64,000 nucleotides of DNA, from assembly GCF_009455635.1 (NCBI RefSeq), contig NZ_QPER01000001.1:2976001-3040000 (forward strand). The letters run 5' to 3'. A program made the position numbers and the translations under genes. Each line of letters starts with the position of its first letter. Position 1 is the first letter of the stretch. The notes under the pieces are model-generated. The model made no database searches. It saw only the letters and a list, made by a program, of their open reading frames with translations, and was not told the origin of the DNA. This stretch comes from Paraburkholderia agricolaris. GTDB taxonomy: Bacteria > Pseudomonadota > Gammaproteobacteria > Burkholderiales > Burkholderiaceae. This document shows positions 1 to 64,000 of the stretch, one piece after another.

Positions 1-406
1 CTTCCTGTGGACCACGCCGCCGGGCGAAGCCTCTGCGCTGCGCCTGCGGGCCGATCCCGACGTTGCCGCGCACCGTACGCCACGGGTACAGGGTCGGGTC
101 CTGGAACACCACCACGCGCGACGGGTCGGGGCCCGCGATCGTGGCGCCGTCGGCCTGCACACTGCCTTGCGTCGGCGTATCGAGTCCCGCCACGAGACGC
201 AGCAAGGTGGACTTTCCACAACCGCTCGGACCCAGCAGCGCGACGAACTCGCCCGGCTCGACCGCGAAGCTGACATCCTGCAACACGGGCAACGCGGCGC
301 CGCGCAACGCGAATTGATGACTGACATGGCGCACGTCGATGCGCGCGCCGTCGCGAACCGGCGCTGCGGCGGCGTTCCGTTTCAGCACTTCGGGTACGGC
401 TACCAT
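1..406 (-). CDS. ABC transporter ATP-binding protein, SsuB/TauB type (C-terminus beyond the window)
   Basis: Only the first 135 residues are visible; the gene runs off the left edge. Walker A (GPSGCGKST) is at residues 59-67 and the Q-loop glutamine at about 102, in the sequence VVFQDPTLYPW. A FQ-x-x-x-L-x-PW arrangement there is typical of the nitrate/sulfonate/taurine (SsuB/TauB/NrtD) ATPases. It would energise the permease encoded immediately upstream: the ATG overlaps the permease stop by seven bases (ATGGTAG), which suggests translational coupling. No binding protein for this importer is visible, so it may lie off the left end. The family is clear, the substrate is inferred. Confidence 0.85.
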   Translation of the reverse strand, partial: MVAVPEVLKRNAAAAPVRDGARIDVRHVSHQFALRGAALPVLQDVSFAVEPGEFVALLGPSGCGKSTLLRLVAGLDTPTQGSVQADGATIAGPDPSRVVVFQDPTLYPWRTVRGNVGIGPQAQRRGFARRRGPQE

Positions 407-1458
407 TTGAGCAATCCTTTTTGCCACGCCAGCAAACGGTCACGCAGGCGAAACAGCAACGTGATCAGACCCGAGCACATCAGCGCCATGACCAGCAGCG
501 CGGCATACATATTCGAATAGGCCGCCCAGCCCTGGGCCCATTGCAGGTACCAGCCGAGTCCCGCTTTCACGCCCATCATTTCAGCGACGATCAGGACCGA
601 GAACGATGCGCCCAGCCCCATGAACAGACCGACGAATACCGACGGCAACGCCGCCGGAATCGCGACACGCAGGATCAGAAAAGCCGGTCGCGCGCCGAGC
701 GTGCGGGCGATGTCGTAATAGGCCGGGTTGACGCCGGCCACACCGGACCAGGTCAGGACGGCCACCGGAAAAGCGGTCGCCAGCGCGATCAGGAACACAC
801 TCGCGCTAAAGCTCGACGGAAAGAAGAAGAACGCCAGCGGCAACCACGCGGTAGCCGGCAGCGGTCCGATCAGGCGCAGCACCGGATGGACCCAGTAGCT
901 GACCGCTTGCGACCAGCCGATGCTCACCCCCGTCACGAAGCCTGCCGCCGCGCCCAGCACGTAGCCGTAAGCCAGTAGTCCAAACGAATGCACGACACTC
1001 GACCCCAGCCGCGGATAGTCTTCGGCATAGACGCCGATTAGCGCTTGCGGCGGCGCGAAAAAGGGCCGCGGCAGCCATTCGAGTTGCGCGGTGACCGCCT
1101 CCCATACGCTCACGCCGAGCGCCAGGGCGAGCAACCACGGCATGGCCGCGAGCCACGCATGGGTGCGCGTGGGCGTCCTTGCCTGAAGGGGCTGATTACG
1201 CCACCCGGCGACAGCCGTCGCAGCAGCGAATACGGCGAGCACCAGCTTGAGCGCGAGGTATTCTTTCGTGTACGGCCAGTCGTCCGCGCTCGGCCACCAT
1301 TCGGTCAGCGCGGCACTGCCGAGCCATGCCAGCGCCGCAAGACCGGCGATCCAGACGCCGCGTGAGAGTCCACGCCTTGCTATGGGGCGCGCGGCATCGT
1401 GAGGCTCCGCGCCGATAGCCGGAGCGCGCGTCGCGATCGATTCGAACTGAGTAGACAT
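400..1458 (-). CDS. ABC transporter permease, SsuC/NrtB type, with extended N-terminus
   Basis: Inner-membrane permease of 352 residues, longer than the usual 250-290 for SsuC/TauC. The extra length is an N-terminal section of roughly 100 residues containing about three hydrophobic segments before the conserved core. The core shows the cytoplasmic EAA-type loop (about residues 240-265, including DIARTLGARPAFLILRVAIP) that contacts the ATPase. It starts at an ATG and its stop overlaps the ATPase start. The FAD-dependent enzyme upstream on the same strand is separated by only 86 bases, so the three genes look like one transcription unit. Import of a sulfonate-like anion is inferred from family membership. 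Confidence 0.85.
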   Translation of the reverse strand: MSTQFESIATRAPAIGAEPHDAARPIARRGLSRGVWIAGLAALAWLGSAALTEWWPSADDWPYTKEYLALKLVLAVFAAATAVAGWRNQPLQARTPTRTHAWLAAMPWLLALALGVSVWEAVTAQLEWLPRPFFAPPQALIGVYAEDYPRLGSSVVHSFGLLAYGYVLGAAAGFVTGVSIGWSQAVSYWVHPVLRLIGPLPATAWLPLAFFFFPSSFSASVFLIALATAFPVAVLTWSGVAGVNPAYYDIARTLGARPAFLILRVAIPAALPSVFVGLFMGLGASFSVLIVAEMMGVKAGLGWYLQWAQGWAAYSNMYAALLVMALMCSGLITLLFRLRDRLLAWQKGLLKW

Positions 1459-1544
1459 AAAGGTTCCAGCCTCCTGCGTTGTTGAGCTCGCGTGAGTTCG
1501 TGCCCGCTTCCGGGTCCGCTTTGGAGCCCGCCTCTGGACGAACT

Positions 1545-2993
1545 TCAGGCGACGTCGGCCCGGTCGCGCTGCCAGACGCTCTGTGCGTAGACCGATTCGT
1601 CGAAATCCGCGGCGATGTCGCCATGAATACGTGCTTCATGCGCGTCCAGATCGGCGAGAAACAGATCGCGGCTGATGCGCTGCACCACGGCGGGAATGTC
1701 GCGCTTCATGCTCGGCACGTCGCCGACAGGCAAGCCGAAACTGACGAAGGCCGCCGGGTTGTAGACGTGAATGTTCTTCAGATAAGGCGCTTCACCCTCG
1801 ACCTTCTCGAGGTATTCGAGCGCGGCGCCGAGATACGGATGCGCGCCAAGCGTGTCGTCGTTATCGCCGGCGGCGGGCACGTATTGATCGCGCCACAGGC
1901 GGACATGTCCGGCGATCTGCGCCAGTTCCGGCCGCAGCGCGAGATCGATGGCATAACCCGTGCCGGCAATCACGAAATCGAATGTCAGCGACTCCCCCGC
2001 CACCTCGGTTTCGACGCGCCCGTTCCTGACGTCGACGTGCGACCACTGCGTGCCGGGATGCAGATGAAAGTTCGCAAACCGCGTGACGCGCTCCACCGCG
2101 TCGAGCGGCGGCGTCGAACCGGCGCGGCGAAAGCGCCGCGCCTGTGACCAGCGAATCGCGTCAGGCAGATGGAAATAGTTGTCGTACGCACCGGGATAGG
2201 CGCGAGCGCGAGTCACCGGCACCGAAGCAATCCGCTCACGCCGCGCGAACAGATGGACCTGCCCTGCACCGGCTTCGAGCGCCGTTGCTGCCGCATCGAA
2301 CGCGGAGGCCGCGCCGCCGATCACCGCGACGGATTTACCGCGCAGCGCGGCGAAATCGATTGCCTCGGAGGTGTGGGCAAGCAAGGTGGACGGCAGCGTT
2401 TTCAGCACAGCGGGAATGTTCGGTCCGCCATTGCCCGCGACGCCGTTGCCGAGCACGATCTTGCGCGCCGTCTCCACGACGCTCCGAACCGTGCCGCCGT
2501 CTCGGACGTCCAGATGCAAACGGAAATGCTCACCCTCCGGTTCGATTCGCGTGAGCCGGGTGCCGTAGCGAATCGGAATCTCGAGGAAATGCCGGTACCA
2601 CGCGAGATATTCCGCCCAGCGCGTACGCGCAATCCGATCGATCTCGCCATACGACTCGGCACCGAAGCGCGCTTCATACCACGCCTGAAAGCTCAACCCC
2701 GGCAGCCCCACTTCGGGACCCACCAACGATTTCGGGGTGCGCAGCTTGTTCATGCGGGCGCGATTCAGCCAGACGCCCGATTGGCCTTCATCGGCGGCGG
2801 CATCGATCACGCTGACCTGACCGATGCCGGCGCGTTGCAGCGCAAAGGCGAACGCCGTGCCGGTTTGTCCGCCGCCGACAATCACGACGTTATGGTCAAT
2901 ACCGTCGCGTGGCGGAACCCAGTTATCGGGTGCCGGGCCAATCAGCCGAAGTGTGTCGAGCGCATGCTGATCGGAGTGAGTGATTTGCGTCAT
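1545..2993 (-). CDS. FAD/NAD(P)-binding monooxygenase (flavin-containing type)
   Basis: A 482-residue cytoplasmic flavoprotein. Residues 36-45 form the FAD dinucleotide-binding motif (VVIVGGGQTG). A second glycine-rich motif (VAVIGGAASA, about 222-231) fits the NADPH site seen in class B flavin monooxygenases and lysine/ornithine N-hydroxylase relatives. I chose the ATG at 2993 instead of a further-upstream non-ATG start, because the extra 24 residues look non-coding and the family starts just before the Rossmann fold. It heads the operon with the SsuC/SsuB-like importer genes, so oxygenation of an imported sulfur compound is plausible, but no substrate can be read from the sequence. Confidence 0.8.
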   Translation of the reverse strand: MTQITHSDQHALDTLRLIGPAPDNWVPPRDGIDHNVVIVGGGQTGTAFAFALQRAGIGQVSVIDAAADEGQSGVWLNRARMNKLRTPKSLVGPEVGLPGLSFQAWYEARFGAESYGEIDRIARTRWAEYLAWYRHFLEIPIRYGTRLTRIEPEGEHFRLHLDVRDGGTVRSVVETARKIVLGNGVAGNGGPNIPAVLKTLPSTLLAHTSEAIDFAALRGKSVAVIGGAASAFDAAATALEAGAGQVHLFARRERIASVPVTRARAYPGAYDNYFHLPDAIRWSQARRFRRAGSTPPLDAVERVTRFANFHLHPGTQWSHVDVRNGRVETEVAGESLTFDFVIAGTGYAIDLALRPELAQIAGHVRLWRDQYVPAAGDNDDTLGAHPYLGAALEYLEKVEGEAPYLKNIHVYNPAAFVSFGLPVGDVPSMKRDIPAVVQRISRDLFLADLDAHEARIHGDIAADFDESVYAQSVWQRDRADVA

Positions 2994-3303
2994 GGAGTCG
3001 GGTTCGGCCAGAGAGTTGAACTGCAGACGGATACGTCGAAACCGGATGGCACGGCCATCGGACAATCAAGTATCGCGGCGCCGCGGGCTTACCCAAACCA
3101 ACAAATTTCGCTTTGCTTATTTGTTTCGGGGCGGTCGGCGCCCATTCGATCCCTGCCAGGAAAAACGAGCACTTTAATCGCATGGCGATTAATTGCATTT
3201 CAATGCGATTTTTTTACTTCTATGCTTTTTCTCAGGCAGCGCTGGTTTCGTCCCATTCGGGTCGCAGCCGAGTCGAAGCCGCCGCCCGATCAAGGAACCG
3301 GAA
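2994..3303. promoter_or_regulatory. Divergent intergenic region with inverted repeats
   Basis: This 310-base region separates the leftward FAD monooxygenase from the rightward GlcD-like oxidase and should hold promoters for both. It is clearly AT-richer than its surroundings around 3100-3235. It contains a perfect inverted repeat TAATCGC-ATG-GCGATTA at 3175-3191, followed by AATGCGATT at 3202-3210. The octamer ATGCGATT (or its complement) therefore occurs twice here and again upstream of the IclR gene. At 3103-3120 there is AAATTTCGCTTTGCTTAT, which resembles a stretch upstream of the porin. No convincing protein-coding ORF lies in the region. Confidence 0.5.
3175..3191. promoter_or_regulatory. 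Perfect 7-bp inverted repeat, candidate operator
   Basis: TAATCGC-ATG-GCGATTA is a palindrome with a 3-base centre, 113 bases before the GlcD-like start codon. It carries the octamer AATCGCAT, the reverse complement of ATGCGATT found at 3203-3210 and at 10760-10767 next to the IclR gene. This makes it a candidate site for the IclR-family regulator encoded at 9866. That link is an inference from shared sequence. Confidence 0.4.
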
Positions 3304-4731
3304 ATGAACCCAGTCGCGCCCTTGTTAGCCAGCCTGCAAACCGAACTCGGAGCGGACGCGATCCTGAGCGCCGAAGCCGACCTCGACGGCTTCATCGAGG
3401 ATTGGCGCGGCCGCTACAGGGCGCCGGCGCTCTGCGTTGCGCTGCCCTCGACGGCGGCGCAGGTGTCCGCGGTGGTTCGCCTGTGCGCGGCGCACGGCGT
3501 GCCGGTCCTGCCGCAAGGCGGCAACACCAGCCTGTGCGGCGGCGCCGTGCCCGCCGGCGAAGGTGCCCGGCCGGTCATCGTCAACCTGTCGCGGATGCGC
3601 CGGATTCGCTCGATCGACACGGCCAACGGCTCAATGGAAGTCGAAGCCGGCTGCGTGCTGAAGACCGTGCAGGATGCCGCCGCGGCCGAACAGCGGCTCT
3701 ATCCGGTAAGCCTCGGCGCCGAAGGCTCATGCCAGATCGGCGGCAATCTGTCGACGAATGCGGGCGGCACCGGTGTCCTGCGCTACGGCAATACGCGCGA
3801 CAACGTGCTCGGTCTCGAAGTGGTGCTCGCCGACGGCACGATCTGGAACGGCCTGCGGGCGCTGCGCAAAGACAACACCGGCCTCGATCTGAAGCATCTG
3901 TTCATCGGCACCGAAGGCACACTCGGCATCATCACGGCGGCCACGTTGAAGCTGCATCCGCTGCCGACGCATCACGCGCTTGCATGGTTCGCGCCTGTCG
4001 ATCCGGCGGCCGCGCTGCGTGTTCTCAGCCTGTTTCAGGCCGCCTGCGGTGCGCGCCTGAATGCCTTCGAAATGATCAACCGCCGCCAGCTCGAACTCGT
4101 GATCGAACACGTGCCCGAGCGCCGCAATCCGCTTGGCGAACTGCACGACTGGCACGTGCTGGTCGAACTCGCGGACACGCGCGGCGGCGAGGAAATGGCA
4201 GAACTGCTGCAACACACGCTCGAACAGGCCGCCGTTGAGGGCCTCATTGCCGACGCCGTGCTCGCCAGCAACGACACCCAGCGCGCCGCGCTTTGGGAGA
4301 TTCGCCACAGCGTATCCGAGGCGAACAAAAAAGGCGGCGTGGGCTTGACGACCGATTGCGCGGTGCCGGTGTCCGCGGTCCCCGCTTTCATCGAGCAGGC
4401 CACGCGCGCGGTCCATGCGCTCGTCCCCGGTCTCGAGATTCTGGTGGTCGCCCATCTCGGCGACGGCAACGCGCACTTCATTCCGTTCTTCAGCTTCGAC
4501 GCATGGCGTGAATTAGCGGACCCCGCTGCGATGGCTACCGCGATGCGCCGCTGCGTCAACGACGTCGCGCACGAATTGCACGGCACGTTCAGCGCCGAAC
4601 ACGGGGTCGGCCAGACCGGACTCAGCGAAATGGCTCACTACAAATCCGCCGCCGAACTGACTTTGATGCGCGCGGTAAAACAGGCGCTCGATCCGCAGCA
4701 GCTGTTCAACCCCGGCCGGTTGCTGCCGTGA
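3304..4731 (+). CDS. FAD-binding oxidoreductase, GlcD/D-2-hydroxyglutarate dehydrogenase family
   Basis: A 475-residue cytoplasmic flavoenzyme that should oxidise a D-2-hydroxyacid to the 2-oxoacid. The PCMH FAD-binding fold is shown by QGGNTSLCGG (71-80) and GGNLSTNAGG (146-155). The C-terminal FAD-oxidase domain carries the HLGDGNAH sequence usual for D-lactate, glycolate and D-2-hydroxyglutarate dehydrogenases. The ATG at 3304 was chosen because AAGGA lies just upstream and the domain begins there; the frame stays open further upstream without support. It precedes the Pot-like importer genes by 98 bases, so it may process what that importer brings in. The exact hydroxyacid is unknown. Confidence 0.85.
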   Translation: MNPVAPLLASLQTELGADAILSAEADLDGFIEDWRGRYRAPALCVALPSTAAQVSAVVRLCAAHGVPVLPQGGNTSLCGGAVPAGEGARPVIVNLSRMRRIRSIDTANGSMEVEAGCVLKTVQDAAAAEQRLYPVSLGAEGSCQIGGNLSTNAGGTGVLRYGNTRDNVLGLEVVLADGTIWNGLRALRKDNTGLDLKHLFIGTEGTLGIITAATLKLHPLPTHHALAWFAPVDPAAALRVLSLFQAACGARLNAFEMINRRQLELVIEHVPERRNPLGELHDWHVLVELADTRGGEEMAELLQHTLEQAAVEGLIADAVLASNDTQRAALWEIRHSVSEANKKGGVGLTTDCAVPVSAVPAFIEQATRAVHALVPGLEILVVAHLGDGNAHFIPFFSFDAWRELADPAAMATAMRRCVNDVAHELHGTFSAEHGVGQTGLSEMAHYKSAAELTLMRAVKQALDPQQLFNPGRLLP

Positions 4732-4829
4732 CGCCCTGCCCGGTGAACCGCCACGCGGTTTGAATTTTCGCCTTTCCGGTCTTCCGCTTATCCACGCTTC
4801 CCACGCTTGCCACTTTCCCTGGAGTCGTC

Positions 4830-5927
4830 ATGAAAAAGCAGCCCACACGCGATCAGATTCAGCAACCCGGCCGCCGCACGGCCATCAAGGCGGCGCTGGC
4901 AGGCACGGCGGCGGTCGCCTTCCCGTTCGTCTGGACACCGTCGCGCGCGGCCAGCAAACGGATCGTGATTCGTGACGACGGCGGTATCTACACGAAGGCC
5001 TACGGCGCGGTGTTCTACCGGCCGTTCACCGAGAAGACCGGCATCGAAGTGGTCGGCGTGCAGGCCAACGCCGAACCGACGGCGCTGATCAAGAGCATGG
5101 TCGACACCGGCAGCTACACCTGGGACATGGCGAAGATCAGCCAGCCGGCGATTCTTCTGCTGACCGGCGGCGGCAAGGACTACCTCGAAAAACACGGGCT
5201 GGAATCCGATCCGGTGATCGCCAAGATTCCTAAGCAATATATGTCGCCGTATGGCGTGGGCACCAATATCTACACCACCGTGCTCGCTTACCGCACCGAC
5301 GCGTTCAAAGGCCGCAAGGCGCCGAACTCATGGGCCGACATGTGGAACGTGAAAGACTTCCCGGGCCGCCGCGGCCTGCGCAAGTATCCGTTCGACACGA
5401 TGGAACAAGCCTTGATGGCCGACGGCGTAGCGACCGGCCAGGTCTATCCCTGCAACCTGGACCGCGGTTTCGCGAGCCTCTCGAAGATCGCGAAGCACGT
5501 CGACGTGTGGTGGACCACCGGCGCACAGGTCGAACAGATGCTGGGTTCAGGCGAAGTGGACATGATCAGCACGTGGGTGTCACGGGCGCAGTCGGCGATC
5601 GCCAATGGGGCGCCGGTCGGCATCGTCTGGAACCAGAATATCTGGGGGGTCGACAACTGGTCGATCCTGAAGGGCTCGCCGAACGCCAATGCATGCCGCG
5701 AGTTCATCAAGTTCGCCGCCGATCCGAAGCGCCAGGCCGCGCTGGTCGACTATTTCCCGGCGGGCGTTACGCAACCCGAAGCCTTCAATTTCATCAAGCC
5801 GGAGATCGCGAAAAACTGCCCGACTTATCCCCAGAACATGACCAACGGCCTGCATATCGATGCGAAGTACTGGCAGGAAAACCAGAGTGTCGCGCTCGAG
5901 CGGTTCAATCGCTGGATCCTGACGTAA
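4830..5927 (+). CDS. ABC transporter substrate-binding protein, PotD/spermidine-putrescine family
   Basis: A periplasmic binding protein of 365 residues. The N-terminus has a twin-arginine-like signal (GRRTAIKAALAG, arginines 15-16) and a likely cleavage site near residue 40 (SRAAS). The mature part fits the family that binds polyamines and also other small organic ligands. A GGAG ribosome site lies at 4821-4824 before the ATG. It is the first of three transporter genes in a row (binding protein, ATPase, fused permease). With a hydroxyacid oxidase, a DapA-family enzyme and an FMN oxidase around it, a polyamine is not the obvious ligand. Confidence 0.88.
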   Translation: MKKQPTRDQIQQPGRRTAIKAALAGTAAVAFPFVWTPSRAASKRIVIRDDGGIYTKAYGAVFYRPFTEKTGIEVVGVQANAEPTALIKSMVDTGSYTWDMAKISQPAILLLTGGGKDYLEKHGLESDPVIAKIPKQYMSPYGVGTNIYTTVLAYRTDAFKGRKAPNSWADMWNVKDFPGRRGLRKYPFDTMEQALMADGVATGQVYPCNLDRGFASLSKIAKHVDVWWTTGAQVEQMLGSGEVDMISTWVSRAQSAIANGAPVGIVWNQNIWGVDNWSILKGSPNANACREFIKFAADPKRQAALVDYFPAGVTQPEAFNFIKPEIAKNCPTYPQNMTNGLHIDAKYWQENQSVALERFNRWILT

Positions 5928-5970
5928 GCGCGCCGCCGCTCCCTGTCACCTTTTCACGGAGGCCGATTTC

Positions 5971-7068
5971 ATGTCCGCTTCGAATCTTCAGATCACGGGA
6001 CTCAGCAAACGTTACGGCGATTTCGTCGCGCTCGCGCCGACCAGTCTCGACGTCGCCGAGGGCGAATTCCTGACCTTGCTCGGGCCGAGCGGCTCAGGCA
6101 AGACCACCCTGCTCAGCCTGATTGCCGGCCTCGCCCTGCCGGATGAAGGCCAGATTCGCATCAATGGGGTGGACGTGACATACGGCGCGCCGTATGAACG
6201 CGACATCGGCATGGTGTTTCAGAACTACGCGCTGTTTCCGCACATGACGGTCGCGCAGAACATTGCGTTCCCGCTGCAGATGCGCAAGACCGACGCCAAG
6301 GCCACTCAGGACAAGGTGATGCAGGCGCTGGAGATGGTGCATCTGCCGCATGTGGCGCACCGCTATCCACGCGAGCTGTCCGGCGGCCAGCAGCAACGGA
6401 TCGCGCTCGCGCGCTGCATGGTCTACCGGCCGTCGATCATTCTGATGGACGAGCCGCTCGGCGCGCTCGACAAGAAACTGCGCGATCACATGCAGCTCGA
6501 AATCAAACGCATCCATCGCGAACTCGGTACGACGATCGTCTACGTAACGCACGATCAGGAAGAGGCCATGACCATGTCGGACCGCATCTGCCTGATGAAC
6601 GCGGGTTCGATCGCCCAACTCGGCACGCCGGCCGATCTGTATTTCCGGCCCAACAGCGTGTTCGTCGCGGACTTTCTCGGCGAGTCGAATCTGCTCGACG
6701 CGGTGGTTACGAGCCGGGCGGGCGATCAGGTGCAGATCAGCGTGCAAGGCGTCGCAAAAGGCGAGGCGATGGCCTACGACCCGGTGATCGGCAACGGCAA
6801 GACCGTCAAGCTGATGCTGCGCCCGCAGAACCTGCGCGTGCACGACGGGGCGAGCACGGACCCGGGCAACGGCGGCAGTCTGTCGGCGAAACTCACCGAC
6901 ATCATGGTGACCGGCAGCATGACGAAGCTCTATCTCGAGCCGCATACCGCCAACGCCGCACCGCTCGTCGCCGCCTTCCCCACCAACCGTTTCGGCAGTC
7001 AGTACGAAGTCGGGCAAACGCTCGGCCTGTCGTGGCTCGCCGCCGACGCCGTCGCGATCGCGGGGTAA
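5971..7068 (+). CDS. ABC transporter ATP-binding protein, PotA family
   Basis: A 365-residue ATPase subunit. Walker A (GPSGSGKTT) is at 38-46, the Q-loop at FQNYALFP (83-90), the signature LSGGQQQR at 136-143 and Walker B (IILMDEP) at 156-162. The remaining C-terminal third is a TOBE-type regulatory domain, as in PotA and other polyamine or iron importers. A strong ACGGAGG site precedes the start. Only three bases separate its stop from the fused permease start, so the two are surely co-translated. Confidence 0.92.
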   Translation: MSASNLQITGLSKRYGDFVALAPTSLDVAEGEFLTLLGPSGSGKTTLLSLIAGLALPDEGQIRINGVDVTYGAPYERDIGMVFQNYALFPHMTVAQNIAFPLQMRKTDAKATQDKVMQALEMVHLPHVAHRYPRELSGGQQQRIALARCMVYRPSIILMDEPLGALDKKLRDHMQLEIKRIHRELGTTIVYVTHDQEEAMTMSDRICLMNAGSIAQLGTPADLYFRPNSVFVADFLGESNLLDAVVTSRAGDQVQISVQGVAKGEAMAYDPVIGNGKTVKLMLRPQNLRVHDGASTDPGNGGSLSAKLTDIMVTGSMTKLYLEPHTANAAPLVAAFPTNRFGSQYEVGQTLGLSWLAADAVAIAG

Positions 7069-7071
7069 GCG

Positions 7072-8907
7072 ATGAACCATTCCGCTCTGAGCGCGCGCCC
7101 TTCTCAACCCGCGGGACCGGCGCAGCCCATCCAGCCCGCGCCGCGCCGGGCCGCCTGGCGCGCGTGGCTGAAGCCCGGCGCGAAAGGCGCGCCGCTCGTC
7201 GTGCTGCTGCTTGTGATGCTGGTCTATCCGGTCGGCCAGCTCCTGCTGCTCAGCATTCACAACGACACCGGCTTCACGCTGATCGAATACAAGCGGCTAT
7301 TCGCGTCGTCGGTGTATGTGGACGTACTGCTGATCACGCTGAAAGTGTCGCTATGGACCACGTTCTTTTCGGTGCTGACCGGCTATCCGATCGCGTATCT
7401 GATTTCGTCGGCGAGCCGGGCACGCAAGAACCGCCTGCTGTTCTGGGTCCTGCTGTCGTTCTGGACCAGCTTTCTCGTGCGCACGTTTGCGTGGGTCGTG
7501 CTGCTCGGGCGCAACGGTGTCATCAATCAACTGCTGCTCAAACTCGGCATCATCGACGCACCGCTGAGCCTGCTCTATCACTTTTCCAGCGTGATCGTCG
7601 GCATGGTGCATGCGCTGATGCCGCTCGCGGTGCTGACCATGCTGTCGGTCATGGAGAACATCGACCGGCGCCTGCCGAGCGCCGCGGCCACGCTGGGCGC
7701 GCGTCCCGGCACCGTGTTCTGGAAGGTGTATTTCCCGCTGTCGCTGCCAGGCGTCGCGGCCGGCGCCCTGATGGTGTTCGTCACCGCGATCGGCTTCTTC
7801 ATCACGCCGACGCTGCTGGGCGGCCGCCATCAAACGATGATCACTCAACTGATCATCGATCAGGTCATGCAGGCGCTGAACTGGGGCTTTGCCGGCGCGA
7901 TTTCGGTGCTGCTGCTCGCAGTCGTGCTGGTCGTCTTCCTGGTGTACGACCGCATGGTGGGCCTCTCGACCATGGCGGGCGAAAGCGCGGGCGCGAAAGG
8001 CTCACGCGCGGGCGGCTGGAGCCGCAAGCTCGGCGAGCTGATCCTGAGCGCGCTCGGCAATGCAACGGACGCCTTGCTCGCCCTCCTGCCCCGCTCGCGC
8101 GCCGGCCGCAAACGCAATGCGCCGGGCAGCGGCGAAAGCCTGACACTGCGCGTGATCGTGTTTCTGCTGCTGGTGTTTCTCAGCGCACCGGCCTTCCTGA
8201 TGATCCCACTGTCGTTCGATTCGGCCTCCGGGCTGGCATGGCCGCCGCACGGATTCTCGCTGCAATGGTATCGGCAGATCGTCGATTCGCCGCTGTGGAT
8301 GCAGGCGATCACACGCTCGATGCTGGTAGGGCTCGGCACCGGTTTGCTGTCGATGCTGATCGGTACGCCCGCCGCATTCCTGCTGGTACGCGGCGGCATG
8401 CGCGGCAAGGCGGCCATGCTGGCATTCGTGCTCTCGCCGATCGTCGTGCCGCGCATGATCATCGCGGTCGGCATCTTCTATTTCTTCGCGAAGATCGGCC
8501 TCGTCGGCTCGTCGCTCGGCCTGGTACTGGCTCACACGACGGTCGCCGTGCCCTACGTCGTGATCACGATGATGGCCGTGCTGCGCAACTACGACACCCG
8601 TCTCGATCTCGCCGCGCAGAGCATGGGCGCGCGTCCGTGGGCCACCCTGCGCCGCGTCACCTTTCCGATTCTGGGCGCGGGTTTGATGTCCTCGTTCCTG
8701 TTCGCGTTCGCGACCTCGTTCGATGAACTGACCATCGCGCTCTTCACCTCGGGCGGCCTCAGTACGACCTTGCCCAAGCAGTTCTGGGACGAAATCACGA
8801 TGCAGATCTCGCCGGTCATCGCTGCCGTATCGACCTGCCTCTTCATCTTTATCGCGGCGCTCATCTGGGTCGCGGACCGTTTGCGCCGGCGCAGCCTCGC
8901 CGCCTGA
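7072..8907 (+). CDS. Fused ABC transporter permease (PotB-like + PotC-like in one chain)
   Basis: A 611-residue inner-membrane protein that joins two permease domains usually encoded separately. The first half (about 35-300) has PotB-like segments and an EAA loop around ENIDRRLPSAAATLGARPG. A hydrophilic linker rich in Gly, Ala, Arg and Ser (about 300-360) follows. The second half (about 360-605) has PotC-like segments and its own EAA loop (DTRLDLAAQSMGARP). The reading frame runs through without a stop, so this is a true fusion in this sequence. It presumably forms the whole transmembrane channel as a single chain with the ATPase upstream. Confidence 0.9.
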   Translation: MNHSALSARPSQPAGPAQPIQPAPRRAAWRAWLKPGAKGAPLVVLLLVMLVYPVGQLLLLSIHNDTGFTLIEYKRLFASSVYVDVLLITLKVSLWTTFFSVLTGYPIAYLISSASRARKNRLLFWVLLSFWTSFLVRTFAWVVLLGRNGVINQLLLKLGIIDAPLSLLYHFSSVIVGMVHALMPLAVLTMLSVMENIDRRLPSAAATLGARPGTVFWKVYFPLSLPGVAAGALMVFVTAIGFFITPTLLGGRHQTMITQLIIDQVMQALNWGFAGAISVLLLAVVLVVFLVYDRMVGLSTMAGESAGAKGSRAGGWSRKLGELILSALGNATDALLALLPRSRAGRKRNAPGSGESLTLRVIVFLLLVFLSAPAFLMIPLSFDSASGLAWPPHGFSLQWYRQIVDSPLWMQAITRSMLVGLGTGLLSMLIGTPAAFLLVRGGMRGKAAMLAFVLSPIVVPRMIIAVGIFYFFAKIGLVGSSLGLVLAHTTVAVPYVVITMMAVLRNYDTRLDLAAQSMGARPWATLRRVTFPILGAGLMSSFLFAFATSFDELTIALFTSGGLSTTLPKQFWDEITMQISPVIAAVSTCLFIFIAALIWVADRLRRRSLAA

Positions 8908-8933
8908 ACCCCATTCATTCACCGAGACTCTTC

Positions 8934-9839
8934 ATGCTTTCAGCACAACAATTACGCGGCGTTCTGCCGGCCATTCCGACACCGGTCAACGCCGACGACA
9001 CGATCGACAGCGGCGCGGCCCGCACCTTGATCCGCTATCTGCTCAAGCAGGGCGTGGACGGCATCGTGCCGCTCGGCGGCACCGGTGAATACGGCGCGCT
9101 GGCGCGTGCCGAACGCATCCGCATGGCCGGCATCGCCGCCGAGGAAGTGGCGGGCAGCATCCCGGTGATCGCCGGCGTGCTCGACCCGGGATATCACGAT
9201 GCCATGCAGGCCGGCAAGGAATTCGCCGCTGCGGGTGCGGACGGCTTGCTGGTGCTGACGCCCTACTACACGAATCCGACCCAGGGCGGCATTCGCGACT
9301 ACTTCCTGCGTTACGCCGACGAATCGCCGCTGCCGATCCTGATCTATGAAATTCCGTATCGCACGCGCATTTCGATCGCGCCCGAAGTGCTGCACGAACT
9401 CTCGAAGCATGAGCGGATCATCGGCATGAAGGCGTGCAATACCGACATGTGGCACTTCCTGCGCACCGTGGCCGGCGTCGACGAATCGTTCTCGGTATTG
9501 AGCGGCGAAGACACGCTGTTTCCGCTGCATGTCGCGGCGGGCGCGCGCGGCGGTATCGTGGTGACGGCCAGCCTGTTGCCGAGCGCGTGGCAAACGATCT
9601 ACCGGCTCGCCGCCGAGGGCCGGACACAGGAGTCGCTGGCCCTGCACCGCACGCTGATTCCGTTGATGAACCTGGCGTTTGCCGAAACCAATCCGGGGCC
9701 GATGAAATCGGTGATGGATCTGATCGGCGTGCATGCGCCGACGATGCTCGCGCCACTCGTGCAGGCCGCACCGGAGTTGTCGGCGAACCTGCGCGTCGAA
9801 CTGGAAAAGCAGCTCGACGCGTTCGAGCGCCGGGCGTGA
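8934..9839 (+). CDS. Dihydrodipicolinate synthase/N-acetylneuraminate lyase family protein
   Basis: A 301-residue class I aldolase-fold enzyme. The family's substrate-binding motif GGTGEYGAL is at 48-56. Tyr138 (in LIYEIPYRT) and Lys166 (in IIGMKACN) fit the catalytic tyrosine and the Schiff-base lysine. It is unlikely to be the housekeeping DapA, given its neighbours: a hydroxyacid oxidase, an importer and an IclR regulator. A lyase or dehydratase for a sugar acid, hydroxyproline-derived intermediate or keto acid is more likely. It ends the plus-strand run and converges on the IclR gene, 26 bases away. Confidence 0.88.
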   Translation: MLSAQQLRGVLPAIPTPVNADDTIDSGAARTLIRYLLKQGVDGIVPLGGTGEYGALARAERIRMAGIAAEEVAGSIPVIAGVLDPGYHDAMQAGKEFAAAGADGLLVLTPYYTNPTQGGIRDYFLRYADESPLPILIYEIPYRTRISIAPEVLHELSKHERIIGMKACNTDMWHFLRTVAGVDESFSVLSGEDTLFPLHVAAGARGGIVVTASLLPSAWQTIYRLAAEGRTQESLALHRTLIPLMNLAFAETNPGPMKSVMDLIGVHAPTMLAPLVQAAPELSANLRVELEKQLDAFERRA

Positions 9840-9865
9840 GAGCTGAATAAGCGGTAAATAAGCGC

Positions 9866-10699
9866 TCAGCGCTGATAGCCCGTGAGCCGCGACTTCGAAA
9901 TCGACGTCGCGGCCACCTGCACGTGCTGCGCGAGTTCGGCTTCCACTTTCTCACGCGACCAGCGCGAGGTCGGCACCGAGATATTGATCGCGGCGACACC
10001 CATGCCGCCGTGATCCGTCACCGGCGCGGCAACGGAAATATCGCCGAGCACGGTTTCGTTCTCGACTACCGCGTAGCCACGCCGCGCGACTTTGCGCACG
10101 CGTTCGAGCAGTTTGTCGGGGTCGGTTTCGGTGTAGTGCGTGAGCGGTTCGAGGCGCGTTTGGGCGAGGATCTCGCGCACGCGGTCGTCGGACAGACGCG
10201 AGAGGATGGCGATGCCGGCGGCGGTGAACATGGCCGGCAAACGCGCGCCGACCACGATGTCGATATTCACCAGATGCTGGCCTGGAAAGCGCGCGACGAA
10301 CACGATCTCATGCCCGTCGAGCTCCAGCAGATTGGTGGTCTCGCCAAGCCGCCGGCTGATGTCGAGCAGATAGGGCGAAGCCTTGTCGATGAGCTCGTTG
10401 GCGCGCACGTAGTTGTAGGAGAACTGCAGCACTTTCGTCGTGAGGCCGTAGTTGCGGGTATCGGGCACGCGGTACAGATAACCGAGCGCTTCCAGCGTAT
10501 GCACGAGGCGCTGCGTAGCGCTGCGGTCGAGGCCGGAGGCCCGCGCGAGATCGACGAGGGTCATGTGGCGGCTCGGACCGTCGAACGCGTGCAATACCTG
10601 AAACGCCTTCGCGGTCGAGCCGACGAATAGCGACGAGCGCGGTGTCTCCGGTTCAGCCGCCCTGGTCTTGCGGGCTGTGCCTCTGGCGTGTTCTGACAT
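9866..10699 (-). CDS. IclR family transcriptional regulator
   Basis: A 277-residue regulator. The winged helix-turn-helix is at about 46-72 (LVDLARASGLDRSATQRLVH) and the IclR effector-binding domain covers about 100-270. I chose the ATG at 10699; a 36-residue upstream extension is cysteine-rich and unlike the family. It lies between the DapA-like gene and the FMN oxidase, and is divergent from the latter across 110 bases. The natural expectation is control of this catabolic module. Candidate boxes with ATGCGATT lie in its own upstream region and in the 2994-3303 region. Confidence 0.9.
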   Translation of the reverse strand: MSEHARGTARKTRAAEPETPRSSLFVGSTAKAFQVLHAFDGPSRHMTLVDLARASGLDRSATQRLVHTLEALGYLYRVPDTRNYGLTTKVLQFSYNYVRANELIDKASPYLLDISRRLGETTNLLELDGHEIVFVARFPGQHLVNIDIVVGARLPAMFTAAGIAILSRLSDDRVREILAQTRLEPLTHYTETDPDKLLERVRKVARRGYAVVENETVLGDISVAAPVTDHGGMGVAAINISVPTSRWSREKVEAELAQHVQVAATSISKSRLTGYQR

Positions 10700-10751
10700 G
10701 GTGGTAGCGCGGCCCTTAAGACAAATCGAGCAAATCGAATAGCAGTTATCT

Positions 10752-10773
10752 CGATTGTAATGCGATTGAATCG
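10752..10773. promoter_or_regulatory. Candidate IclR operator between divergent genes
   Basis: The stretch CGATTGTAATGCGATTGAATCG contains CGATT and AATCG as inverted ends and the internal box AATGCGATT (10759-10767). The same nine bases occur at 3202-3210 before the GlcD-like gene. It sits midway between the divergent IclR and FMN oxidase starts, the usual place for an IclR site. Confidence 0.4.
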
Positions 10774-10809
10774 GACAACAGCAGCATATTTGGAATCTGT
10801 GGAGCATTC

Positions 10810-11949
10810 ATGCTTTCATGCGTAGCCGATTATCGGATCGCCGCCCGGAAACGTCTGCCGCGCCTTGCCTTCGACTATCTCGACGGCGGCGCCGAGGACG
10901 GCGACGCCTTGCGCCGCAATGCCGAGGCTTACCGCCAGTGGCTCTTCAAACCGCGTGTGCTGACCGACGTGTCGTGCTGCTCCAGCGCCACGCAGTTTTT
11001 CGGACGCGAGGCGGCCGCCCCATTGATCGTCGGGCCGACCGGTCTGAACGGCCTGTTCTGGCCGCGTGCCGACGAACTGCTCGCCCACGCCGCGAGCGAG
11101 GCAGGTTTGCCCTTCGTTCTGTCGACCGCCTCCACTTCCCTGCTCGAAGACGTGCGCGCCGCCGCGCCGCGCGGCGACCTGTGGATGCAGCTCTACGTGC
11201 AGCAGGATCGCGGCATTGCCGAAGACCTGATGCGGCGCGCGAGCGCGGCCGGTTTTTCCACACTGGTCCTGACGGTGGATGTGCCGGTGCACGGCAAACG
11301 CGATCACGACACCCGCAACGGCTTCGCGCTGCCTTTACGGCTATCGCCGCGGCTCATCGCCGATTGCATGCGCCATCCGCACTGGTGCTGGCAGATGGCG
11401 CGCCATGGTTCGCCGCAGTTGAAAAACATCGCGCACAGCGTCGGCGAGCGGGCCGATCTGTCACGTCACGCCGCCATGCTCAGCCGGCAGATGGACTTGA
11501 CGCTCGGCTGGGCGGATCTCGAATGGGTTCGGCGGCACTGGAGCGGCAAGCTGATCGTGAAAGGCATCCAGGGGCGCGACGACGCATTGCTGGCGCTCGC
11601 CCATGGAACGGATGGGATCGTGCTGTCGAATCACGGCGGACGGCAATTGGGCAGCACGTTCGCGCCGCTCGAACTGTTGCCGGACATCGTCGAAGCCGTG
11701 GGGAACCGTCTCGATGTTTTCGTCGACGGCGGCGTGCGGCGCGGCAGCGATGCATTGAAAGCCGTCTCTCTGGGCGCCCGTGGTGTTCTGCTCGGACGCG
11801 CGCCGCTTTACGGTCTGGCCTCGCGCGGGGGCGCCGGCGTCAAAGAGGTGCTGGCCCTGATGCTGCAGGAGATGCATATCGCCATGCGTCTGCTGGGATG
11901 TAGCGCGCTCGCTCAACTGCAACCGGGGCTGGTCGAGCGTGCCGCATGA
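10810..11949 (+). CDS. FMN-dependent alpha-hydroxy acid oxidase/dehydrogenase
   Basis: A 379-residue TIM-barrel flavoenzyme of the lactate/glycolate/mandelate oxidase family, oxidising an L-2-hydroxyacid to the 2-oxoacid. Lys251 (IVKGI) and the SNHGGRQL motif with His275 (active base) and Arg278 (carboxylate binding) are intact. So is the C-terminal GGVRRGSDALKA phosphate-binding loop. GGAG lies nine bases before the ATG at 10810. Together with the D-specific FAD oxidase at 3304, the module would cover both stereoisomers of a hydroxyacid. That is an inference from family specificities. Confidence 0.88.
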   Translation: MLSCVADYRIAARKRLPRLAFDYLDGGAEDGDALRRNAEAYRQWLFKPRVLTDVSCCSSATQFFGREAAAPLIVGPTGLNGLFWPRADELLAHAASEAGLPFVLSTASTSLLEDVRAAAPRGDLWMQLYVQQDRGIAEDLMRRASAAGFSTLVLTVDVPVHGKRDHDTRNGFALPLRLSPRLIADCMRHPHWCWQMARHGSPQLKNIAHSVGERADLSRHAAMLSRQMDLTLGWADLEWVRRHWSGKLIVKGIQGRDDALLALAHGTDGIVLSNHGGRQLGSTFAPLELLPDIVEAVGNRLDVFVDGGVRRGSDALKAVSLGARGVLLGRAPLYGLASRGGAGVKEVLALMLQEMHIAMRLLGCSALAQLQPGLVERAA

Positions 11950-12062
11950 AGATCGCATGAAGGTCCCATGAGCGTCGCATGGTAGCCATGCAATTCGTCA
12001 TGGCCAAACGACGAATTCAACTATGCAAATCGGGAAAACGCGCACTTGCACACCACAAGTGC
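11944..12062. promoter_or_regulatory. Upstream region of the sulfonate operon with repeats and inverted repeats
   Basis: Directly at the end of the FMN oxidase gene there are three to four degenerate 11-base tandem units (GCATGAAGATC, GCATGAAGGTC, CCATGAGCGTC, GCATGGTAGCC; 11944-11987). An inverted repeat AATTCGTC-N10-GACGAATT (11992-11999 and 12010-12017) follows, then GCACTTG-N7-CAAGTGC (12042-12048 and 12056-12062). The gene-free stretch runs to 12223 and should hold the promoter of the following long operon. Whether these repeats are operators or transcript ends cannot be told from sequence alone. Confidence 0.4.
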
Positions 12063-12223
12063 CGCGCGGCGCCATTCACGCGGTGTGGTTCGAACTACCG
12101 CAGATTTTCTTATCAGCAATGATTGGTTGGATTCAGGCGCCCGCGAATCTAACTTGTAGTGCCAGCTCCTTGCCCACCTGAGCATTTTCAGCCCAACTCC
12201 CTTCATTCGATTGGTATTGCCGC

Positions 12224-13291
12224 ATGCGCTATTTCCGTCTGCTGAAATCTTTCTTCGCCGTGGCGGCCCTGTCGCTCACCGCGGTTCACGCCTATGCCGA
12301 CAAGCCGGCGGTGATTCGCATCGGCGTCGCGCAACAAGGCAACGGCGATCCCCCGACCTTTGGCGGATCGCCTGCGGCGACGGTGCAATTGCAGCAGTCG
12401 CTCGAGAAAGAATTCGCCGCCGACGGCATTAAGGTCGAGTGGCTGTTCTTCAAAGGCGCCGGCCCCGCGGTCAACGAAGCGATCGCCAACAATTCACTCG
12501 ACTTCGCCTACCAGGGCGATCTGCCCGCGGTGCTCGGCCGCGCCAACGGCTTGAAAACGCGCCTGCTGCTCGCCTCGGGCGTCCGCTCCGGCGTCAAGAT
12601 CGCCGTGCCCCCGGATTCGGACATCCGCTCGATCAAAGACCTGAAAGGCCGGCGCGTGTCGATCTTTCGCGGCACCAATCTGCAGCTCGTCGCGGACAAT
12701 GCGCTCGCCGCCAATCAGCTCGACGAGCGGGATCTGCGCGTGATCAATCTCGACTCCGCGAGTTCGCTTGCCGCGCTGGCGTCCAAAGGAATCGACGCGT
12801 CGATCAACGATTACCACCTGTACAAGTTGCGTGACCAGGGCCTCGCGAAGATCGTCTACGAATCGCAGAACGATGGGCCGCAGTTCACCCGTCAGGCCCA
12901 TCTGCTGGTGCTCGACGACTTCGATCGCGCGCATCCGGATATCGTGCAACGCGTCGTCAACGTAGTCGTCAAAGGCGCGCAATGGTCGTCCGATGAAGCG
13001 AACCGCGACGCGCTCTTCAAGCTGTGGGCCAAAAGCGGGGTGCCCTATTCCTCCTGGCAGGCCGAATTCGCCAATCAAAGCCTGAAGGATCGCAACTCGC
13101 CGCTGATCGACCCGTTCATCGTCGCGCGCTATAAGGCGGTTGCCGCGGATGCACTGAAACTCAAACTGATCCGTCAGCCGGTCCAGGTCGACGGCTGGTT
13201 CGAGACGAAATATCTCGACAACGCGCTACGCACGCAACAACTCGACCACTACTGGACGCGCTACGACGCCGCCGGCAAGCCGCTTAGCTAA
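12224..13291 (+). CDS. Sulfonate/nitrate-type ABC transporter substrate-binding protein (SsuA-like)
   Basis: A 355-residue periplasmic protein with a Sec signal peptide (hydrophobic stretch 8-22, likely cleavage after AYA at about 25). The mature protein has the NMT1/SsuA-type fold: a DLKGRRVSIFRGTN loop and repeated lobes typical of aliphatic-sulfonate binding proteins. It is the first gene of a binding protein-permease-permease-ATPase set that leads into oxygenase genes of the DszA, TauD and DszC types. That context supports an organosulfur ligand over nitrate. The ligand itself is not readable. Confidence 0.9.
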   Translation: MRYFRLLKSFFAVAALSLTAVHAYADKPAVIRIGVAQQGNGDPPTFGGSPAATVQLQQSLEKEFAADGIKVEWLFFKGAGPAVNEAIANNSLDFAYQGDLPAVLGRANGLKTRLLLASGVRSGVKIAVPPDSDIRSIKDLKGRRVSIFRGTNLQLVADNALAANQLDERDLRVINLDSASSLAALASKGIDASINDYHLYKLRDQGLAKIVYESQNDGPQFTRQAHLLVLDDFDRAHPDIVQRVVNVVVKGAQWSSDEANRDALFKLWAKSGVPYSSWQAEFANQSLKDRNSPLIDPFIVARYKAVAADALKLKLIRQPVQVDGWFETKYLDNALRTQQLDHYWTRYDAAGKPLS

Positions 13292-13307
13292 AACGGAAGC
13301 GATCACG

Positions 13308-14162
13308 ATGAGCGAAACCGCACTCCATGTCGACCGCGACCGGCTTGGCCACGCTGCCGCGGCGCCGCGCGCGCCGCTCTACCGCAATGCACGCTTGCGC
13401 GCCCTCGCCTGGCGGCTCGCGCCGTGGGTATTGCCGACCGTCCTGTTCGCCTTATGGAGCATCGGTTGCGAGCGCGGCTGGATCGCGCCGCAGATCCTGC
13501 CGCCGCCCCAACGCGTGTTCGATACGTTCGTCGAGCTTGCGAAGAGCGGCGACCTGGTCAGCAACACGCTGATCAGCCTGCAACGCGTGCTGGTCGGTTT
13601 CGCTGCGGGCACGCTGCTCGGTTTTGCGCTTGGCGCGGCACTCGGCCTGTCGCGCACCTTCGAAGCCTACGTGTTGCCGAGCTTCAATGCGCTCGTGCAG
13701 ATTCCGGTGCTCGGCTGGCTGCCGTTTCTACTGCTGCTCGTCGGTGTAGGCGAACCGCTCAAATACATTCTGATCGCGCATGCCGCGCTGGTTCCCGTGA
13801 CGTTGAGCACGCTGCAAGGATTCCGCCAGACCCCCGCTTCGCTCGATGAAGTCGCACGCGTATTCGAATACAGCGGCTGGCAACGAATCTTTTATCTCGT
13901 GCTGCCCGCAGCCGTGCCGACGCTTGCCACCGGCGTGCGGCTTGCGTTCACCAAAGCCTGGCTCGCGCTGGTGGTGGTCGAACTGGTGGCCTCGTCCGAG
14001 GGGCTCGGCTATCTGATCGTCTACGGCCGGCAGTTGTTTCAGCTCGATCTGGTGATGGCGTCGGTGGTGGTGGTCGGCGCGATTGGTTACGCGATGAATC
14101 GTTTGCTCGACGCACTCGAAGCGCGTTTGCGGCGCGGTCAACCGTCGGCGTTTCGCGAGTAA
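13308..14162 (+). CDS. ABC transporter permease, SsuC type (first of two)
   Basis: A 284-residue inner-membrane permease with about six hydrophobic segments. The EAA loop is near residues 178-200 (LDEVARVFEYSGWQRIFYLVLP). It lies 16 bases after the binding-protein gene and 42 bases before a second SsuC-type permease. Classical SsuC works as a homodimer, so two different permeases in one operon suggest a heterodimer here. Confidence 0.9.
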   Translation: MSETALHVDRDRLGHAAAAPRAPLYRNARLRALAWRLAPWVLPTVLFALWSIGCERGWIAPQILPPPQRVFDTFVELAKSGDLVSNTLISLQRVLVGFAAGTLLGFALGAALGLSRTFEAYVLPSFNALVQIPVLGWLPFLLLLVGVGEPLKYILIAHAALVPVTLSTLQGFRQTPASLDEVARVFEYSGWQRIFYLVLPAAVPTLATGVRLAFTKAWLALVVVELVASSEGLGYLIVYGRQLFQLDLVMASVVVVGAIGYAMNRLLDALEARLRRGQPSAFRE

Positions 14163-14204
14163 TGGCGCCAAACGCTGCCATGCACCGCTTATGAGGTATC
14201 TACG

Positions 14205-15086
14205 ATGAGTCTTGCTCTTTTCAAGCGCAGCGCGGCCGTGAAGCAGGCAACTACTGCGTCCTGCGACTGCGCTAACGTGCCCGCCTCCTTCCAGCGCGCC
14301 GTGCGGCCACGCCGGCCGCTGCTCACACGCGTCGACTGGCGCGGCGCCGTCTTGCCGGTCGTCGCCATTGCAATCTGGTGGGCCGTCTCGGAAGCGCACC
14401 TGAGCAAAAGCGGCCTGCTGGTCAGCCCCGCTCAGGTGCTGGCCACCTCGTGGCAGCAGATTGTCAGCGGCGCGCTGTTCAAAGCCCTCTCCGCATCGCT
14501 CGCGCGTGAAGCCAGCGGGTTCGTGATCGGCACGCTGGGCGGCCTGCTGCTTGGCAGCGTGCTCGGTTTCTCGCGTCTCGCCACGCGCATGATCGGCCCG
14601 AGCTTCGACACGTTCAAACAGATCTCCCTGTTCGCATGGATTCCGCTGATTTCCGTGTGGTTCGGCCTCGGCGATGCGGCGAAAGTCGTGTTCCTCTCGC
14701 TCGCGGCCTTGCTGCCGGTCGCCGCGCACACATGCGACGGCATTCATGCAGTACCGCGCGCCTATATCGAAGTCGCGCGCGCATTCCGCTATTCGCGCTG
14801 GCAATTGATCCGCGCGGTCATTCTGCCAGCCGCGCTGCCGTCGATTTTCACCGGCATCTATCTCGCGCTGATCTATTCGTGGCTTGCCACCCTCGGCGCG
14901 GAATATCTGCTGGTGGCGGGCAGCGGGATCGGCAACACGCTGATCGACGGCAGCGAACAGTTCCGCATGGATCTGGTGCTGTTCGGCGTGATCGTGGTCG
15001 GGGTGACCGGCTGGGCGCTGAACGCGCTGGCGCGCGCGGTGGAACGGGCGATCTTTGCGCGCCGTTCACAGGTGCCAACACGATAG
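14205..15086 (+). CDS. ABC transporter permease, SsuC type (second of two)
   Basis: A 293-residue permease of the same family as the preceding gene but clearly divergent in sequence. Its EAA loop is at about 186-210 (YIEVARAFRYSRWQ). The N-terminal 45 residues before the first membrane segment are longer than usual and contain two closely spaced cysteines (20 and 22). Co-directional with the rest of the importer. Confidence 0.9.
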   Translation: MSLALFKRSAAVKQATTASCDCANVPASFQRAVRPRRPLLTRVDWRGAVLPVVAIAIWWAVSEAHLSKSGLLVSPAQVLATSWQQIVSGALFKALSASLAREASGFVIGTLGGLLLGSVLGFSRLATRMIGPSFDTFKQISLFAWIPLISVWFGLGDAAKVVFLSLAALLPVAAHTCDGIHAVPRAYIEVARAFRYSRWQLIRAVILPAALPSIFTGIYLALIYSWLATLGAEYLLVAGSGIGNTLIDGSEQFRMDLVLFGVIVVGVTGWALNALARAVERAIFARRSQVPTR

Positions 15087-15186
15087 ACACGCCGTATTCG
15101 CGATTCACCGAGGGCGCGCCGCGGACACACCGAACGCGCACCAAACGCGCACCGAATTTGCCCTGAACACAGATCAAGGTCCACCC

Positions 15187-16053
15187 ATGACTTCTTCCAC
15201 GCTTGCCGAAAGCATCGACATTCTCCACGTCAGCAAACGCTATGCGCAGCAGGACGGCACACCGCTCGCGGTACTCGACGACATCAGCCTGCGGGTGCGT
15301 CCCGGCGAATTCGTCAGCGTGGTCGGATCGAGCGGTTGCGGCAAGTCGACCTTGCTACGTCTGATCGCGGGACTGGATACCGACTACACCGGCGATATCG
15401 TCGTTGCCGGCGAAAAGGTCCGCGATACGTCGCTCGAACGCGGCATCGTGTTTCAGGATCATCGACTGTTTCCGTGGCTCACGGCGTCGCAGAACATTCT
15501 CGCCGCGTTGCGTAATGCGCCGCTGTCGGTGCGTGAAAAACGCGATGCGGTCGCGCAGCACATCGAACTCGTCGGCCTGAAAGGCTTCGAGAATGCGTAT
15601 CCGCATCAGTTGTCGGGCGGCATGGCGCAACGCGTGGCGATCGCCCGCGGTCTCGTGAACCGGCCGCGCGTGCTGCTGCTCGACGAGCCGTTCGGCGCGC
15701 TCGATGCGCTCACGCGTGGCCGCTTGCAGAACGAACTGCAACGGATCTGGGAACACGAGCGCATTACGATGATTCTTGTCACGCACGACGTCGACGAAGC
15801 GCTTTACCTCGGTGACCGCGTCGTCACGATGGCGCCGCGGCCCGGTCGCATCAAACGGATTGTCGACGTGCCCTTGCCGCGTCCACGCGACCGTAACGAT
15901 CCCCGCTTCATTCGTTTGCGCGACGAAGTATTGGCCGATTTCGCCGAACACGACGGCGCGCGCCGCGCCCCTCACGAAGACGAACCGCCGCACAGCGGCA
16001 CGCGCATTCCGGTCGCGAGTCCGTCGATCACCGAATGGCGGCTCGCGTGGTGA
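15187..16053 (+). CDS. ABC transporter ATP-binding protein, SsuB type
   Basis: A 288-residue ATPase. Walker A (GSSGCGKST) is at 47-55, FQDHRLFPW at 89-97, the signature LSGGM at 142-146 and Walker B (LLLDEP) at 163-168. The FQ-DHRLFPW element marks the SsuB/TauB/NrtD group. The ATG at 15187 (AAGG upstream) was chosen over an open frame that overlaps the permease. The C-terminal tail (about 250-288) is hydrophilic and longer than in E. coli SsuB. It completes the four-gene importer begun at 12224. Confidence 0.92.
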   Translation: MTSSTLAESIDILHVSKRYAQQDGTPLAVLDDISLRVRPGEFVSVVGSSGCGKSTLLRLIAGLDTDYTGDIVVAGEKVRDTSLERGIVFQDHRLFPWLTASQNILAALRNAPLSVREKRDAVAQHIELVGLKGFENAYPHQLSGGMAQRVAIARGLVNRPRVLLLDEPFGALDALTRGRLQNELQRIWEHERITMILVTHDVDEALYLGDRVVTMAPRPGRIKRIVDVPLPRPRDRNDPRFIRLRDEVLADFAEHDGARRAPHEDEPPHSGTRIPVASPSITEWRLAW

Positions 16054-16099
16054 GGTACACCGCATTTCCCATACGTATAAACCCTTCACGGAGCAAACG

Positions 16100-17491
16100 A
16101 TGAGCGGTGAAAATCAGCAGAAGCGGCAGATCAAACTGGGCGCTTTCCTGATGGAGACAGGCCACCATATCGCCGCATGGCGACATCCGGATGCGCACGC
16201 AAGTGGCGGACTCGACTTCGCACACTATGCGGAACTTGCGCAGATCGCGGAGCGCGCCAAATTCGATGCGGTATTTTTCGCCGACAGCGTGAGCGTACGC
16301 GACACGAATCTGCCCGCACTATCGCGCACGGCGCGCGCCGATCATTTCGAACCGTTGACGCTGCTGTCCGCGCTTTCGGTCGTGACGAAACACGTCGGGC
16401 TGATCGCAACCGTCTCTACGACATTCAACGAACCGTATAACCTCGCGCGCAAATTCGCGTCGCTCGATCATCTGAGCGGCGGCCGCTCGGGCTGGAATCT
16501 CGTCACGTCGAGCACCGAATCCGAGGCGCTCAATTTCAGTTTCGAACGCCATCCGGAGCACGCGATCCGCTATGAACGCGCGCGCGAGTTCTACGACGTG
16601 GTCGCCGGCCTGTGGGATAGCTGGGAAGACGATGCGTTTATCCGCGACAAGGCAAGCGGCGTCTATTTCGACCCGGACAAGCTGCATGTGCTCGGCCACG
16701 CCGGCAAGCACTTCAAGGTGCGCGGTCCGCTGAACGTCGCGCGTTCGCCGCAGGGGTGGCCGGTTGTGGTGCAGGCCGGCGCATCGGAGGCGGGACGCGA
16801 ACTCGCGGCGCAAACCGCGGAGGTGATCTTCGTCGCGCATCAGACGCTCGACGAAGCGCAGTCGTTCTATCGCGACGTCAAAGGCCGTCTCGCGAAATAT
16901 GGCCGTGCGCCGGATCATCTGAAGATCATGCCGGGTATTTTCCCGATCATCGGCCGCACCCAGGAAGAAGCCGACGCGAAATTCGCCGCGCTGCAGGACC
17001 TGATCCATCCGACTGTGGGCCTGTCGCTGCTGTCGAATATGTCGGGCGGTGTGGACCTGTCCCAGTACCCCGTCGACGGCCCGCTGCCCGAGCTGCCGGA
17101 AACCAACGGCGGCAAGAGCCGCCAACGCCTGTTGTTCGATCTCGCGCGGCGCGAAAACCTGACCATTCGCGATCTGTACCTGCGTATTGCCGGCGCGCGC
17201 GGCCATCAGCAGGTGGTCGGCACGCCGCAAAGCATCGCGGACCAGTTGCAGCAATGGTTCGAAGAAGAAGGCGCCGATGGCTTCAACATCATGTCGCCGT
17301 GGTTGCCGGGCGGCTTGACCGAGTTCGCCGAACTGGTGGTGCCGGAACTGCAACGGCGTGGACTTTTCCGCACCGAATACGAGGGACGCACGCTGCGCGA
17401 GAATCTCGGGCTGCCGCGACCTGCCAACCGTTATACCGACGTGGCAAAACAGCCGCCCGCCACGTTCTCTTTCGCCAGGAGTCTCGCATGA
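16100..17491 (+). CDS. FMN-dependent monooxygenase, NtaA/SnaA/DszA family
   Basis: A 463-residue bacterial-luciferase-like (LLM) enzyme that uses reduced FMN from a separate reductase to oxygenate its substrate. Visible family marks are GHHIAAWRHP (21-30), the FDAVFFAD strand (55-62), FASLDHLSGGRSGWN (119-133) and the C-terminal EYEGRTLRENLGL. DszA relatives open sulfones to sulfinates and NtaA relatives cleave C-N bonds, so the bond attacked is not settled by sequence. It starts at an ATG with CGGAG upstream; the frame is open further back into the ATPase gene but that part is a shadow. Its stop overlaps the next start (ATGA), coupling it to the TauD-like gene. Confidence 0.88.
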   Translation: MSGENQQKRQIKLGAFLMETGHHIAAWRHPDAHASGGLDFAHYAELAQIAERAKFDAVFFADSVSVRDTNLPALSRTARADHFEPLTLLSALSVVTKHVGLIATVSTTFNEPYNLARKFASLDHLSGGRSGWNLVTSSTESEALNFSFERHPEHAIRYERAREFYDVVAGLWDSWEDDAFIRDKASGVYFDPDKLHVLGHAGKHFKVRGPLNVARSPQGWPVVVQAGASEAGRELAAQTAEVIFVAHQTLDEAQSFYRDVKGRLAKYGRAPDHLKIMPGIFPIIGRTQEEADAKFAALQDLIHPTVGLSLLSNMSGGVDLSQYPVDGPLPELPETNGGKSRQRLLFDLARRENLTIRDLYLRIAGARGHQQVVGTPQSIADQLQQWFEEEGADGFNIMSPWLPGGLTEFAELVVPELQRRGLFRTEYEGRTLRENLGLPRPANRYTDVAKQPPATFSFARSLA

Positions 17492-18435
17492 GCGCAGCCG
17501 CATTGCAGGAAACACAGTCGATTCAGGTCAACCCGCTTTCCGCGCATATCGGCGCCGAAATTCACGGTGTCGATCTCACGCAGAAACTGGATGCGCGCCA
17601 GATCGCGGAGATTCGCGCGGCGCTGCTCAAATGGCGCGTCGTGTTCTTTCGCGAGCAATTCCTGACGCACGAACAACACGTCGCGTTCTCGGCACAGTTC
17701 GGCGAGCTGACCCTGGGGCATCCGGTGTTCGGCCATGTCGAGGGCCACCCGGAGGTCTACTCGATCTCCAAGTACCGCAAGGCCACGCGTTTCGAGGGAC
17801 AAACGCTGCAACGCCCCTGGACCGGCTGGCATACGGACGTAACCGCCGCGGTCAATCCGCCCTGGGCCTCGATCCTGCGCGGCGTGACGATTCCGCCTTA
17901 CGGCGGCGACACGCAGTGGACCAGCCTCGTGGCCGCGTATCAGAAGCTCTCCGCACCGTTGCGTGCGTTCGTCGACGGCTTGCGCGGGCTGCATCGTTTC
18001 ACGCCGCCTGCCGGCGCGAGCGGTACGGAGGCGTTTGTGAAAGCCGTCGAGCAACGCATTCTCGTCACCGAACATCCGCTCGTCAGAGTGCATCCGGAAA
18101 CCGGCGAGCGGGCACTGTATGTGAGCCCGAGCTTCCTGAAGTCGATCGTCGGCGTGACGCCGCGCGAGAGCCACGTGCTGCTCGAACTGCTCTGGGAACA
18201 TGTAACACGGCCGGAATTCACCGTGCGTTTCAAATGGGAGGCCGGCAGCGTCGCCTTCTGGGACAACCGCGCGACGGCTCACCTCGCCCCCACCGATATT
18301 TTCGATCTCGACTTCGACCGGCAGTTGTATCGCACCACGCTGGTCGGCGACGTGCCGGTGGGGCCGGACGGCACGCCCTCGGTGGTGATCGAAGGCTCGC
18401 CGGTGAGCGCCGCAGCCGCAGTCGCGTTGAACTGA
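17488..18435 (+). CDS. TauD/TfdA family 2-oxoglutarate-dependent dioxygenase
   Basis: A 315-residue Fe(II)/2-oxoglutarate dioxygenase. The iron ligands fit His115-x-Asp117 (in GWHTDVTA) and His265 (in NRATAHLAP), with an arginine in the C-terminal LYRTTLVGD region for 2-oxoglutarate. TauD releases sulfite from taurine by hydroxylating the carbon next to the sulfonate, and related enzymes act on other sulfonates or sulfate esters. The operon position, coupled by ATGA to a DszA-like monooxygenase and downstream of a sulfonate importer, supports a desulfonating role. Substrate unknown. Confidence 0.9.
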   Translation: MSAAALQETQSIQVNPLSAHIGAEIHGVDLTQKLDARQIAEIRAALLKWRVVFFREQFLTHEQHVAFSAQFGELTLGHPVFGHVEGHPEVYSISKYRKATRFEGQTLQRPWTGWHTDVTAAVNPPWASILRGVTIPPYGGDTQWTSLVAAYQKLSAPLRAFVDGLRGLHRFTPPAGASGTEAFVKAVEQRILVTEHPLVRVHPETGERALYVSPSFLKSIVGVTPRESHVLLELLWEHVTRPEFTVRFKWEAGSVAFWDNRATAHLAPTDIFDLDFDRQLYRTTLVGDVPVGPDGTPSVVIEGSPVSAAAAVALN

Positions 18436-18488
18436 GTACCAGGCCCTCTATCTCCATCTCTTCCCTACCGGGTCCCCCGGAGCTACTG

Positions 18489-19730
18489 ATGACTCTGCAG
18501 GCTTCACCCGTTGCGGCCGCCGAACACCCGGCGGCCGCACCTCGTTCCTATCCACCCGCACACATCATCAGCTCCGACGCTGAGGCAATCGGCATCGCGC
18601 AGAATCTCGCCAGCCGCTTCGCCGTGGATGCCGCGCGCCGCGACCGGGAGCGCAGGTTGCCGCTCGACGAACTGAACGCCTGTTCGCAAGCGGGACTTTG
18701 GGCAATGACCGTGCCCAAGGCCTACGGCGGCGCCCAGGTCTCCTATGTCACGGTCGGGCGCGTGTTCGCGATTCTTGCCGCGGCCGATCCGTCGATCGCG
18801 CAAATCCAGCAGAACCATAACAGCGCCGTGTTCTGGCTCTGGAAAACCGGCAGCGAACAACAACGCTCCCATTTCCTCGGTGCGATCCTGCGCGGTGCTC
18901 GCTTCGGCAACGCCAACGTCGATGCGGGTCCGCAGCCGGTCCCCGGCCCTCGGATGGGCATTACACCGGATGAGGACGGCTATCGCCTGTCCGGCCGCAA
19001 GCTCTATGCAACCGGCGCCCTGTTTGCCGACTATGTCTCGACCATCGGCCAGGACGAACAGGGTCGCCGCATCGTGGCGATCGTGCCCGCAGGACATCCG
19101 GGCATGAACATCGTCGACGATTGGGAGAGTTTCGGTCAGAAGACCACCGCGAGCGGAACGGTCATCTTCGACAATGTATGGGTACCCGCGCTCAACGTCC
19201 TGCCGATTTACCGAAGCTACGAAGAATGGCCGCAAAACGCCATCACCCAGATCAGTCACGCCGGTATCGATGCGGGTATCGCACGCGCCGCCCTCGACGC
19301 GACGATCGCCTTTATCCGGCAACGCGCGTCCAATCCGTCCACCCCGCCAACAGGGCCGATTCATTCCGATCCGTACGTCATCTTCCAGCTCGGCGAACTG
19401 AAGACCCGATTGCACGCGGCCGAGGCGATGCTGGAGCGTGCCGGACACGAGATCGACTTATGCCTCGCCGACCCGCAACCCGACTCGCTTGCCAAGGCGT
19501 CGATCGCCGTGGCCGAAGCCAAGGCGTTGACAACCGAAATCGCGATCCAGGCCGGCAACCAGCTGTTCGATCTGGCGGGCACCCGCTCGACGCATCCGTC
19601 ATTCAATCTCGACCGGCATTGGCGCGACGCACGGGTTCATACCCTGCACGACCCGGTGCGCTGGAAATACGCCGCCGTCGGCAACTTCTATCTGAACGGC
19701 GTCCGACCACCCAGTAGCGGACAGACCTGA
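18489..19730 (+). CDS. Acyl-CoA dehydrogenase-like flavin monooxygenase, SfnB/DszC family
   Basis: A 413-residue protein with the acyl-CoA dehydrogenase fold but the family features of SfnB/DszC enzymes, which oxygenate sulfur using reduced flavin. Supporting marks are TVPKAYGGAQVSYVTVGRVF, DWESFGQKTTASGTVIFDN and the C-terminal HDPVRWKYAAVGNFYLNGV, which is characteristic of SfnB-type proteins. The ATG at 18489 begins the family's usual N-terminus, although a long open frame continues upstream in the shadow of the TauD gene. It closes the first half of the operon; the next gene starts about 300 bases later. Confidence 0.88.
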   Translation: MTLQASPVAAAEHPAAAPRSYPPAHIISSDAEAIGIAQNLASRFAVDAARRDRERRLPLDELNACSQAGLWAMTVPKAYGGAQVSYVTVGRVFAILAAADPSIAQIQQNHNSAVFWLWKTGSEQQRSHFLGAILRGARFGNANVDAGPQPVPGPRMGITPDEDGYRLSGRKLYATGALFADYVSTIGQDEQGRRIVAIVPAGHPGMNIVDDWESFGQKTTASGTVIFDNVWVPALNVLPIYRSYEEWPQNAITQISHAGIDAGIARAALDATIAFIRQRASNPSTPPTGPIHSDPYVIFQLGELKTRLHAAEAMLERAGHEIDLCLADPQPDSLAKASIAVAEAKALTTEIAIQAGNQLFDLAGTRSTHPSFNLDRHWRDARVHTLHDPVRWKYAAVGNFYLNGVRPPSSGQT

Positions 19731-20028
19731 AGAGACCGTAGCCGGAAGTACGCAGACCTGGTTGGGCAGCATCGCCGTCAACGATGAAACGTAACCGGCG
19801 CTATGACACACAGGAGGCACGCTATGGCATGCCTATCGCCGCATCGTTCTGCACCTCGAATGAATAGCAGAATTCGTTGTTTTGCATTGCCAACTCTCGC
19901 GTGATCTACTGCAGACACTTAAGTCCTCGCGCCGTGTGCGCCAGCGGTTGACTGAGCCGCGCACAGCGATTTCCCAGGCCGCTTCATCGAACACACGCCC
20001 CGGCATACGGTCGGCACGGATACTCCCT
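19731..20028. other. Intergenic region, probable internal promoter
   Basis: About 300 bases without a supported gene separate the SfnB/DszC-like gene from the next monooxygenase. The part around 19855-19895 is AT-rich and contains AATTCGTTGTTTTGC (19871-19885), similar to AATTCGTTTTGC upstream of the porin. A second promoter for the downstream genes is likely but no -35/-10 pair is convincing. A frame open from a TTG at 19882 reads into the next gene and has no ribosome site. Confidence 0.35.
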
Positions 20029-21249
20029 GTGACTCATTCAACTCTGACCGCGCCCTCGCCCGCCTCGCCAGCTTCCGCCGACGCGACGCGCGACGCGTCC
20101 CCTTTTGTTCCGGTCCGCTCGCCTGCCACGTTCGCGGATAGCCCCGTCTCGCGCGCACTGGAGGAGCCCCTGCTGCTCGGACTGTTCCTGCCGATTCAGG
20201 CGGGCGGCTGGAGCGCTTCGACACTGGCACGCAGCACCGACTGGTCATTCGACTACAACCTGGCACTTGTGCAGAAGGCCGAGGCGTTAGGCTTCGATCT
20301 CGTCTTCGCTTTGTCGCAATGGTTGCCGAAGGGTGGCTACGGCGGCGTATTCAACGGCGAAGCGCTGGACTCCTTCATGTCGCTCGCCGCGATGACCGCG
20401 CGTACCGAGCGCATCATTCTGGTCGCCACCAGCCATGTGCTTTATGGTCCCTGGCATCCGCTGCATTTCGCGAAGTTCACCGCGACGCTCGATCACATTT
20501 CGAAAGGCCGCTGGGGCATCAACGTCGTCACCGGTCATCGCGCCATCGAGCACGAAATGTTCGGCTGGCACCGTATCGAACATGACCGGCGCTATGAACT
20601 TGCCGCCGAGTTTCTCGACGCCGTTCAGCAACTATGGGCGCAGCCGGAGAACTTCAGCTTCGCGCCCGAGCTTTCCTCGTGGAAGCTGGACAAGGCCTTC
20701 GTCACGCCAAAGCCGCGTTATGGGCGCCCGTTGCTCGTCAATGCGACCGGCTCGGATGCCGGCATCGATTTCGCTGCCCGGTACTCCGACATCGTGTTCA
20801 TCACGAGCCCCGCCGGCTCCGAGATCGAGGGCGCGCTGGCCGCGTTGCCGGCTCACACGGCGCGTGTGAAAGCCGCAGCGGCGAAACACGGCCGCAAGAT
20901 CCGCACGTTGATCAATCCGATGGTGATCTGCCGCGAGACAGAAGCCGAGGCACGCGCCTATCGCGACGCAATCGTCGCACACGGCGACGAGGGCAGTTTC
21001 CACCGTTTCGAAAGCGATGCGCATGCGTGGCGCGGCAACGCGGAACAGCGCAATCAGGCGGCTTCGCGCGCGGTGGGCGGCAACATCTCGATCGTCGGCT
21101 CGCCGCAGCAGATCGCCGACTACATCGCGCGTTTGCATCAGGCCGGCGTCGACGGCGTGCAATTGAGCTTCTTCGATTTTCAGCCGGACCTGGATTTCTT
21201 CGGCGAGCGCGTGCTGCCGCTGTTGCGCGAAGCCGGCTTACGGTACTGA
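20029..21249 (+). CDS. LLM flavin-dependent monooxygenase, SfnG/RutA-like
   Basis: A luciferase-like monooxygenase of about 406 residues. It resembles SfnG (dimethylsulfone monooxygenase) and RutA more than the DszA/NtaA group: STDWSFDYNLALVQKAEALGF near the N-terminus, then TLDHISKGRWGINVVTGH and EHDRRYELAAEFLD. No ATG fits; I placed the start at the GTG at 20029 (ACGGA upstream), which leaves about 45 Pro/Ala/Ser-rich residues before the barrel. A TTG at 19882 is the other option. It is followed after 27 bases by the DszB-like gene, so it may make the sulfinate or sulfonate that enzyme uses. Confidence 0.82.
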   Translation: MTHSTLTAPSPASPASADATRDASPFVPVRSPATFADSPVSRALEEPLLLGLFLPIQAGGWSASTLARSTDWSFDYNLALVQKAEALGFDLVFALSQWLPKGGYGGVFNGEALDSFMSLAAMTARTERIILVATSHVLYGPWHPLHFAKFTATLDHISKGRWGINVVTGHRAIEHEMFGWHRIEHDRRYELAAEFLDAVQQLWAQPENFSFAPELSSWKLDKAFVTPKPRYGRPLLVNATGSDAGIDFAARYSDIVFITSPAGSEIEGALAALPAHTARVKAAAAKHGRKIRTLINPMVICRETEAEARAYRDAIVAHGDEGSFHRFESDAHAWRGNAEQRNQAASRAVGGNISIVGSPQQIADYIARLHQAGVDGVQLSFFDFQPDLDFFGERVLPLLREAGLRY

Positions 21250-21276
21250 TGACAAACAAAACACATAGGTGATCGG

Positions 21277-22335
21277 ATGAGCCAACTTTGGTATACGCGC
21301 TGCCCCGCCCCCACGCCGTTCGGCATTACCGCGCAAAAAGGCTGGCTGGAAGAGGAATTCGCTGCCGACGGCATCGACGTCAAGGCGCTGCAGGATGCCG
21401 ACGACGTGCAGATTCGCCGCTCGCATTTCACGCACACGCAACCCTGGTCGTTCCGCCAGGGCGGCAATATTCCCGCGCTTTGGGCACGTGCCCAGGGCAG
21501 CGACACCCGGTTGATCGGCTTGAGCTGGGTAGATGAATTCCAGGCACTGATCACGCTGGACCGGCAACTCGACACGAGCCCCGAATCTCTTGCCGGACGC
21601 CGCTTTGGCTTCCCGCTCAACACTCGCGCGAGCGTGGTCGATTTTCATCGCGCGACCGCGTTGCGCGGTTTTTCTTCGCTGCTCGGCGTGCTGGGTGTGC
21701 AACTCGAAGACATCGATCTGGTCGATCTGCCGCACACTCCACGCAGCCTTGAAGACGCGAAACCCGCCGCCGATGCCCCGCTCGCCGACTGGCTCGATGC
21801 GCAACGCTCGCACGAATTCGCGCGTGAAGCCGAGGCGCTGCTGCGCGGTGAAGCCGACGTCGTGTTCGTGAAAGGCGCGACAGGCCTCGATATTACCAAC
21901 CTGCTCAACGCCAGGATTCTGGTCGACATCAGCGCCCAGCCCAACCGGGCATTGCATGCGAATAACGGCACGCCACGCCCGCTGACCGTGGATGCGCAAC
22001 TGCTGCGCGAGCGCCCCGACCTGGTCGAACGCGTACTGGCGCGCACGCTGGACACCGGCGCGTGGGCCGCCGATCACGCGGGCGAGGTGGCACAGTACGT
22101 TGCACGCGAAACGCGCAGCGCCGAGCATTGGGTTGAGCGTGCGTACCCGGGCGGTCTGCACCGGCAACTGACGATCGGACTCGACCCCCACGCGCTGGCC
22201 GCACTCGCCGACTTCAAACGCTTTCTGTTCACATGGGGCTTCATTCCATCGGACTTCGATTTCGACGCCTGGGTGGACCCCACGCCCCTTCGCGCAGCGC
22301 TCGCACGACGGCAGGCACTGACCGCTTCGGTTTGA
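21277..22335 (+). CDS. DszB-like sulfinate desulfinase (binding-protein fold, no signal peptide)
   Basis: A 352-residue protein with the SsuA/NMT1 binding-protein fold but no signal peptide, so cytoplasmic. It aligns by eye with DszB (2'-hydroxybiphenyl-2-sulfinate desulfinase). YTRCP places Cys9 at the DszB nucleophile (Cys27), HFTHTQP places His50 at DszB His60, and FRQGGNIP places Arg60 at DszB Arg70 within the RxGG motif. All three catalytic residues and the spacing between His and Arg are kept. DszB hydrolyses a C-S bond to release sulfite. An automatic pipeline would probably call it an ABC binding protein. AGGTGA precedes the ATG. Substrate is likely a non-DBT sulfinate; the three residues make the enzyme assignment fairly firm. 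Confidence 0.82.
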   Translation: MSQLWYTRCPAPTPFGITAQKGWLEEEFAADGIDVKALQDADDVQIRRSHFTHTQPWSFRQGGNIPALWARAQGSDTRLIGLSWVDEFQALITLDRQLDTSPESLAGRRFGFPLNTRASVVDFHRATALRGFSSLLGVLGVQLEDIDLVDLPHTPRSLEDAKPAADAPLADWLDAQRSHEFAREAEALLRGEADVVFVKGATGLDITNLLNARILVDISAQPNRALHANNGTPRPLTVDAQLLRERPDLVERVLARTLDTGAWAADHAGEVAQYVARETRSAEHWVERAYPGGLHRQLTIGLDPHALAALADFKRFLFTWGFIPSDFDFDAWVDPTPLRAALARRQALTASV

Positions 22336-22376
22336 GTCCGCTTCGCACTACTCCCCTTTTTTCACCCAACCCAACG

Positions 22377-24008
22377 ATGGCACATGTCACATCGCAGGCG
22401 GCGCCATGCCGCCGCGGCCAGCATCTGTTCAAGCTCGCATCCGGATGGGCGCTCACGCTCGTCATCGCGCTATCGATCCCGCTATCGAGCCAGTTTGCGC
22501 ACGCACAGACTCGCGGCGGCACGCTCAACTTCATCGTCACGCCGGAGCCGACCGCCCTCGTCGATCTGGCTACCACCGCGACCAATGTGCTGAAGGTCAG
22601 CCCGAAAGTCGTCGAAGGACTGCTCGAGTACGACTTCAAGTTCCAACCCAGGCCGTCGCTCGCCACCTCGTGGGAAGTCAGCGACGACAGTCGTAAATAC
22701 GTTTTCCATCTGCGCCACGGCGTGAAATGGCACGACGGCAAGCCCTTTACTTCCGCAGACGTCGCGTACTCGATCCAGACGCTGAGGCAAGTCCACCCGC
22801 GTGCGAAGACCACTTTCGCCAATCTCACCGACGTCGCAACGCCAGACCCCTACACCGTTGTCATAACGCTGTCGAAACCGGCGCCCTACCTGATCAAGGC
22901 GTTTTCCTCGTCGGAAACGCCGATCGTGCCGAAGCATATCTACGACGGCACCGACGTACTGACCAATCCCGCCAATAACGCGCCGATCGGCACCGGGCCA
23001 TTTCGCTTCGTCAAATGGGTGCGGGGCAGCTATATCGAGTACGTGCGCAACGACGACTACTGGGACAAAGGCAAGCCCTGGCTCGATCGCATTGTCGTCA
23101 AGGTGATCAACGACCCCGCCGCCCGCACCGTCGCATTCGAAGACGGCTCAGCGGATCTGAGCGGCGATTCGCCCGTACCGCTGTCCGATCTCGAACGCCT
23201 GAAAAGCAACCCGAAGCTGGGGCTCGAGACACGTGGTTACGAATTTCAGGCGGGGGTGTCGCGTATCGAGTTCAATCTCGACAACCCGGTGCTGAAGAAT
23301 CCGAAGGTGCGCCAGGCGATCGCCTCGGCGCTGGATCGCGAAGTGATCCGCAAGGTGATCTACTACGGCTACGCGACGCCGCTCGCGAGCCCGATCATCC
23401 CGTCGAATCCCTACTACGACCCCACGCCTACGCCCTATCCATTCAACGTGGAGCATGCCAACGCGTTGCTCGACGAAGCGGGTTATCCGCGCAAGGCCGA
23501 CGGCACACGTTTCGCGCTGACGGTCGACCCATTGCCGATCGGCGATCTGCCCACCCGCACCGCCGCTTACGTCAAATCGGCACTGGCTCGCGTCGGCATT
23601 GCCATCACCGTGCGCAGCCAGGATCTGCCCGCCTACCTGAAGCGGATCTACACCGACCGCGATTTCGATTTCAGCATCAACGGGATGAGCAATCTGTTCG
23701 ACCCCGTGGTCGGCGTGGCCCGTCTCTACACAACCAATAATTTCCGGCGTGGCGTGCCCTTTACCAATGGCTCCCATTACAGCAATCCGGAAATCGATCA
23801 GCTGTTCGCCCAGGTCGCCGAAGAAACCGATGAAGCGAAGCGCAAGGCGTTGTTCTCGCAGATTCAACGCATTCTCGAGCGCGATCTGCCGGACATCAAT
23901 CTCGTGGCGCCGCAGTACCTGACCGTCTATTCGCGCGCGGTGCACAACCATACGACCTCGCCCGACGGCGTCTCGGCCAGTTTCGCCGACGTCTGGCTGC
24001 AACGCTAA
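22377..24008 (+). CDS. Family-5 (peptide/nickel type) ABC substrate-binding protein
   Basis: A 543-residue periplasmic binding protein of the DppA/OppA family. The N-terminus has a Sec-type signal with cleavage near AHA at about 43. Family marks include SPKVVEGLLEYD and HGVKWHDGKPFTSADVAYS. I chose the ATG at 22377 because the signal peptide starts there. No permease accompanies it on this strand; the only matching channel genes in the window are the DppBC-like pair at 31036-33033. It is one of four such paralogues here and probably delivers its ligand to that shared channel. Confidence 0.9.
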   Translation: MAHVTSQAAPCRRGQHLFKLASGWALTLVIALSIPLSSQFAHAQTRGGTLNFIVTPEPTALVDLATTATNVLKVSPKVVEGLLEYDFKFQPRPSLATSWEVSDDSRKYVFHLRHGVKWHDGKPFTSADVAYSIQTLRQVHPRAKTTFANLTDVATPDPYTVVITLSKPAPYLIKAFSSSETPIVPKHIYDGTDVLTNPANNAPIGTGPFRFVKWVRGSYIEYVRNDDYWDKGKPWLDRIVVKVINDPAARTVAFEDGSADLSGDSPVPLSDLERLKSNPKLGLETRGYEFQAGVSRIEFNLDNPVLKNPKVRQAIASALDREVIRKVIYYGYATPLASPIIPSNPYYDPTPTPYPFNVEHANALLDEAGYPRKADGTRFALTVDPLPIGDLPTRTAAYVKSALARVGIAITVRSQDLPAYLKRIYTDRDFDFSINGMSNLFDPVVGVARLYTTNNFRRGVPFTNGSHYSNPEIDQLFAQVAEETDEAKRKALFSQIQRILERDLPDINLVAPQYLTVYSRAVHNHTTSPDGVSASFADVWLQR

Positions 24009-24046
24009 ACCTTTTTCGACTCACATTCTCACGGAATCCGACTCAC

Positions 24047-25096
24047 ATGGAATATAGACAACTCGGCCGCAGCGGTATCAAAGTCTCGACACTCACGCTC
24101 GGCACAATGATGTTCGGCGGCCCGACCGACGCAGCGACCTCGGCGCGCATCATCGATCAGGCTCACGAGCAAGGCGTCAACTCGATCGATACCGCGGACG
24201 TCTACGGCAAGGGCGAATCCGAACGCGTGGTCGGCCGCAGCATCGCCGCGCAGCGCGAGCGCTGGGTGCTCGCCACCAAGTTCGCCAATCCGCTGGACAG
24301 CAGCGACGTCAACGCGCGCGGCGCGTCACGCAAACATATCGTGCGGGCCGTCGAGGCGAGCCTCAAGCGCCTGAATACCGACTACATCGATCTGCTCTAC
24401 ATTCATCGGGAAGATCACGAGACGCCGGTCGAAGAAACCGTGCACGCGCTCAACGATCTGATCCAGGCAGGCAAGCTGCGCTACTACGGTTTGTCGAACC
24501 ATCGCGCGTGGAAGATTGCCGATTTCAGTCATACGGCGCAGGCGCTCGGCCTCGATGCGCCCGTGGCGAGCCAGCCGCTCTACAACATCGCCAATCGCCA
24601 GGCCGAAGCCGAGCAATTGACGGCCGCGCACCGCTATGGGCTCGGTGTGATTTCGTACAGCCCGTTGGCGCGCGGTGTGCTGACCGGCAAGTACGAGCCG
24701 GGTGCGACGCCCGCGTCCGACACGCGCGCGGGCCGCAGCGACCGGCGTCTGCAACAGACCGAGTGGCGCCCTGAATCGCTCGAACTCGCGCGGCGCGTAC
24801 GCGAGCATTCCGAAGCCCGCGGGCTTTCCGCAGGGCAATTCGCGCTCGCCTGGGTGCTCAATAGCCGCTACATCAGCTCGACCATCGCCGGCCCACGTAC
24901 TGAAGCGCAATGGCAGGACTATCTGCCGGCACTGCGTTATCGACTGACTGCAGAAGACGAAGCATTCGTCGACTCGCTCGTCACAAGCGGCCATCCTTCG
25001 ACGCCGGGCTTCAACGATCCGGGTCATCCGTTCTTCGGCCGGCTCCCGCGGCATGGGGCAACCCAGGACGCGCTAGCCGCCGTTCAGCAGGGATAG
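24047..25096 (+). CDS. Aldo/keto reductase
   Basis: A 349-residue NADPH-dependent (beta/alpha)8 oxidoreductase. The tetrad is complete: Asp48 (SIDTAD), Tyr53 (DVYGKGESE), Lys78 (LATKF) and His120 (LLYIHRED). It resembles the YajO/Kv-beta-type group by its LGTMMFGG N-terminal motif. It is embedded between two family-5 binding-protein genes, two bases before the second, so it belongs to the same transcript. It could reduce an aldehyde left after desulfonation, which is what TauD-type reactions produce; this role is inferred. Confidence 0.88.
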   Translation: MEYRQLGRSGIKVSTLTLGTMMFGGPTDAATSARIIDQAHEQGVNSIDTADVYGKGESERVVGRSIAAQRERWVLATKFANPLDSSDVNARGASRKHIVRAVEASLKRLNTDYIDLLYIHREDHETPVEETVHALNDLIQAGKLRYYGLSNHRAWKIADFSHTAQALGLDAPVASQPLYNIANRQAEAEQLTAAHRYGLGVISYSPLARGVLTGKYEPGATPASDTRAGRSDRRLQQTEWRPESLELARRVREHSEARGLSAGQFALAWVLNSRYISSTIAGPRTEAQWQDYLPALRYRLTAEDEAFVDSLVTSGHPSTPGFNDPGHPFFGRLPRHGATQDALAAVQQG

Positions 25097-25098
25097 CC

Positions 25099-26724
25099 AT
25101 GAGCTTCGACCGTCGTCAGTTCCTGCAGACCTCGCTGGCCTTTCTTTCCGCCGGCACCACGGCGGCCTGGCCTGTCCTCGCGAATGCGGCCACGGCTGCG
25201 CCGGCTGGCCAGAACGCCACGCCGTCACCGGGCGGCACGCTCACCTATGCGGTGCCACAGGAGCCGCCATCGCTGTTGTCGCTGCTCGACACCAACACGG
25301 TGATCCGCAACATCAGCGCCAAAATCACCGAGGGCCTGCTGCGCTACGACGCGCAGTTCACGCCGCAGCCGTTGCTGGCGATTGCATGGAGCACCAGCGC
25401 CGACGGTCTCCAGTACACCTTCAAGCTGCGGCCAGGCGTGAAGTGGCACGACGGCGAGAGCTTCACCTCGGCCGACGTGCGCTATTCGATCCTCACTCAA
25501 AAACGTCTCGGACCGCGCGGGCGCATCACGCTCGCCAATGTCGAGCGGGTCGATACACCCGATCCGCTGACGGCCGTGGTGGTGCTCGGCAAGCCCACGC
25601 CCTATCTGATCAAGGCACTGTCCTCGGCAGAATTGCCGATCGTGCCCCTGCATCGCTACGGCGACGGCGATCCGCTAACGAGCCCGAATCTCAATGCGCC
25701 GATCGGCACGGGTCCCTTCATCTTCGACAAATGGGTACGCGGCAGTTACGTGAGCCTGCGCAGGAACCCGAACTATTGGCGCCCGGGCAAACCGCTCCTC
25801 GACCGCGTGATCTATCGCATCGTGCCCGACCAGGCGTCGATTTCGGCCGCGCTCGAAACAGGCGAAGTCGACGCCGCTACCGGCGTGGGCCTGGCCGACC
25901 TCGGCCGCCTCGCGAAACTGCCGCAACTGAAAATCGACGATAGCTACGACGCGTACCTGAATAACGCAGCCTTCCTCGAGTTCAACGTGGAAAATCCGGT
26001 ACTCGCAAAGCCGGAGGTACGTAAAGCCATTGCGCACGCGATCGACCGCAATTTCATCAAGGACAACGTCTTCTACAAACGCTCGAGCGTGGTCGACTCG
26101 CCGGTGCCCGCCGTGTTGGCGAATTACTACGACGACAGCACCTTCCACTATCCCTTCGACGCGAGCGCGGCGAACCGCCTGCTCGACGAAGCGGGCTATC
26201 CGAAACAGGCTGACGGGCAACGCTTCGCGCTCAAGATCAACTACATCACCGGCACCGATTTTCGACGCACCGCCGAATACCTGCGCTCGGCGCTATCGCG
26301 CATCGGCGTCAAGGCGACGATTCTGGACGGCGACCTGCCGGCCTATTTGCGCCGGGCTTATACGGCGCGCGACTTCGATCTGAACCTGAATGGACTCGGC
26401 CGTCTTTACGATCCGACCGTTGGCGTGCAACGGATCTACTGGTCGGATGGCGTCAAGCATCCGCTCATCTGGATCAATGCCTCCCACTATCAGAATCCGC
26501 AGGTCGACGAGCTGTTTCGCCAGGCCGCCATCGAAACGGACGACACACGCCGCGCGGCCGCGTTCCGTCAGATCCAGCAGATCGTCGGCCGCGACCTGCC
26601 GGTGCTGCCGCTCGTCACGGTGCCCGCGGTGCAGGTCTATCACGCAAGGGTTCACAACCTGACCAACAGCATCGATCTCATCGCCGGCGATTTGTCCGAC
26701 GCGTGGATCGAGGCGAAAACCTGA
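25099..26724 (+). CDS. Family-5 ABC substrate-binding protein with Tat-type signal
   Basis: A 541-residue DppA/OppA-family binding protein. The N-terminus FDRRQFLQ is a good twin-arginine signal, with a hydrophobic stretch to about residue 30. The mature part follows the same scheme as the other three paralogues here (KITEGLLRYD, PGVKWHDGESFTSADV), but is the most divergent. The ATG lies two bases after the aldo/keto reductase stop, and the amidase follows after 25 bases. Confidence 0.9.
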   Translation: MSFDRRQFLQTSLAFLSAGTTAAWPVLANAATAAPAGQNATPSPGGTLTYAVPQEPPSLLSLLDTNTVIRNISAKITEGLLRYDAQFTPQPLLAIAWSTSADGLQYTFKLRPGVKWHDGESFTSADVRYSILTQKRLGPRGRITLANVERVDTPDPLTAVVVLGKPTPYLIKALSSAELPIVPLHRYGDGDPLTSPNLNAPIGTGPFIFDKWVRGSYVSLRRNPNYWRPGKPLLDRVIYRIVPDQASISAALETGEVDAATGVGLADLGRLAKLPQLKIDDSYDAYLNNAAFLEFNVENPVLAKPEVRKAIAHAIDRNFIKDNVFYKRSSVVDSPVPAVLANYYDDSTFHYPFDASAANRLLDEAGYPKQADGQRFALKINYITGTDFRRTAEYLRSALSRIGVKATILDGDLPAYLRRAYTARDFDLNLNGLGRLYDPTVGVQRIYWSDGVKHPLIWINASHYQNPQVDELFRQAAIETDDTRRAAAFRQIQQIVGRDLPVLPLVTVPAVQVYHARVHNLTNSIDLIAGDLSDAWIEAKT

Positions 26725-26749
26725 CACTTCATCACGAGCCATTTCAACC

Positions 26750-28276
26750 ATGACCGCCCATCAACTGGATGATCCGAAGTCCGCCGTTCTCAACGCACTG
26801 ACTTTCGCCAGCGCACGAGAGCAGGCACAAGCCCTGGCCGAAGGCCGCGTGTCAGCCGTCGAACTGCTCGAACACAGTCTCGCGCGGATTGCCCGTTTCG
26901 ATGGCGAGTTGAATGCCGTGGTCGCTCACGACCACGAAGCGGCGCGCGCCGCGGCCCGCGAGGCCGATGCCGCGTTAGCGCGCGGCGAGCGGCGGCCGTT
27001 GCTAGGTGTGCCGGTCACGGTGAAGGAATCGTTCGATGTGGCAGGACTCGTCACCAGCGTCGGCAACCCTGCTTTCGCGGCGAATCGCGCCGAGCGTGAT
27101 TCACTCGCGGTCGCCGCGCTGCGTGAAGCCGGTGCGGTGATTGTCGGCAAGACCAACGTACCGATCGGTCTGACGGACCTGCAAAGCTACAACCAGGTCT
27201 ACGGATTGACGCGCAATCCGTGGGATCTGGAGCGCACGCCTGGCGGTTCGTCAGGTGGCTCTTCTGCGGCGCTTGCGGCGGGCTACGTCGCGCTCGAACT
27301 CGGCTCCGATATCGGCGGGTCGATCCGCATTCCCGCGCACTTTACCGGCGTCTACGGTCATAAGCCCAGCTACGGCCTCATCTCGCTGCGGGGCGCCGGT
27401 GCGCCGCCGGGGCGTTTTTCCGCGCGCGATCTGAGCGTGGCGGGCCCGTTGGCGCGCAGTGCGGGCGACCTGGAACTCGCACTGGATCTGCTGCTCAATC
27501 GCGACCCGCTGACCGCCAAAGCGTGGCGCGCGACCCTGCCGCCCGCACGCCATGCCCGACTCGCCGAGTTTCGCGTGCTGGTCATCGATACCTGGCCCGG
27601 TACCGAACGCAGCCGGTCGGAACGACTCGTCACTGAGCGTGTGGTCGAGCGTCTGCGCACGCAAGGCGTCCAGGTGAGCCGCCCCGCCGACCTGCCCGCC
27701 GACCTGCTGCCCGATCTGGCGCGCGCGCATCCGCTGTACAGGTCGCTGCTGGGGTCGTCGCTCGCCGAGCCGCCTGCCCAAAGCGAAATAGCCCGGCAAC
27801 GGCTCGCCGGACTCGCCGCGGACGACGACAGCGCCGACGCCGCCTGGCTGCGTGCGCCGACGCTCGCGCATCGCGACTGGCTCAAAGCCGACGAACGACG
27901 CCACGCATTGCGTCATCAATGGGAACGGCTGTTCGAATCGTTCGACGTGGTCGTGACGCCGGTTGCACCGGTGCCCGCGTTCCGCCACAACCACGAAGAG
28001 CCGAAAGACGCGCGAACCTATCCGGTGGCCTACGAAGACGGCGTGCGCCAGGTGCGCTTCCTCGACTTCTTCTATTGGGCGGGCCTGCCCGTGCTGCCCG
28101 GCTTGCCCGCTACCAGTTTCCCGCTCGGCCTCGACGACGACGGCTTGCCGGTGAGTGCGCAAGCCGTCGGTCCGTGGCTGGAAGACCGCACGCCGATTGC
28201 CTTCGCGCGCCTGCTGGAACAAGCCTATGGCGGCTTTCTCGTGCCGCCCGGTTACGAAGCGGGCCCGGCCCAATAA
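26750..28276 (+). CDS. Amidase, amidase-signature family
   Basis: A 508-residue amidohydrolase. The Ser-cisSer-Lys triad is visible: Lys92 (TVKESFD), the cis-serine in GGSSGGSS (165-172), and the nucleophile Ser191 in GSDIGGSIRIP. There is no signal peptide, so it acts in the cytoplasm on an imported amide. Within a unit that has peptide-type binding proteins and sulfur oxygenases, hydrolysis of an N-acyl sulfonate (for example an acyl-taurine-like amide) or a sulfur-containing peptide derivative is a reasonable guess and no more. Confidence 0.9.
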   Translation: MTAHQLDDPKSAVLNALTFASAREQAQALAEGRVSAVELLEHSLARIARFDGELNAVVAHDHEAARAAAREADAALARGERRPLLGVPVTVKESFDVAGLVTSVGNPAFAANRAERDSLAVAALREAGAVIVGKTNVPIGLTDLQSYNQVYGLTRNPWDLERTPGGSSGGSSAALAAGYVALELGSDIGGSIRIPAHFTGVYGHKPSYGLISLRGAGAPPGRFSARDLSVAGPLARSAGDLELALDLLLNRDPLTAKAWRATLPPARHARLAEFRVLVIDTWPGTERSRSERLVTERVVERLRTQGVQVSRPADLPADLLPDLARAHPLYRSLLGSSLAEPPAQSEIARQRLAGLAADDDSADAAWLRAPTLAHRDWLKADERRHALRHQWERLFESFDVVVTPVAPVPAFRHNHEEPKDARTYPVAYEDGVRQVRFLDFFYWAGLPVLPGLPATSFPLGLDDDGLPVSAQAVGPWLEDRTPIAFARLLEQAYGGFLVPPGYEAGPAQ

Positions 28277-28317
28277 GCGCGCCGTCTCCGTACTTTTCAC
28301 TCACTCATCCACACATC

Positions 28318-29172
28318 ATGTCCCGAACCCTTGCAGCACCCTCACCGCGCAGGCGGCGCCTCACCGGCGCTTTCCTGCTGGCCGCCACGCTCACTACGCT
28401 CGCCGCCTACGGCGCGGATACAGGCGGTACTGCGCAGGAGTTGCGGGTCGGTTTCGTGCCCGGCCCGTACGCGGACGAATTCAAGGCGGGCGTCGAACCG
28501 CAATTGCGCAAGAAAGGCTACGCGATCAAATACGTCGAGTTCAGTACCGGGCTCGAAGCGAATCAGGCGGTGTATCGCGGCGAGATCATCGCCGACGTGA
28601 TGCAGCACGAGGTCTATCTGAAGTCGTATAACGATCGCAACGGCACCGATCTGGTCGGCGTGGTGCAGGTGCCTACGCCGCCGATGGGCCTCTACTCGAA
28701 CAAACATCGCTCACTGGCGGAGGTGAAGCCCGGCGCGCGTGTCGCGGTGCCGAACGACCCGGTCAATCTGGAGCGCGCGCTGAAAATTCTCCAGCGCATC
28801 GGCTGGATCAGGATCAAGCCGAACCCGAATCCTGTCGACGTAACCGAGCGCGACGTGATCGCCAACCCGGCGGGCATCAAGATCGTTCCGCTTGAATCGG
28901 CACAGGCGCCGCGCGCACTCGACGATGTCGATTACGCCGCGATTCAGGGCAATTTCGCGATCTTCAGCGGCCACAAACTGACCGATGCTTTGGCACTTGA
29001 AGAGATGACACCGCCGTATATCAATCAGGTCGTCGTCAAGGCAAGCAATCGCAATACGCGTGCGACGCAGGACATCGTGCAGGCGTATCAATCGGCGGAT
29101 TTCCAGCGTGCAATTCGTGGCAATCGCTTCTATGACGGCTTTCGCTTGCCGGCGTACTTCGGCAACGAGTGA
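28318..29172 (+). CDS. MetQ/NlpA-family ABC substrate-binding protein, orphan
   Basis: A 284-residue periplasmic protein of the D-methionine-binding MetQ/NlpA family (DVMQHEVYLKSYN, VVQVPTPPMGLYSNKH). It has a cleavable signal peptide but no lipobox cysteine, so it is not lipid-anchored as in E. coli. No MetN or MetI partner is found in the window, so it must use a channel elsewhere or have another job. It is the last gene of the plus-strand run and is followed by two perfect hairpins. The ATG at 28318 was chosen to fit the signal peptide. Confidence 0.88.
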   Translation: MSRTLAAPSPRRRRLTGAFLLAATLTTLAAYGADTGGTAQELRVGFVPGPYADEFKAGVEPQLRKKGYAIKYVEFSTGLEANQAVYRGEIIADVMQHEVYLKSYNDRNGTDLVGVVQVPTPPMGLYSNKHRSLAEVKPGARVAVPNDPVNLERALKILQRIGWIRIKPNPNPVDVTERDVIANPAGIKIVPLESAQAPRALDDVDYAAIQGNFAIFSGHKLTDALALEEMTPPYINQVVVKASNRNTRATQDIVQAYQSADFQRAIRGNRFYDGFRLPAYFGNE

Positions 29173-29191
29173 GACCGCTTGATGGATAGCG

Positions 29192-29211
29192 AGGGCGGCA
29201 TCAGCCGCCCT
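29192..29211. terminator. Hairpin between convergent genes (first)
   Basis: AGGGCGGC-ATCA-GCCGCCCT is a perfect 8-bp stem with a 4-base loop, placed 20 bases after the MetQ-like stop. It lacks a long T-tract but sits between convergent genes, so it is a likely transcript end for one or both strands. Confidence 0.55.
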
Positions 29212-29216
29212 GCTTG

Positions 29217-29235
29217 AGGCCGCCTGGAGCGGCCT
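29217..29235. terminator. Hairpin between convergent genes (second)
   Basis: AGGCCGC-CTGGA-GCGGCCT forms a perfect 7-bp stem with a 5-base loop just after the first hairpin. Two tandem hairpins in the 94-base gap between convergent genes support a bidirectional terminator. Confidence 0.55.
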
Positions 29236-29266
29236 TATGCAGCTAGCTTCGTACCAACTCTGCGGG

Positions 29267-30982
29267 CTACGCCGCCTGCGCGTCGAAGGTCTTGCCGGGA
29301 ATCGCGTCGAGCAGCGTGCGCGTGTACGGATGCTGCGGCGCGCGCCAGATGTCCCGGTGATGCCCGCTTTCCACAATCCGTCCCGCCTGCATCACATGCA
29401 CGCGATCAGCGATATATCGCACCACCGAGAGATCGTGCGAGATGAACAGATACGCAAGCCCCAGGTCGCGCTTCAGGTCGACCAGCAGATTGAGAATCTG
29501 CGCCTGAATCGATACATCGAGTGCGGACACGGGTTCATCGCAGATCAGCAGATCGGGTTCCAGCACCAACGCCCGCGCGATGCCAATGCGTTGCCGCTGG
29601 CCGCCTGAGAACTCGTGCGGAAAGCGCCCGAGCGCCGAGTTCGGCAGACCCACACGATCGAGCATGGTGGCGATCCGTGCACGGCGCTGCTGCGCGTTGC
29701 CAATGCCGTTCACCACCAGCACGGTATCGAGAATTTCCGCCACCGTGCGGCGCGGATTGAGCGACGCATAGGGGTCCTGGAACACCATCTGCACATGACG
29801 CCGCAGCGGCCGCAGCTCGCGCTCGCCCAGCGGCACCAGATCGGTCCCGCGCAAACGGATTTCGCCGCCCGCTGTCGGCACCAGCCGCAGGATCGCCTTG
29901 GAGAGCGTCGATTTCCCGCAACCGGATTCGCCGACCAGACCAACCGTTTCGCCTCGCGCGATCTGCAGCGAAACGCCGTCGACCGCACGCAGTGTGGTTT
30001 TGCCATGACGTTGCGGATAATCGATCCGCACGTCCTGTAGCGCGAGTAACGGTGCTTCGCTAACCGCGGTCAGACGTTGTGCGGGATCGGCGTCCGCAAC
30101 AAAGTGTCCGGTGCGTACCGAACGCGCCACCACGGCGAAGCTCGGCTTGCCGTCATCATCAATACCGTGACGAATTTCGGGTAGTTTCCAGCCGCGGTAA
30201 TGCAGATCGTCGGCAAGATTCAGCGACGCGCCAAGCAGCCCGCGCGTGTAGGCATGCTGCGCTTGCGTGAAGAGCCGCGCGACCGGCGCTTCCTCCACCT
30301 TCTCGCCCGCGAGCATCACGGCGACACGATCCGCGTGGCTGGCGACAATGCCAAGGTCGTGCGTAATCAGCAGCAAGGACATCGACAACTCGCGACGCAA
30401 ACCGTCGAGCAGGTCGAGAATGCGCGCCTGAATCGTGACGTCGAGCGCCGTGGTCGGTTCATCGGCAATCAGCAAACGCGGCCGGCAGGCCACCGCCATC
30501 GCGATCATTACGCGTTGCCGCTGGCCGCCGGACAACTCGTGCGGAAAGTCGAACACACGCCGCTGCGGCTCCGGAATCCGCACCAGTTCGAGCAGCTCGA
30601 CGGCACGCTTCCATGCCGCGGCTTTGGACAGGCGCTCATGCTGGCGCAACGTCTCGACGATCTGCGCGCCGATCGACAGCACGGGATTGAGCGACGTCAT
30701 CGGCTCCTGGAAGATCATCGAAATCTGTTGGCCGCGAATCTCCCGAATTTCACGCGCCGGCAGATCGAGCAACTCACGACCGTCGAAGCGCAGGCTCCCC
30801 GTCACACGCCCCGGCGTAGGCACAAGACGCATCAACGAAAGCGCCGTCGCCGATTTGCCGCAACCCGATTCGCCGACCAGCGCCAGCGTCTCGCCTTGCG
30901 CGATATCGAAACTCAGGCCGCGCACCGCTTCATGCGCGCCGAAACTGACGCGCAGGTCGCGTACTTCAAGCAGGTTTGCCAC
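29267..30982 (-). CDS. Fused peptide-type ABC ATPase (DppD-DppF in one chain)
   Basis: A 571-residue protein with two complete ATPase domains. Domain 1 has Walker [10 protein letters not shown] at 37-45, signature LSGGQRQR near 150-157 and Walker B LLIADEP near 170-176. Domain 2 has Walker [10 protein letters not shown] at 351-359 with its own signature and Walker B further on. A linker of about 60 residues joins them. The start is a GTG at 30982 with AAAGGA seven bases before; no in-frame ATG is suitable. It is the last gene of the leftward importer operon and should power the DppB/DppC-like channel. Confidence 0.92.
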
Positions 30983-31035
30983 GGTGCATCCTTTGTACGT
31001 TGTCGGCTGCTTTCAAGCCGCATGTGAGTCGCTGC

Positions 31036-32007
31036 TCAGGCGCGTTCGCGCAAGCGCGGGTTGAGCGCGTCGTTCAGACCGTCGCCAAGCAGGTTCAGCG
31101 CAAGCACCGCCAGCACGATCGCCGCGCCGGGAATCGCGGTCAGATACCATGCGGTGCGCAACGAATCGCGACCGGCGCCGATCATGCCGCCCCAACTCAC
31201 CACGTTCGGGTCGCCCATGCCGAGAAACGACAGCGACGACTCGATCAGGATCGCGCTCGCCACCATCACCGATGCGGTGACGATCACCGGTGGCAAAGCG
31301 TTCGGCAGAATTTCACCGAAGATGATGCGCGCGTTGCCGAATCCCTGGCTGCGTGCGGCGAGCACGAAATCCGCCTGGCGCAGCGTACGGAATTCAGCAC
31401 GCACGATCCGCGCAACGGTAGGCCACGAGGCGATGCCGATTGCCAGCGCGATGATCGTCACGCTCGGCCGGCCGATCGCCACAATCACGATCACCAGCAA
31501 AAACGACGGCACCGTTTGAAAGAGTTCGGTCACGCGTACCAGCAGATCGTCGATCACCCCGCCGAAGAAGCCCCCTGTCGCTCCGACCAGCGTGCCGATC
31601 ACCAGACCGATACCCGCCGACGCCGCGCCGATCAGCAGCGACACGCGTGTGCCGTGCGCGATGCCCGCCGCCACATCGCGGCCCAGCGAATCCGTGCCGA
31701 GCCAGTATTGCGGGTCGGCACCCGGCCATTCAAAGGGCGCCGCCACCATATCGAGCGGATCGCCCGGGAACAGATGTCCCGCGCTGAGCGCGAGCGCGAT
31801 GAAGGCTGCCAGTAACAGCAGTCCGGCAAACGCGGACGGGTTGCGCAGCAGCGTTCGCCCTACGCCTCGCCCCGGCACGCGCGATCCGGATGCGGCCGCG
31901 GCGCCGGCGCGCCGCTGACCGAACAGCGTGCCGGCCAGTTGACGCCGCCACGGCGAGGTTGTGGGCTCAGGCGGGGTGGCAATCAGGTTGGAAGAGTCGG
32001 AAGCCAT
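31036..32007 (-). CDS. Peptide-type ABC transporter permease, DppC family
   Basis: A 323-residue inner-membrane permease. An N-terminal cytoplasmic stretch of about 55 residues leads to the OppC-type first membrane segment, and the EAA loop lies near REFRTLRQADFVLAARSQGFG-like sequence around 218-238. AGAGGAA precedes its ATG. It pairs with the DppB-like permease 45 bases upstream. The pair is the only family-5-compatible channel in the window and may serve four binding proteins. Confidence 0.92.
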   Translation of the reverse strand: MASDSSNLIATPPEPTTSPWRRQLAGTLFGQRRAGAAAASGSRVPGRGVGRTLLRNPSAFAGLLLLAAFIALALSAGHLFPGDPLDMVAAPFEWPGADPQYWLGTDSLGRDVAAGIAHGTRVSLLIGAASAGIGLVIGTLVGATGGFFGGVIDDLLVRVTELFQTVPSFLLVIVIVAIGRPSVTIIALAIGIASWPTVARIVRAEFRTLRQADFVLAARSQGFGNARIIFGEILPNALPPVIVTASVMVASAILIESSLSFLGMGDPNVVSWGGMIGAGRDSLRTAWYLTAIPGAAIVLAVLALNLLGDGLNDALNPRLRERA

Positions 32008-32052
32008 TTCATTCCTCTGAGATTAAACAGGTCGGCGTGCGTGTGAAAGCCG

Positions 32053-33033
32053 TCACGCGACGCGCGGATCTAGCCATGCCTGCAACAGATCGACCAGCAC
32101 ATTGGCGATGATCACGAGCAGCGACGACAGCAGCAACACGCCGAGCAGCACGCTGAAATCGCGCGCCATCACGGCATCGAGCGCGAGACGCCCAAGCCCT
32201 GGCCAACTGAACACCGTCTCGGTCACAGCGGCGCCACCTAATAGCGTGCCGAAATGAATCCCAATGATCGTCGTGAGCGGCATCAGCGCGTTACGCAAGA
32301 CATGCCGCACCGTCACGCGCCATGGATGCAAACCTTTGGCCTGGGCGGTTCGCACGAAGTCCTGGCGCTGCACCTCCAGCATCGCGGCCCGGGTGAGCCG
32401 TGCGTAGATCGCGACAAAGAAGGTCGCCAGCGTCGCGGCAGGCAGCAGCACATGTCTGGCTGCGTCGGCAAACCAGGCGAATCCATGCAATTGCACACCG
32501 AGCGTGATGTTGCCCCCGCTCGGCAGCCAGCCCAGATGCACCGAGAACAGCACGATCGCCAGCAGGCCGATCCAGAAACCCGGTGTCGAATAGAACAGCA
32601 AGGCCAGCACGGACAGCACCCGGTCGGGCCATTTACCGGCCCAATGCGCCATCACCGCGCCGAGCACCACGCCGGCCACGATCGCGAACGATAGAGCCAC
32701 TCCCATCAGCAGCAGCGTATTGGGCAGGCGCGACAGGATCAGTTGCATCACCGGCATGTCGTAGCGCGGTGAATAACCCAGACTGAAATGCGAGAGATGC
32801 GCGAGGTACGACCACAACTGATGCAGCACCGGCTGATCGAGCCCGAACTTCGCGCGCAGCACCTGCATCGTTTCCACCGTTGCCGAGCCGGACTCGCCGG
32901 CCAGCACGTCGGCGGCATCGCCCGGCATCAGCTTGAGCAGAAAGAAGTTCAGGATCACGATGCCGATCACCGTCGGCAGTGCCTGCCACGCGGTACGCCG
33001 GGCAATGGCAACGAAACGCAAACGTCGACTCAT
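32053..33033 (-). CDS. Peptide-type ABC transporter permease, DppB family
   Basis: A 326-residue permease. It has the DppB N-terminal pattern, with a first membrane segment at about 15-35 followed by PGDAADVLAG. The EAA loop is near RAAMLEVQRQDFVRTAQAKG. A GGAGAG site precedes the ATG. It lies 13 bases after the binding-protein gene at 33047-34651, so the unit reads binding protein, binding protein, DppB, DppC, DppDF. Confidence 0.92.
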   Translation of the reverse strand: MSRRLRFVAIARRTAWQALPTVIGIVILNFFLLKLMPGDAADVLAGESGSATVETMQVLRAKFGLDQPVLHQLWSYLAHLSHFSLGYSPRYDMPVMQLILSRLPNTLLLMGVALSFAIVAGVVLGAVMAHWAGKWPDRVLSVLALLFYSTPGFWIGLLAIVLFSVHLGWLPSGGNITLGVQLHGFAWFADAARHVLLPAATLATFFVAIYARLTRAAMLEVQRQDFVRTAQAKGLHPWRVTVRHVLRNALMPLTTIIGIHFGTLLGGAAVTETVFSWPGLGRLALDAVMARDFSVLLGVLLLSSLLVIIANVLVDLLQAWLDPRVA

Positions 33034-33046
33034 CGTGTCTCTCCTG

Positions 33047-34651
33047 TCATGCGCTCAGATAGACGTCCGCGAGATTGCCTTCAAGGCCCTGCGCGGAAAC
33101 CGTGTGGTTGTGAACGCGACGGTTCGCGAGCGTGACCATGCGCGGCGCGACCAGGTTGAGAATCGGCAGCTCGCGATACACGATCTGCTGGAACTGCTGA
33201 TACAGCGCGACACGTTTGCTCTCATCGGTTTCGACCGATGCACTTTCCAGCAGCCGGTCGACTTCAGGATTGCTGTAATGCGGCGCGTTCGAAAACGGCA
33301 CACCCGGACGGATATTCTTCGACCAATAGAGGCGCTGAACCCCTACGCTCGGGTCGAACAGTGTGTTGACACCGATACTGGTGAAATCGAACTGACGATC
33401 CGCATACACACGCTTCAGGAACGCCGGCAGATCCTGCGAGCGCACGGTAACGTCGATACCCACCCGCGCCAGCGCCGACTTCACGTAGTCCGCCTGGCGG
33501 CGGTACATGTCGCCATAGGGCAGAAAATCGTGCGTCAGACCGAAGCGCACGCCGCCGTCCTTGCGCGGATAACCCGCTGCATCGAGCAGTTTTTCGGCGT
33601 TGCCGATATCGAATGCATACGGCGTGAGCCTGGCGTCGTGATACGGCGACCCCGGCGTGATCGGCGTGGGTGACAGATCGGCGTAGCCATACGCCACCGT
33701 GCGCTGGACGATCTGCGGATTGACGGCGTGAGCGATCGCCTGGCGCACTCGAAGGTCTTTGAGAATCGGGTGGTCGAGATTGAAGTCGATTTCGGCGAGC
33801 GGCTCCAGAAAGCGATAGCCGCGTGTTTCGACGGCCAGTTGCGGCAACTGCGTAAGGCGCGGCAGATCGGTGAGCGGCACCGGATTTTCGCCGCCCAGAT
33901 CGAGCGCGCCGGTTTCGAATGCGGCGGAACGTGCGGCGGCGTCGGGAATCACCTTGAATACGAGGCCGTCGATATACGGTTTGCCCGCGTCCCAGTAGTC
34001 CGGATTACGTTCGTAGACGATATTGGCGCCGCGCGTCCACGATTTGAAGCGAAACGGCCCGGTGCCGATCGGCGCGTTGTTGTGCGGATTGGACAGCGGA
34101 TCGCCCGACGCATACAGGTGCCTGGGCACAATCGGCGATTCCCCCGCCGAGAGCGCCTTTAGCAGATACGGGGCCGGCTTCGACAACTCGATCACCGCTG
34201 TGCGGGCATCCGGCGTGGCCACACGTGTTACGTTGGCGAACGTGCTGCGCCCGCGCGGATGCACCGTCTTGAGCAGGTCGATCGAGAACGCCACATCGGC
34301 TGAAGTGAACGGCTGCCCGTCGTGCCATTTGACGTTCTGCCGCAGTGTGAACGTGTACTTCAGGCCATCCGGGCTGACGGTCCATGCAGTGGCGAGCTGT
34401 GGTCTCGGCCGCAGATCGAAGTCATAGGCGAGCAGGCCTTCGAGCACCTTGGAGCTCGCTACGAGCGCGGGGCCCGTGGTCTGAAAGATCGACACGAGCA
34501 CCGGCGGCTCGGGATTGATCAGCATGTTCAGCGTGCCGCCGCGCTTCGGCCCGGCGGTGTCGCCTTGTGCAAACGTCAGTGCGGGCATGCCGGCGGCCGC
34601 CAGCGCTGCGCCCGATGAAATCAGAAATTCGCGTCGATTCAGCCCTGCCAT
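33047..34651 (-). CDS. Family-5 ABC substrate-binding protein with Tat-type signal
   Basis: A 534-residue DppA/OppA-family protein. LNRREFLISSG is a twin-arginine signal. The mature part carries SSKVLEGLLAYDFDLRPRP and RQNVKWHDGQPFTSADV, very close to the equivalents in the paralogues at 22377 and 34848. It is directly followed by the channel and ATPase genes and so is the most obvious partner of that channel. Confidence 0.92.
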   Translation of the reverse strand: MAGLNRREFLISSGAALAAAGMPALTFAQGDTAGPKRGGTLNMLINPEPPVLVSIFQTTGPALVASSKVLEGLLAYDFDLRPRPQLATAWTVSPDGLKYTFTLRQNVKWHDGQPFTSADVAFSIDLLKTVHPRGRSTFANVTRVATPDARTAVIELSKPAPYLLKALSAGESPIVPRHLYASGDPLSNPHNNAPIGTGPFRFKSWTRGANIVYERNPDYWDAGKPYIDGLVFKVIPDAAARSAAFETGALDLGGENPVPLTDLPRLTQLPQLAVETRGYRFLEPLAEIDFNLDHPILKDLRVRQAIAHAVNPQIVQRTVAYGYADLSPTPITPGSPYHDARLTPYAFDIGNAEKLLDAAGYPRKDGGVRFGLTHDFLPYGDMYRRQADYVKSALARVGIDVTVRSQDLPAFLKRVYADRQFDFTSIGVNTLFDPSVGVQRLYWSKNIRPGVPFSNAPHYSNPEVDRLLESASVETDESKRVALYQQFQQIVYRELPILNLVAPRMVTLANRRVHNHTVSAQGLEGNLADVYLSA

Positions 34652-34778
34652 GTGATCCCGTTCCTTTTGCCGATGATGCCGATGATTCGGCCCGTCGCGG
34701 CCGAATGAATTGCCTGCATGATTTTTTCGGCAATGCTGCTGCCGCAGCGCTCACGATAAAGCCGCTGCGACAGCAAAC

Positions 34779-34805
34779 GAACCAATCGTTATGCATATGC
34801 AAAGC
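34779..34805 (+). promoter_or_regulatory. Bipartite upstream element GAACCAAT-N8-ATATGCAAAGC
   Basis: GAACCAAT (34779-34786), eight unmatched bases, and ATATGCAAAGC (34795-34805) recur with identical spacing at 51923-51949. The site lies in the 196-base gap between the two minus-strand family-5 binding-protein genes, about 130 bases upstream of the ATG at 34651. It contains the perfect palindrome TGCATATGCA (34792-34801). Likely a binding site for a shared regulator of sulfur genes; the regulator is unknown. Confidence 0.5.
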
Positions 34806-34847
34806 ACGATGTGAAGGAAAGGCGCTGCACCGCTATGGATCGCCAGC

Positions 34848-36482
34848 TCAGGCAAGAAACACATCGGCCAGATTGCCGCCCAGACCGTCGGCGGTCACCG
34901 TATGGTTATGCACACGCCGGTTGTAGAGGGTCACCTGCTTGAGCGTGACCAGATTGACGATCGGCAGGTCACGCGCCACCGCCCACTGGAACTTTTTAAA
35001 GTACTCGACGCGCGTGCGCGGATCGTTCTCCACCGCGGCCGCTTCGAGCAGATGGTCGACCTCGGGGCTGTCATAGTGCGACGCGTTGGAGAACGCCACC
35101 CCTTTCTTGAAGTTGCGCGACCAGTAAAGGCGCTGCACACCCACGGTCGGATCGAAGGTATTGCCGAGAAAGTTGGCATCGAGAGCGAAATCGCGATCGG
35201 TGTAGATCCGCCTCACATAGGCGCCGAAATCCTGCGAGCGCACGGTCGACTCGATCCCTACGCGACGCAACGTCTGCCGTAAATATTCAGCAAGGCGGGC
35301 GAAAGTTGGGTCGTACGGGTTGAAATCGATCGTCAACGGAAAGCGAAAACCGTTGGCCTGCCGCGGCAAACCCGCCTCGTCGAGTAATTGCCCGGCTTTG
35401 CCGGGATCGTACGGCAAGCTCGGCACATCCGGATCATAGAACTGGGTCAAGAGCGGACTGATCGGTGACGGCGAAACGATCCCGTAGCCGTACCATACCG
35501 ACTTCAGGATTGCCTGCCGGTCGATGCTGTGCGCAATTGCCTGACGGACCTTCTGCTTCGACAGATAGGGGTTATCGAGATTGAACTGCAACTGGGTTTG
35601 CGCGGCATTGTAGCTATAGCCGCGTGTTTCCAGCGCCAGATGTGGCAGAGCCGCGAGGCGCTGGACGTCGGCGAGAGGCACCGGATTTTCACCCGCCAGA
35701 TCCAGCTCGCCGGTTTCAAGTGCCACGGCCCGCGCCGCCGGATCGCCGATAAAGCGCACAACCAGTTCGTCGATATAAGGTTTCGGCGCGTCCCAGTAGT
35801 CAGGATTGCGCACGAACACCACATGACTGCCCCGCTCCCAACGCTTGAACCGATAGGGTCCCGTGCCGATCGGCTCGATGTTATGAGGATTCTCTAGCGG
35901 ATTCCCGCTGCCGTAGATGTGCGCGGGCACGATCGGCGATTCCGATGCGGCAAGCGCATAGATCAGATACGGTGCCGGCTTCGATAACTTCAGCAACGCC
36001 GTGTGTGGGTCGGGCGTCTCTACTGCCAGCACGTTGGCAAAGGTCGAGCGGCCACGCGAGTGATACTGCTTGAGCAGTCCGATCGACACCGCCACGTCTT
36101 TCGAGGTGAACGGCTGGCCGTCGTGCCAACGCACACCCTCTCGCAGCCGGAACGTGTACTGCAAACCGTCGGGGCTGATCGACCAGGCGGTGGCGAGTTG
36201 CGCGCGCGGCTGCACGTTGAAGTCATAGGCCAGCAGACCTTCGGTCACCTTGGGGCTGATTCGCTGTTCCGCGCCCGCCGTGGTTGCGAAGTTGACCAGT
36301 GCGTTCGGTTCCGGATTCACCAGTACCGTCAACCGGCCGCCGCGTCGCGGCGCCACTGTGCTGTCCTGAACCGCGGCCTGCGCCAACGGCGTGAATGGGC
36401 CGAGCGCGACACCCGCCGCACTGCCTGCGAGCCCCAGCAATACGTGACGACGTCCAGAATGAAATCCTCTGCGCTGACTCAT
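34848..36482 (-). CDS. Family-5 ABC substrate-binding protein
   Basis: A 544-residue DppA/OppA-family protein. Arginine pairs near residues 4-5 and 11-12 before a hydrophobic stretch suggest a Tat-type signal ending near AQA at about 37. SPKVTEGLLAYDFNVQPRA and REGVRWHDGQPFTSKDV identify the family. The ATG at 36482 is preceded by GGGAGG; a 17-residue extension upstream has no support. First gene of the leftward importer operon, divergent from the porin. Confidence 0.92.
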   Translation of the reverse strand: MSQRRGFHSGRRHVLLGLAGSAAGVALGPFTPLAQAAVQDSTVAPRRGGRLTVLVNPEPNALVNFATTAGAEQRISPKVTEGLLAYDFNVQPRAQLATAWSISPDGLQYTFRLREGVRWHDGQPFTSKDVAVSIGLLKQYHSRGRSTFANVLAVETPDPHTALLKLSKPAPYLIYALAASESPIVPAHIYGSGNPLENPHNIEPIGTGPYRFKRWERGSHVVFVRNPDYWDAPKPYIDELVVRFIGDPAARAVALETGELDLAGENPVPLADVQRLAALPHLALETRGYSYNAAQTQLQFNLDNPYLSKQKVRQAIAHSIDRQAILKSVWYGYGIVSPSPISPLLTQFYDPDVPSLPYDPGKAGQLLDEAGLPRQANGFRFPLTIDFNPYDPTFARLAEYLRQTLRRVGIESTVRSQDFGAYVRRIYTDRDFALDANFLGNTFDPTVGVQRLYWSRNFKKGVAFSNASHYDSPEVDHLLEAAAVENDPRTRVEYFKKFQWAVARDLPIVNLVTLKQVTLYNRRVHNHTVTADGLGGNLADVFLA

Positions 36483-36795
36483 GCGACCTCCCCTCGGAGG
36501 CGAGCGCTGTGCCGACCGGCAACGCACCCGCAATGACTATTGGATGCGCCGCAAGATATCAACCGCTACGCCGCAAAAGAACGAATTAATTCAGGATTGC
36601 ATATCTATTGTCGATAGTTGGCGTTATCGCTCAATGATCGCCGCTTGAGCGCACACCCAGGGGAAATCATCGATATCCATATCGAATTTGCTTGTTTGTT
36701 CAATAAATTCGTTTTGCTTATCGTTACTGGTCGCTTCAAAACGACCCTCGAATAATCACTTCTCCGACGCTTCTTCCACATCGATTCGAATAATC
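36483..36795. promoter_or_regulatory. AT-rich divergent region between binding protein and porin
   Basis: A 313-base gene-free region, AT-rich in contrast to the rest of the window. It holds TTGCATATC at 36597-36605 (complement GATATGCAA, matching half of the bipartite element). It also holds the inverted repeat CGATAT-CC-ATATCG at 36671-36684, and AAATTCGTTTTGCTTAT at 36705-36721, which resembles 3103-3120. Promoters for the leftward importer operon and the rightward porin must lie here; I could not fix exact -35/-10 boxes. Confidence 0.45.
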
Positions 36796-38025
36796 ATGAA
36801 AAAACTGCTTTTTGCTTTTAGCGTTTCCTCATTAATGGCCGGCACGGCAAGTGCGCAAAGCAGCGTCACGCTGTATGGGATCGTCACCGGTAACGTCACG
36901 TATACGAACAACGCGCAAACCGCTGCAACGTCCGCGTCCGGCAAACCGAAGGGCGGCACCCAGGTGTCGCAGTTCGATAGCGGTTCATCGGGCCTGTCGT
37001 CGAGCCGCTGGGGCCTGAAAGGCGTGGAAGATCTGGGAGGCGGATTGAAGGCCGTGTTCCAGCTTGAAAGCGGGCTCAGTGTGAATAGCGGCGCGCTTGG
37101 ACAAGGGGGTACCGAGTTCGGCCGCCAGGCGTGGGTAGGTGTCACAGCCGAGCGCTACGGCACCTTCACGCTCGGACGCCAGGGCGACACGTCGGTGGAA
37201 TTCGTGTCGCCGTTGATCCACGGCTGGTATTGGGGCAACCTCTCGATCCACCCCGCCGACTATGACAATCTGAACTTCACGCACCGCATCAACAATTCGA
37301 TCAAGTACCTGTCGGATTCTTTCAACGGCTTCCGTTTCGGCGGACTGTACAGCGTGGGCGGCGTGGCCGGGAACGTGACGCAGAATCAGCTCTGGTCCGC
37401 GGGCGGCAGCTATACCGGAGGAGCGTTCGCGATCGCCGCGTCGATCGTCAACGCACGCAACCCGAATACGTCGCTCTACGGCACTAACGCCAATGCGAGC
37501 GCCACGGGCAATAACCTGGGTTCCGCCGGGTCGGCCACGGCGCCCGAATCCAATCCCGCGATTGCCGGTTTCGCATCGGCCCGCACACAGCAGACCATTT
37601 CGGTTGCAACGACCTATACGAGCGGCGGTGCGATCTTCGGCGCGGCGTACTCGAATACGCAGTTCCGCGGACTAGGCTCGAACGCGTCGCTCAATCCGCT
37701 CAACTACAGCGGTTCGACCACGCTCAGTACCGTTAGTGCGAGCCTGCGCTATCAGGCCACGCCGTTCCTGCGCTTCGGTACATCGTTCGACTACACGGAG
37801 GGAGGAAGCGTCGGTGGCAAGGGCAGCGCGAAGTACGAGCAGTTGAATCTCGGCACGGCGTACTCGCTATCGAAAGCCACCGATCTGTACCTGACCGGCG
37901 CCTACCAGCACGCCAGCGGCACCGACTCGCTGGGCCGGCCGGCGGTTGCTGCGATCGGGTATCTCACGCCGTCCGCGACCAGCAAACAGGTGGCGGTCTC
38001 GGCGGGCATCAAGCACCTGTTCTGA
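36796..38025 (+). CDS. Gram-negative porin (Burkholderia-type trimeric porin)
   Basis: A 409-residue outer-membrane beta-barrel. It has a clear signal peptide (MKKLLFAF..., cleavage after ASA at about 20) and the mature start QSSVTLYGIV that is typical of OpcP/OmpC-like porins of Burkholderiales. GLKGVEDLGGGLKAVFQLESG and the terminal aromatic (HLF) also fit. The ATG at 36796 was preferred over an upstream alternative because the signal peptide begins there. Its position between two organosulfur units suggests it may supply outer-membrane passage for their substrates; porins of this family are also common elsewhere. Confidence 0.93.
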   Translation: MKKLLFAFSVSSLMAGTASAQSSVTLYGIVTGNVTYTNNAQTAATSASGKPKGGTQVSQFDSGSSGLSSSRWGLKGVEDLGGGLKAVFQLESGLSVNSGALGQGGTEFGRQAWVGVTAERYGTFTLGRQGDTSVEFVSPLIHGWYWGNLSIHPADYDNLNFTHRINNSIKYLSDSFNGFRFGGLYSVGGVAGNVTQNQLWSAGGSYTGGAFAIAASIVNARNPNTSLYGTNANASATGNNLGSAGSATAPESNPAIAGFASARTQQTISVATTYTSGGAIFGAAYSNTQFRGLGSNASLNPLNYSGSTTLSTVSASLRYQATPFLRFGTSFDYTEGGSVGGKGSAKYEQLNLGTAYSLSKATDLYLTGAYQHASGTDSLGRPAVAAIGYLTPSATSKQVAVSAGIKHLF

Positions 38026-38124
38026 GGCCGGCGCACCCGGTCCGAATCAGTATCGGGTGTCCGTTGTTTCTGCGGCGCGCAACGAACCATGCGCGCGCGA
38101 ACTGGCGGACACCCTCCACGCAGG

Positions 38125-38469
38125 TCAGTGCACCTTGGGGAAACCGTGCCGCTGCGCGAGCAGGTCGAGGATCCGGCGCGTATCCGTCACGAAGCGCTTT
38201 TCTCCCAGCGTCTGCGCATCGGCGGGTGCCGGCTGGTCGTCGCCGAGAATCAATACCGGCAGACTCTGATGCTCGGCGTCGAGCGCCTCCACAACCGCGG
38301 CGCGCGGACGCGGGAACGGCAGGCGGCGAATATCCAGCCGCGCGTTGAGCGCCGGGTCGCTGGCCAGCAAGCCTTCAATAGGCGCGCCATCCGGGCAGAT
38401 AAAGCGCTCACCGGGATGTTTCGGATCGGTGAAGCCCGGTTCCAACAGTAAAAGCAGATCTCGGCTCAT
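38125..38469 (-). CDS. DUF3088 domain protein (thioredoxin-like)
   Basis: A 114-residue protein resembling DUF3088, a small thioredoxin-fold family of unknown function. LEPGFTDPKHPGERFICPDG and RLDIRRLPFPRPRAAVV fit that family. Relatives usually show a CxxC pair at this point; here Cys25 is present but the second position is Gly28, so it could not form the usual disulfide. It is 54 bases downstream of a DszC/SfnB-like gene on the same strand and probably co-transcribed. Function unknown. Confidence 0.75.
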   Translation of the reverse strand: MSRDLLLLLEPGFTDPKHPGERFICPDGAPIEGLLASDPALNARLDIRRLPFPRPRAAVVEALDAEHQSLPVLILGDDQPAPADAQTLGEKRFVTDTRRILDLLAQRHGFPKVH

Positions 38470-38523
38470 GGCATTCCGTGATGAGATGATGGGTGAATGA
38501 ATGGCGGCGTTCTTTCCCGTGCG

Positions 38524-39741
38524 TCAGAAAACGCGGCCTTCGGTCAGGTGCGTGGTCACGCCGTTCAACTCGTAATCGCCGACCACGCGCGCTTTATGCA
38601 GCAAGGGGTTATGGCTGAAGATGGTGCGCAGATTGCGCCAGTGACGGTCGAAATTGTGCGCGCGCCCCGTAGCCGAAGCCCCGCCGATTTCAAACAGACG
38701 CTCGCCCGCATGAAGGGCCAGTTTGCTGACCACCAGTTGCGTTTTGGCGGTCGCCAGCGCCCCTTCCAGCACGAGATCTTCCGCATTGGCCGCGCCGCTG
38801 CGGATCGCATTGGCCGAGCGGTCCAGGGTGCGGGCGTTTTGCGCCACCAGCGCGTCGATCGAGAGGCTGTGCGCCGCGAGATCGCCCACCACCTGCTGCA
38901 CGAAACCGTCTTCGCGCGCCGAGGCTGCCGGGCTATGCAGTACCGGGCGCCCGTATTGCGTCACGTAGCGCCGCGCATCCGCGAGAATGTTGCGCACGAT
39001 CCCTGCCGCGACCGTGACCAGATGCAACTGCCGCACCGCGCTGCCATGGCGGCCCGCGAGACTCGTATAGCCGCGCGTCGCGATTTCATGCGCAAAGACC
39101 TGCACATTGTCGAGCACCAGGCTGCCGCTCGCCGTCATGCGCTGCCCCATTCCGTCCCAGTCGTCGAGTACCTGCAAGCCTTCGCGAGCGACCGGAATCA
39201 CGATCGACACCTTCTCGTCGTTCTCGTCCTGCACATTGATACGCGCATAGTCGGAGAACGCGGTGCCGGTCGAGTAGTACTTTTTCCCCGTCACGCGAAA
39301 GTGCTCACCGTCGCGCACCAGTCTGGTGACGATTTCGCCAGGCCTCGCGGTACCGAGTTCCGTCGACGCACCGCCGAAGATCGCTCCGTTCTGTACCCGC
39401 TCGATCTGCGTGTCGTTGAACGCGGAGCGCGGCGACAACAGCAACTGCTCGGTCAGATCGAAATGAATCCGCAACGCATGTGCAACATTCGACTCATGCG
39501 CGGCCAGTGTGGCGATCACATGAAAGAGGTCTTCCAGCGAACCACCGAGGCCACCCCACTCGGCCGGAAAACGGAGCACGCCCAGCCCCGATTCGCGAAA
39601 CAACGCGAAGCGGTCGAACGGCAACTCGCGACGTACTTCGCGTTGCGCCGCATCTTCGCCGATTGCTTCGGCGAGCGCCGGCAACGCGGCGAGTGCCGCC
39701 TGAAGCCGCGCACGCGCCGCGCTTTCCTGAGAGACCTGCAT
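38524..39741 (-). CDS. Acyl-CoA dehydrogenase-like monooxygenase, DszC/SfnB family
   Basis: A 405-residue member of the DszC-like branch of the acyl-CoA dehydrogenase superfamily. RFPAEWGGLGGSLEDLFHV, DDWDGMGQRMTASGSLVLDN and a C-terminal HNFDRHWRNLRTIFSHNPLL are typical of flavin-dependent sulfur or nitrogen monooxygenases of this group, not of true acyl-CoA dehydrogenases. The ATG at 39741 is 83 residues inside a longer open frame, whose extra part reads through the groES promoter and is not coding. It is divergent from groES-groEL. Confidence 0.85.
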   Translation of the reverse strand: MQVSQESAARARLQAALAALPALAEAIGEDAAQREVRRELPFDRFALFRESGLGVLRFPAEWGGLGGSLEDLFHVIATLAAHESNVAHALRIHFDLTEQLLLSPRSAFNDTQIERVQNGAIFGGASTELGTARPGEIVTRLVRDGEHFRVTGKKYYSTGTAFSDYARINVQDENDEKVSIVIPVAREGLQVLDDWDGMGQRMTASGSLVLDNVQVFAHEIATRGYTSLAGRHGSAVRQLHLVTVAAGIVRNILADARRYVTQYGRPVLHSPAASAREDGFVQQVVGDLAAHSLSIDALVAQNARTLDRSANAIRSGAANAEDLVLEGALATAKTQLVVSKLALHAGERLFEIGGASATGRAHNFDRHWRNLRTIFSHNPLLHKARVVGDYELNGVTTHLTEGRVF

Positions 39742-39944
39742 GCTTTGATTCCTTGTAAAAGCGCACAGATCAGGCTTGATCCGGCGAGGTGTGCTGGGAG
39801 CATGAATATCGGCGTCCGCGTGGGACGTGCCGGTTCGACGGACCAGTATAGGGACGCGGCGCGCAGCACTGAACAAGCAATTCAAGCTATGAATATGCGT
39901 GATTCTGAAATGCGATTCACCGATAAGGATCGATGAATCCGTTA

Positions 39945-39974
39945 TTGGAGCGCCGCGCGGCATATTTCTATACT
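39945..39974 (+). promoter_or_regulatory. Sigma-70-type promoter of groES-groEL
   Basis: TTGGAG (39945-39950) and TATACT (39969-39974) with an 18-base spacer lie just ahead of the CIRCE element. Transcription would begin near 39981, so the operator overlaps the start region as expected for HrcA repression. Confidence 0.6.
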
Positions 39975-39983
39975 CGATTCCGG

Positions 39984-40010
39984 TCAGCACTCACCACCGA
40001 CGAGTGCCAA
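39984..40010. promoter_or_regulatory. CIRCE element (HrcA operator)
   Basis: TCAGCACTC-N9-GAGTGCCAA differs from the consensus TTAGCACTC-N9-GAGTGCTAA at only one base in each arm and has the exact nine-base spacer. It ends 23 bases before the groES start. CIRCE is the known operator of the heat-shock repressor HrcA, so this groESL pair is predicted to be heat-shock regulated. Confidence 0.88.
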
Positions 40011-40033
40011 ATCTCAATCGCGGAAGTCCAACC

Positions 40034-40324
40034 ATGAGCCTACGTCCCTTGCATGACCGCTTGATCGTCAAGCGTCTCGACCAGGAAACCAAAACTGCTT
40101 CAGGCATCGTCATTCCTGAAAGCGCCGCCGAAAAGCCGGACCAGGGTGAAGTGATCGCCATTGGACCGGGTAAGCGCGATAGCGACGGCAAGCGTATCGA
40201 GCCGGATCTGAAAGTCGGCGAACGTGTGCTGTTCGGCAAGTACGCCGGCCAGTCGGTCAAGGTCGACGGCAACGAACTGCTCGTGCTGCGCGAAGAAGAT
40301 GTTGTGGCAGTGGTCACTCAATAA
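40034..40324 (+). CDS. groES: Co-chaperonin GroES
   Basis: A 96-residue co-chaperonin. [11 protein letters not shown] at the N-terminus, the mobile loop [14 protein letters not shown] (about 18-31) that docks onto GroEL, and the roof region all fit GroES. The ATG at 40034 is fixed by the family start (MSLRPLHDR). It is 18 bases upstream of groEL and behind a promoter plus CIRCE operator. Confidence 0.95.
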
Positions 40325-41983
<1,659 letters not shown>

Positions 41984-42007
41984 GCGTCAAGACGTTTTAT
42001 CCGCATA

Positions 42008-42043
42008 CACGCCGGCATGCTTTTCAACACGCATGCCGGCGTG
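42008..42043. terminator. Long perfect hairpin after groEL
   Basis: CACGCCGGCATGC - 10 bases - GCATGCCGGCGTG forms a perfect 13-bp stem starting 24 bases after the groEL stop. There is no clear T-tract behind it, so it could end or stabilise the groESL transcript. Confidence 0.5.
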
Positions 42044-42118
42044 GTTCGACATGAATTGGCATGTCAGCCGAGCCAGGCGCCGCAACCTGCTACGCCAGCG
42101 CGGCATGCACAAACTCAC

Positions 42119-42964
42119 TCAGAAGAACAGCAGCGTGCGCAGCTCAATGCTTCTGCGCGGCGGCGCATCGGCCGGCGACGTGGGATCATCGAATGCCGTG
42201 TGGGCCGTCAGGCGCGCGATTGCGTCACCCGCCGAATCGTAGATCTTCAGCAACAGGTACTCATCCGGCGACATATGCGGGAAGTAGTACCAGCGGTGCC
42301 GCGGATTGAACACCAGCGCATACGTCTCGCCAACCTTGTCGGGATACACCAGGTCCGACGCCACCAGATCGTTGAGCGTAATACTGCGCGAATCGCATAG
42401 CGCGAGCGGCGACGCGTGCACCGTTTCTCCGATCGGACGCCATAGATTGACGATCGCCACGCGGCCTTGCAGCAAACGTTCGGCTTCCGCTGCCGGCAAA
42501 TGATCGCGCACCCGGCGCGGCCCCGACACAAACGTCTGGTCGTTATGGATGTACTTGACCGGCTCTCTCATGCCATTGCCGCGTTCAGGATTGCCGTCGC
42601 GCAGCGTATGGTCGAACACGACTACACGCCGGGCACCGGTAGCCTGCTTCAGCAGGCGTTCAGCCTCCGGATAGTAGACAGACTCGATCTTTGCCGGATC
42701 GGAGAAGTCACTCAACGCGCTGGCATGCCGATGCAGTTCGAAGCCGTTACGATCGAGCGACAGCACACCAGGCGGCGGTGCAACGCGCGCATTCGAAATG
42801 CTGACCCGGTGCGCCCGGTACACGCCGCTGCGCTTCGGAACACCCGGTGGCGGGTCGTACTGATATGACACCGGTTTCTCGCCGGTGAATTCGAGGTAGT
42901 TCAGTTCCGCCTCGATTGTCGTGGCCAACACCGGTGCATCGATGACGATATCGCTCATGTTCAT
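42119..42964 (-). CDS. CmcJ/NvfI-like 2-oxoglutarate/Fe(II) oxygenase family protein
   Basis: A 281-residue protein resembling the CmcJ/NvfI/asaB-type family, known mostly from antibiotic and fungal secondary metabolism. An iron-binding triad is plausible: His140-x-Asp142 (KYIHNDQT) and His230 (YYFPHMSPDE), with arginines in the RRSIELRT tail available for 2-oxoglutarate. The HND and FPHM motifs are directly visible, the family call is by recognition. It lies nine bases after an SDR gene and shares its strand with NtaA-type genes. Its substrate is unknown; oxygenation of a sulfur compound is possible from context only. Confidence 0.7.
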   Translation of the reverse strand: MNMSDIVIDAPVLATTIEAELNYLEFTGEKPVSYQYDPPPGVPKRSGVYRAHRVSISNARVAPPPGVLSLDRNGFELHRHASALSDFSDPAKIESVYYPEAERLLKQATGARRVVVFDHTLRDGNPERGNGMREPVKYIHNDQTFVSGPRRVRDHLPAAEAERLLQGRVAIVNLWRPIGETVHASPLALCDSRSITLNDLVASDLVYPDKVGETYALVFNPRHRWYYFPHMSPDEYLLLKIYDSAGDAIARLTAHTAFDDPTSPADAPPRRSIELRTLLFF

Positions 42965-42973
42965 GCCCTCACG

Positions 42974-43729
42974 TCAAAACGATTCGTTGAATGGCCGCAG
43001 ATCGATTTCCTGCGACCATGCACTGCGCGCCTGCTGATGGAGATACCAGTAGGCGTCGGCGATATCGGCAGGATTCAGGAGGCCGTCCTCACCGCGCTCG
43101 GCCACCCGCTGCGGCGAGGACGTACGCAGGCGCTCGCCGTCGATGCCGCCGTCGACCACCACATGCGCAACATGGATATTGCGCGGCCCGAACTCGCGCG
43201 CGAGGCTTTGCGTCAGCGAGCGCAAACCGGCTTTGGCGGAAGCGAACGCGGCAAACGGCGGACGCCCGCGCAGCGATGCAGTCGCGCCAGTAAAGAGTAA
43301 CGAACCTCGGCCGGCCGCCAGCAACGGTTGCAGCGCCGCACGCGCAAACAGAAAACCGCCGAGCGTCGTCACTCGCCATGCGGCCTCGAACTGCTCCGCG
43401 CTCAGTTCGAGCGTCGGCGCACGCGTCGCACCGGCGGCGTTGAAAATGGCCACTTCGAGCGTGCCTTGCGTCGTGATTTGCCCGGCAATCGCAGCCAGAT
43501 CCGCTTCGCGCGTGACGTCGCCCGGCGCAGCCACCGCATGGCCGCCGGCACTGCGGATTTCGTCGACGATCGCATCGAGCCGCTCACGCGAGCGCCCCGT
43601 CACGACCACGCTTAAGCCGCCCTGAGCGAAGCGGCGCGCGAGCGCCGCACCCAATCCGGCGCTCGCGCCCACCCCGGCAATCCACGCGAAACGCGTCCTC
43701 TCCTGCCGCTCTTCGACAGTCCCGGTCAT
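42974..43729 (-). CDS. Short-chain dehydrogenase/reductase with substituted catalytic tyrosine
   Basis: A 251-residue SDR. The nucleotide-binding motif GASAGLG is at 21-27 and NAAG at 97-100. In the active site Ser152 and Lys166 are present, but the position four before the lysine is Phe162 (AAFASAK) where a Tyr is expected (YxxxK). Either the fold uses another proton donor or the protein is not a classical dehydrogenase. The start at 43729 was chosen because GGAG lies seven bases upstream; ATGs at 43735 and 43741 are alternatives. Probably co-transcribed with the CmcJ-like gene. Confidence 0.82.
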   Translation of the reverse strand: MTGTVEERQERTRFAWIAGVGASAGLGAALARRFAQGGLSVVVTGRSRERLDAIVDEIRSAGGHAVAAPGDVTREADLAAIAGQITTQGTLEVAIFNAAGATRAPTLELSAEQFEAAWRVTTLGGFLFARAALQPLLAAGRGSLLFTGATASLRGRPPFAAFASAKAGLRSLTQSLAREFGPRNIHVAHVVVDGGIDGERLRTSSPQRVAERGEDGLLNPADIADAYWYLHQQARSAWSQEIDLRPFNESF

Positions 43730-43846
43730 TGGCATCTCCATTGCAGGTAGCCGCGGCACGCAACGCGTGGCGGCAGTAGGCGCATGCGCCTATCGTTTCA
43801 GCGTAGGCGATGGCCGGCCAGGAAGGAAATAACGAATCGTGGAAAG

Positions 43847-45211
43847 TTATGCGCCGGATTCAAGACTGGCCACGGAAAAATAGCGGTTGCCGGGCCGCCG
43901 CAATCCGAGGTTCTCGCGCAACGTGCGGCCTTCGTAGTCCTGGCGGAACAAACCGCGCCGGCGCAACTCAGGCACCACCAGTTCGACGAAATCGGTCAAG
44001 CCATGCGGCAGCACCGGCGGCATTACGTTGAAACCGTCCGCGCCGTGATTCACAAAGCGCTCTTCGAGCTGATCGACAATCTGTGCCGGCGTGCCGACCA
44101 GTTGCCAGTGGCCCCGCGCACCCGCGATTCGCAAATAGAGCTGGCGGATCGTCAGGTTCTCGCGGCGCGCCAGTTCGAGCGTCAGCAACTGACGGCTCTT
44201 GCTGGCATTCGTTTCAGGCAGTTCCGGGATCGGGCCGTCGAGCGGATAAGCCGAGAGATCGAAGCCACCGGTCAGTCCGGATACCAGTGCCAGCCCGACC
44301 CGTGGATCAATGAGCGACTGCAATTGCTCGAACTTCTCTTTCGCCTCCTCTTCGGTGCGGCCGACAATCGGAAACACGCCCGGCATGATTTTCAGATCGT
44401 CGGGGTGACGACCGTAGGCCTCCATGCGCCCTTTCACGTCCGCGTAGAAATCCACCGCATCCTGCAGCGTTTGCTGCGCCGTAAAGATCACCTCGGCCGT
44501 TTTCGCTGCAAGGTCGCGGCCGGCTTCGGACGATCCCGCCTGCACGACAACCGGATGCCCCTGCGGGGAACGGGCCACGTTCAGCGGCCCCTTGACCTGG
44601 AAGAAGCGGCCCTTGTGATCGAGCACATGCCGCTTGTCCGGGTCGAAGAAGCGCCCTTCGGCCTTGTTGCGAACGAACGCGTCGTCGTCCCAACTGTCCC
44701 ACAAGCCCTCGGTCACCTCCGCGAATTCGGCAGCGCGCGCATAGCGCTCGGCGTGGTCGAAGTGCCTGTCACGATTGAAGTTCTTTGCTTCGTGCTCGCT
44801 CGACGAGGTAACCAGATTCCAGCCCGCGCGTCCGCCGCTGATGTGATCGAGCGACGCGAACTTGCGGGCAATGTGATACGGCTCGTTGAAGCTCGTCGAC
44901 GCGGTGCCGACGAGGCCAATACGCTCGGTCACCGCCGCCAGCGCCGACAGCAACGTGAGCGGCTCGAACTGCGCAACGTAGCTATGCGCCGTGCGGCTCA
45001 GAAAGTCGAGGTTGTCTCCGCGTGTCCCCACGCCGTCGGCGAGAAAGATCAGATCGAACTTCGCGGCCTCGGCCGTTTGCGCGAGCCGGACGTAGTGGCG
45101 GAAGTTGACGCCGGCGTCCGCCTGCGCCTCGGGATGCCGCCACGCCGCAATGTGGTGCCCGGACGGATAAAGGAAAGCGCCGAGGCGCAGGTGCCCGCTA
45201 CGTTTGCTCAT
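43847..45211 (-). CDS. FMN-dependent monooxygenase, NtaA/DszA family
   Basis: A 454-residue LLM monooxygenase closely related to the one at 16100: GHHIAAWRHPEA near the N-terminus, FASLDHISGGRAGWN, GPIPELPETNASKSRQ and the C-terminal DYEGRTLRENLGL. It needs reduced FMN supplied by another protein. The ATG at 45211 (MSKRSG) starts the family domain. It follows the ribose-type binding-protein gene by 25 bases on the same strand, so the two are in one unit. Confidence 0.9.
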   Translation of the reverse strand: MSKRSGHLRLGAFLYPSGHHIAAWRHPEAQADAGVNFRHYVRLAQTAEAAKFDLIFLADGVGTRGDNLDFLSRTAHSYVAQFEPLTLLSALAAVTERIGLVGTASTSFNEPYHIARKFASLDHISGGRAGWNLVTSSSEHEAKNFNRDRHFDHAERYARAAEFAEVTEGLWDSWDDDAFVRNKAEGRFFDPDKRHVLDHKGRFFQVKGPLNVARSPQGHPVVVQAGSSEAGRDLAAKTAEVIFTAQQTLQDAVDFYADVKGRMEAYGRHPDDLKIMPGVFPIVGRTEEEAKEKFEQLQSLIDPRVGLALVSGLTGGFDLSAYPLDGPIPELPETNASKSRQLLTLELARRENLTIRQLYLRIAGARGHWQLVGTPAQIVDQLEERFVNHGADGFNVMPPVLPHGLTDFVELVVPELRRRGLFRQDYEGRTLRENLGLRRPGNRYFSVASLESGA

Positions 45212-45236
45212 GAATGTCCAGAATGATGAGTGAGGT

Positions 45237-46343
45237 TCAGTCCGCCGCCGGGATCCAGGCCGCGGTGGCAGCGTCGCTCGAACGGAAGGCCGGGAATTTT
45301 TCACCGAGTTCGGCGATCGTCCTGATGTTGTTCTTCACCAGATCGTCGCGCGTGATCAGCGTCGGCTTGACCACGATCCGGTGCTCGGGCGTCTGTCCCG
45401 CGAGCAGCAGGGCCGCCGCCCGCACGGACACCGCGCCGACCACCGCCGGATTGGTCGCCGCGGTTGCCACCCATGCGCTATTCGGCGCGCGGATCGCCTC
45501 GATATCGGAGGTCGAAATATCGGCGCTGTAGATGCGCAGCTTCGACGCCAGATTCGCCTCGTCCGCGGCAAGTTTCGCGCCGCGCGCGAATTCGTCGTAA
45601 GGCGCGAACACCACACGAATCTCAGGATGGGCGCGATAGGCCGCGCTAGCCTGGTTGGCCACCGACTGCGCGATCGGATTGTCCACCGTGCCCCAGCGCG
45701 CCTTCTCCTGCACCTTCGGATGAGCCGCCTTGAAGTCACGCCATACCGCATCGCGCCGGTCGAGCGGTGCGAAGCCCGCCACATACACATAGCCGGCGGC
45801 AAAGTTATCGCCGTTGTCTTTCAACGCCTGATCGAGCAGCAGCGAGGCCAGATCGCGATCGCTCTGCTCGATCTGCGGCACCTTGGGGTTGCCCAGATCG
45901 ACATCGAACGCGACGACCTTGATGCCTTTATCCAATGCACGCTGCACGACGTCCTTGAGCGATTCCGGCAAACCGTGATTGACGATAATCGCCGACACGC
46001 CGAGGCTGATCGCCTGCTGGATCTGTTCACGTTGCTCGGCGGCATCCTGACGGCCTTCGTAGATGCGCAGATCGATGCCGAGCGCTTTGGCCTGCTTTTG
46101 CGCACCGGCTTCATAGGCCTGGAAAAAATCGCCCGTCGACAGATAGTTGACGAGCGCGACCTTCACGCCGCCCTTGTCGAAGGGCGCGGGCGCACCTTTG
46201 AGCGGAGCCGCGTATGCGGCGGCGCCGGCCAGCAGCGTAGCCGCAGCCAGGGCGAGTGTGCGCAGCGTGTGGCTTACAGTAGCGCTCATAGCAGTGCTCA
46301 TAGAAGCGCGCACACCCGGCTTGCGACGCAGAAACAAGTTCAT
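45237..46343 (-). CDS. Ribose-type ABC transporter substrate-binding protein (RbsB-like)
   Basis: A 368-residue periplasmic protein of the sugar-binding (peripla_BP_4) family: INHGLPESLKDVVQRAL-like and VVAFDVDLGNPKVPQI segments mark it. The N-terminus has a signal peptide that seems to end at AAAYA (about residue 48); GGAGAG before the ATG at 46343 supports that start. The corresponding permease and ATPase lie at 49182-51813, separated by an SfnB-like and a DmoA-like enzyme gene. A sulfur compound, not a sugar, is the likely ligand by context. Confidence 0.85.
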   Translation of the reverse strand: MNLFLRRKPGVRASMSTAMSATVSHTLRTLALAAATLLAGAAAYAAPLKGAPAPFDKGGVKVALVNYLSTGDFFQAYEAGAQKQAKALGIDLRIYEGRQDAAEQREQIQQAISLGVSAIIVNHGLPESLKDVVQRALDKGIKVVAFDVDLGNPKVPQIEQSDRDLASLLLDQALKDNGDNFAAGYVYVAGFAPLDRRDAVWRDFKAAHPKVQEKARWGTVDNPIAQSVANQASAAYRAHPEIRVVFAPYDEFARGAKLAADEANLASKLRIYSADISTSDIEAIRAPNSAWVATAATNPAVVGAVSVRAAALLLAGQTPEHRIVVKPTLITRDDLVKNNIRTIAELGEKFPAFRSSDAATAAWIPAAD

Positions 46344-46407
46344 CAATGCTCTCCAACCTGATAGACGAGGTGATAGTGGTAACGGTGTGGTGATAAACAT
46401 GCCACTG

Positions 46408-47790
46408 CTATCCGGCATGAGCCGGCGTGCGGACGCGATAGGCCGCGCCAGGATGCGGCTCGGTCAGGCGCGGACCACGGCCATGCAGCTTTTCGCGCAG
46501 CGAGCCGGCGGTGTAATCGGTCTTGTAGACGCCGCGCCGTTGCAGTTCGGGCACAACCAGGTCGACGAAATCCGCGAAGCTCTCGTGAGTCAATGCATAA
46601 GCGAGATTGAAACCGTCGACGTCGGTCTCCTCGACCCACGACTGCAACTCGTCGGCGATCTCCTGCGGGCTGCCCACCGAAAGCGGTCCGAGGCCGCCAA
46701 TGCCGCCCCACTTCGCAATCTCGCGCACAGTCCACACGCGCGTCGGATCCGCGCTCGACAAAGCCTCCACGGCCGATTGCACGGCATTGCTCTCGATATA
46801 ACGCAGCGGTTCGTCGAGGTCGTACTTCGACAGGTCGATGCCGGTCCAGCCCGACATCAGCGCGAGCGCGCCCTCGTCGCTCGTATAGCGGCGATAGTCG
46901 GCGTGCTTCGCGTGCGCATCCGCGGACGTCTTGCCCGTAATCACCGTGTGCAGGTTGAAAATCAGCACGTCGTGCGGATCGCGGCCGAACGACTTCACGC
47001 GGGCCCGGATATCGGCGACAAAGTTCTTCAGGATCGTGCGCGACGGCGCGGCGATAAAGACGCACTCGGCGTGCTGCGCGGCAAAGTCCTTGCCCCGCTT
47101 CGACGCGCCCGCCTGGTAGAGCACCGGCGTGCGCTGCGGCGACGGTTCGCACAGGTGAATGCCTGGCACGTCGAAGTACTGCCCGCGGTGCTTGATCGGA
47201 TGGACCTTCGACGGCTCGGTGAAGACCTTCCGCACGGCGTCGCGCACTACGGCATCGTCTTCCCAGGAGGCTTCCCACAGTTTGTAGCAGACCTCCAGGT
47301 ATTCCTCGGCGAGCGAGTAGCGCTCGTCATGGTTGGCCTGCGCAGGCAGGCCGACATTCCGTGCCGCGCTGTCCAGATACGACGTCACGATGTTCCAGCC
47401 AACCCGGCCGTTGGTCAGGTGGTCGAGTGTCGACATGCGCCGCGCGAATGGATAGGGATGCTCGTACGAAAGCGAACAGGTCACCCCGAAGCCGAGGTGC
47501 TCGGTCACATTGGCCATTGCCGAGACGAGCAGAACAGGATCGTTGACCGGCACTTGCGCGGCCTGCCGGATCGCGGCTTCCGCATTGCCGTTGAAAACGT
47601 CGTAAATGCCCAGCACGTCGGCAATGAACAGTCCGTCGAACTTGCCGCGTTCGAGCAGTTTCGCGAGATCGGTCCAGTAGTCGAGTTGCCTGTAACGCCA
47701 GGACGTGTCGCGCGGATGCGCCCACAAGCCCGGCGACTGATGCCCCACGCAATTCATGTCGAATGCGTTGAGGCGGATTTCTCTGGCCAT
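46408..47790 (-). CDS. FMN-dependent monooxygenase, NtaA/DmoA-like
   Basis: A 460-residue LLM enzyme from a different branch than the neighbours. The N-terminal LNAFDMNCVGHQSPGLWAHP and the segment ADVLGIYDVFNG followed by VPVNDP resemble, from memory, DmoA, the dimethylsulfide monooxygenase of Hyphomicrobium. DmoA oxidises dimethylsulfide to methanethiol and formaldehyde. The match is by recognition, so the thioether substrate is a suggestion. It lies between the SfnB-like gene and the ribose-type binding-protein gene. Confidence 0.85.
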   Translation of the reverse strand: MAREIRLNAFDMNCVGHQSPGLWAHPRDTSWRYRQLDYWTDLAKLLERGKFDGLFIADVLGIYDVFNGNAEAAIRQAAQVPVNDPVLLVSAMANVTEHLGFGVTCSLSYEHPYPFARRMSTLDHLTNGRVGWNIVTSYLDSAARNVGLPAQANHDERYSLAEEYLEVCYKLWEASWEDDAVVRDAVRKVFTEPSKVHPIKHRGQYFDVPGIHLCEPSPQRTPVLYQAGASKRGKDFAAQHAECVFIAAPSRTILKNFVADIRARVKSFGRDPHDVLIFNLHTVITGKTSADAHAKHADYRRYTSDEGALALMSGWTGIDLSKYDLDEPLRYIESNAVQSAVEALSSADPTRVWTVREIAKWGGIGGLGPLSVGSPQEIADELQSWVEETDVDGFNLAYALTHESFADFVDLVVPELQRRGVYKTDYTAGSLREKLHGRGPRLTEPHPGAAYRVRTPAHAG

Positions 47791-47821
47791 GATCGAGTTC
47801 GGTTAGGGATTGCGGTTGGCG

Positions 47822-49060
47822 TCAATTCCAGGGATGACGTGCCGGCTTGACGCCGTTCAGATAGTAATTACCGACCAGGTGATACTTCCAGCGCACCGGA
47901 TCATGCAAGGTGTGAACGCGTGCGTTGCGCCAGTGCCTGTCGAGATTGTGTTCGCCGAGCGTCGCCTGGGTACCGGCCAGCTCGAACAGTTTTTCGCCTG
48001 CCAGCAACGCGGTTTCGGTCGTCAGCACTTTCGCTTCGCCCACCGCGACCGATGCGCGTGCCACGTCGTCTTCGCTTGTTTCAGCCTTTGCTGCAATCTC
48101 GTCGATGACACGCGCGGCGCGTTCGAGCAAAGCTTCTGCGGCGTGCAACTGGATATGCAAACGACCGATCTCGCGCACAGTCAGCGGATCGTCGCTTGCG
48201 CGCTCGACGCCACTGTCGATCCAGGGCCGCGAGCGCTCGCGAACGAACGTCAGCGTATCGTCGAGCGCGGCTCTCGCGATGCCCGCGTCGATGGCGGCCT
48301 GAATGATCTGGGAGATCGGACCGTTGAGCGTCGGATAATCGGACACACGGTGCGCCGGCAGCACATGCGAGGCCGGCACGCGCACGTTTTCCAGCACCAC
48401 GGTGCCGCTTGCGGTGGTGCGCTGACCGAAGCCCGACCAGTCGTCGATCACGGTCAACCCGGGGGTGCCCTTTGGAATGTAGGCGAGCCAGCCTTTGCGC
48501 TCGCCGTCGAGCCCCAGCACGGGGACGAAGTCGGCAAACAGCGCACCGGTCGAATAGAACTTGGTGCCATCGACAACGTACTCGCCGCCGTCCTGCTTCA
48601 CGCTCGTCTTCAGGTCGAGCACGTTCTTCGTGCCCTTCTCCGAAAAACCGTTGCCGAAACGCTTACCGGCCAGCACCTGGGCGAAGAAATACTTTTTCTG
48701 CTCCTGCGTGCCGGTGAGCGCGATCACGTCGACGAGGCCGAAATGATTCTGCGGCAACTGCCCGAGCGACGGATCCGCTGCTGCAATGATCTTGACGACT
48801 TCCGTTAAGGTTACGAAAGAGACGCCCGCGCCGCCGTATTCCTTCGGCACTGTGATGGCCCACAGCCCCGACTGCGAAAACCATTCGATCTCCTCGCGGG
48901 GCAAACGGCGTTCGCTATCGCGCCCGGCGGCGCCTTGCGCGAGGCGGCCCGCAAGCTCGTGGGCCACCGCGATGGCCTGCGCGTCATCGGCGATTACACG
49001 CACCGTATGCCGACTCTCACTATGCGTGTTCGATGAAGCCGCTTCGCCAAGCTCTGCCAT
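47822..49060 (-). CDS. SfnB-family sulfur acquisition oxidoreductase
   Basis: A 412-residue acyl-CoA dehydrogenase-like flavoprotein. TVPKEYGGAGVSFVTLTEVV, PQNHFGLVDVIALTGTQEQ, DDWSGFGQRTTASGTVVLEN and the C-terminal HDPVRWKYHLVGNYYLNGV are the marks of the SfnB family, linked to dimethylsulfone and methanesulfonate use in pseudomonads. GGAG lies eight bases before the ATG at 49060. It is 31 bases upstream of the DmoA-like gene on the same strand. It is closer in type to the protein at 18489 than to that at 38524. Confidence 0.9.
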   Translation of the reverse strand: MAELGEAASSNTHSESRHTVRVIADDAQAIAVAHELAGRLAQGAAGRDSERRLPREEIEWFSQSGLWAITVPKEYGGAGVSFVTLTEVVKIIAAADPSLGQLPQNHFGLVDVIALTGTQEQKKYFFAQVLAGKRFGNGFSEKGTKNVLDLKTSVKQDGGEYVVDGTKFYSTGALFADFVPVLGLDGERKGWLAYIPKGTPGLTVIDDWSGFGQRTTASGTVVLENVRVPASHVLPAHRVSDYPTLNGPISQIIQAAIDAGIARAALDDTLTFVRERSRPWIDSGVERASDDPLTVREIGRLHIQLHAAEALLERAARVIDEIAAKAETSEDDVARASVAVGEAKVLTTETALLAGEKLFELAGTQATLGEHNLDRHWRNARVHTLHDPVRWKYHLVGNYYLNGVKPARHPWN

Positions 49061-49181
49061 GGAAATCTCCGCTCGAATGACTGTGCGCTCAATCTATCAG
49101 CGGACACCGCACGCGCAAACTGAACGATTCGGCAATCGATATTCCTTCGGATGGCAAACAACTTTCGGCGGCACGCGCGGT

Positions 49182-50237
49182 TCACGCCCGTGAGTCGGCA
49201 GGCCGTCCGACACTGAAGGTGAACGCCAGCGCAAGAACCAGTAGCGCGCCCTTGATGAAATCCTGCATGTAATACGGTGCATTCAGCATGGTCAAGCCGT
49301 TGAGCAGCACGCCGACGAACACGGCCCCCACTACGGTGCCAAACACGTTGGGCCGCTTCGCGCCCCACACCGCATAGCCCATCAGCGCAGCCGCCACGGC
49401 GTCGAGCAGCAGGGAGTGACCCGCGCTGACGTCGCCCCGCCCGACCCGCGCCGCGATCAGCACCCCGCCCAACGACGCAATCGCGCCCGAGGCGACATAG
49501 GCCGCGATCCGGTAGCGGGCCGTGGGCGCACCCGCCAGCCGCGCGGCCGTCTCATTGCCGCCGATCGCATAGATCACCCGGCCCCAGCGCGTCGCCTCCA
49601 TGACGAGGCAGGCCAGCACCGTCAGCACGGCGAGAATCACGACGGGCAACGGCACGACGTCGAACAGACGCAGACGCCCCAGAGCCAGAAACGCGTCGGA
49701 GAACGTACCGCTCGCCTCCGTGCCGTCGGGCAACACGGTACCGGTTGCCAGTGAGCGGCCGCCCGTCGGTATCAGTTGCAGGCCGGCCAGCAGGAACAGC
49801 GTGCCAAGCGTGGCCAGCTGGTCCGGCACCCGCAGCCGCGTGATCAGCAAACCGTTGAACAGGCCGGCCGCGACGCCGAGCGCCACGCAGGCGGCCACCG
49901 CTGCGAGCGCGCTGCCATGCCAGACAATCAGCACGTAGCTGGCCGCCATCTGCGCCGACGCAGCCACGCTGCCCACCGAAAGATCGAAGCCGCCCGCGGC
50001 CAGGGTGACGGTCACGCCAATGCCGAGCAAGGCCACGATCGAGACGGCCTGAAGAATGCTGAACAGATTGTCGATGTTCAGGAAAGCGGGCTCCCTGGCG
50101 GCGAACACCACAATCAGAATCGCCAGCACGAGCAGGATGCCGGTACGCTCCAGATGATCGCGCAAGCGCCGCCATGCTGACTGCGCCGGTTGGCCGGATG
50201 CCGCGTGAGCGTCGATAGAAGGTGCGAGGGGTTTCAT
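49182..50237 (-). CDS. Ribose-type ABC transporter permease (RbsC-like)
   Basis: A 351-residue inner-membrane permease with eight to ten hydrophobic segments and the RbsC-family motif AAGGFDLSVGSV. The N-terminal 30 residues are cytoplasmic and hydrophilic. It follows the ATPase gene by 16 bases and is 121 bases ahead of the SfnB-like gene. Together with 45237 and 50254 it forms a complete ribose-type importer. Confidence 0.92.
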   Translation of the reverse strand: MKPLAPSIDAHAASGQPAQSAWRRLRDHLERTGILLVLAILIVVFAAREPAFLNIDNLFSILQAVSIVALLGIGVTVTLAAGGFDLSVGSVAASAQMAASYVLIVWHGSALAAVAACVALGVAAGLFNGLLITRLRVPDQLATLGTLFLLAGLQLIPTGGRSLATGTVLPDGTEASGTFSDAFLALGRLRLFDVVPLPVVILAVLTVLACLVMEATRWGRVIYAIGGNETAARLAGAPTARYRIAAYVASGAIASLGGVLIAARVGRGDVSAGHSLLLDAVAAALMGYAVWGAKRPNVFGTVVGAVFVGVLLNGLTMLNAPYYMQDFIKGALLVLALAFTFSVGRPADSRA

Positions 50238-50253
50238 GGATCAGATTTGGCGT

Positions 50254-51813
50254 TCACGTCGTGGGGGATTGAGCAGTTAACTGAACTGTGGAGTGAATCG
50301 TTGAGCGTTCCAGCGTCGCCCGATCGAAGCGCACGACGCGATCCGCAATCTCCAGCGCTTCTTCGAGATCGCTGACGAACACGATCGTCGCCCGTTCGCG
50401 AGCATGCCGCCGCAAGGTATCGACGATATCGGCGCGCGCGCCGGCGTCGACGCCCTGAAACGGTTCGTCGAGCAGCAACAGGCGCGCGCGTTCGACATGC
50501 CAGCGCGCAAGCACGACTTTCTGCTGATTGCCGCCGGACAGGCGCGTCAGCCGGTCGTCGGGACCGGTGCAACGAATGCCGAAGGTTTTGATCGCTGCGC
50601 TCGCGGCATCGCGCTCTACCGTCTCACGTATCGCGCCGCGCCCGAACCAGTGCGACAGAAACGGAAAGCTGAGCGTGCCCGCGATCGATGCAAACGGCAC
50701 GCTGTCGGGAAACAACGAGGTGCGCCAGCGATCTTCGCCGGCGAGGAACACACCGGCGCGAATCGCGTCGGCCGGAGAACGGGGGCGCCATGGTTTGCCG
50801 TCGAGCACCATCCGGCCGCTACTGGCGCGCGCCGCACCAAAGATCGCTCTGGCGAGACGCGATTTGCCGCCGCCTACCGGCCCGGCGATCGCGACGATCT
50901 CGCCGCGCCGGACGTCGAGATCGAATGGCAGGCTGGCCGGCGTCAACTGGAAGTCGTGCACGCTGAAACAGGGTTCAAGCGTGGCGCCGCCCTGTGCCGC
51001 CCTGGTCTGCTGGTTTCGGCCCTGTGGCAGGGGCCGTCCAATCATCGTCTCGACGGCAGCGTCGAAATCGATTGGAGGATGCAGGTCGGCGACGAGATGT
51101 CCGTCGCGTACGATTGCCACCCGGTTCGCCATACGCCTCAAATCGCCCAGCCGGTGCGACACCAGCAGAATCGCGACGCCTTCTTCCCGCAATGGCTCAA
51201 GCCGCATGAACAACCGCTCGGCTTCGGCGGCGGACAGGCTGGCGGTGGGTTCATCGAGAACCAGCAACCTCGGGCATGCGGCCAGCGCGCGCGCCAACGT
51301 GACGAGTTGCTGATTCGCGAGCGACAGCGAGGCAAGCGGTGCCGACAGATCGGCATCCAGCCCGACCCGCTCAGCCAGCGGTCTTGCCGCCTCGCGCCGT
51401 GCTGCCGGCGGCACGCGCCAGGGCGACGCCCGATCGCACAGGCGGTCGAGCAACAGGTTATCCGCGATCGACAGTGCCGGTACCACCGCGTCGGCGATCG
51501 ACTGATGCACCGTGGCAATGCCCAGTTGTTTGGCCGCCTGAGGCGATGTGGGCCGATACGGTTTGCCCTGCAGCGTCAGGGTCCCGCCGTCAGGCGCGTA
51601 CACGCCGCTGAGGATTTTGACGAGTGTGGATTTGCCCGCCCCGTTGGCGCCCATCAACGCGACGACTTCGCCAGGGTGGATCGAGAAATCGAGTTTCGAT
51701 AGCGCGACGGTTGCACCAAAGTGCTTCGTGAGCGCGGAGGCAGTCAGGATCGGCTCGTTCGGGCGCGAAACGTTCTCCGTGCCGTCAGGAAGCGCTGATC
51801 TGGTCGATTTCAT
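50254..51813 (-). CDS. Ribose-type ABC transporter ATP-binding protein (RbsA-like, two domains)
   Basis: A tandem ATPase of about 519 residues. Domain 1 has Walker A GANGAGKST (about 55-63) and a normal signature. Domain 2 carries GPVGGGKSRL, which keeps the Walker lysine and serine, whereas RbsA-type second domains often degenerate here. The C-terminal signature is LSGGNQQK. The start is uncertain: ATGs at 51813, 51825 and 51870 are all possible and none has a strong ribosome site; homology begins after the first. It heads the leftward importer-plus-enzyme unit. Confidence 0.88.
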   Translation of the reverse strand: MKSTRSALPDGTENVSRPNEPILTASALTKHFGATVALSKLDFSIHPGEVVALMGANGAGKSTLVKILSGVYAPDGGTLTLQGKPYRPTSPQAAKQLGIATVHQSIADAVVPALSIADNLLLDRLCDRASPWRVPPAARREAARPLAERVGLDADLSAPLASLSLANQQLVTLARALAACPRLLVLDEPTASLSAAEAERLFMRLEPLREEGVAILLVSHRLGDLRRMANRVAIVRDGHLVADLHPPIDFDAAVETMIGRPLPQGRNQQTRAAQGGATLEPCFSVHDFQLTPASLPFDLDVRRGEIVAIAGPVGGGKSRLARAIFGAARASSGRMVLDGKPWRPRSPADAIRAGVFLAGEDRWRTSLFPDSVPFASIAGTLSFPFLSHWFGRGAIRETVERDAASAAIKTFGIRCTGPDDRLTRLSGGNQQKVVLARWHVERARLLLLDEPFQGVDAGARADIVDTLRRHARERATIVFVSDLEEALEIADRVVRFDRATLERSTIHSTVQLTAQSPTT

Positions 51814-52150
51814 GAGGAGCGTCATGTGCCTGAGAAAGTGGTGACGATCCGGCAGGAATGCGCGAAACATGCGCACCGTCCGTCATCCGGGAATGATTGT
51901 CTGCCTGGGCGGGATGCGCGGAGAACCAATTTGTTCTGATATGCAAAGCGTCGCACGCGGCGAACCGTAGGCTTTTCGCAAGCAGGTGCTTTGAATTACG
52001 CGGCAACAGCGGTCCTTGCCGCGCGCTTAGTCTGCCCGGGCATATCGATGCCACAATTCCTTCGTGGTCGCGAACCATCCGCTCCTCGACAATGGACGGA
52101 TCGCTCAGCGCGCTCGTTCGTTGCTGGCTGCTCCCGCATTCGACAAGACC
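51814..52150. promoter_or_regulatory. Divergent intergenic region between importer unit and NtaA-type gene
   Basis: About 337 bases with no supported gene. It contains the second copy of the bipartite element at 51923-51949. Promoters for the leftward RbsA-like unit and the rightward monooxygenase must lie here. Apart from the element I see no further clear structure; an open frame upstream of 52151 lacks a ribosome site and family similarity. Confidence 0.5.
51923..51949 (+). promoter_or_regulatory. Bipartite upstream element GAACCAAT-N8-ATATGCAAAGC (second copy)
   Basis: GAACCAAT (51923-51930), eight bases, ATATGCAAAGC (51939-51949): all 19 fixed bases and the spacing are the same as at 34779-34805, while the eight-base spacer differs. 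It is about 110 bases upstream of the RbsA-like start and 200 bases upstream of the NtaA-type start. Confidence 0.5.
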
Positions 52151-53506
52151 ATGAGAACCGACCCGCCCCGTCAGCTTCATCTGAACGTCAACATCCTCCA
52201 CTCCGGTTTTGTCCCTTCCGCATGGCGTACACAGGAAGCCGATCCGCGCGCTTTTGTCGATATAGCTCACTACGTTCGCGTCGCGCAGATTGCCGAGGCC
52301 GCGAAATTCGATGCGGTGTTTCTCGCGGATAACGCGTCGATTGCCGACCAGATCGATTTCCGCCCGATCACGGCGCTTGAGCCGACCGTGCTGCTCGCCG
52401 GCATTGCCGCGGCCACGACGCATATCGGCGTCATCGGCACGGCATCGACGAGTTATAACGAGCCGTATAACATCGCACGCCGCTTTGCCACGCTCGATCA
52501 GCTCAGTGCGGGCCGCGCAGGCTGGAACATCGTGACGACCGCCGATCTCGGCTCAGCCCGCAATTTTGGGCGCGAGGCGGTGCCCGACCATGCGCAACGC
52601 TACGAGCGCGCAGCCGAGTTCACCGAGGTGGTGAAGGCGCTGTGGGATAGCTGGGAAGACGACGCCTTTATCGGCGACAAGACGAGCGGCCGTTTCATCG
52701 ACGCCACGAAGGTGCATCGCATCGACCATCGCGGCAAATACTTCAGCGTCGATGGCCCGTTCAATCTGCCGCGTAGCGCCCAGGGGCACCCGGTGCTGAT
52801 CCAGGCCGGCGGCTCGGCCGACGGACGCGAACTCGCAGCGCGGCACGCGGAAGCGGTGTTCTCCGCGTCACAGTCGTTCGACGAAGCCGCCGCCTATGCG
52901 CGCGAACTGAAATCTCGCGCGGCAGCGTGGGGACGCGGCAACGATGCGATTCGCGTGCTACCCGGTCTCACGACCATCATCGGCGCAACCGAAGCCGAGG
53001 CTTTGCGCCGCCGCGATGAACTGGTCGATCTGATTCCATGGAGCTACAGCCTCACCCGGCTAGCCGGCATACTGGGCATCAGCGTCGAGCGCCTGAAACT
53101 CGACGAACGCCTGCCGGACGATCTCTCGTTGCCCGGCGGCGGCAACGGCAATCACACGTTCTTCCACGCCACGCTCGCGCAGGCGCGCACGCACGGCTAC
53201 ACCGCGCGCCAGTTGATCCGCGCGCTGGCGGGCGGTGGCGGACATCGTGTGGTCGTCGGCACGCCGGAACAGATTGCCGACGACATCGAGCACTGGTTCA
53301 AAGGCGGCGCCGCCGACGGTTTCAATCTGATGCCGGATGTGCTGCCGGGTGGCTTGCAGGACTTCACTGATGGCGTGGTTCCGCTGCTGCAGCAGCGCGG
53401 CATTTTCCGCACTGACTACGAAGGGCGTACGCTGCGCGAACACTTCAGGCTGCAACGCCCTTTCAGCCGCCACCTGCACCCGCGGGAAGCGGCCGAGACC
53501 GCGTAA
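52151..53506 (+). CDS. FMN-dependent monooxygenase, NtaA/DszA family
   Basis: A 451-residue LLM monooxygenase. FDAVFLADNASIADQ, FATLDQLSAGRAGWNIVTT and the C-terminal DYEGRTLREHFRL identify the family. It lacks the GHHIAAWRHP motif near the N-terminus and has HSGFVPSAWR in its place, so it belongs to another substrate group than 16100 and 43847. The ATG at 52151 starts the family domain. It stands alone on the plus strand and converges on another monooxygenase gene. Confidence 0.88.
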   Translation: MRTDPPRQLHLNVNILHSGFVPSAWRTQEADPRAFVDIAHYVRVAQIAEAAKFDAVFLADNASIADQIDFRPITALEPTVLLAGIAAATTHIGVIGTASTSYNEPYNIARRFATLDQLSAGRAGWNIVTTADLGSARNFGREAVPDHAQRYERAAEFTEVVKALWDSWEDDAFIGDKTSGRFIDATKVHRIDHRGKYFSVDGPFNLPRSAQGHPVLIQAGGSADGRELAARHAEAVFSASQSFDEAAAYARELKSRAAAWGRGNDAIRVLPGLTTIIGATEAEALRRRDELVDLIPWSYSLTRLAGILGISVERLKLDERLPDDLSLPGGGNGNHTFFHATLAQARTHGYTARQLIRALAGGGGHRVVVGTPEQIADDIEHWFKGGAADGFNLMPDVLPGGLQDFTDGVVPLLQQRGIFRTDYEGRTLREHFRLQRPFSRHLHPREAAETA

Positions 53507-53523
53507 GGCTGGCGGGTCCTGCC

Positions 53524-53552
53524 AAGCCCGTGCCTGTTCAGCGCGGGCTTGC
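53524..53552. terminator. Hairpin between convergent monooxygenase genes
   Basis: CAAGCCCG - 13 bases - CGGGCTTG gives a perfect 8-bp stem in the 104-base gap between two convergent genes. A bidirectional terminator is plausible, but no T-tract is present. Confidence 0.4.
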
Positions 53553-53610
53553 ACTACCTGTCGAACGCGACGTGAAATAAGTCGAATGATGGTTCAGTGA
53601 TTCGCTCATC

Positions 53611-54933
53611 TCAGCGGGCAAAAAACCGGTTGTCAGGCCGTGGCAATCCCAGATTCTCGCGCAGCGTCGTGCCTTCGTATTCGCGCCGAAACAGGCCGCG
53701 TCTTTGCAATTCAGGAATGACTTTATCCACGAAGTCGTCAAGGCCGCCCGGCAGATACGGGAACATCACGTTGAACCCGTCCGAGCCCTCCTCCACCAGC
53801 CATTGCTCCATCTGATCGGCAATCGTTTTCGCCGTGCCGACCATCTCGAGCCCTGAGTATCCGCCAATACGCTGGGCGAGTTGACGAATCGTCAGCCCGT
53901 CGCGCTGCGCCCATTCCACTACCCGTTGCCGTGCAGTCCGGCTTGCATTGGTCTCCGGAATCTCGGGCAACGGACCGTCCGGATCGAAACCGGACACGTC
54001 GTGCCCCAATGCGATCGACAGCGAAGCGATTCCGCTCTCGTAGTGAACGAAGGTATCGAGCCGCGCGCGGATTTCCTGAGCCTCCTCCAACGTATCGCCC
54101 ACCACCACGAAAGCGGCCGGCAAGATTTTCATGTGATCGCGTGCCCGGCCAAGCTTTTCCATCCGGCCTTTCACATCGGCATAGAAGCGCTTGCCGTCGG
54201 CCAGCAGGCTTTGCGCGGTGAACACCACCTCGGCGGTCTCAGCCGCGATCTGGCGCCCTGCTTCCGATGAACCGGCCTGCACGATGACGGGCCACCCCTG
54301 AATCGGACGGGCAATATTCAACGGCCCGCGCACCGAGAAGTTCTCGCTCCTGTAGTTCAGCACATGGAGCTTTTGCGGATCGAAGAATGTGCCGGTTTCC
54401 GTATCGCGGATAAAGGCATCGTCGGCCCAACTGTCCCAGAGGCCCGTGACCACATCGAAGAACTCGCGGGCACGCCGGTAGCGTTCGTCGTGCTCGACAT
54501 GCTCGTCGAGGCCGAAATTGAGCGCGGCATCGGGATTCGACGTCGTCACGAGATTCCATCCCGCCCGGCCGCCGCTGATATGGTCGAGCGACGCAAAACG
54601 TCTGGCGACGTGATAAGGCGCGTCGAACGTGGTGGACGCGGTTGCAACGAGTCCCAACCGTTCCGTGACCGCGGCCAGCGCGGGCAGCAGCGTCAGCGGT
54701 TCGAACGAGGTCACCGTGTGGCTATGCTTGAGCGCGTCGAGCGGCATGTTGAGCACCGCGAGGTGGTCGGCCATGAAAAACGCGTCGAAGCGGCCACGCT
54801 CGAGCGTCTGCGCGAAGCGCTTCAGATGCGTGAAGTTGAAGTTGGCATCGGGATAGGCGCCAGGATAGCGCCATGCGCCGGTATGAATGGTTGTCGGACG
54901 CATGAAAGCGCCGAGGCGAAGCTGACGTGACAT
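53611..54933 (-). CDS. FMN-dependent monooxygenase, NtaA/DszA family
   Basis: A 440-residue LLM monooxygenase. LRLGAFMRPTTIHTGAWRYP at the N-terminus, FASLDHISGGRAGWN in the middle and EYEGTTLRENLGLPRP at the C-terminus are visible family features. The HTGAWRYP motif differs from the HHIAAWRHP of 16100 and 43847, suggesting a different ligand. GGAG precedes the ATG. It is divergent from the GntR regulator gene across 250 bases and could be under its control. Confidence 0.9.
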   Translation of the reverse strand: MSRQLRLGAFMRPTTIHTGAWRYPGAYPDANFNFTHLKRFAQTLERGRFDAFFMADHLAVLNMPLDALKHSHTVTSFEPLTLLPALAAVTERLGLVATASTTFDAPYHVARRFASLDHISGGRAGWNLVTTSNPDAALNFGLDEHVEHDERYRRAREFFDVVTGLWDSWADDAFIRDTETGTFFDPQKLHVLNYRSENFSVRGPLNIARPIQGWPVIVQAGSSEAGRQIAAETAEVVFTAQSLLADGKRFYADVKGRMEKLGRARDHMKILPAAFVVVGDTLEEAQEIRARLDTFVHYESGIASLSIALGHDVSGFDPDGPLPEIPETNASRTARQRVVEWAQRDGLTIRQLAQRIGGYSGLEMVGTAKTIADQMEQWLVEEGSDGFNVMFPYLPGGLDDFVDKVIPELQRRGLFRREYEGTTLRENLGLPRPDNRFFAR

Positions 54934-55149
54934 GTAGCAAGCTCCATCGCAAACAGGTCGGGCCAGTTTAATCGGCCTTCACCAAGGCTGCTTGGCGCCG
55001 CCCACCGCTTTGCACCCACCCGTATCAACCTGCTGAACCCGCTGCGCCGGGCGCCGGCGCTAACCGGCACGCCGAAAGCTCTCCCGCAGAAATACAAAGC
55101 ACAAAATCTTCGTTCGCCCGCCGCGGCTCCATCACTAGACTGTGCTGCA

Positions 55150-55165
55150 ACTTGTCATAACAAGT
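55150..55165. promoter_or_regulatory. Candidate GntR/HutC operator
   Basis: ACTTGT-CATA-ACAAGT is an inverted repeat with 6-bp arms, 18 bases before the GntR start codon. HutC-subfamily regulators are known to bind sites of the type TTGT-N4-ACAA, so autoregulation is likely. Confidence 0.5.
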
Positions 55166-55183
55166 ACGGATACCCCACAGATC

Positions 55184-55963
55184 ATGCTGAAACCCGACCC
55201 GGCCAACGTGCTGCCGCTTTCCGCCGCCCCGCTCTACGAGCAGATCAAGACGGCGTTGCGCGCGCGCATTCTCGACGGCACCTATCCGGCCCATTCGCAG
55301 ATGCCGTCCGAAAGCGACCTCTGCACGATGTTCAACGTCAGCCGCATCACCGTGCGGCAAGCGCTCGGCGATCTGCAAAAGGAAGGCCTCGTTTTCAAGC
55401 TTCACGGCAAGGGTACCTTTGTCGCCAAGCCGAAAGCGTTCCAGAACGTCAGCGCGTTGCAAGGCTTTGCCGAGGCGATGTCGTCGATGGGCTATGAAAT
55501 CGTCAACCAGCTCAAACATATCCGCTTCATCCCGGCCACCGCGCACATCGCAAGCCGCCTGCAACTGCCGGAAGGCACGAAGGTCGCCGAAATCCATCGG
55601 GTGCGTCTGCTCAATCGCGAACCGGTGTCGCTCGAAATCACGTGGGTGCCGGAAGCATTGGGCAAACGCCTCGCCGGCGCGGACCTCGTCACGCGCGACA
55701 TCTTCCTGATTCTCGAGAACGACTGCGCCGTGCCGCTCGGCCACGCCGACATCTCCATCGACGCGATTCTCGCCGACGATGAAATCGTCGAGGCCCTGAA
55801 TGTTGAAGAAGGCAGCCCCGTGCTGCGCATCGAACGTCTTACACATAGCGCGGACGGCACGCCAATCGACTACGAATACCTCTATTTCCGCGGCGACGCG
55901 TTTCAATACCGCTTTCGCATCGACCGTCAGAAAGAGAAGAAAAGCACAAGGAAGACGAAATGA
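55184..55963 (+). CDS. GntR-family regulator, HutC subfamily (UTRA domain)
   Basis: A 259-residue regulator. The N-terminal winged helix-turn-helix is at about 17-82 (PSESDLCTMFNVSRITVRQA, GKGTFV). The remainder is a UTRA ligand-binding domain (about 95-240). The ATG at 55184 was chosen because homology begins there; a 14-residue extension would overlap the operator. Its stop overlaps the flavoprotein start (ATGA), so it is translated with the AprA-like gene and most likely controls this whole unit in response to its substrate. Confidence 0.9.
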   Translation: MLKPDPANVLPLSAAPLYEQIKTALRARILDGTYPAHSQMPSESDLCTMFNVSRITVRQALGDLQKEGLVFKLHGKGTFVAKPKAFQNVSALQGFAEAMSSMGYEIVNQLKHIRFIPATAHIASRLQLPEGTKVAEIHRVRLLNREPVSLEITWVPEALGKRLAGADLVTRDIFLILENDCAVPLGHADISIDAILADDEIVEALNVEEGSPVLRIERLTHSADGTPIDYEYLYFRGDAFQYRFRIDRQKEKKSTRKTK

Positions 55964-57717
55964 ATACGCGAATGAACACGCAAATGAGTACGCACGTGAT
56001 CGAGTACGACCTGGTCGTCGTGGGCGGCGGCACGGCCGGCCCTATGGCTGCCGTCAAGGCAAAGGAACAGAATCCGAACCTGAAAGTGTTGCTGCTGGAG
56101 AAGGCCAACGTCAAACGCAGCGGCGCGATCTCGATGGGTATGGACGGTCTGAATAACGCCATCATCCCCGGCCATGCCACACCGGAGCAATACACCAGGG
56201 AAATCACCATCGCCAACGACGGCATTGTCGATCAGGCTGCCGTCTACGCCTACGCCCGGCACAGTTTCAGGACCATCGAGGAACTCGACCGCTGGGGCGT
56301 GAAGTTCGAAAAAGACGGTACGGGCGACTACGCGGTCAAGAAAGTGCATCACATGGGCTCCTATGTTCTGCCGATGCCGGAGGGCCATGACATCAAGAAG
56401 GTGCTCTACCGGCAGCTCAAACGCGCGCGCATTCCGATCACCAATCGTATTGTCGTCACACGCGTTCTGACCGACGCGCAAGGCCGTGCCTGCGGCGTAC
56501 TGGGTTTCGATTGCCGTACGGCGGATTTTTATGTCGTGCGCGCCAAGGCCGTGATTCTCTGCTGCGGAGCGGCGGGCCGGCTAGGCTTGCCCTCGTCGGG
56601 ATACCTGATGGGTACCTACGAGAATCCCACCAACGCCGGCGACGGCTACGCGATGGCGTATCACGCGGGCGCCGCGCTGGCGAACCTCGAGTGCTTCCAG
56701 ATCAACCCGCTGATCAAGGATTACAACGGCCCCGCTTGCGCTTATGTGACGGGCCCGCTCGGCGGCTTCACCGCGAATGGCAAGGGCGAGCGTTTTATCG
56801 AGTGCGATTACTGGAGCGGCCAGATGATGTGGGAGTTCTATCAGGAACTCCAAAGCGGCAATGGGCCGGTGTTTCTGAAGCTCGACCATCTCGCCGAAGA
56901 AACCATTCAGACCATCGAGCAGATTCTGCACACGAATGAACGCCCGAGCCGGGGACGGTTTCACGCAGGACGCGGCACCGATTACCGCCAGCAGATGATC
57001 GAAATGCACATCTCGGAGATCGGTTTCTGCAGCGGCCACAGTGCCTCCGGGGTCTATGTGAACGAGCGCGCGGAGACTACTGTCGCGGGCCTCTACGCTG
57101 CCGGGGACATGGCCGCCGTGCCGCACAACTACATGCTAGGCGCCTTCACGTACGGCTGGTTCGCCGGGCAGAACGCGGCGCAATACATCGACGGCCGCGA
57201 GCATGCGGCGCTCGATAGCGCGCAAGTGGAATCGGAACGGGCGCGAATCTATGCCCCGCTCGAACGCGACACGGGGCTCGCACCGGCGCAAGTCGAGTAC
57301 AAGCTGCGCCGCATGGTGAACGACTATCTTCAGCCGCCGAAGGTCACGCGCAAGATGGAGATCGGCCTGCAACGTTTCGCTGAAATCGCGGCCGACATCG
57401 ATCAGATCAAGGCCGACAATCCGCACGAACTGATGCGCGCCGCGGAGGTGCGGGCGATTCGCGATTGCGCCGAAATGGCGGCGCACGCTTCGCTGTATCG
57501 CACGGAAAGCCGCTGGGGGCTGTACCACCATCGCGTCGATTATCCGCAACGCAACGACGCGGAATGGTTCTGCCACACGCATCTGAAGAAAGACGCAACG
57601 GGCCGCATGGTCAGCGAGAAACGCGCCATAGAACCGTATGTGGTGCCGCTCGACGACCACGAAAGTCAGGCCTATCAGAACCTGCGGATCGGCGAGCCGG
57701 CGCTCGCCGACGCTTGA
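55960..57717 (+). CDS. AprA-like FAD flavoprotein (fumarate reductase/adenylylsulfate reductase alpha type)
   Basis: A 585-residue flavoprotein of the succinate dehydrogenase/fumarate reductase/APS reductase alpha family. The FAD site VVGGGTAGPMAA is at 20-31, and EKANVKRSGAISMGMDGLNN resembles AprA. The C-terminal third (from about 440) has the helical SdhA-type domain. A dedicated ferredoxin follows ten bases later, as AprB accompanies AprA in dissimilatory sulfur bacteria. No sat or qmo gene is visible and the neighbours are an organosulfur importer, so it probably does not reduce APS in respiration. A redox step in organosulfur use is the better guess. Confidence 0.85.
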   Translation: MNTRMNTQMSTHVIEYDLVVVGGGTAGPMAAVKAKEQNPNLKVLLLEKANVKRSGAISMGMDGLNNAIIPGHATPEQYTREITIANDGIVDQAAVYAYARHSFRTIEELDRWGVKFEKDGTGDYAVKKVHHMGSYVLPMPEGHDIKKVLYRQLKRARIPITNRIVVTRVLTDAQGRACGVLGFDCRTADFYVVRAKAVILCCGAAGRLGLPSSGYLMGTYENPTNAGDGYAMAYHAGAALANLECFQINPLIKDYNGPACAYVTGPLGGFTANGKGERFIECDYWSGQMMWEFYQELQSGNGPVFLKLDHLAEETIQTIEQILHTNERPSRGRFHAGRGTDYRQQMIEMHISEIGFCSGHSASGVYVNERAETTVAGLYAAGDMAAVPHNYMLGAFTYGWFAGQNAAQYIDGREHAALDSAQVESERARIYAPLERDTGLAPAQVEYKLRRMVNDYLQPPKVTRKMEIGLQRFAEIAADIDQIKADNPHELMRAAEVRAIRDCAEMAAHASLYRTESRWGLYHHRVDYPQRNDAEWFCHTHLKKDATGRMVSEKRAIEPYVVPLDDHESQAYQNLRIGEPALADA

Positions 57718-57726
57718 GGAGCCACC

Positions 57727-57972
57727 ATGTCTACGACACCGCACAACATTTTCCAGCGCAGCGCCGCGCCGGTCACGATCGACGAAGACAAATGCATCGC
57801 GGACAAAGGCTGCACCGTCTGCGTGGATGTCTGCCCGCTCGACCTGCTCGCGATCGATCTGACCAAGGGCAAGGCCTATATGAAGTTCGACGAATGCTGG
57901 TACTGCATGCCGTGTGAAAAAGATTGCCCGACCGATGCGGTCAGGGTCGATATTCCGTATCTGCTGCGCTAG
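57727..57972 (+). CDS. AprB-like ferredoxin with two [4Fe-4S] clusters
   Basis: An 81-residue ferredoxin. Two cluster motifs are visible: Cys23, 29, 32, 36 and Cys57, 60, 63, 67. The first has five residues between its first two cysteines, as in AprB-like proteins, and the second is the regular CxxCxxCxxxC. A strong GAGGAG site precedes the ATG. It surely forms a complex with the flavoprotein encoded just upstream and passes electrons to or from it. Confidence 0.92.
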   Translation: MSTTPHNIFQRSAAPVTIDEDKCIADKGCTVCVDVCPLDLLAIDLTKGKAYMKFDECWYCMPCEKDCPTDAVRVDIPYLLR

Positions 57973-58025
57973 CAGCCACTCACTCAGACCAAAACGTTGT
58001 TTCCCTATCAACCGGGGCTTAACTC

Positions 58026-59456
58026 ATGAAACGTCGTCAATTGCTTGCCGCGGCCCTTCTCGCGAGCGGCCTGTTTTCACTCACAGCGGGCGCGGCGCGC
58101 GCCGAGACAATTCGCGTCGCGATCGGCACGCAGGACACGACGATCAATTGCGCGTCCGGCGGCCTGCTGATCCGCGAGCTGAATCTGCTCGATAAATATC
58201 TGCCGCACGACGGCAAGTACAAAGACGTCAAGTACGACGTGCAATGGAAAGACTTCACCTCCGGTGCGCCGATGACCAACGAAATGGTGGCGGGCAAACT
58301 CGACTTCGGATCGATGGCGGATTTCCCCGGCTCGTTGAACGGAGCAGCCTTCCAGAAGGCCGGCAGGAAAAGCATCTTCATCACGGTACTCTCAGGCAGT
58401 ATCGACGGCAGCGGCAATGGCATCGTCGTGCCGGACGACTCGTCCATCCGTTCGATCGCCGATCTGAAAGGCAAGACGATCTCGGTGCCGTTCGCCTCGG
58501 CGGCGCACGGCATGTTGCTGCGGGCCATCAAGGCGCAAGGCTGGAATCCCGACACCGACGTCAACATCATCACGCAGTCGCCCGAAGTGGCCGGTAGTGC
58601 GTTGAAGGCGCATAAGATCGACGCACACGCCGACTTCGTGCCGTTCGCCGAACTGTTTCCGTTCCGCGGTTTCGCGCGCAAGATCTACGACGGTGCGCAG
58701 ACCCACGCGCCGACCTTCCACGGCACGCTCGTCGACGCCGACTATGCGAAGCGCTATCCGGAAGTTGTGGTCGCGTATCTGCGCGCGGTGATCGAGGCGA
58801 ATCAGCTGTTTGCGCAAGATCCCGAGAAATACAGCCAGTTGATCCAGAAGGTCACCGGCATCGACGCTGAGGTCAATTATCTGTTCCACGGGCCGCTCGG
58901 TCTGCAGACGCGCGATCTCACATGGAAGCCCGAATACCGGCAGGCAACTGTCACGGCGATCAGCACACTCAAGCTGCTGAAAAAGACCGACGTCGATCTG
59001 GATGTCAACACGTTCATCGACGACCGCTATCTGCGCGAAGCATTCAGACAATCGGGACTGAACTACGACGCGGCCCTCAGGAACTACGCGAAACAGCCAC
59101 TCGTTGCCAATGACGTGCAAACCGGCAAACTCATCACCGATTTTCGCAGTGTGACGCAGGTCTGGCTCGATGGCGAAGGCAAGGTGCGCAACTATGCATC
59201 GGCGCAGGAGGCCTTCGCGGCGCTCAACACGCTGGAGCAAGGCGGCAAGAAAGCTCGCGTGGTCTACGTGCAGGATCGTTCGAGCGGCTTGAAGCTGTTC
59301 GCCAATCAGGCGTGGTACGTGAAGGACGCCAAGGGCAACATCAACGCCTTCCTGCTGAAAGACAACGCCGATCGCTACGCGAAACAGGTGAACGGCAACG
59401 TAGTGGATTTCGCCGCCGCGAAGACCGATGCGACGCAAGCGGTCGCGGCACGCTAA
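58026..59456 (+). CDS. NrtA/TauA-type ABC substrate-binding protein with C-terminal extra domain
   Basis: A 476-residue periplasmic protein, about 130 residues longer than usual. Signal peptide at 1-26 (cleavage after ARA). The NMT1/TauA-type binding fold covers about 27-345, including DLKGKTISVPFASAAHG. The extra part (about 370-470) contains AWYVKDAKGNINAFLLKDNADR and NGNVVDFAAAK. This looks like the NosL-type domain of nitrous oxide reductase accessory proteins; that resemblance is by eye and needs a profile search. Together with the permease and ATPase that follow it forms a full importer next to the AprBA-like genes. Confidence 0.85.
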   Translation: MKRRQLLAAALLASGLFSLTAGAARAETIRVAIGTQDTTINCASGGLLIRELNLLDKYLPHDGKYKDVKYDVQWKDFTSGAPMTNEMVAGKLDFGSMADFPGSLNGAAFQKAGRKSIFITVLSGSIDGSGNGIVVPDDSSIRSIADLKGKTISVPFASAAHGMLLRAIKAQGWNPDTDVNIITQSPEVAGSALKAHKIDAHADFVPFAELFPFRGFARKIYDGAQTHAPTFHGTLVDADYAKRYPEVVVAYLRAVIEANQLFAQDPEKYSQLIQKVTGIDAEVNYLFHGPLGLQTRDLTWKPEYRQATVTAISTLKLLKKTDVDLDVNTFIDDRYLREAFRQSGLNYDAALRNYAKQPLVANDVQTGKLITDFRSVTQVWLDGEGKVRNYASAQEAFAALNTLEQGGKKARVVYVQDRSSGLKLFANQAWYVKDAKGNINAFLLKDNADRYAKQVNGNVVDFAAAKTDATQAVAAR

Positions 59457-59497
59457 CCGATCGTCCTGCGACGTTCATCCAATCACGGGAGTCCTCG

Positions 59498-60352
59498 ATG
59501 TCAGCCATTCTCGACGCCACGGAGAATACCAGCGTTCGACACAGCGCCGCCGTCCGGCGGAACTGGAATCCGGCACGTCTCGCACGTGTGGCGGCCAGGT
59601 TCGTATCGGTTCTGGTGTGTGTCGGCATCTGGCAAGTGCTGGCCGAGCATCATGTCTCGTTCGGGCTTGTGACGTTCGCCAACGTGCCCGCGCCAAGTGA
59701 CGTGGTGCCCGCGGCCTGGGCCCTGTTCCACTCGCCCAAATTGCCGATGCACCTGCTGTCCAGCGTGATGCGCGTGCTGGTGGGCTTTGTCGCGGCGAGC
59801 GCCGTGGGTATCGGGCTGGGACTTGCAATCGGGCGCTATCGCGCTTTCGAGGACGCGGTGCTGCCCCCGCTCGAAGTACTGCGGCCGATTCCCGCGGTTG
59901 CGTGGATCCCGCTTGCGATCCTGATGTTTCCTTCATCGGAGATGAGCATGATGTTCATCACCTTCATTGGCGCACTGTTTCCGATTTTGCTGAATACGAT
60001 CCATGGCGTGGAAGGGGTCGATCCACGGCTGGTGGCAACCGCCCGTTCGCTCGGCACACGCGGCGCGGCGCTATTTGGCGAAGTGATCTTGCCGGGCGCG
60101 GCGCCCGCTATCGTCACGGGTCTGTCAATCGGCATGGGAACCGCATGGTTCTGTCTCGTCACCGCCGAGATGATCGCCGGTCAGTACGGGATCGGCTATT
60201 TCACGTGGGAGTCGTACACGTTGCAGAACTATGCGGACATCGTCGTCGGCATGCTGCTGATCGGCGCATTGGGTATGGGCAGCAGTGTGCTGGTGAGGCG
60301 CGCCGGGCTGGCGCTGATACCGTGGTACCGGATGGAGGCATCGCAGCGATGA
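59498..60352 (+). CDS. ABC transporter permease, SsuC/TauC type
   Basis: A 284-residue inner-membrane permease with about six membrane segments and an EAA loop at about 184-206 (VDPRLVATARSLGTRGAALF). The ATG at 59498 with CGGGAG upstream was chosen over an open upstream frame that overlaps the binding-protein gene. Its stop overlaps the ATPase start (ATGA). Confidence 0.92.
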   Translation: MSAILDATENTSVRHSAAVRRNWNPARLARVAARFVSVLVCVGIWQVLAEHHVSFGLVTFANVPAPSDVVPAAWALFHSPKLPMHLLSSVMRVLVGFVAASAVGIGLGLAIGRYRAFEDAVLPPLEVLRPIPAVAWIPLAILMFPSSEMSMMFITFIGALFPILLNTIHGVEGVDPRLVATARSLGTRGAALFGEVILPGAAPAIVTGLSIGMGTAWFCLVTAEMIAGQYGIGYFTWESYTLQNYADIVVGMLLIGALGMGSSVLVRRAGLALIPWYRMEASQR

Positions 60353-61137
60353 GCACCGAATTGCAATCGAAACCGCCTGGCCGCATCGACGTGCGCGCGT
60401 TGAGCGTCGACGTCGGCGTGCGCGAACAGCGGTTCACCGCGCTCGATCAACTGGATTTCAGCGTCGAACCGGGCGAACTCGTCTGTGTACTGGGCCCCTC
60501 GGGATGCGGAAAATCCACGCTGCTGGCGGCACTCGCCGGACACGTGGCAGCCAGTGCGGGCGAGATTGTCGTCGACGGTGAACGGGTCGTGCGCCCGCAT
60601 CCGGAACGCGGTCTCGTGTTTCAGCAGCACACGCTTTTTCCGTGGAAGCGCGTAATCGACAACGTCGCATTCGGCCTGAAGATGAAAGGACTCCCGGCCG
60701 ATGAGCGCCACCGTCAAGCCGCCGAGCTGCTCGACCTGGTGGGTTTAAGCGGGTTCGGCACGCGCTATCCGGCGCAATTGTCGGGCGGCATGCAGCAGCG
60801 CGTGGAAATCGCCCGCGCGCTGATCAACCGGCCACGCGTGCTGCTGATGGACGAACCGTTCGGCGCGCTCGACGCGCAAACGCGCCGCATGATGCAAACA
60901 CTGCTGCTCGACGTGTGGACACAGATCCGTACCACGGTGCTGTTCGTCACGCACGATATCGACGAAGCGCTGTTTCTCGCCGACCGCATCCTGGTGCTGT
61001 CGCAGCGCCCCGCGCGCATCGTCGCCGATTTGCGCGTCACATTGAACCGCCCTCGCGACGACGAGACCACGACCGACGCGCAATTCATCGAGATCAAGCG
61101 CCACTGCCTCGCGCTGTTGCGCGAAGCGTCGGCCTGA
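60349..61137 (+). CDS. ABC transporter ATP-binding protein, TauB/SsuB type
   Basis: A 262-residue ATPase. Walker A (GPSGCGKST) is at 49-57, FQQHTLFPW at 91-99, signature LSGGM at 144-148 and Walker B (LLMDEP) at 165-170. Translationally coupled to the permease by ATGA overlap. It completes the third sulfonate/taurine-type importer of the window. Confidence 0.93.
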   Translation: MSTELQSKPPGRIDVRALSVDVGVREQRFTALDQLDFSVEPGELVCVLGPSGCGKSTLLAALAGHVAASAGEIVVDGERVVRPHPERGLVFQQHTLFPWKRVIDNVAFGLKMKGLPADERHRQAAELLDLVGLSGFGTRYPAQLSGGMQQRVEIARALINRPRVLLMDEPFGALDAQTRRMMQTLLLDVWTQIRTTVLFVTHDIDEALFLADRILVLSQRPARIVADLRVTLNRPRDDETTTDAQFIEIKRHCLALLREASA

Positions 61138-61201
61138 CGCGTTTCGCGTGCCTGACCGGGGTATCGAAAGCTTCCGCTTCAATCCAGACATCACTCTACA
61201 C

Positions 61202-62200
61202 ATGACCGATATTTCGCTTCCGCTAACGTTCGACCCCGATTCCCTCGATCCGGAAGCCGCCGAACTCCTGCCGCGATTGGCATCCACGGATGCCGCGGTG
61301 CGCCGTATCGCGCTCCTCGCGCTCGCCGACCTTGAAGACGAAGCCCTGCTCGGACCGATTGTCGCCGCGTTGCGCACCGACCTGTCGCCGGACGTTCGCG
61401 CGCAGGCCGCCGAGGTGCTCGGTGCGTGGGAGCGCGCCGACGCGGTAGAAGCGCTATGCGAAGCGTTGACGGATCGTACGGAAGCGGTGCGCGACGCAGC
61501 CGCGCTAAGTCTGTCCAATCTGAAAGATCCCGAATCGGGGCCGCTGCTCGCACCCTACACCACGCATCCCGATCCGTTCGTACGCCAGGCTGCATTGCGC
61601 GGTCTGCGCGAATTACGCTACGCGGGAGCGCTGGAACCCGCGCTGGCCGCGCTCAGCGCAAGCGAAGACCCGGTGCGGCTCGAAGCGGTGAGCGTGCTCG
61701 GCTGGTTGAAGAGCGAGCAGGCACTTGGCCCCCTCACCGCGGTCGCCGCGAATGATGCAAACGCTGCCGTACGACGCGCGGCAATCGGAGCGTTGGGTAT
61801 CGGGGCAGCGGCAACGGAAGAGACCATCGTCGCGTTGCTGGGCTCGCTGCGCGATGCGGCGTGGCAGGTCCGTGAGGAAGCAGCGGCCACGCTCGGCAAA
61901 TTGCGCGTGTCGGACGCGCGCGATGCGCTGATCGCAGCGCTTGAAGACGACTACTGGCAAGTCCGTTTGCAGGCAGTTCGCGCATTAGGCAAACTCCGCG
62001 ACACAGCGGCGAGCACAGCGGTCGCCACACTCCTTACCCACGCGATCAGCAATCTACGCAAGGAAGCCGCCTTGTCGCTCGGCGAACTGGGCGACGTAGC
62101 GTCATTGCCTGCCTTGCACGCCGCCTCGGCCGATGCCGATCCGGAAGTACGCAAGGCCGCCCGCATCGCCTTGACGCAAATCGAAAAGGCGCAACGATGA
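61202..62200 (+). CDS. HEAT-repeat protein (PBS-lyase type)
   Basis: A 332-residue protein made almost wholly of HEAT-like helical repeats of about 30 residues (pattern VRxxAxxALGxL), for example DVRAQAAEVLGAW, VRREAAATLGKL-like and VRLQAVRALGKL. No catalytic motif is visible. Such proteins act as scaffolds or, in phycobilin lyases, as chaperones for cofactor attachment. Being 64 bases behind the importer and coupled by ATGA to the DUF971 gene, it might help assemble or mature the Fe-S flavoprotein complex. That is inference. Confidence 0.85.
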   Translation: MTDISLPLTFDPDSLDPEAAELLPRLASTDAAVRRIALLALADLEDEALLGPIVAALRTDLSPDVRAQAAEVLGAWERADAVEALCEALTDRTEAVRDAAALSLSNLKDPESGPLLAPYTTHPDPFVRQAALRGLRELRYAGALEPALAALSASEDPVRLEAVSVLGWLKSEQALGPLTAVAANDANAAVRRAAIGALGIGAAATEETIVALLGSLRDAAWQVREEAAATLGKLRVSDARDALIAALEDDYWQVRLQAVRALGKLRDTAASTAVATLLTHAISNLRKEAALSLGELGDVASLPALHAASADADPEVRKAARIALTQIEKAQR

Positions 62201-62475
62201 ACGCCCCGGAACACGTCACGGTTCACGCGGCGAGTGGACGATTGTCCCTCACATGGAATGGCGGACACACGCAGTGGATCGACAACGCGACGCTGAGGGA
62301 GCGCTGCCCTTGCTCGACATGCCGCCGCCTGGCGCATGCGGGTCACGCTGCGCGGGTCGAGCCGCATGTTGCGATTGTCGATATGCAGCCGATGGGATAC
62401 GGCGTGCAGATCGGGTTCAGCGACGGACACGCGCAGGGTATCTATCCGTGGGAATATCTGGCGGCGATCACCTGA
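62197..62475 (+). CDS. DUF971 (gamma-butyrobetaine hydroxylase N-terminal-like) protein
   Basis: A 92-residue protein of the DUF971 family. LRERCPCSTCRR holds three cysteines (38, 40, 43) in the spacing CPCSTC, a possible metal or Fe-S ligand set, and the C-terminus has GYGVQIGFSDGHAQGIYPWEYL. The domain occurs alone and in some Fe-S scaffold or Mrp-like proteins. It is coupled to the HEAT-repeat gene by ATGA and ends the operon. A role in Fe-S handling for the AprBA-like pair is possible but not shown. Confidence 0.85.
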   Translation: MNAPEHVTVHAASGRLSLTWNGGHTQWIDNATLRERCPCSTCRRLAHAGHAARVEPHVAIVDMQPMGYGVQIGFSDGHAQGIYPWEYLAAIT

Positions 62476-62480
62476 AGTGC

Positions 62481-62516
62481 GGCCTGAAATACAGCCTGAA
62501 ATACGGCCTGAATGAT
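62481..62516 (+). repeat. Short tandem repeat, 12-base unit
   Basis: GGCCTGAAATAC, AGCCTGAAATAC and GGCCTGAATGAT follow one another immediately after the DUF971 stop codon. The first two differ by one base. A small local duplication with no evident function. Confidence 0.6.
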
Positions 62517-62527
62517 GGCGCGGTGAA

Positions 62528-62559
62528 AAAAGCGGCGGCCGTGGAAGGCCGCCGCTTTT
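62528..62559. terminator. Strong bidirectional rho-independent terminator
   Basis: AAAAGCGGCGGCC-GTGGAA-GGCCGCCGCTTTT is a perfect 13-bp stem with A-tract and T-tract on opposite sides, so it should stop transcripts from both directions. It lies between the convergent DUF971 and cysteine desulfurase genes. Confidence 0.92.
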
Positions 62560-62560
62560 C

Positions 62561-64000
62561 CTAGCGCCGCGAAGACAGCCGCCGCACCACCGACACCAGC
62601 GCGTCGACTTCATCGCAGGTGTTGTAGAACGCGAGCGACGGCCTCACCGTAGCTTCGACGCCGAAGCGCCGCAGGATCGGCTGCGCGCAATGATGGCCCG
62701 AGCGCACGGCAATGCCCTCTTCGTTCAACGCCTGCCCGACTTCCTCGGTCTCGTACCCCTTCAACACGAAGGACAGCACACTGGCCTTGTCGCGCGCCGT
62801 GCCGATCAGGCGAACCCCCGGCACCGGTTGCAGCACGCTCGTCGCATAGGCCAGCAGATCGTGTTCATAACGCGCGATATTCTCGATGCCCACGCGCTGA
62901 ACGTAATCGATCGCCGCACCGAGACCGACTGCATCGGCGATATTGCCCGTGCCCGCTTCGAAGCGATTCGGTGGCGGCTGGAACACGGTGCGCTCGAAGG
63001 TGACGTCCGCGATCATGTTGCCGCCACCCTGCCACGGCGGCATATCTTCAAGAATCGCGCGCTTGCCATACACCACGCCGATGCCGGTCGGACCGAACAC
63101 TTTGTGACCTGAGAACACGAAGAAGTCCGCGTCGAGCGCCTGCACGTCCACCCGCATGTGCGACACCGACTGCGCGCCGTCGACCAGCGCCTTCGCGCCT
63201 GCCCGATGCGCGAGCTCGACGATCTCCTTGACCGGCACCACGGTGCCCAATGCGTTCGACACCTGCGTGACCGACACGATCTTCGTGCGGTCATTGAGCA
63301 GCCGCCGGTATTCATCGATCAGAACCTGGCCGCTGTCGTCGACTGGAATCACGCGCAGCTTTGCACCGGTTTGTGCGGCAAGCTGCTGCCACGGCACGAT
63401 ATTGGCGTGATGCTCCAGATGCGAGACGATGATCTCATCCCCCTCGCCCACATGCTTCACACCCCACGTCTTCGCGATCAGGTTGATCGCTTCGGTGGTG
63501 CCGCGCACGAAGATGATTTCTTCCGGCGACGCCGCGCCGATGAAACGCTGCACCTTGCTGCGTGCGGCTTCGTACGCATCCGTGGCGCGGCCGGCCAGCG
63601 CATGGGCAGCCCGATGGATGTTCGAGTTTTCATGCGCGTAGAAATACGCGAGCCGATCGATGACCGCCTGCGGTTTGTGCGTGGTCGCGGCATTGTCGAA
63701 CCACACCAGCTGACGCCCGTTCACACGCTCCTGCAGAATCGGAAAATCCCGCCGAATCGCATTCACATCGAAGGGCGGATGGGCCGACGGCCCGGCATGC
63801 GGCACGCCATCTGCCGCGCGAGGCGTTGGCGCAGCAAAACGCGACCCCTCATTCAGATCCAGAAAATAATGCGAACGACTGCCGTGTTCCGCCGGCGTCG
63901 TTCCCGGCGTAGCCGCCTGTGCGGCTGCCGGCCGGTCGTACGGGAAGCGCTGTTCCGCGAGTGGTTCGTCAACGCCTGGCAAACCGAACGATTGCGCGCT
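62561..64000 (-). CDS. Cysteine desulfurase (SufS type) with encapsulin-cargo-like N-terminal extension, N-terminus beyond window
   Basis: A PLP enzyme releasing sulfur from cysteine as a persulfide. FVFSGHKVFGPTG gives the PLP lysine and RSGHHCAQPILRR the catalytic cysteine of group II (SufS) enzymes. Before the catalytic start (FDVNAIRRDFPILQ) there are at least 77 residues rich in Ala, Pro and Gly, with GLPGVDEPLAEQRFPY near the edge. This low-complexity region is the pattern of cysteine desulfurases that are cargo of family 2A encapsulins. The frame is open to the right edge and no ATG is present, so the gene starts outside; a TTG at 63982 is not a convincing start. The encapsulin shell gene would be expected close by, beyond the edge. 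Confidence 0.88.
   Translation of the reverse strand, partial: SAQSFGLPGVDEPLAEQRFPYDRPAAAQAATPGTTPAEHGSRSHYFLDLNEGSRFAAPTPRAADGVPHAGPSAHPPFDVNAIRRDFPILQERVNGRQLVWFDNAATTHKPQAVIDRLAYFYAHENSNIHRAAHALAGRATDAYEAARSKVQRFIGAASPEEIIFVRGTTEAINLIAKTWGVKHVGEGDEIIVSHLEHHANIVPWQQLAAQTGAKLRVIPVDDSGQVLIDEYRRLLNDRTKIVSVTQVSNALGTVVPVKEIVELAHRAGAKALVDGAQSVSHMRVDVQALDADFFVFSGHKVFGPTGIGVVYGKRAILEDMPPWQGGGNMIADVTFERTVFQPPPNRFEAGTGNIADAVGLGAAIDYVQRVGIENIARYEHDLLAYATSVLQPVPGVRLIGTARDKASVLSFVLKGYETEEVGQALNEEGIAVRSGHHCAQPILRRFGVEATVRPSLAFYNTCDEVDALVSVVRRLSSRR

What the first reader, a model, noticed from the sequence alone, without database searches (positions are those of the whole stretch)
21277..22335. DszB-type desulfinase hidden as a 'binding protein'
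The protein has the SsuA fold but no signal peptide. It keeps the three DszB catalytic residues in matching positions: Cys9 (DszB Cys27), His50 (His60) and Arg60 (Arg70) within an RxGG motif. DszB enzymes are known mainly from dibenzothiophene desulfurisers. Here the enzyme sits in a beta-proteobacterial sulfonate operon, so it probably acts on a different aryl- or alkyl-sulfinate.
Basis: partly seen in the sequence, partly recalled or inferred. Interest (0 to 1): 0.85.

Follow-up and report, generated by a model that had tools for sequence, protein, structure and literature searches.

The report
DszB-like desulfinase mislabelled as binding protein
A soil bacterium's gene, of a kind that databases often label a transporter binding protein, looks instead like an enzyme that strips sulfite from organic sulfinates, a relative of the fuel-desulfurising enzyme DszB with the same catalytic core but a rebuilt substrate pocket and different gene partners.

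Summary
ORF 21277-22335 (+, 352 aa) has only 8 codons between its ATG and an in-frame stop, so no room for a signal peptide. Its only credible PDB relatives by sequence are DszB structures (family profile E 2.8e-29). DszB's active-site set Ser25, Cys27, His60, Arg70, Gly73 aligns as Thr7, Cys9, His50, Arg60, Gly63; T-C-H-R is kept in 212 of 234 usable homologues. The tree places it in a sister clade of DszB, apart from Ssu-type binding proteins. 'DszB-type desulfinase' is well supported, though unassayed.

The interpretation needs correcting. (1) The recurrent context is not the SsuABC-type operon upstream but a SfnG-like flavin monooxygenase, an Opp-type binding protein and an aldo-keto reductase. 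(2) The pocket differs: the DszB Trp155 loop is missing and Lys199, Arg234, Arg8 and His53 are near-invariant, suggesting a polar or anionic aryl sulfinate. (3) At least 821 homologues exist, a few already named desulfurase. (4) A natural Cys-to-Ser paralogue clade exists, one copy in this genome.

Proposed pathway, inferred: sulfone to sulfinate plus aldehyde (SfnG-like), sulfinate to sulfite (this protein), aldehyde to alcohol (AKR). Active-site geometry could not be measured.

The parts
21277..22335 (+). DszB-like sulfinate desulfinase (352 aa), cytoplasmic; catalytic set Thr7, Cys9, His50, Arg60, Gly63
20029..21249 (+). SfnG-like luciferase-family (LLM) flavin monooxygenase, ends 27 bp before the desulfinase; proposed sulfone-to-sulfinate step
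   Evidence: TIGR04021 194.8 bits, below cut-off 382.95; PDB 8t0u SfnG E 4.8e-53; PF00296; association
22377..24008 (+). Opp-type (SBP_bac_5) solute-binding protein, next gene downstream; recurrent neighbour
   Evidence: next downstream gene of 31 of 33 clade-A desulfinase ORFs; start read from the sequence
24047..25096 (+). Aldo-keto reductase; proposed to reduce the aldehyde released by the monooxygenase
   Evidence: PF00248; 30 of 34 clade-A loci
25099..26724 (+). Second Opp-type solute-binding protein (my reading of the translation; no family scan)
26750..28276 (+). Amidase (PF01425)
   Evidence: 6 of 34 clade-A loci
28318..29172 (+). NlpA/MetQ-type lipoprotein (PF03180); start read from the translation
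29267..33033 (-). Opp-type ABC transporter: double ATPase 29267-30982, permeases 31036-32007 and 32053-33033 (my reading of the translations; no family scan)
18489..19730 (+). SfnB-family (DszC/MsuC-like) oxidoreductase; possible S-oxidation step
   Evidence: (TIGR04022 550.8 bits, above cut-off 430.9; DszC model 178.5, below 850)
16100..17491 (+). NtaA/DmoA-family flavin monooxygenase, related to DszA/BdsA
   Evidence: TIGR03860 620.8 bits, above 279.7; BdsA 5tlc E 1.9e-100
17488..18435 (+). TauD-type 2-oxoglutarate dioxygenase
   Evidence: taurine dioxygenase model 236.5, below cut-off 313; 5hsx E 5.6e-205
12224..16053 (+). Ssu-type ABC importer: SBP with signal-like N-terminus 12224-13291, permeases 13308-14162 and 14205-15086, ATPase 15187-16053; close copies of this block seen only in L008, L009, L010, L019 within the fetched flanks

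Best explanation
A cytoplasmic, cofactor-free sulfinate desulfinase of the DszB superfamily, in a subfamily distinct from true DszB. Proposed chemistry, by analogy with DszB: Arg60 and Gly63 hold the sulfinate, His50 (tuned by the Thr7 hydroxyl) stabilises the Cys9 thiolate, and the Cys9 proton is delivered to the aryl carbon bearing sulfur, releasing SO2/sulfite. The pocket lacks DszB Trp155 and the family carries near-invariant Lys/Arg, so the substrate is probably a polar or anionic aryl sulfinate. The sulfinate is probably made by the neighbouring SfnG-like FMNH2 monooxygenase from an imported sulfone, with the aldo-keto reductase removing the aldehyde; sulfite then feeds assimilation. Shown: homology, active-site residues, no signal peptide, synteny. 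Inferred: activity, substrate class, order of steps.
For: DszB is the only PDB relative. Profile score 308 to DszB, 135 to Ssu-type SBPs. Tree: SBPs, DszB clade (17 rows) and this clade (36 rows) separate with starred support. T7/C9/H50/R60 kept in 212 of 234 homologues; in 75 usable of 79 DszB-clade rows S25 74, C27 74, H60 75, R70 75, G73 75. The residues are also lost together: 16 of 19 Ser-bearing paralogues read A7-S9-I50. AF2 model pLDDT 90.8, helix 44-52 carrying His50, like DszB 55-62, which forms helix on substrate binding (PMC6100217, passages). SfnG-like gene near 32 of 34 clade-A loci; in 200 family genomes it occurs in 12 of 14 with a clade-A desulfinase and 17 of 186 others. SfnG makes methanesulfinate (PMC8234197, passages).
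Against: No assay and no measured geometry. The SfnG-like gene occurs without the clade-A desulfinase in 17 of its 29 genomes, and 2 of 14 desulfinase genomes lack it; it is the next gene upstream in 20 of 33 clade-A ORFs, so the pair is not obligate. Among the 14 loci of the 47%-identical Opp-type group, the SfnG-like gene is in 10 and AKR in 4, so the wider family does not keep the whole set. The SfnG-like protein fails the SfnG cut-off, so its substrate is unknown. One Cys-bearing homologue has Asn and one has Asp at position 50. Loci were fetched by motifs that include Cys9 or Arg60, which biases their counts. That K199 and R234 line the pocket is not shown.
Confidence: 0.68

Rival explanations
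1. A cytoplasmic binding or sensor protein that has kept the DszB-like cysteine for another reason (regulation, sulfinate buffering or delivery to another enzyme).
For: The fold family is that of SBPs (PF09084 near its threshold of 20.5 for this protein, 20.4, and for DszB, 21.3); Ser-bearing paralogues persist (19 of 234), so some family members may have a non-catalytic role.
Against: Cys9, His50, Arg60 and Thr7 are kept together in 212 of 234 homologues; profile much closer to DszB than to SBPs; the 352 residues align with DszB nearly end to end (4-344 with 22-363), leaving no room for a DNA-binding or membrane part.
Confidence: 0.15
2. A desulfinase for alkyl or amino-acid-like sulfinates (such as methanesulfinate, the SfnG product), replacing MsuC and MsuD.
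For: The recurrent neighbour is SfnG-like, and SfnG makes methanesulfinate (PMC8234197, passages); polar residues K199/R234 near-invariant.
Against: The computed DszB mechanism is electrophilic aromatic substitution (PMC6100217, passages), hard to run on an alkyl carbon; Phe51 (DszB Phe61) is F or Y in 200 of 234, fitting an aromatic ligand.
Confidence: 0.12
3. A true 4S-pathway DszB giving dibenzothiophene desulfurisation with the window's NtaA- and SfnB-family enzymes as DszA and DszC.
For: Relatives of all three Dsz enzymes are encoded within 16100-22335; one database name begins 'Dibenzothiophene des'.
Against: Separate clade from DszB; Trp155 column a gap in 234 of 234 (also a gap); DszC equivalog score 178.5 vs cut-off 850; NtaA-type gene at 22 of 34 clade-A loci.
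Confidence: 0.05

Closest known systems
[quoted passage not shown]
   Same: Near full-length homology; Ser/Thr25, Cys27, His60, Arg70, Gly73 conserved; follows a flavin monooxygenase gene, as in the mycobacterial dsz locus
   Different: 31% identity to a mycobacterial DszB; own clade; segment matching DszB 121-170 is 32-34 residues in 222 of 234 instead of 50 and lacks Trp155; Trp225, Leu226, Ser253, Asn26, Tyr63 correspond to Lys199, Gly200, Arg234, Arg8, His53
SsuA-type aliphatic sulfonate-binding protein (TIGR01728)
   Same: Periplasmic-binding-protein-type-2 fold family, distant profile similarity, the label that many relatives carry
   Different: No signal peptide; has the Cys/His/RxGG set that the window's own SBP lacks
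SfnG-MsuC-MsuD dimethylsulfone pathway of pseudomonads
   Same: SfnG-like and SfnB/MsuC-family enzymes beside it; sulfone to sulfinate logic
   Different: There the sulfinate is oxidised to sulfonate and then cleaved (PMC8234197, passages); here a desulfinase would release sulfite directly
Gordonia terrae bdsABC benzothiophene operon
   Same: Desulfinase plus FMNH2 monooxygenase plus alkanesulfonate-type monooxygenase, with ABC transporter genes of neighbouring locus numbers (PMC3868597, passages)
   Different: Actinobacterial; the sequence of that desulfinase was not compared here

Membership tests
DszB superfamily (desulfinase fold with Cys-His-Arg) | Near full-length sequence homology to DszB, closer than to binding proteins | tested here: met
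DszB superfamily (desulfinase fold with Cys-His-Arg) | Ser/Thr25, Cys27, His60, Arg70, Gly73 | tested here: met
   Thr7, Cys9, His50, Arg60, Gly63
DszB superfamily (desulfinase fold with Cys-His-Arg) | Cytoplasmic, no export signal | tested here: met
   8 codons between in-frame stop and ATG, no hydrophobic N-terminus
DszB superfamily (desulfinase fold with Cys-His-Arg) | The catalytic residues meet in one site in 3D | not testable with these tools
True 4S-pathway DszB (HBPS desulfinase) | Hydrophobic pocket residue Trp155 | tested here: not met
   column is a gap in 234 of 234; gap also in the profile alignment
True 4S-pathway DszB (HBPS desulfinase) | Hydrophobic pocket residue Phe203 | tested here: inconclusive
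   column variable (K 61, E 29, A 28, gap 23 among 234), loop alignment unsure
True 4S-pathway DszB (HBPS desulfinase) | Falls in the DszB clade | tested here: not met
   sister clade
True 4S-pathway DszB (HBPS desulfinase) | dszABC operon partners | tested here: not met
   recurrent partners are SfnG-like LLM, Opp SBP, AKR; DszC equivalog below cut-off
True 4S-pathway DszB (HBPS desulfinase) | Sulfite from HBPS | not testable with these tools
   needs assay
SsuA-type sulfonate-binding protein | Signal peptide | tested here: not met
SsuA-type sulfonate-binding protein | Score above TIGR01728 cut-off (163.5) | tested here: inconclusive
   this protein 50.5, but the window's own exported SBP also fails with 144
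SfnG (neighbour 20029-21249) | Score above TIGR04021 equivalog cut-off | tested here: not met
   194.8 vs 382.95 bits

The most novel reading that the evidence does not exclude
Proteobacteria carry an alternative 4S-like sulfur-scavenging route assembled from different families than dszABC: SfnB-type S-oxidation, SfnG-like C-S cleavage of polar sulfones, then direct desulfination by a DszB sister enzyme with a charged pocket, served by Opp-type or by Ssu/TonB-type uptake. Within it, natural Cys-to-Ser DszB paralogues have become substrate-binding pseudoenzymes, natural counterparts of the laboratory C27S mutant.
Probability: 0.35. Interest if true: 0.66.

Novelty: new variant of a known kind. 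Interest (0 to 1): 0.47.

Why it matters
A large set of proteins labelled as ABC-transporter binding proteins would be enzymes, so sulfur metabolism in soil and plant-associated bacteria would be misread at these loci. It would show that direct desulfination of sulfinates is not a curiosity of fossil-fuel desulfurisers, give a gene-level entry to which sulfones or sulfinates soil bacteria use, and supply new scaffolds for DszB, whose slow turnover limits biodesulfurisation (PMC12168087, passages, and its abstract as listed).

Tried and rejected
Rejected: a missed start with a signal peptide; plain SsuA-type SBP; true DBT-type DszB; 'operon with SsuABC' as the recurrent unit. A promoter and terminator scan of 19600-20100 found none of either, with about 0.1 and 0.3 expected by chance, so a separate transcript start before 20029 rests on synteny alone. 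Ten paper searches (listings of at most 20 papers each) showed no paper on an enzyme of this clade. I opened eight papers, passages only. One of them, PMC4839641, reports DszB peptides in Chelatococcus (an alphaproteobacterium, as I recall); the peptide quoted is that of Rhodococcus-type DszB. The library lacks most subscription journals, so absence there is weak. In PMC5748707 and PMC5979394 the only hit was a table row on a monooxygenase. A Pfam run failed on a wrong coordinate and was done later with other proteins.

The groups (34 clade-A, 14 Opp-type at about 47%, 30 rest) were set by hand; one clade-A locus (L038) gave no desulfinase ORF call, hence 33. Fisher P 6.5e-10 ignores kinship; its 14 clade-A genomes are those of the 20 with identity of 57% or more, and the genome searches scored at most 10 and 9 first-look candidates a genome. 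The tree's outgroup is 7 Ssu-type SBPs plus one long-branch row flagged by the program, rooted at the midpoint. The DszB clade there also holds a few proteobacterial rows (such as P0191, P0194), so the split is not purely by phylum.

Full report
What is there. The open frame 21277-22335 (+) encodes 352 residues. The frame before the ATG reads RY**QTKHIGDR, so translation cannot start far upstream, and the N-terminus is not hydrophobic. The window lies in an 8.72-Mb genome of two contigs. The nearest named relatives are Paraburkholderia fungorum strains (97 and 96% identical proteins, nearly the same gene order; L008 lacks the second Opp SBP and the amidase).

Relation to DszB. phmmer against the PDB gives DszB at 7.4e-17 and one chance row. 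A profile of 22 relatives (A2) finds only the DszB chains at E<=0.01 (2.8e-29). Profile-profile comparison scores 308 against DszB, 135 against seven Ssu-type SBPs, and 172 for DszB against those SBPs. In a 61-row tree the SBPs (with one long-branch row), the DszB clade (17 rows) and the window's family (36 rows) separate with starred support. The window's family is thus a sister clade of DszB, not a transporter SBP. The rows of this clade whose source the tree prints by name are Pseudomonadota; the DszB clade is mostly actinobacterial by its names but also holds a few proteobacterial rows.

Active site. In DszB, C27S is inactive, H60Q loses about 17-fold, R70 lies in an RXGG motif, S25 bonds His60 and G73 contacts substrate; the computed mechanism is electrophilic aromatic substitution by the Cys27 proton (PMC6100217, passages read). 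These five align as Thr7, Cys9, His50, Arg60 and Gly63. Of 241 distinct sequences, 234 family members have both the Cys9 and Arg60 columns filled. In these R60, G62 and G63 are 234/234, C9 215/234, H50 216/234 and T7 215/234; T-C-H-R (with His53) is 212/234. In the 117 usable of 121 phmmer-side sequences (query and the 120 listed hits), C9 is 117/117, H50 116/117 and T7 116/117. The 19 members without Cys all have Ser: 16 read A7-S9-I50, 2 read A7-S9-H50 with Tyr53, and 1 keeps T7 and H50. The three residues are mostly kept or lost together, as expected of a working unit; most of the losses are one clade, so this is few events. In the tree the Ser row L053_9111 lies apart from the other three Ser rows, though its own placing is weakly supported.

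Pocket. DszB residues named as hydrophobic contacts are F61, W155 and F203 (PMC6100217). The F61 column is F or Y in 200 of 234. The W155 column is a gap in 234 of 234, and the segment matching DszB 121-170 is shorter (32-34 residues in 222 of 234, against 50). W225, L226, S253, N26 and Y63 of DszB correspond to K199 (232/234), G200 (232), R234 (232), R8 (234) and H53 (231). I infer a polar or negatively charged aryl sulfinate. That these residues line the pocket is not shown here.

Model. AlphaFold2 on A2 gives pLDDT 90.8 and pTM 0.89, with a helix at 44-52 that holds His50. In DszB residues 55-62 form helix on substrate binding and bring His60 in.

Neighbourhood. Directly upstream (27 bp) is a SfnG-like LLM monooxygenase (20029-21249). 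Downstream are an Opp-type SBP, an aldo-keto reductase, a second Opp SBP, an amidase and a NlpA-type lipoprotein, with Opp permeases and ATPase on the other strand. I fetched 78 loci. Of 34 clade-A loci (58-97% identical), within the flanks held, the SfnG-like gene is present in 32, an Opp SBP in 34, AKR in 30, SfnB family in 26, NtaA family in 22, MetQ type in 15, Ssu-type SBP in 12 (10 of them weak matches), TauD in 11, amidase in 6 and Ssu-type permease in 6. Among 33 desulfinase ORFs called there, the next gene downstream is the Opp SBP in 31; the next upstream is the SfnG-like gene in 20 and AKR in 7. In a second group of 14 Opp-type loci (about 47% identical) an Opp SBP is in 14, SfnB family in 14, the SfnG-like gene in 10, amidase in 9 and AKR in 4. 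Close copies of the window's SsuABC-NtaA-TauD block were seen only in L008, L009, L010 and L019. Across 200 family genomes the desulfinase family occurs in 20 (E<=1e-30) and the SfnG-like gene in 29 (E<=1e-100). Of 14 genomes with a clade-A desulfinase 12 have the SfnG-like gene, against 17 of 186 others; in these 12 both lie on one contig, 31 to 2992 bases apart by the tabulated ends. Across 299 genomes of the phylum 6 have the family.

Second cluster type. The same genome has three more family members at G000:C2:1430380-1437420 (43-46% identical), beside an Ssu-type SBP and permeases, an LLM monooxygenase, ExbB, a class II aldolase, a sigma-54-type regulator and a TonB receptor (the names aldolase, regulator, ExbB and TonB receptor are my reading of the sequences, not family scans). 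One of the three has Ser for Cys. The set recurs in Burkholderia, with variants in Massilia and Duganella. These loci lack the Opp module in the flanks held, so the enzyme family serves at least two gene contexts.

How it most likely works. An imported sulfone is split by the SfnG-like enzyme into a sulfinate and an aldehyde; SfnG itself turns dimethylsulfone into methanesulfinate (PMC8234197, passages). The desulfinase releases sulfite, and the aldo-keto reductase disposes of the aldehyde. SfnB-family enzymes may make the sulfone from a sulfide. Only homology, residues, lack of an export signal and synteny are shown; the reactions are inferred.

Novelty. Homologues are numerous (821 at E<=0.001 among 8000 scored candidates) and a few carry desulfurisation names, so the relation to DszB is not new to annotators. 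The separate clade, the rebuilt pocket, the recurrent SfnG-like/Opp/AKR partners and the Ser paralogues did not appear in the listings of the ten paper searches named under Tried and rejected. I rate it a new variant of a known kind.

Noticed in passing
G000:C2:1430380-1431390 (L004; L007 6357-7691, - strand): DszB-family paralogue with Cys9 replaced by Ser, Thr7 by Ala and His50 by Ile, next to Cys-bearing paralogues; 19 of 234 family members have Ser. A natural analogue of the inactive C27S DszB used for crystals.
   Followed up: partly
L007 (G000:C2:1424000-1443500): Second sulfur cluster with three DszB-family genes, LLM monooxygenase, Ssu-type SBP and permeases, ExbB, TonB receptor, class II aldolase and sigma-54-type regulator; recurs in Burkholderia genomes, with variants in Massilia and Duganella.
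   Followed up: partly
window 46408-49060 (-): A second NtaA/DmoA-family monooxygenase next to a second SfnB-family gene, both above their NCBIfam cut-offs: organosulfur-type genes reach from about 12 to 49 kb of the window.
   Followed up: no
window 22377-36533: Four Opp-type solute-binding protein genes around one Opp-type transporter (ORFs, my reading), suggesting several related substrates.
   Followed up: no
L006 (Sphingobium sp. TomTYG65 plasmid): Three divergent DszB-family genes in one alkanesulfonate cluster, annotated 'monooxygenase', one of them with the gene name soxB; one has D and N at the His50 and His53 positions.
   Followed up: partly
G124:C2:198059-198856: SfnG-like gene match with one TGA inside, beside an intact desulfinase frame; L017, L038 and L040 also show short or split SfnG-like matches.
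   Followed up: no
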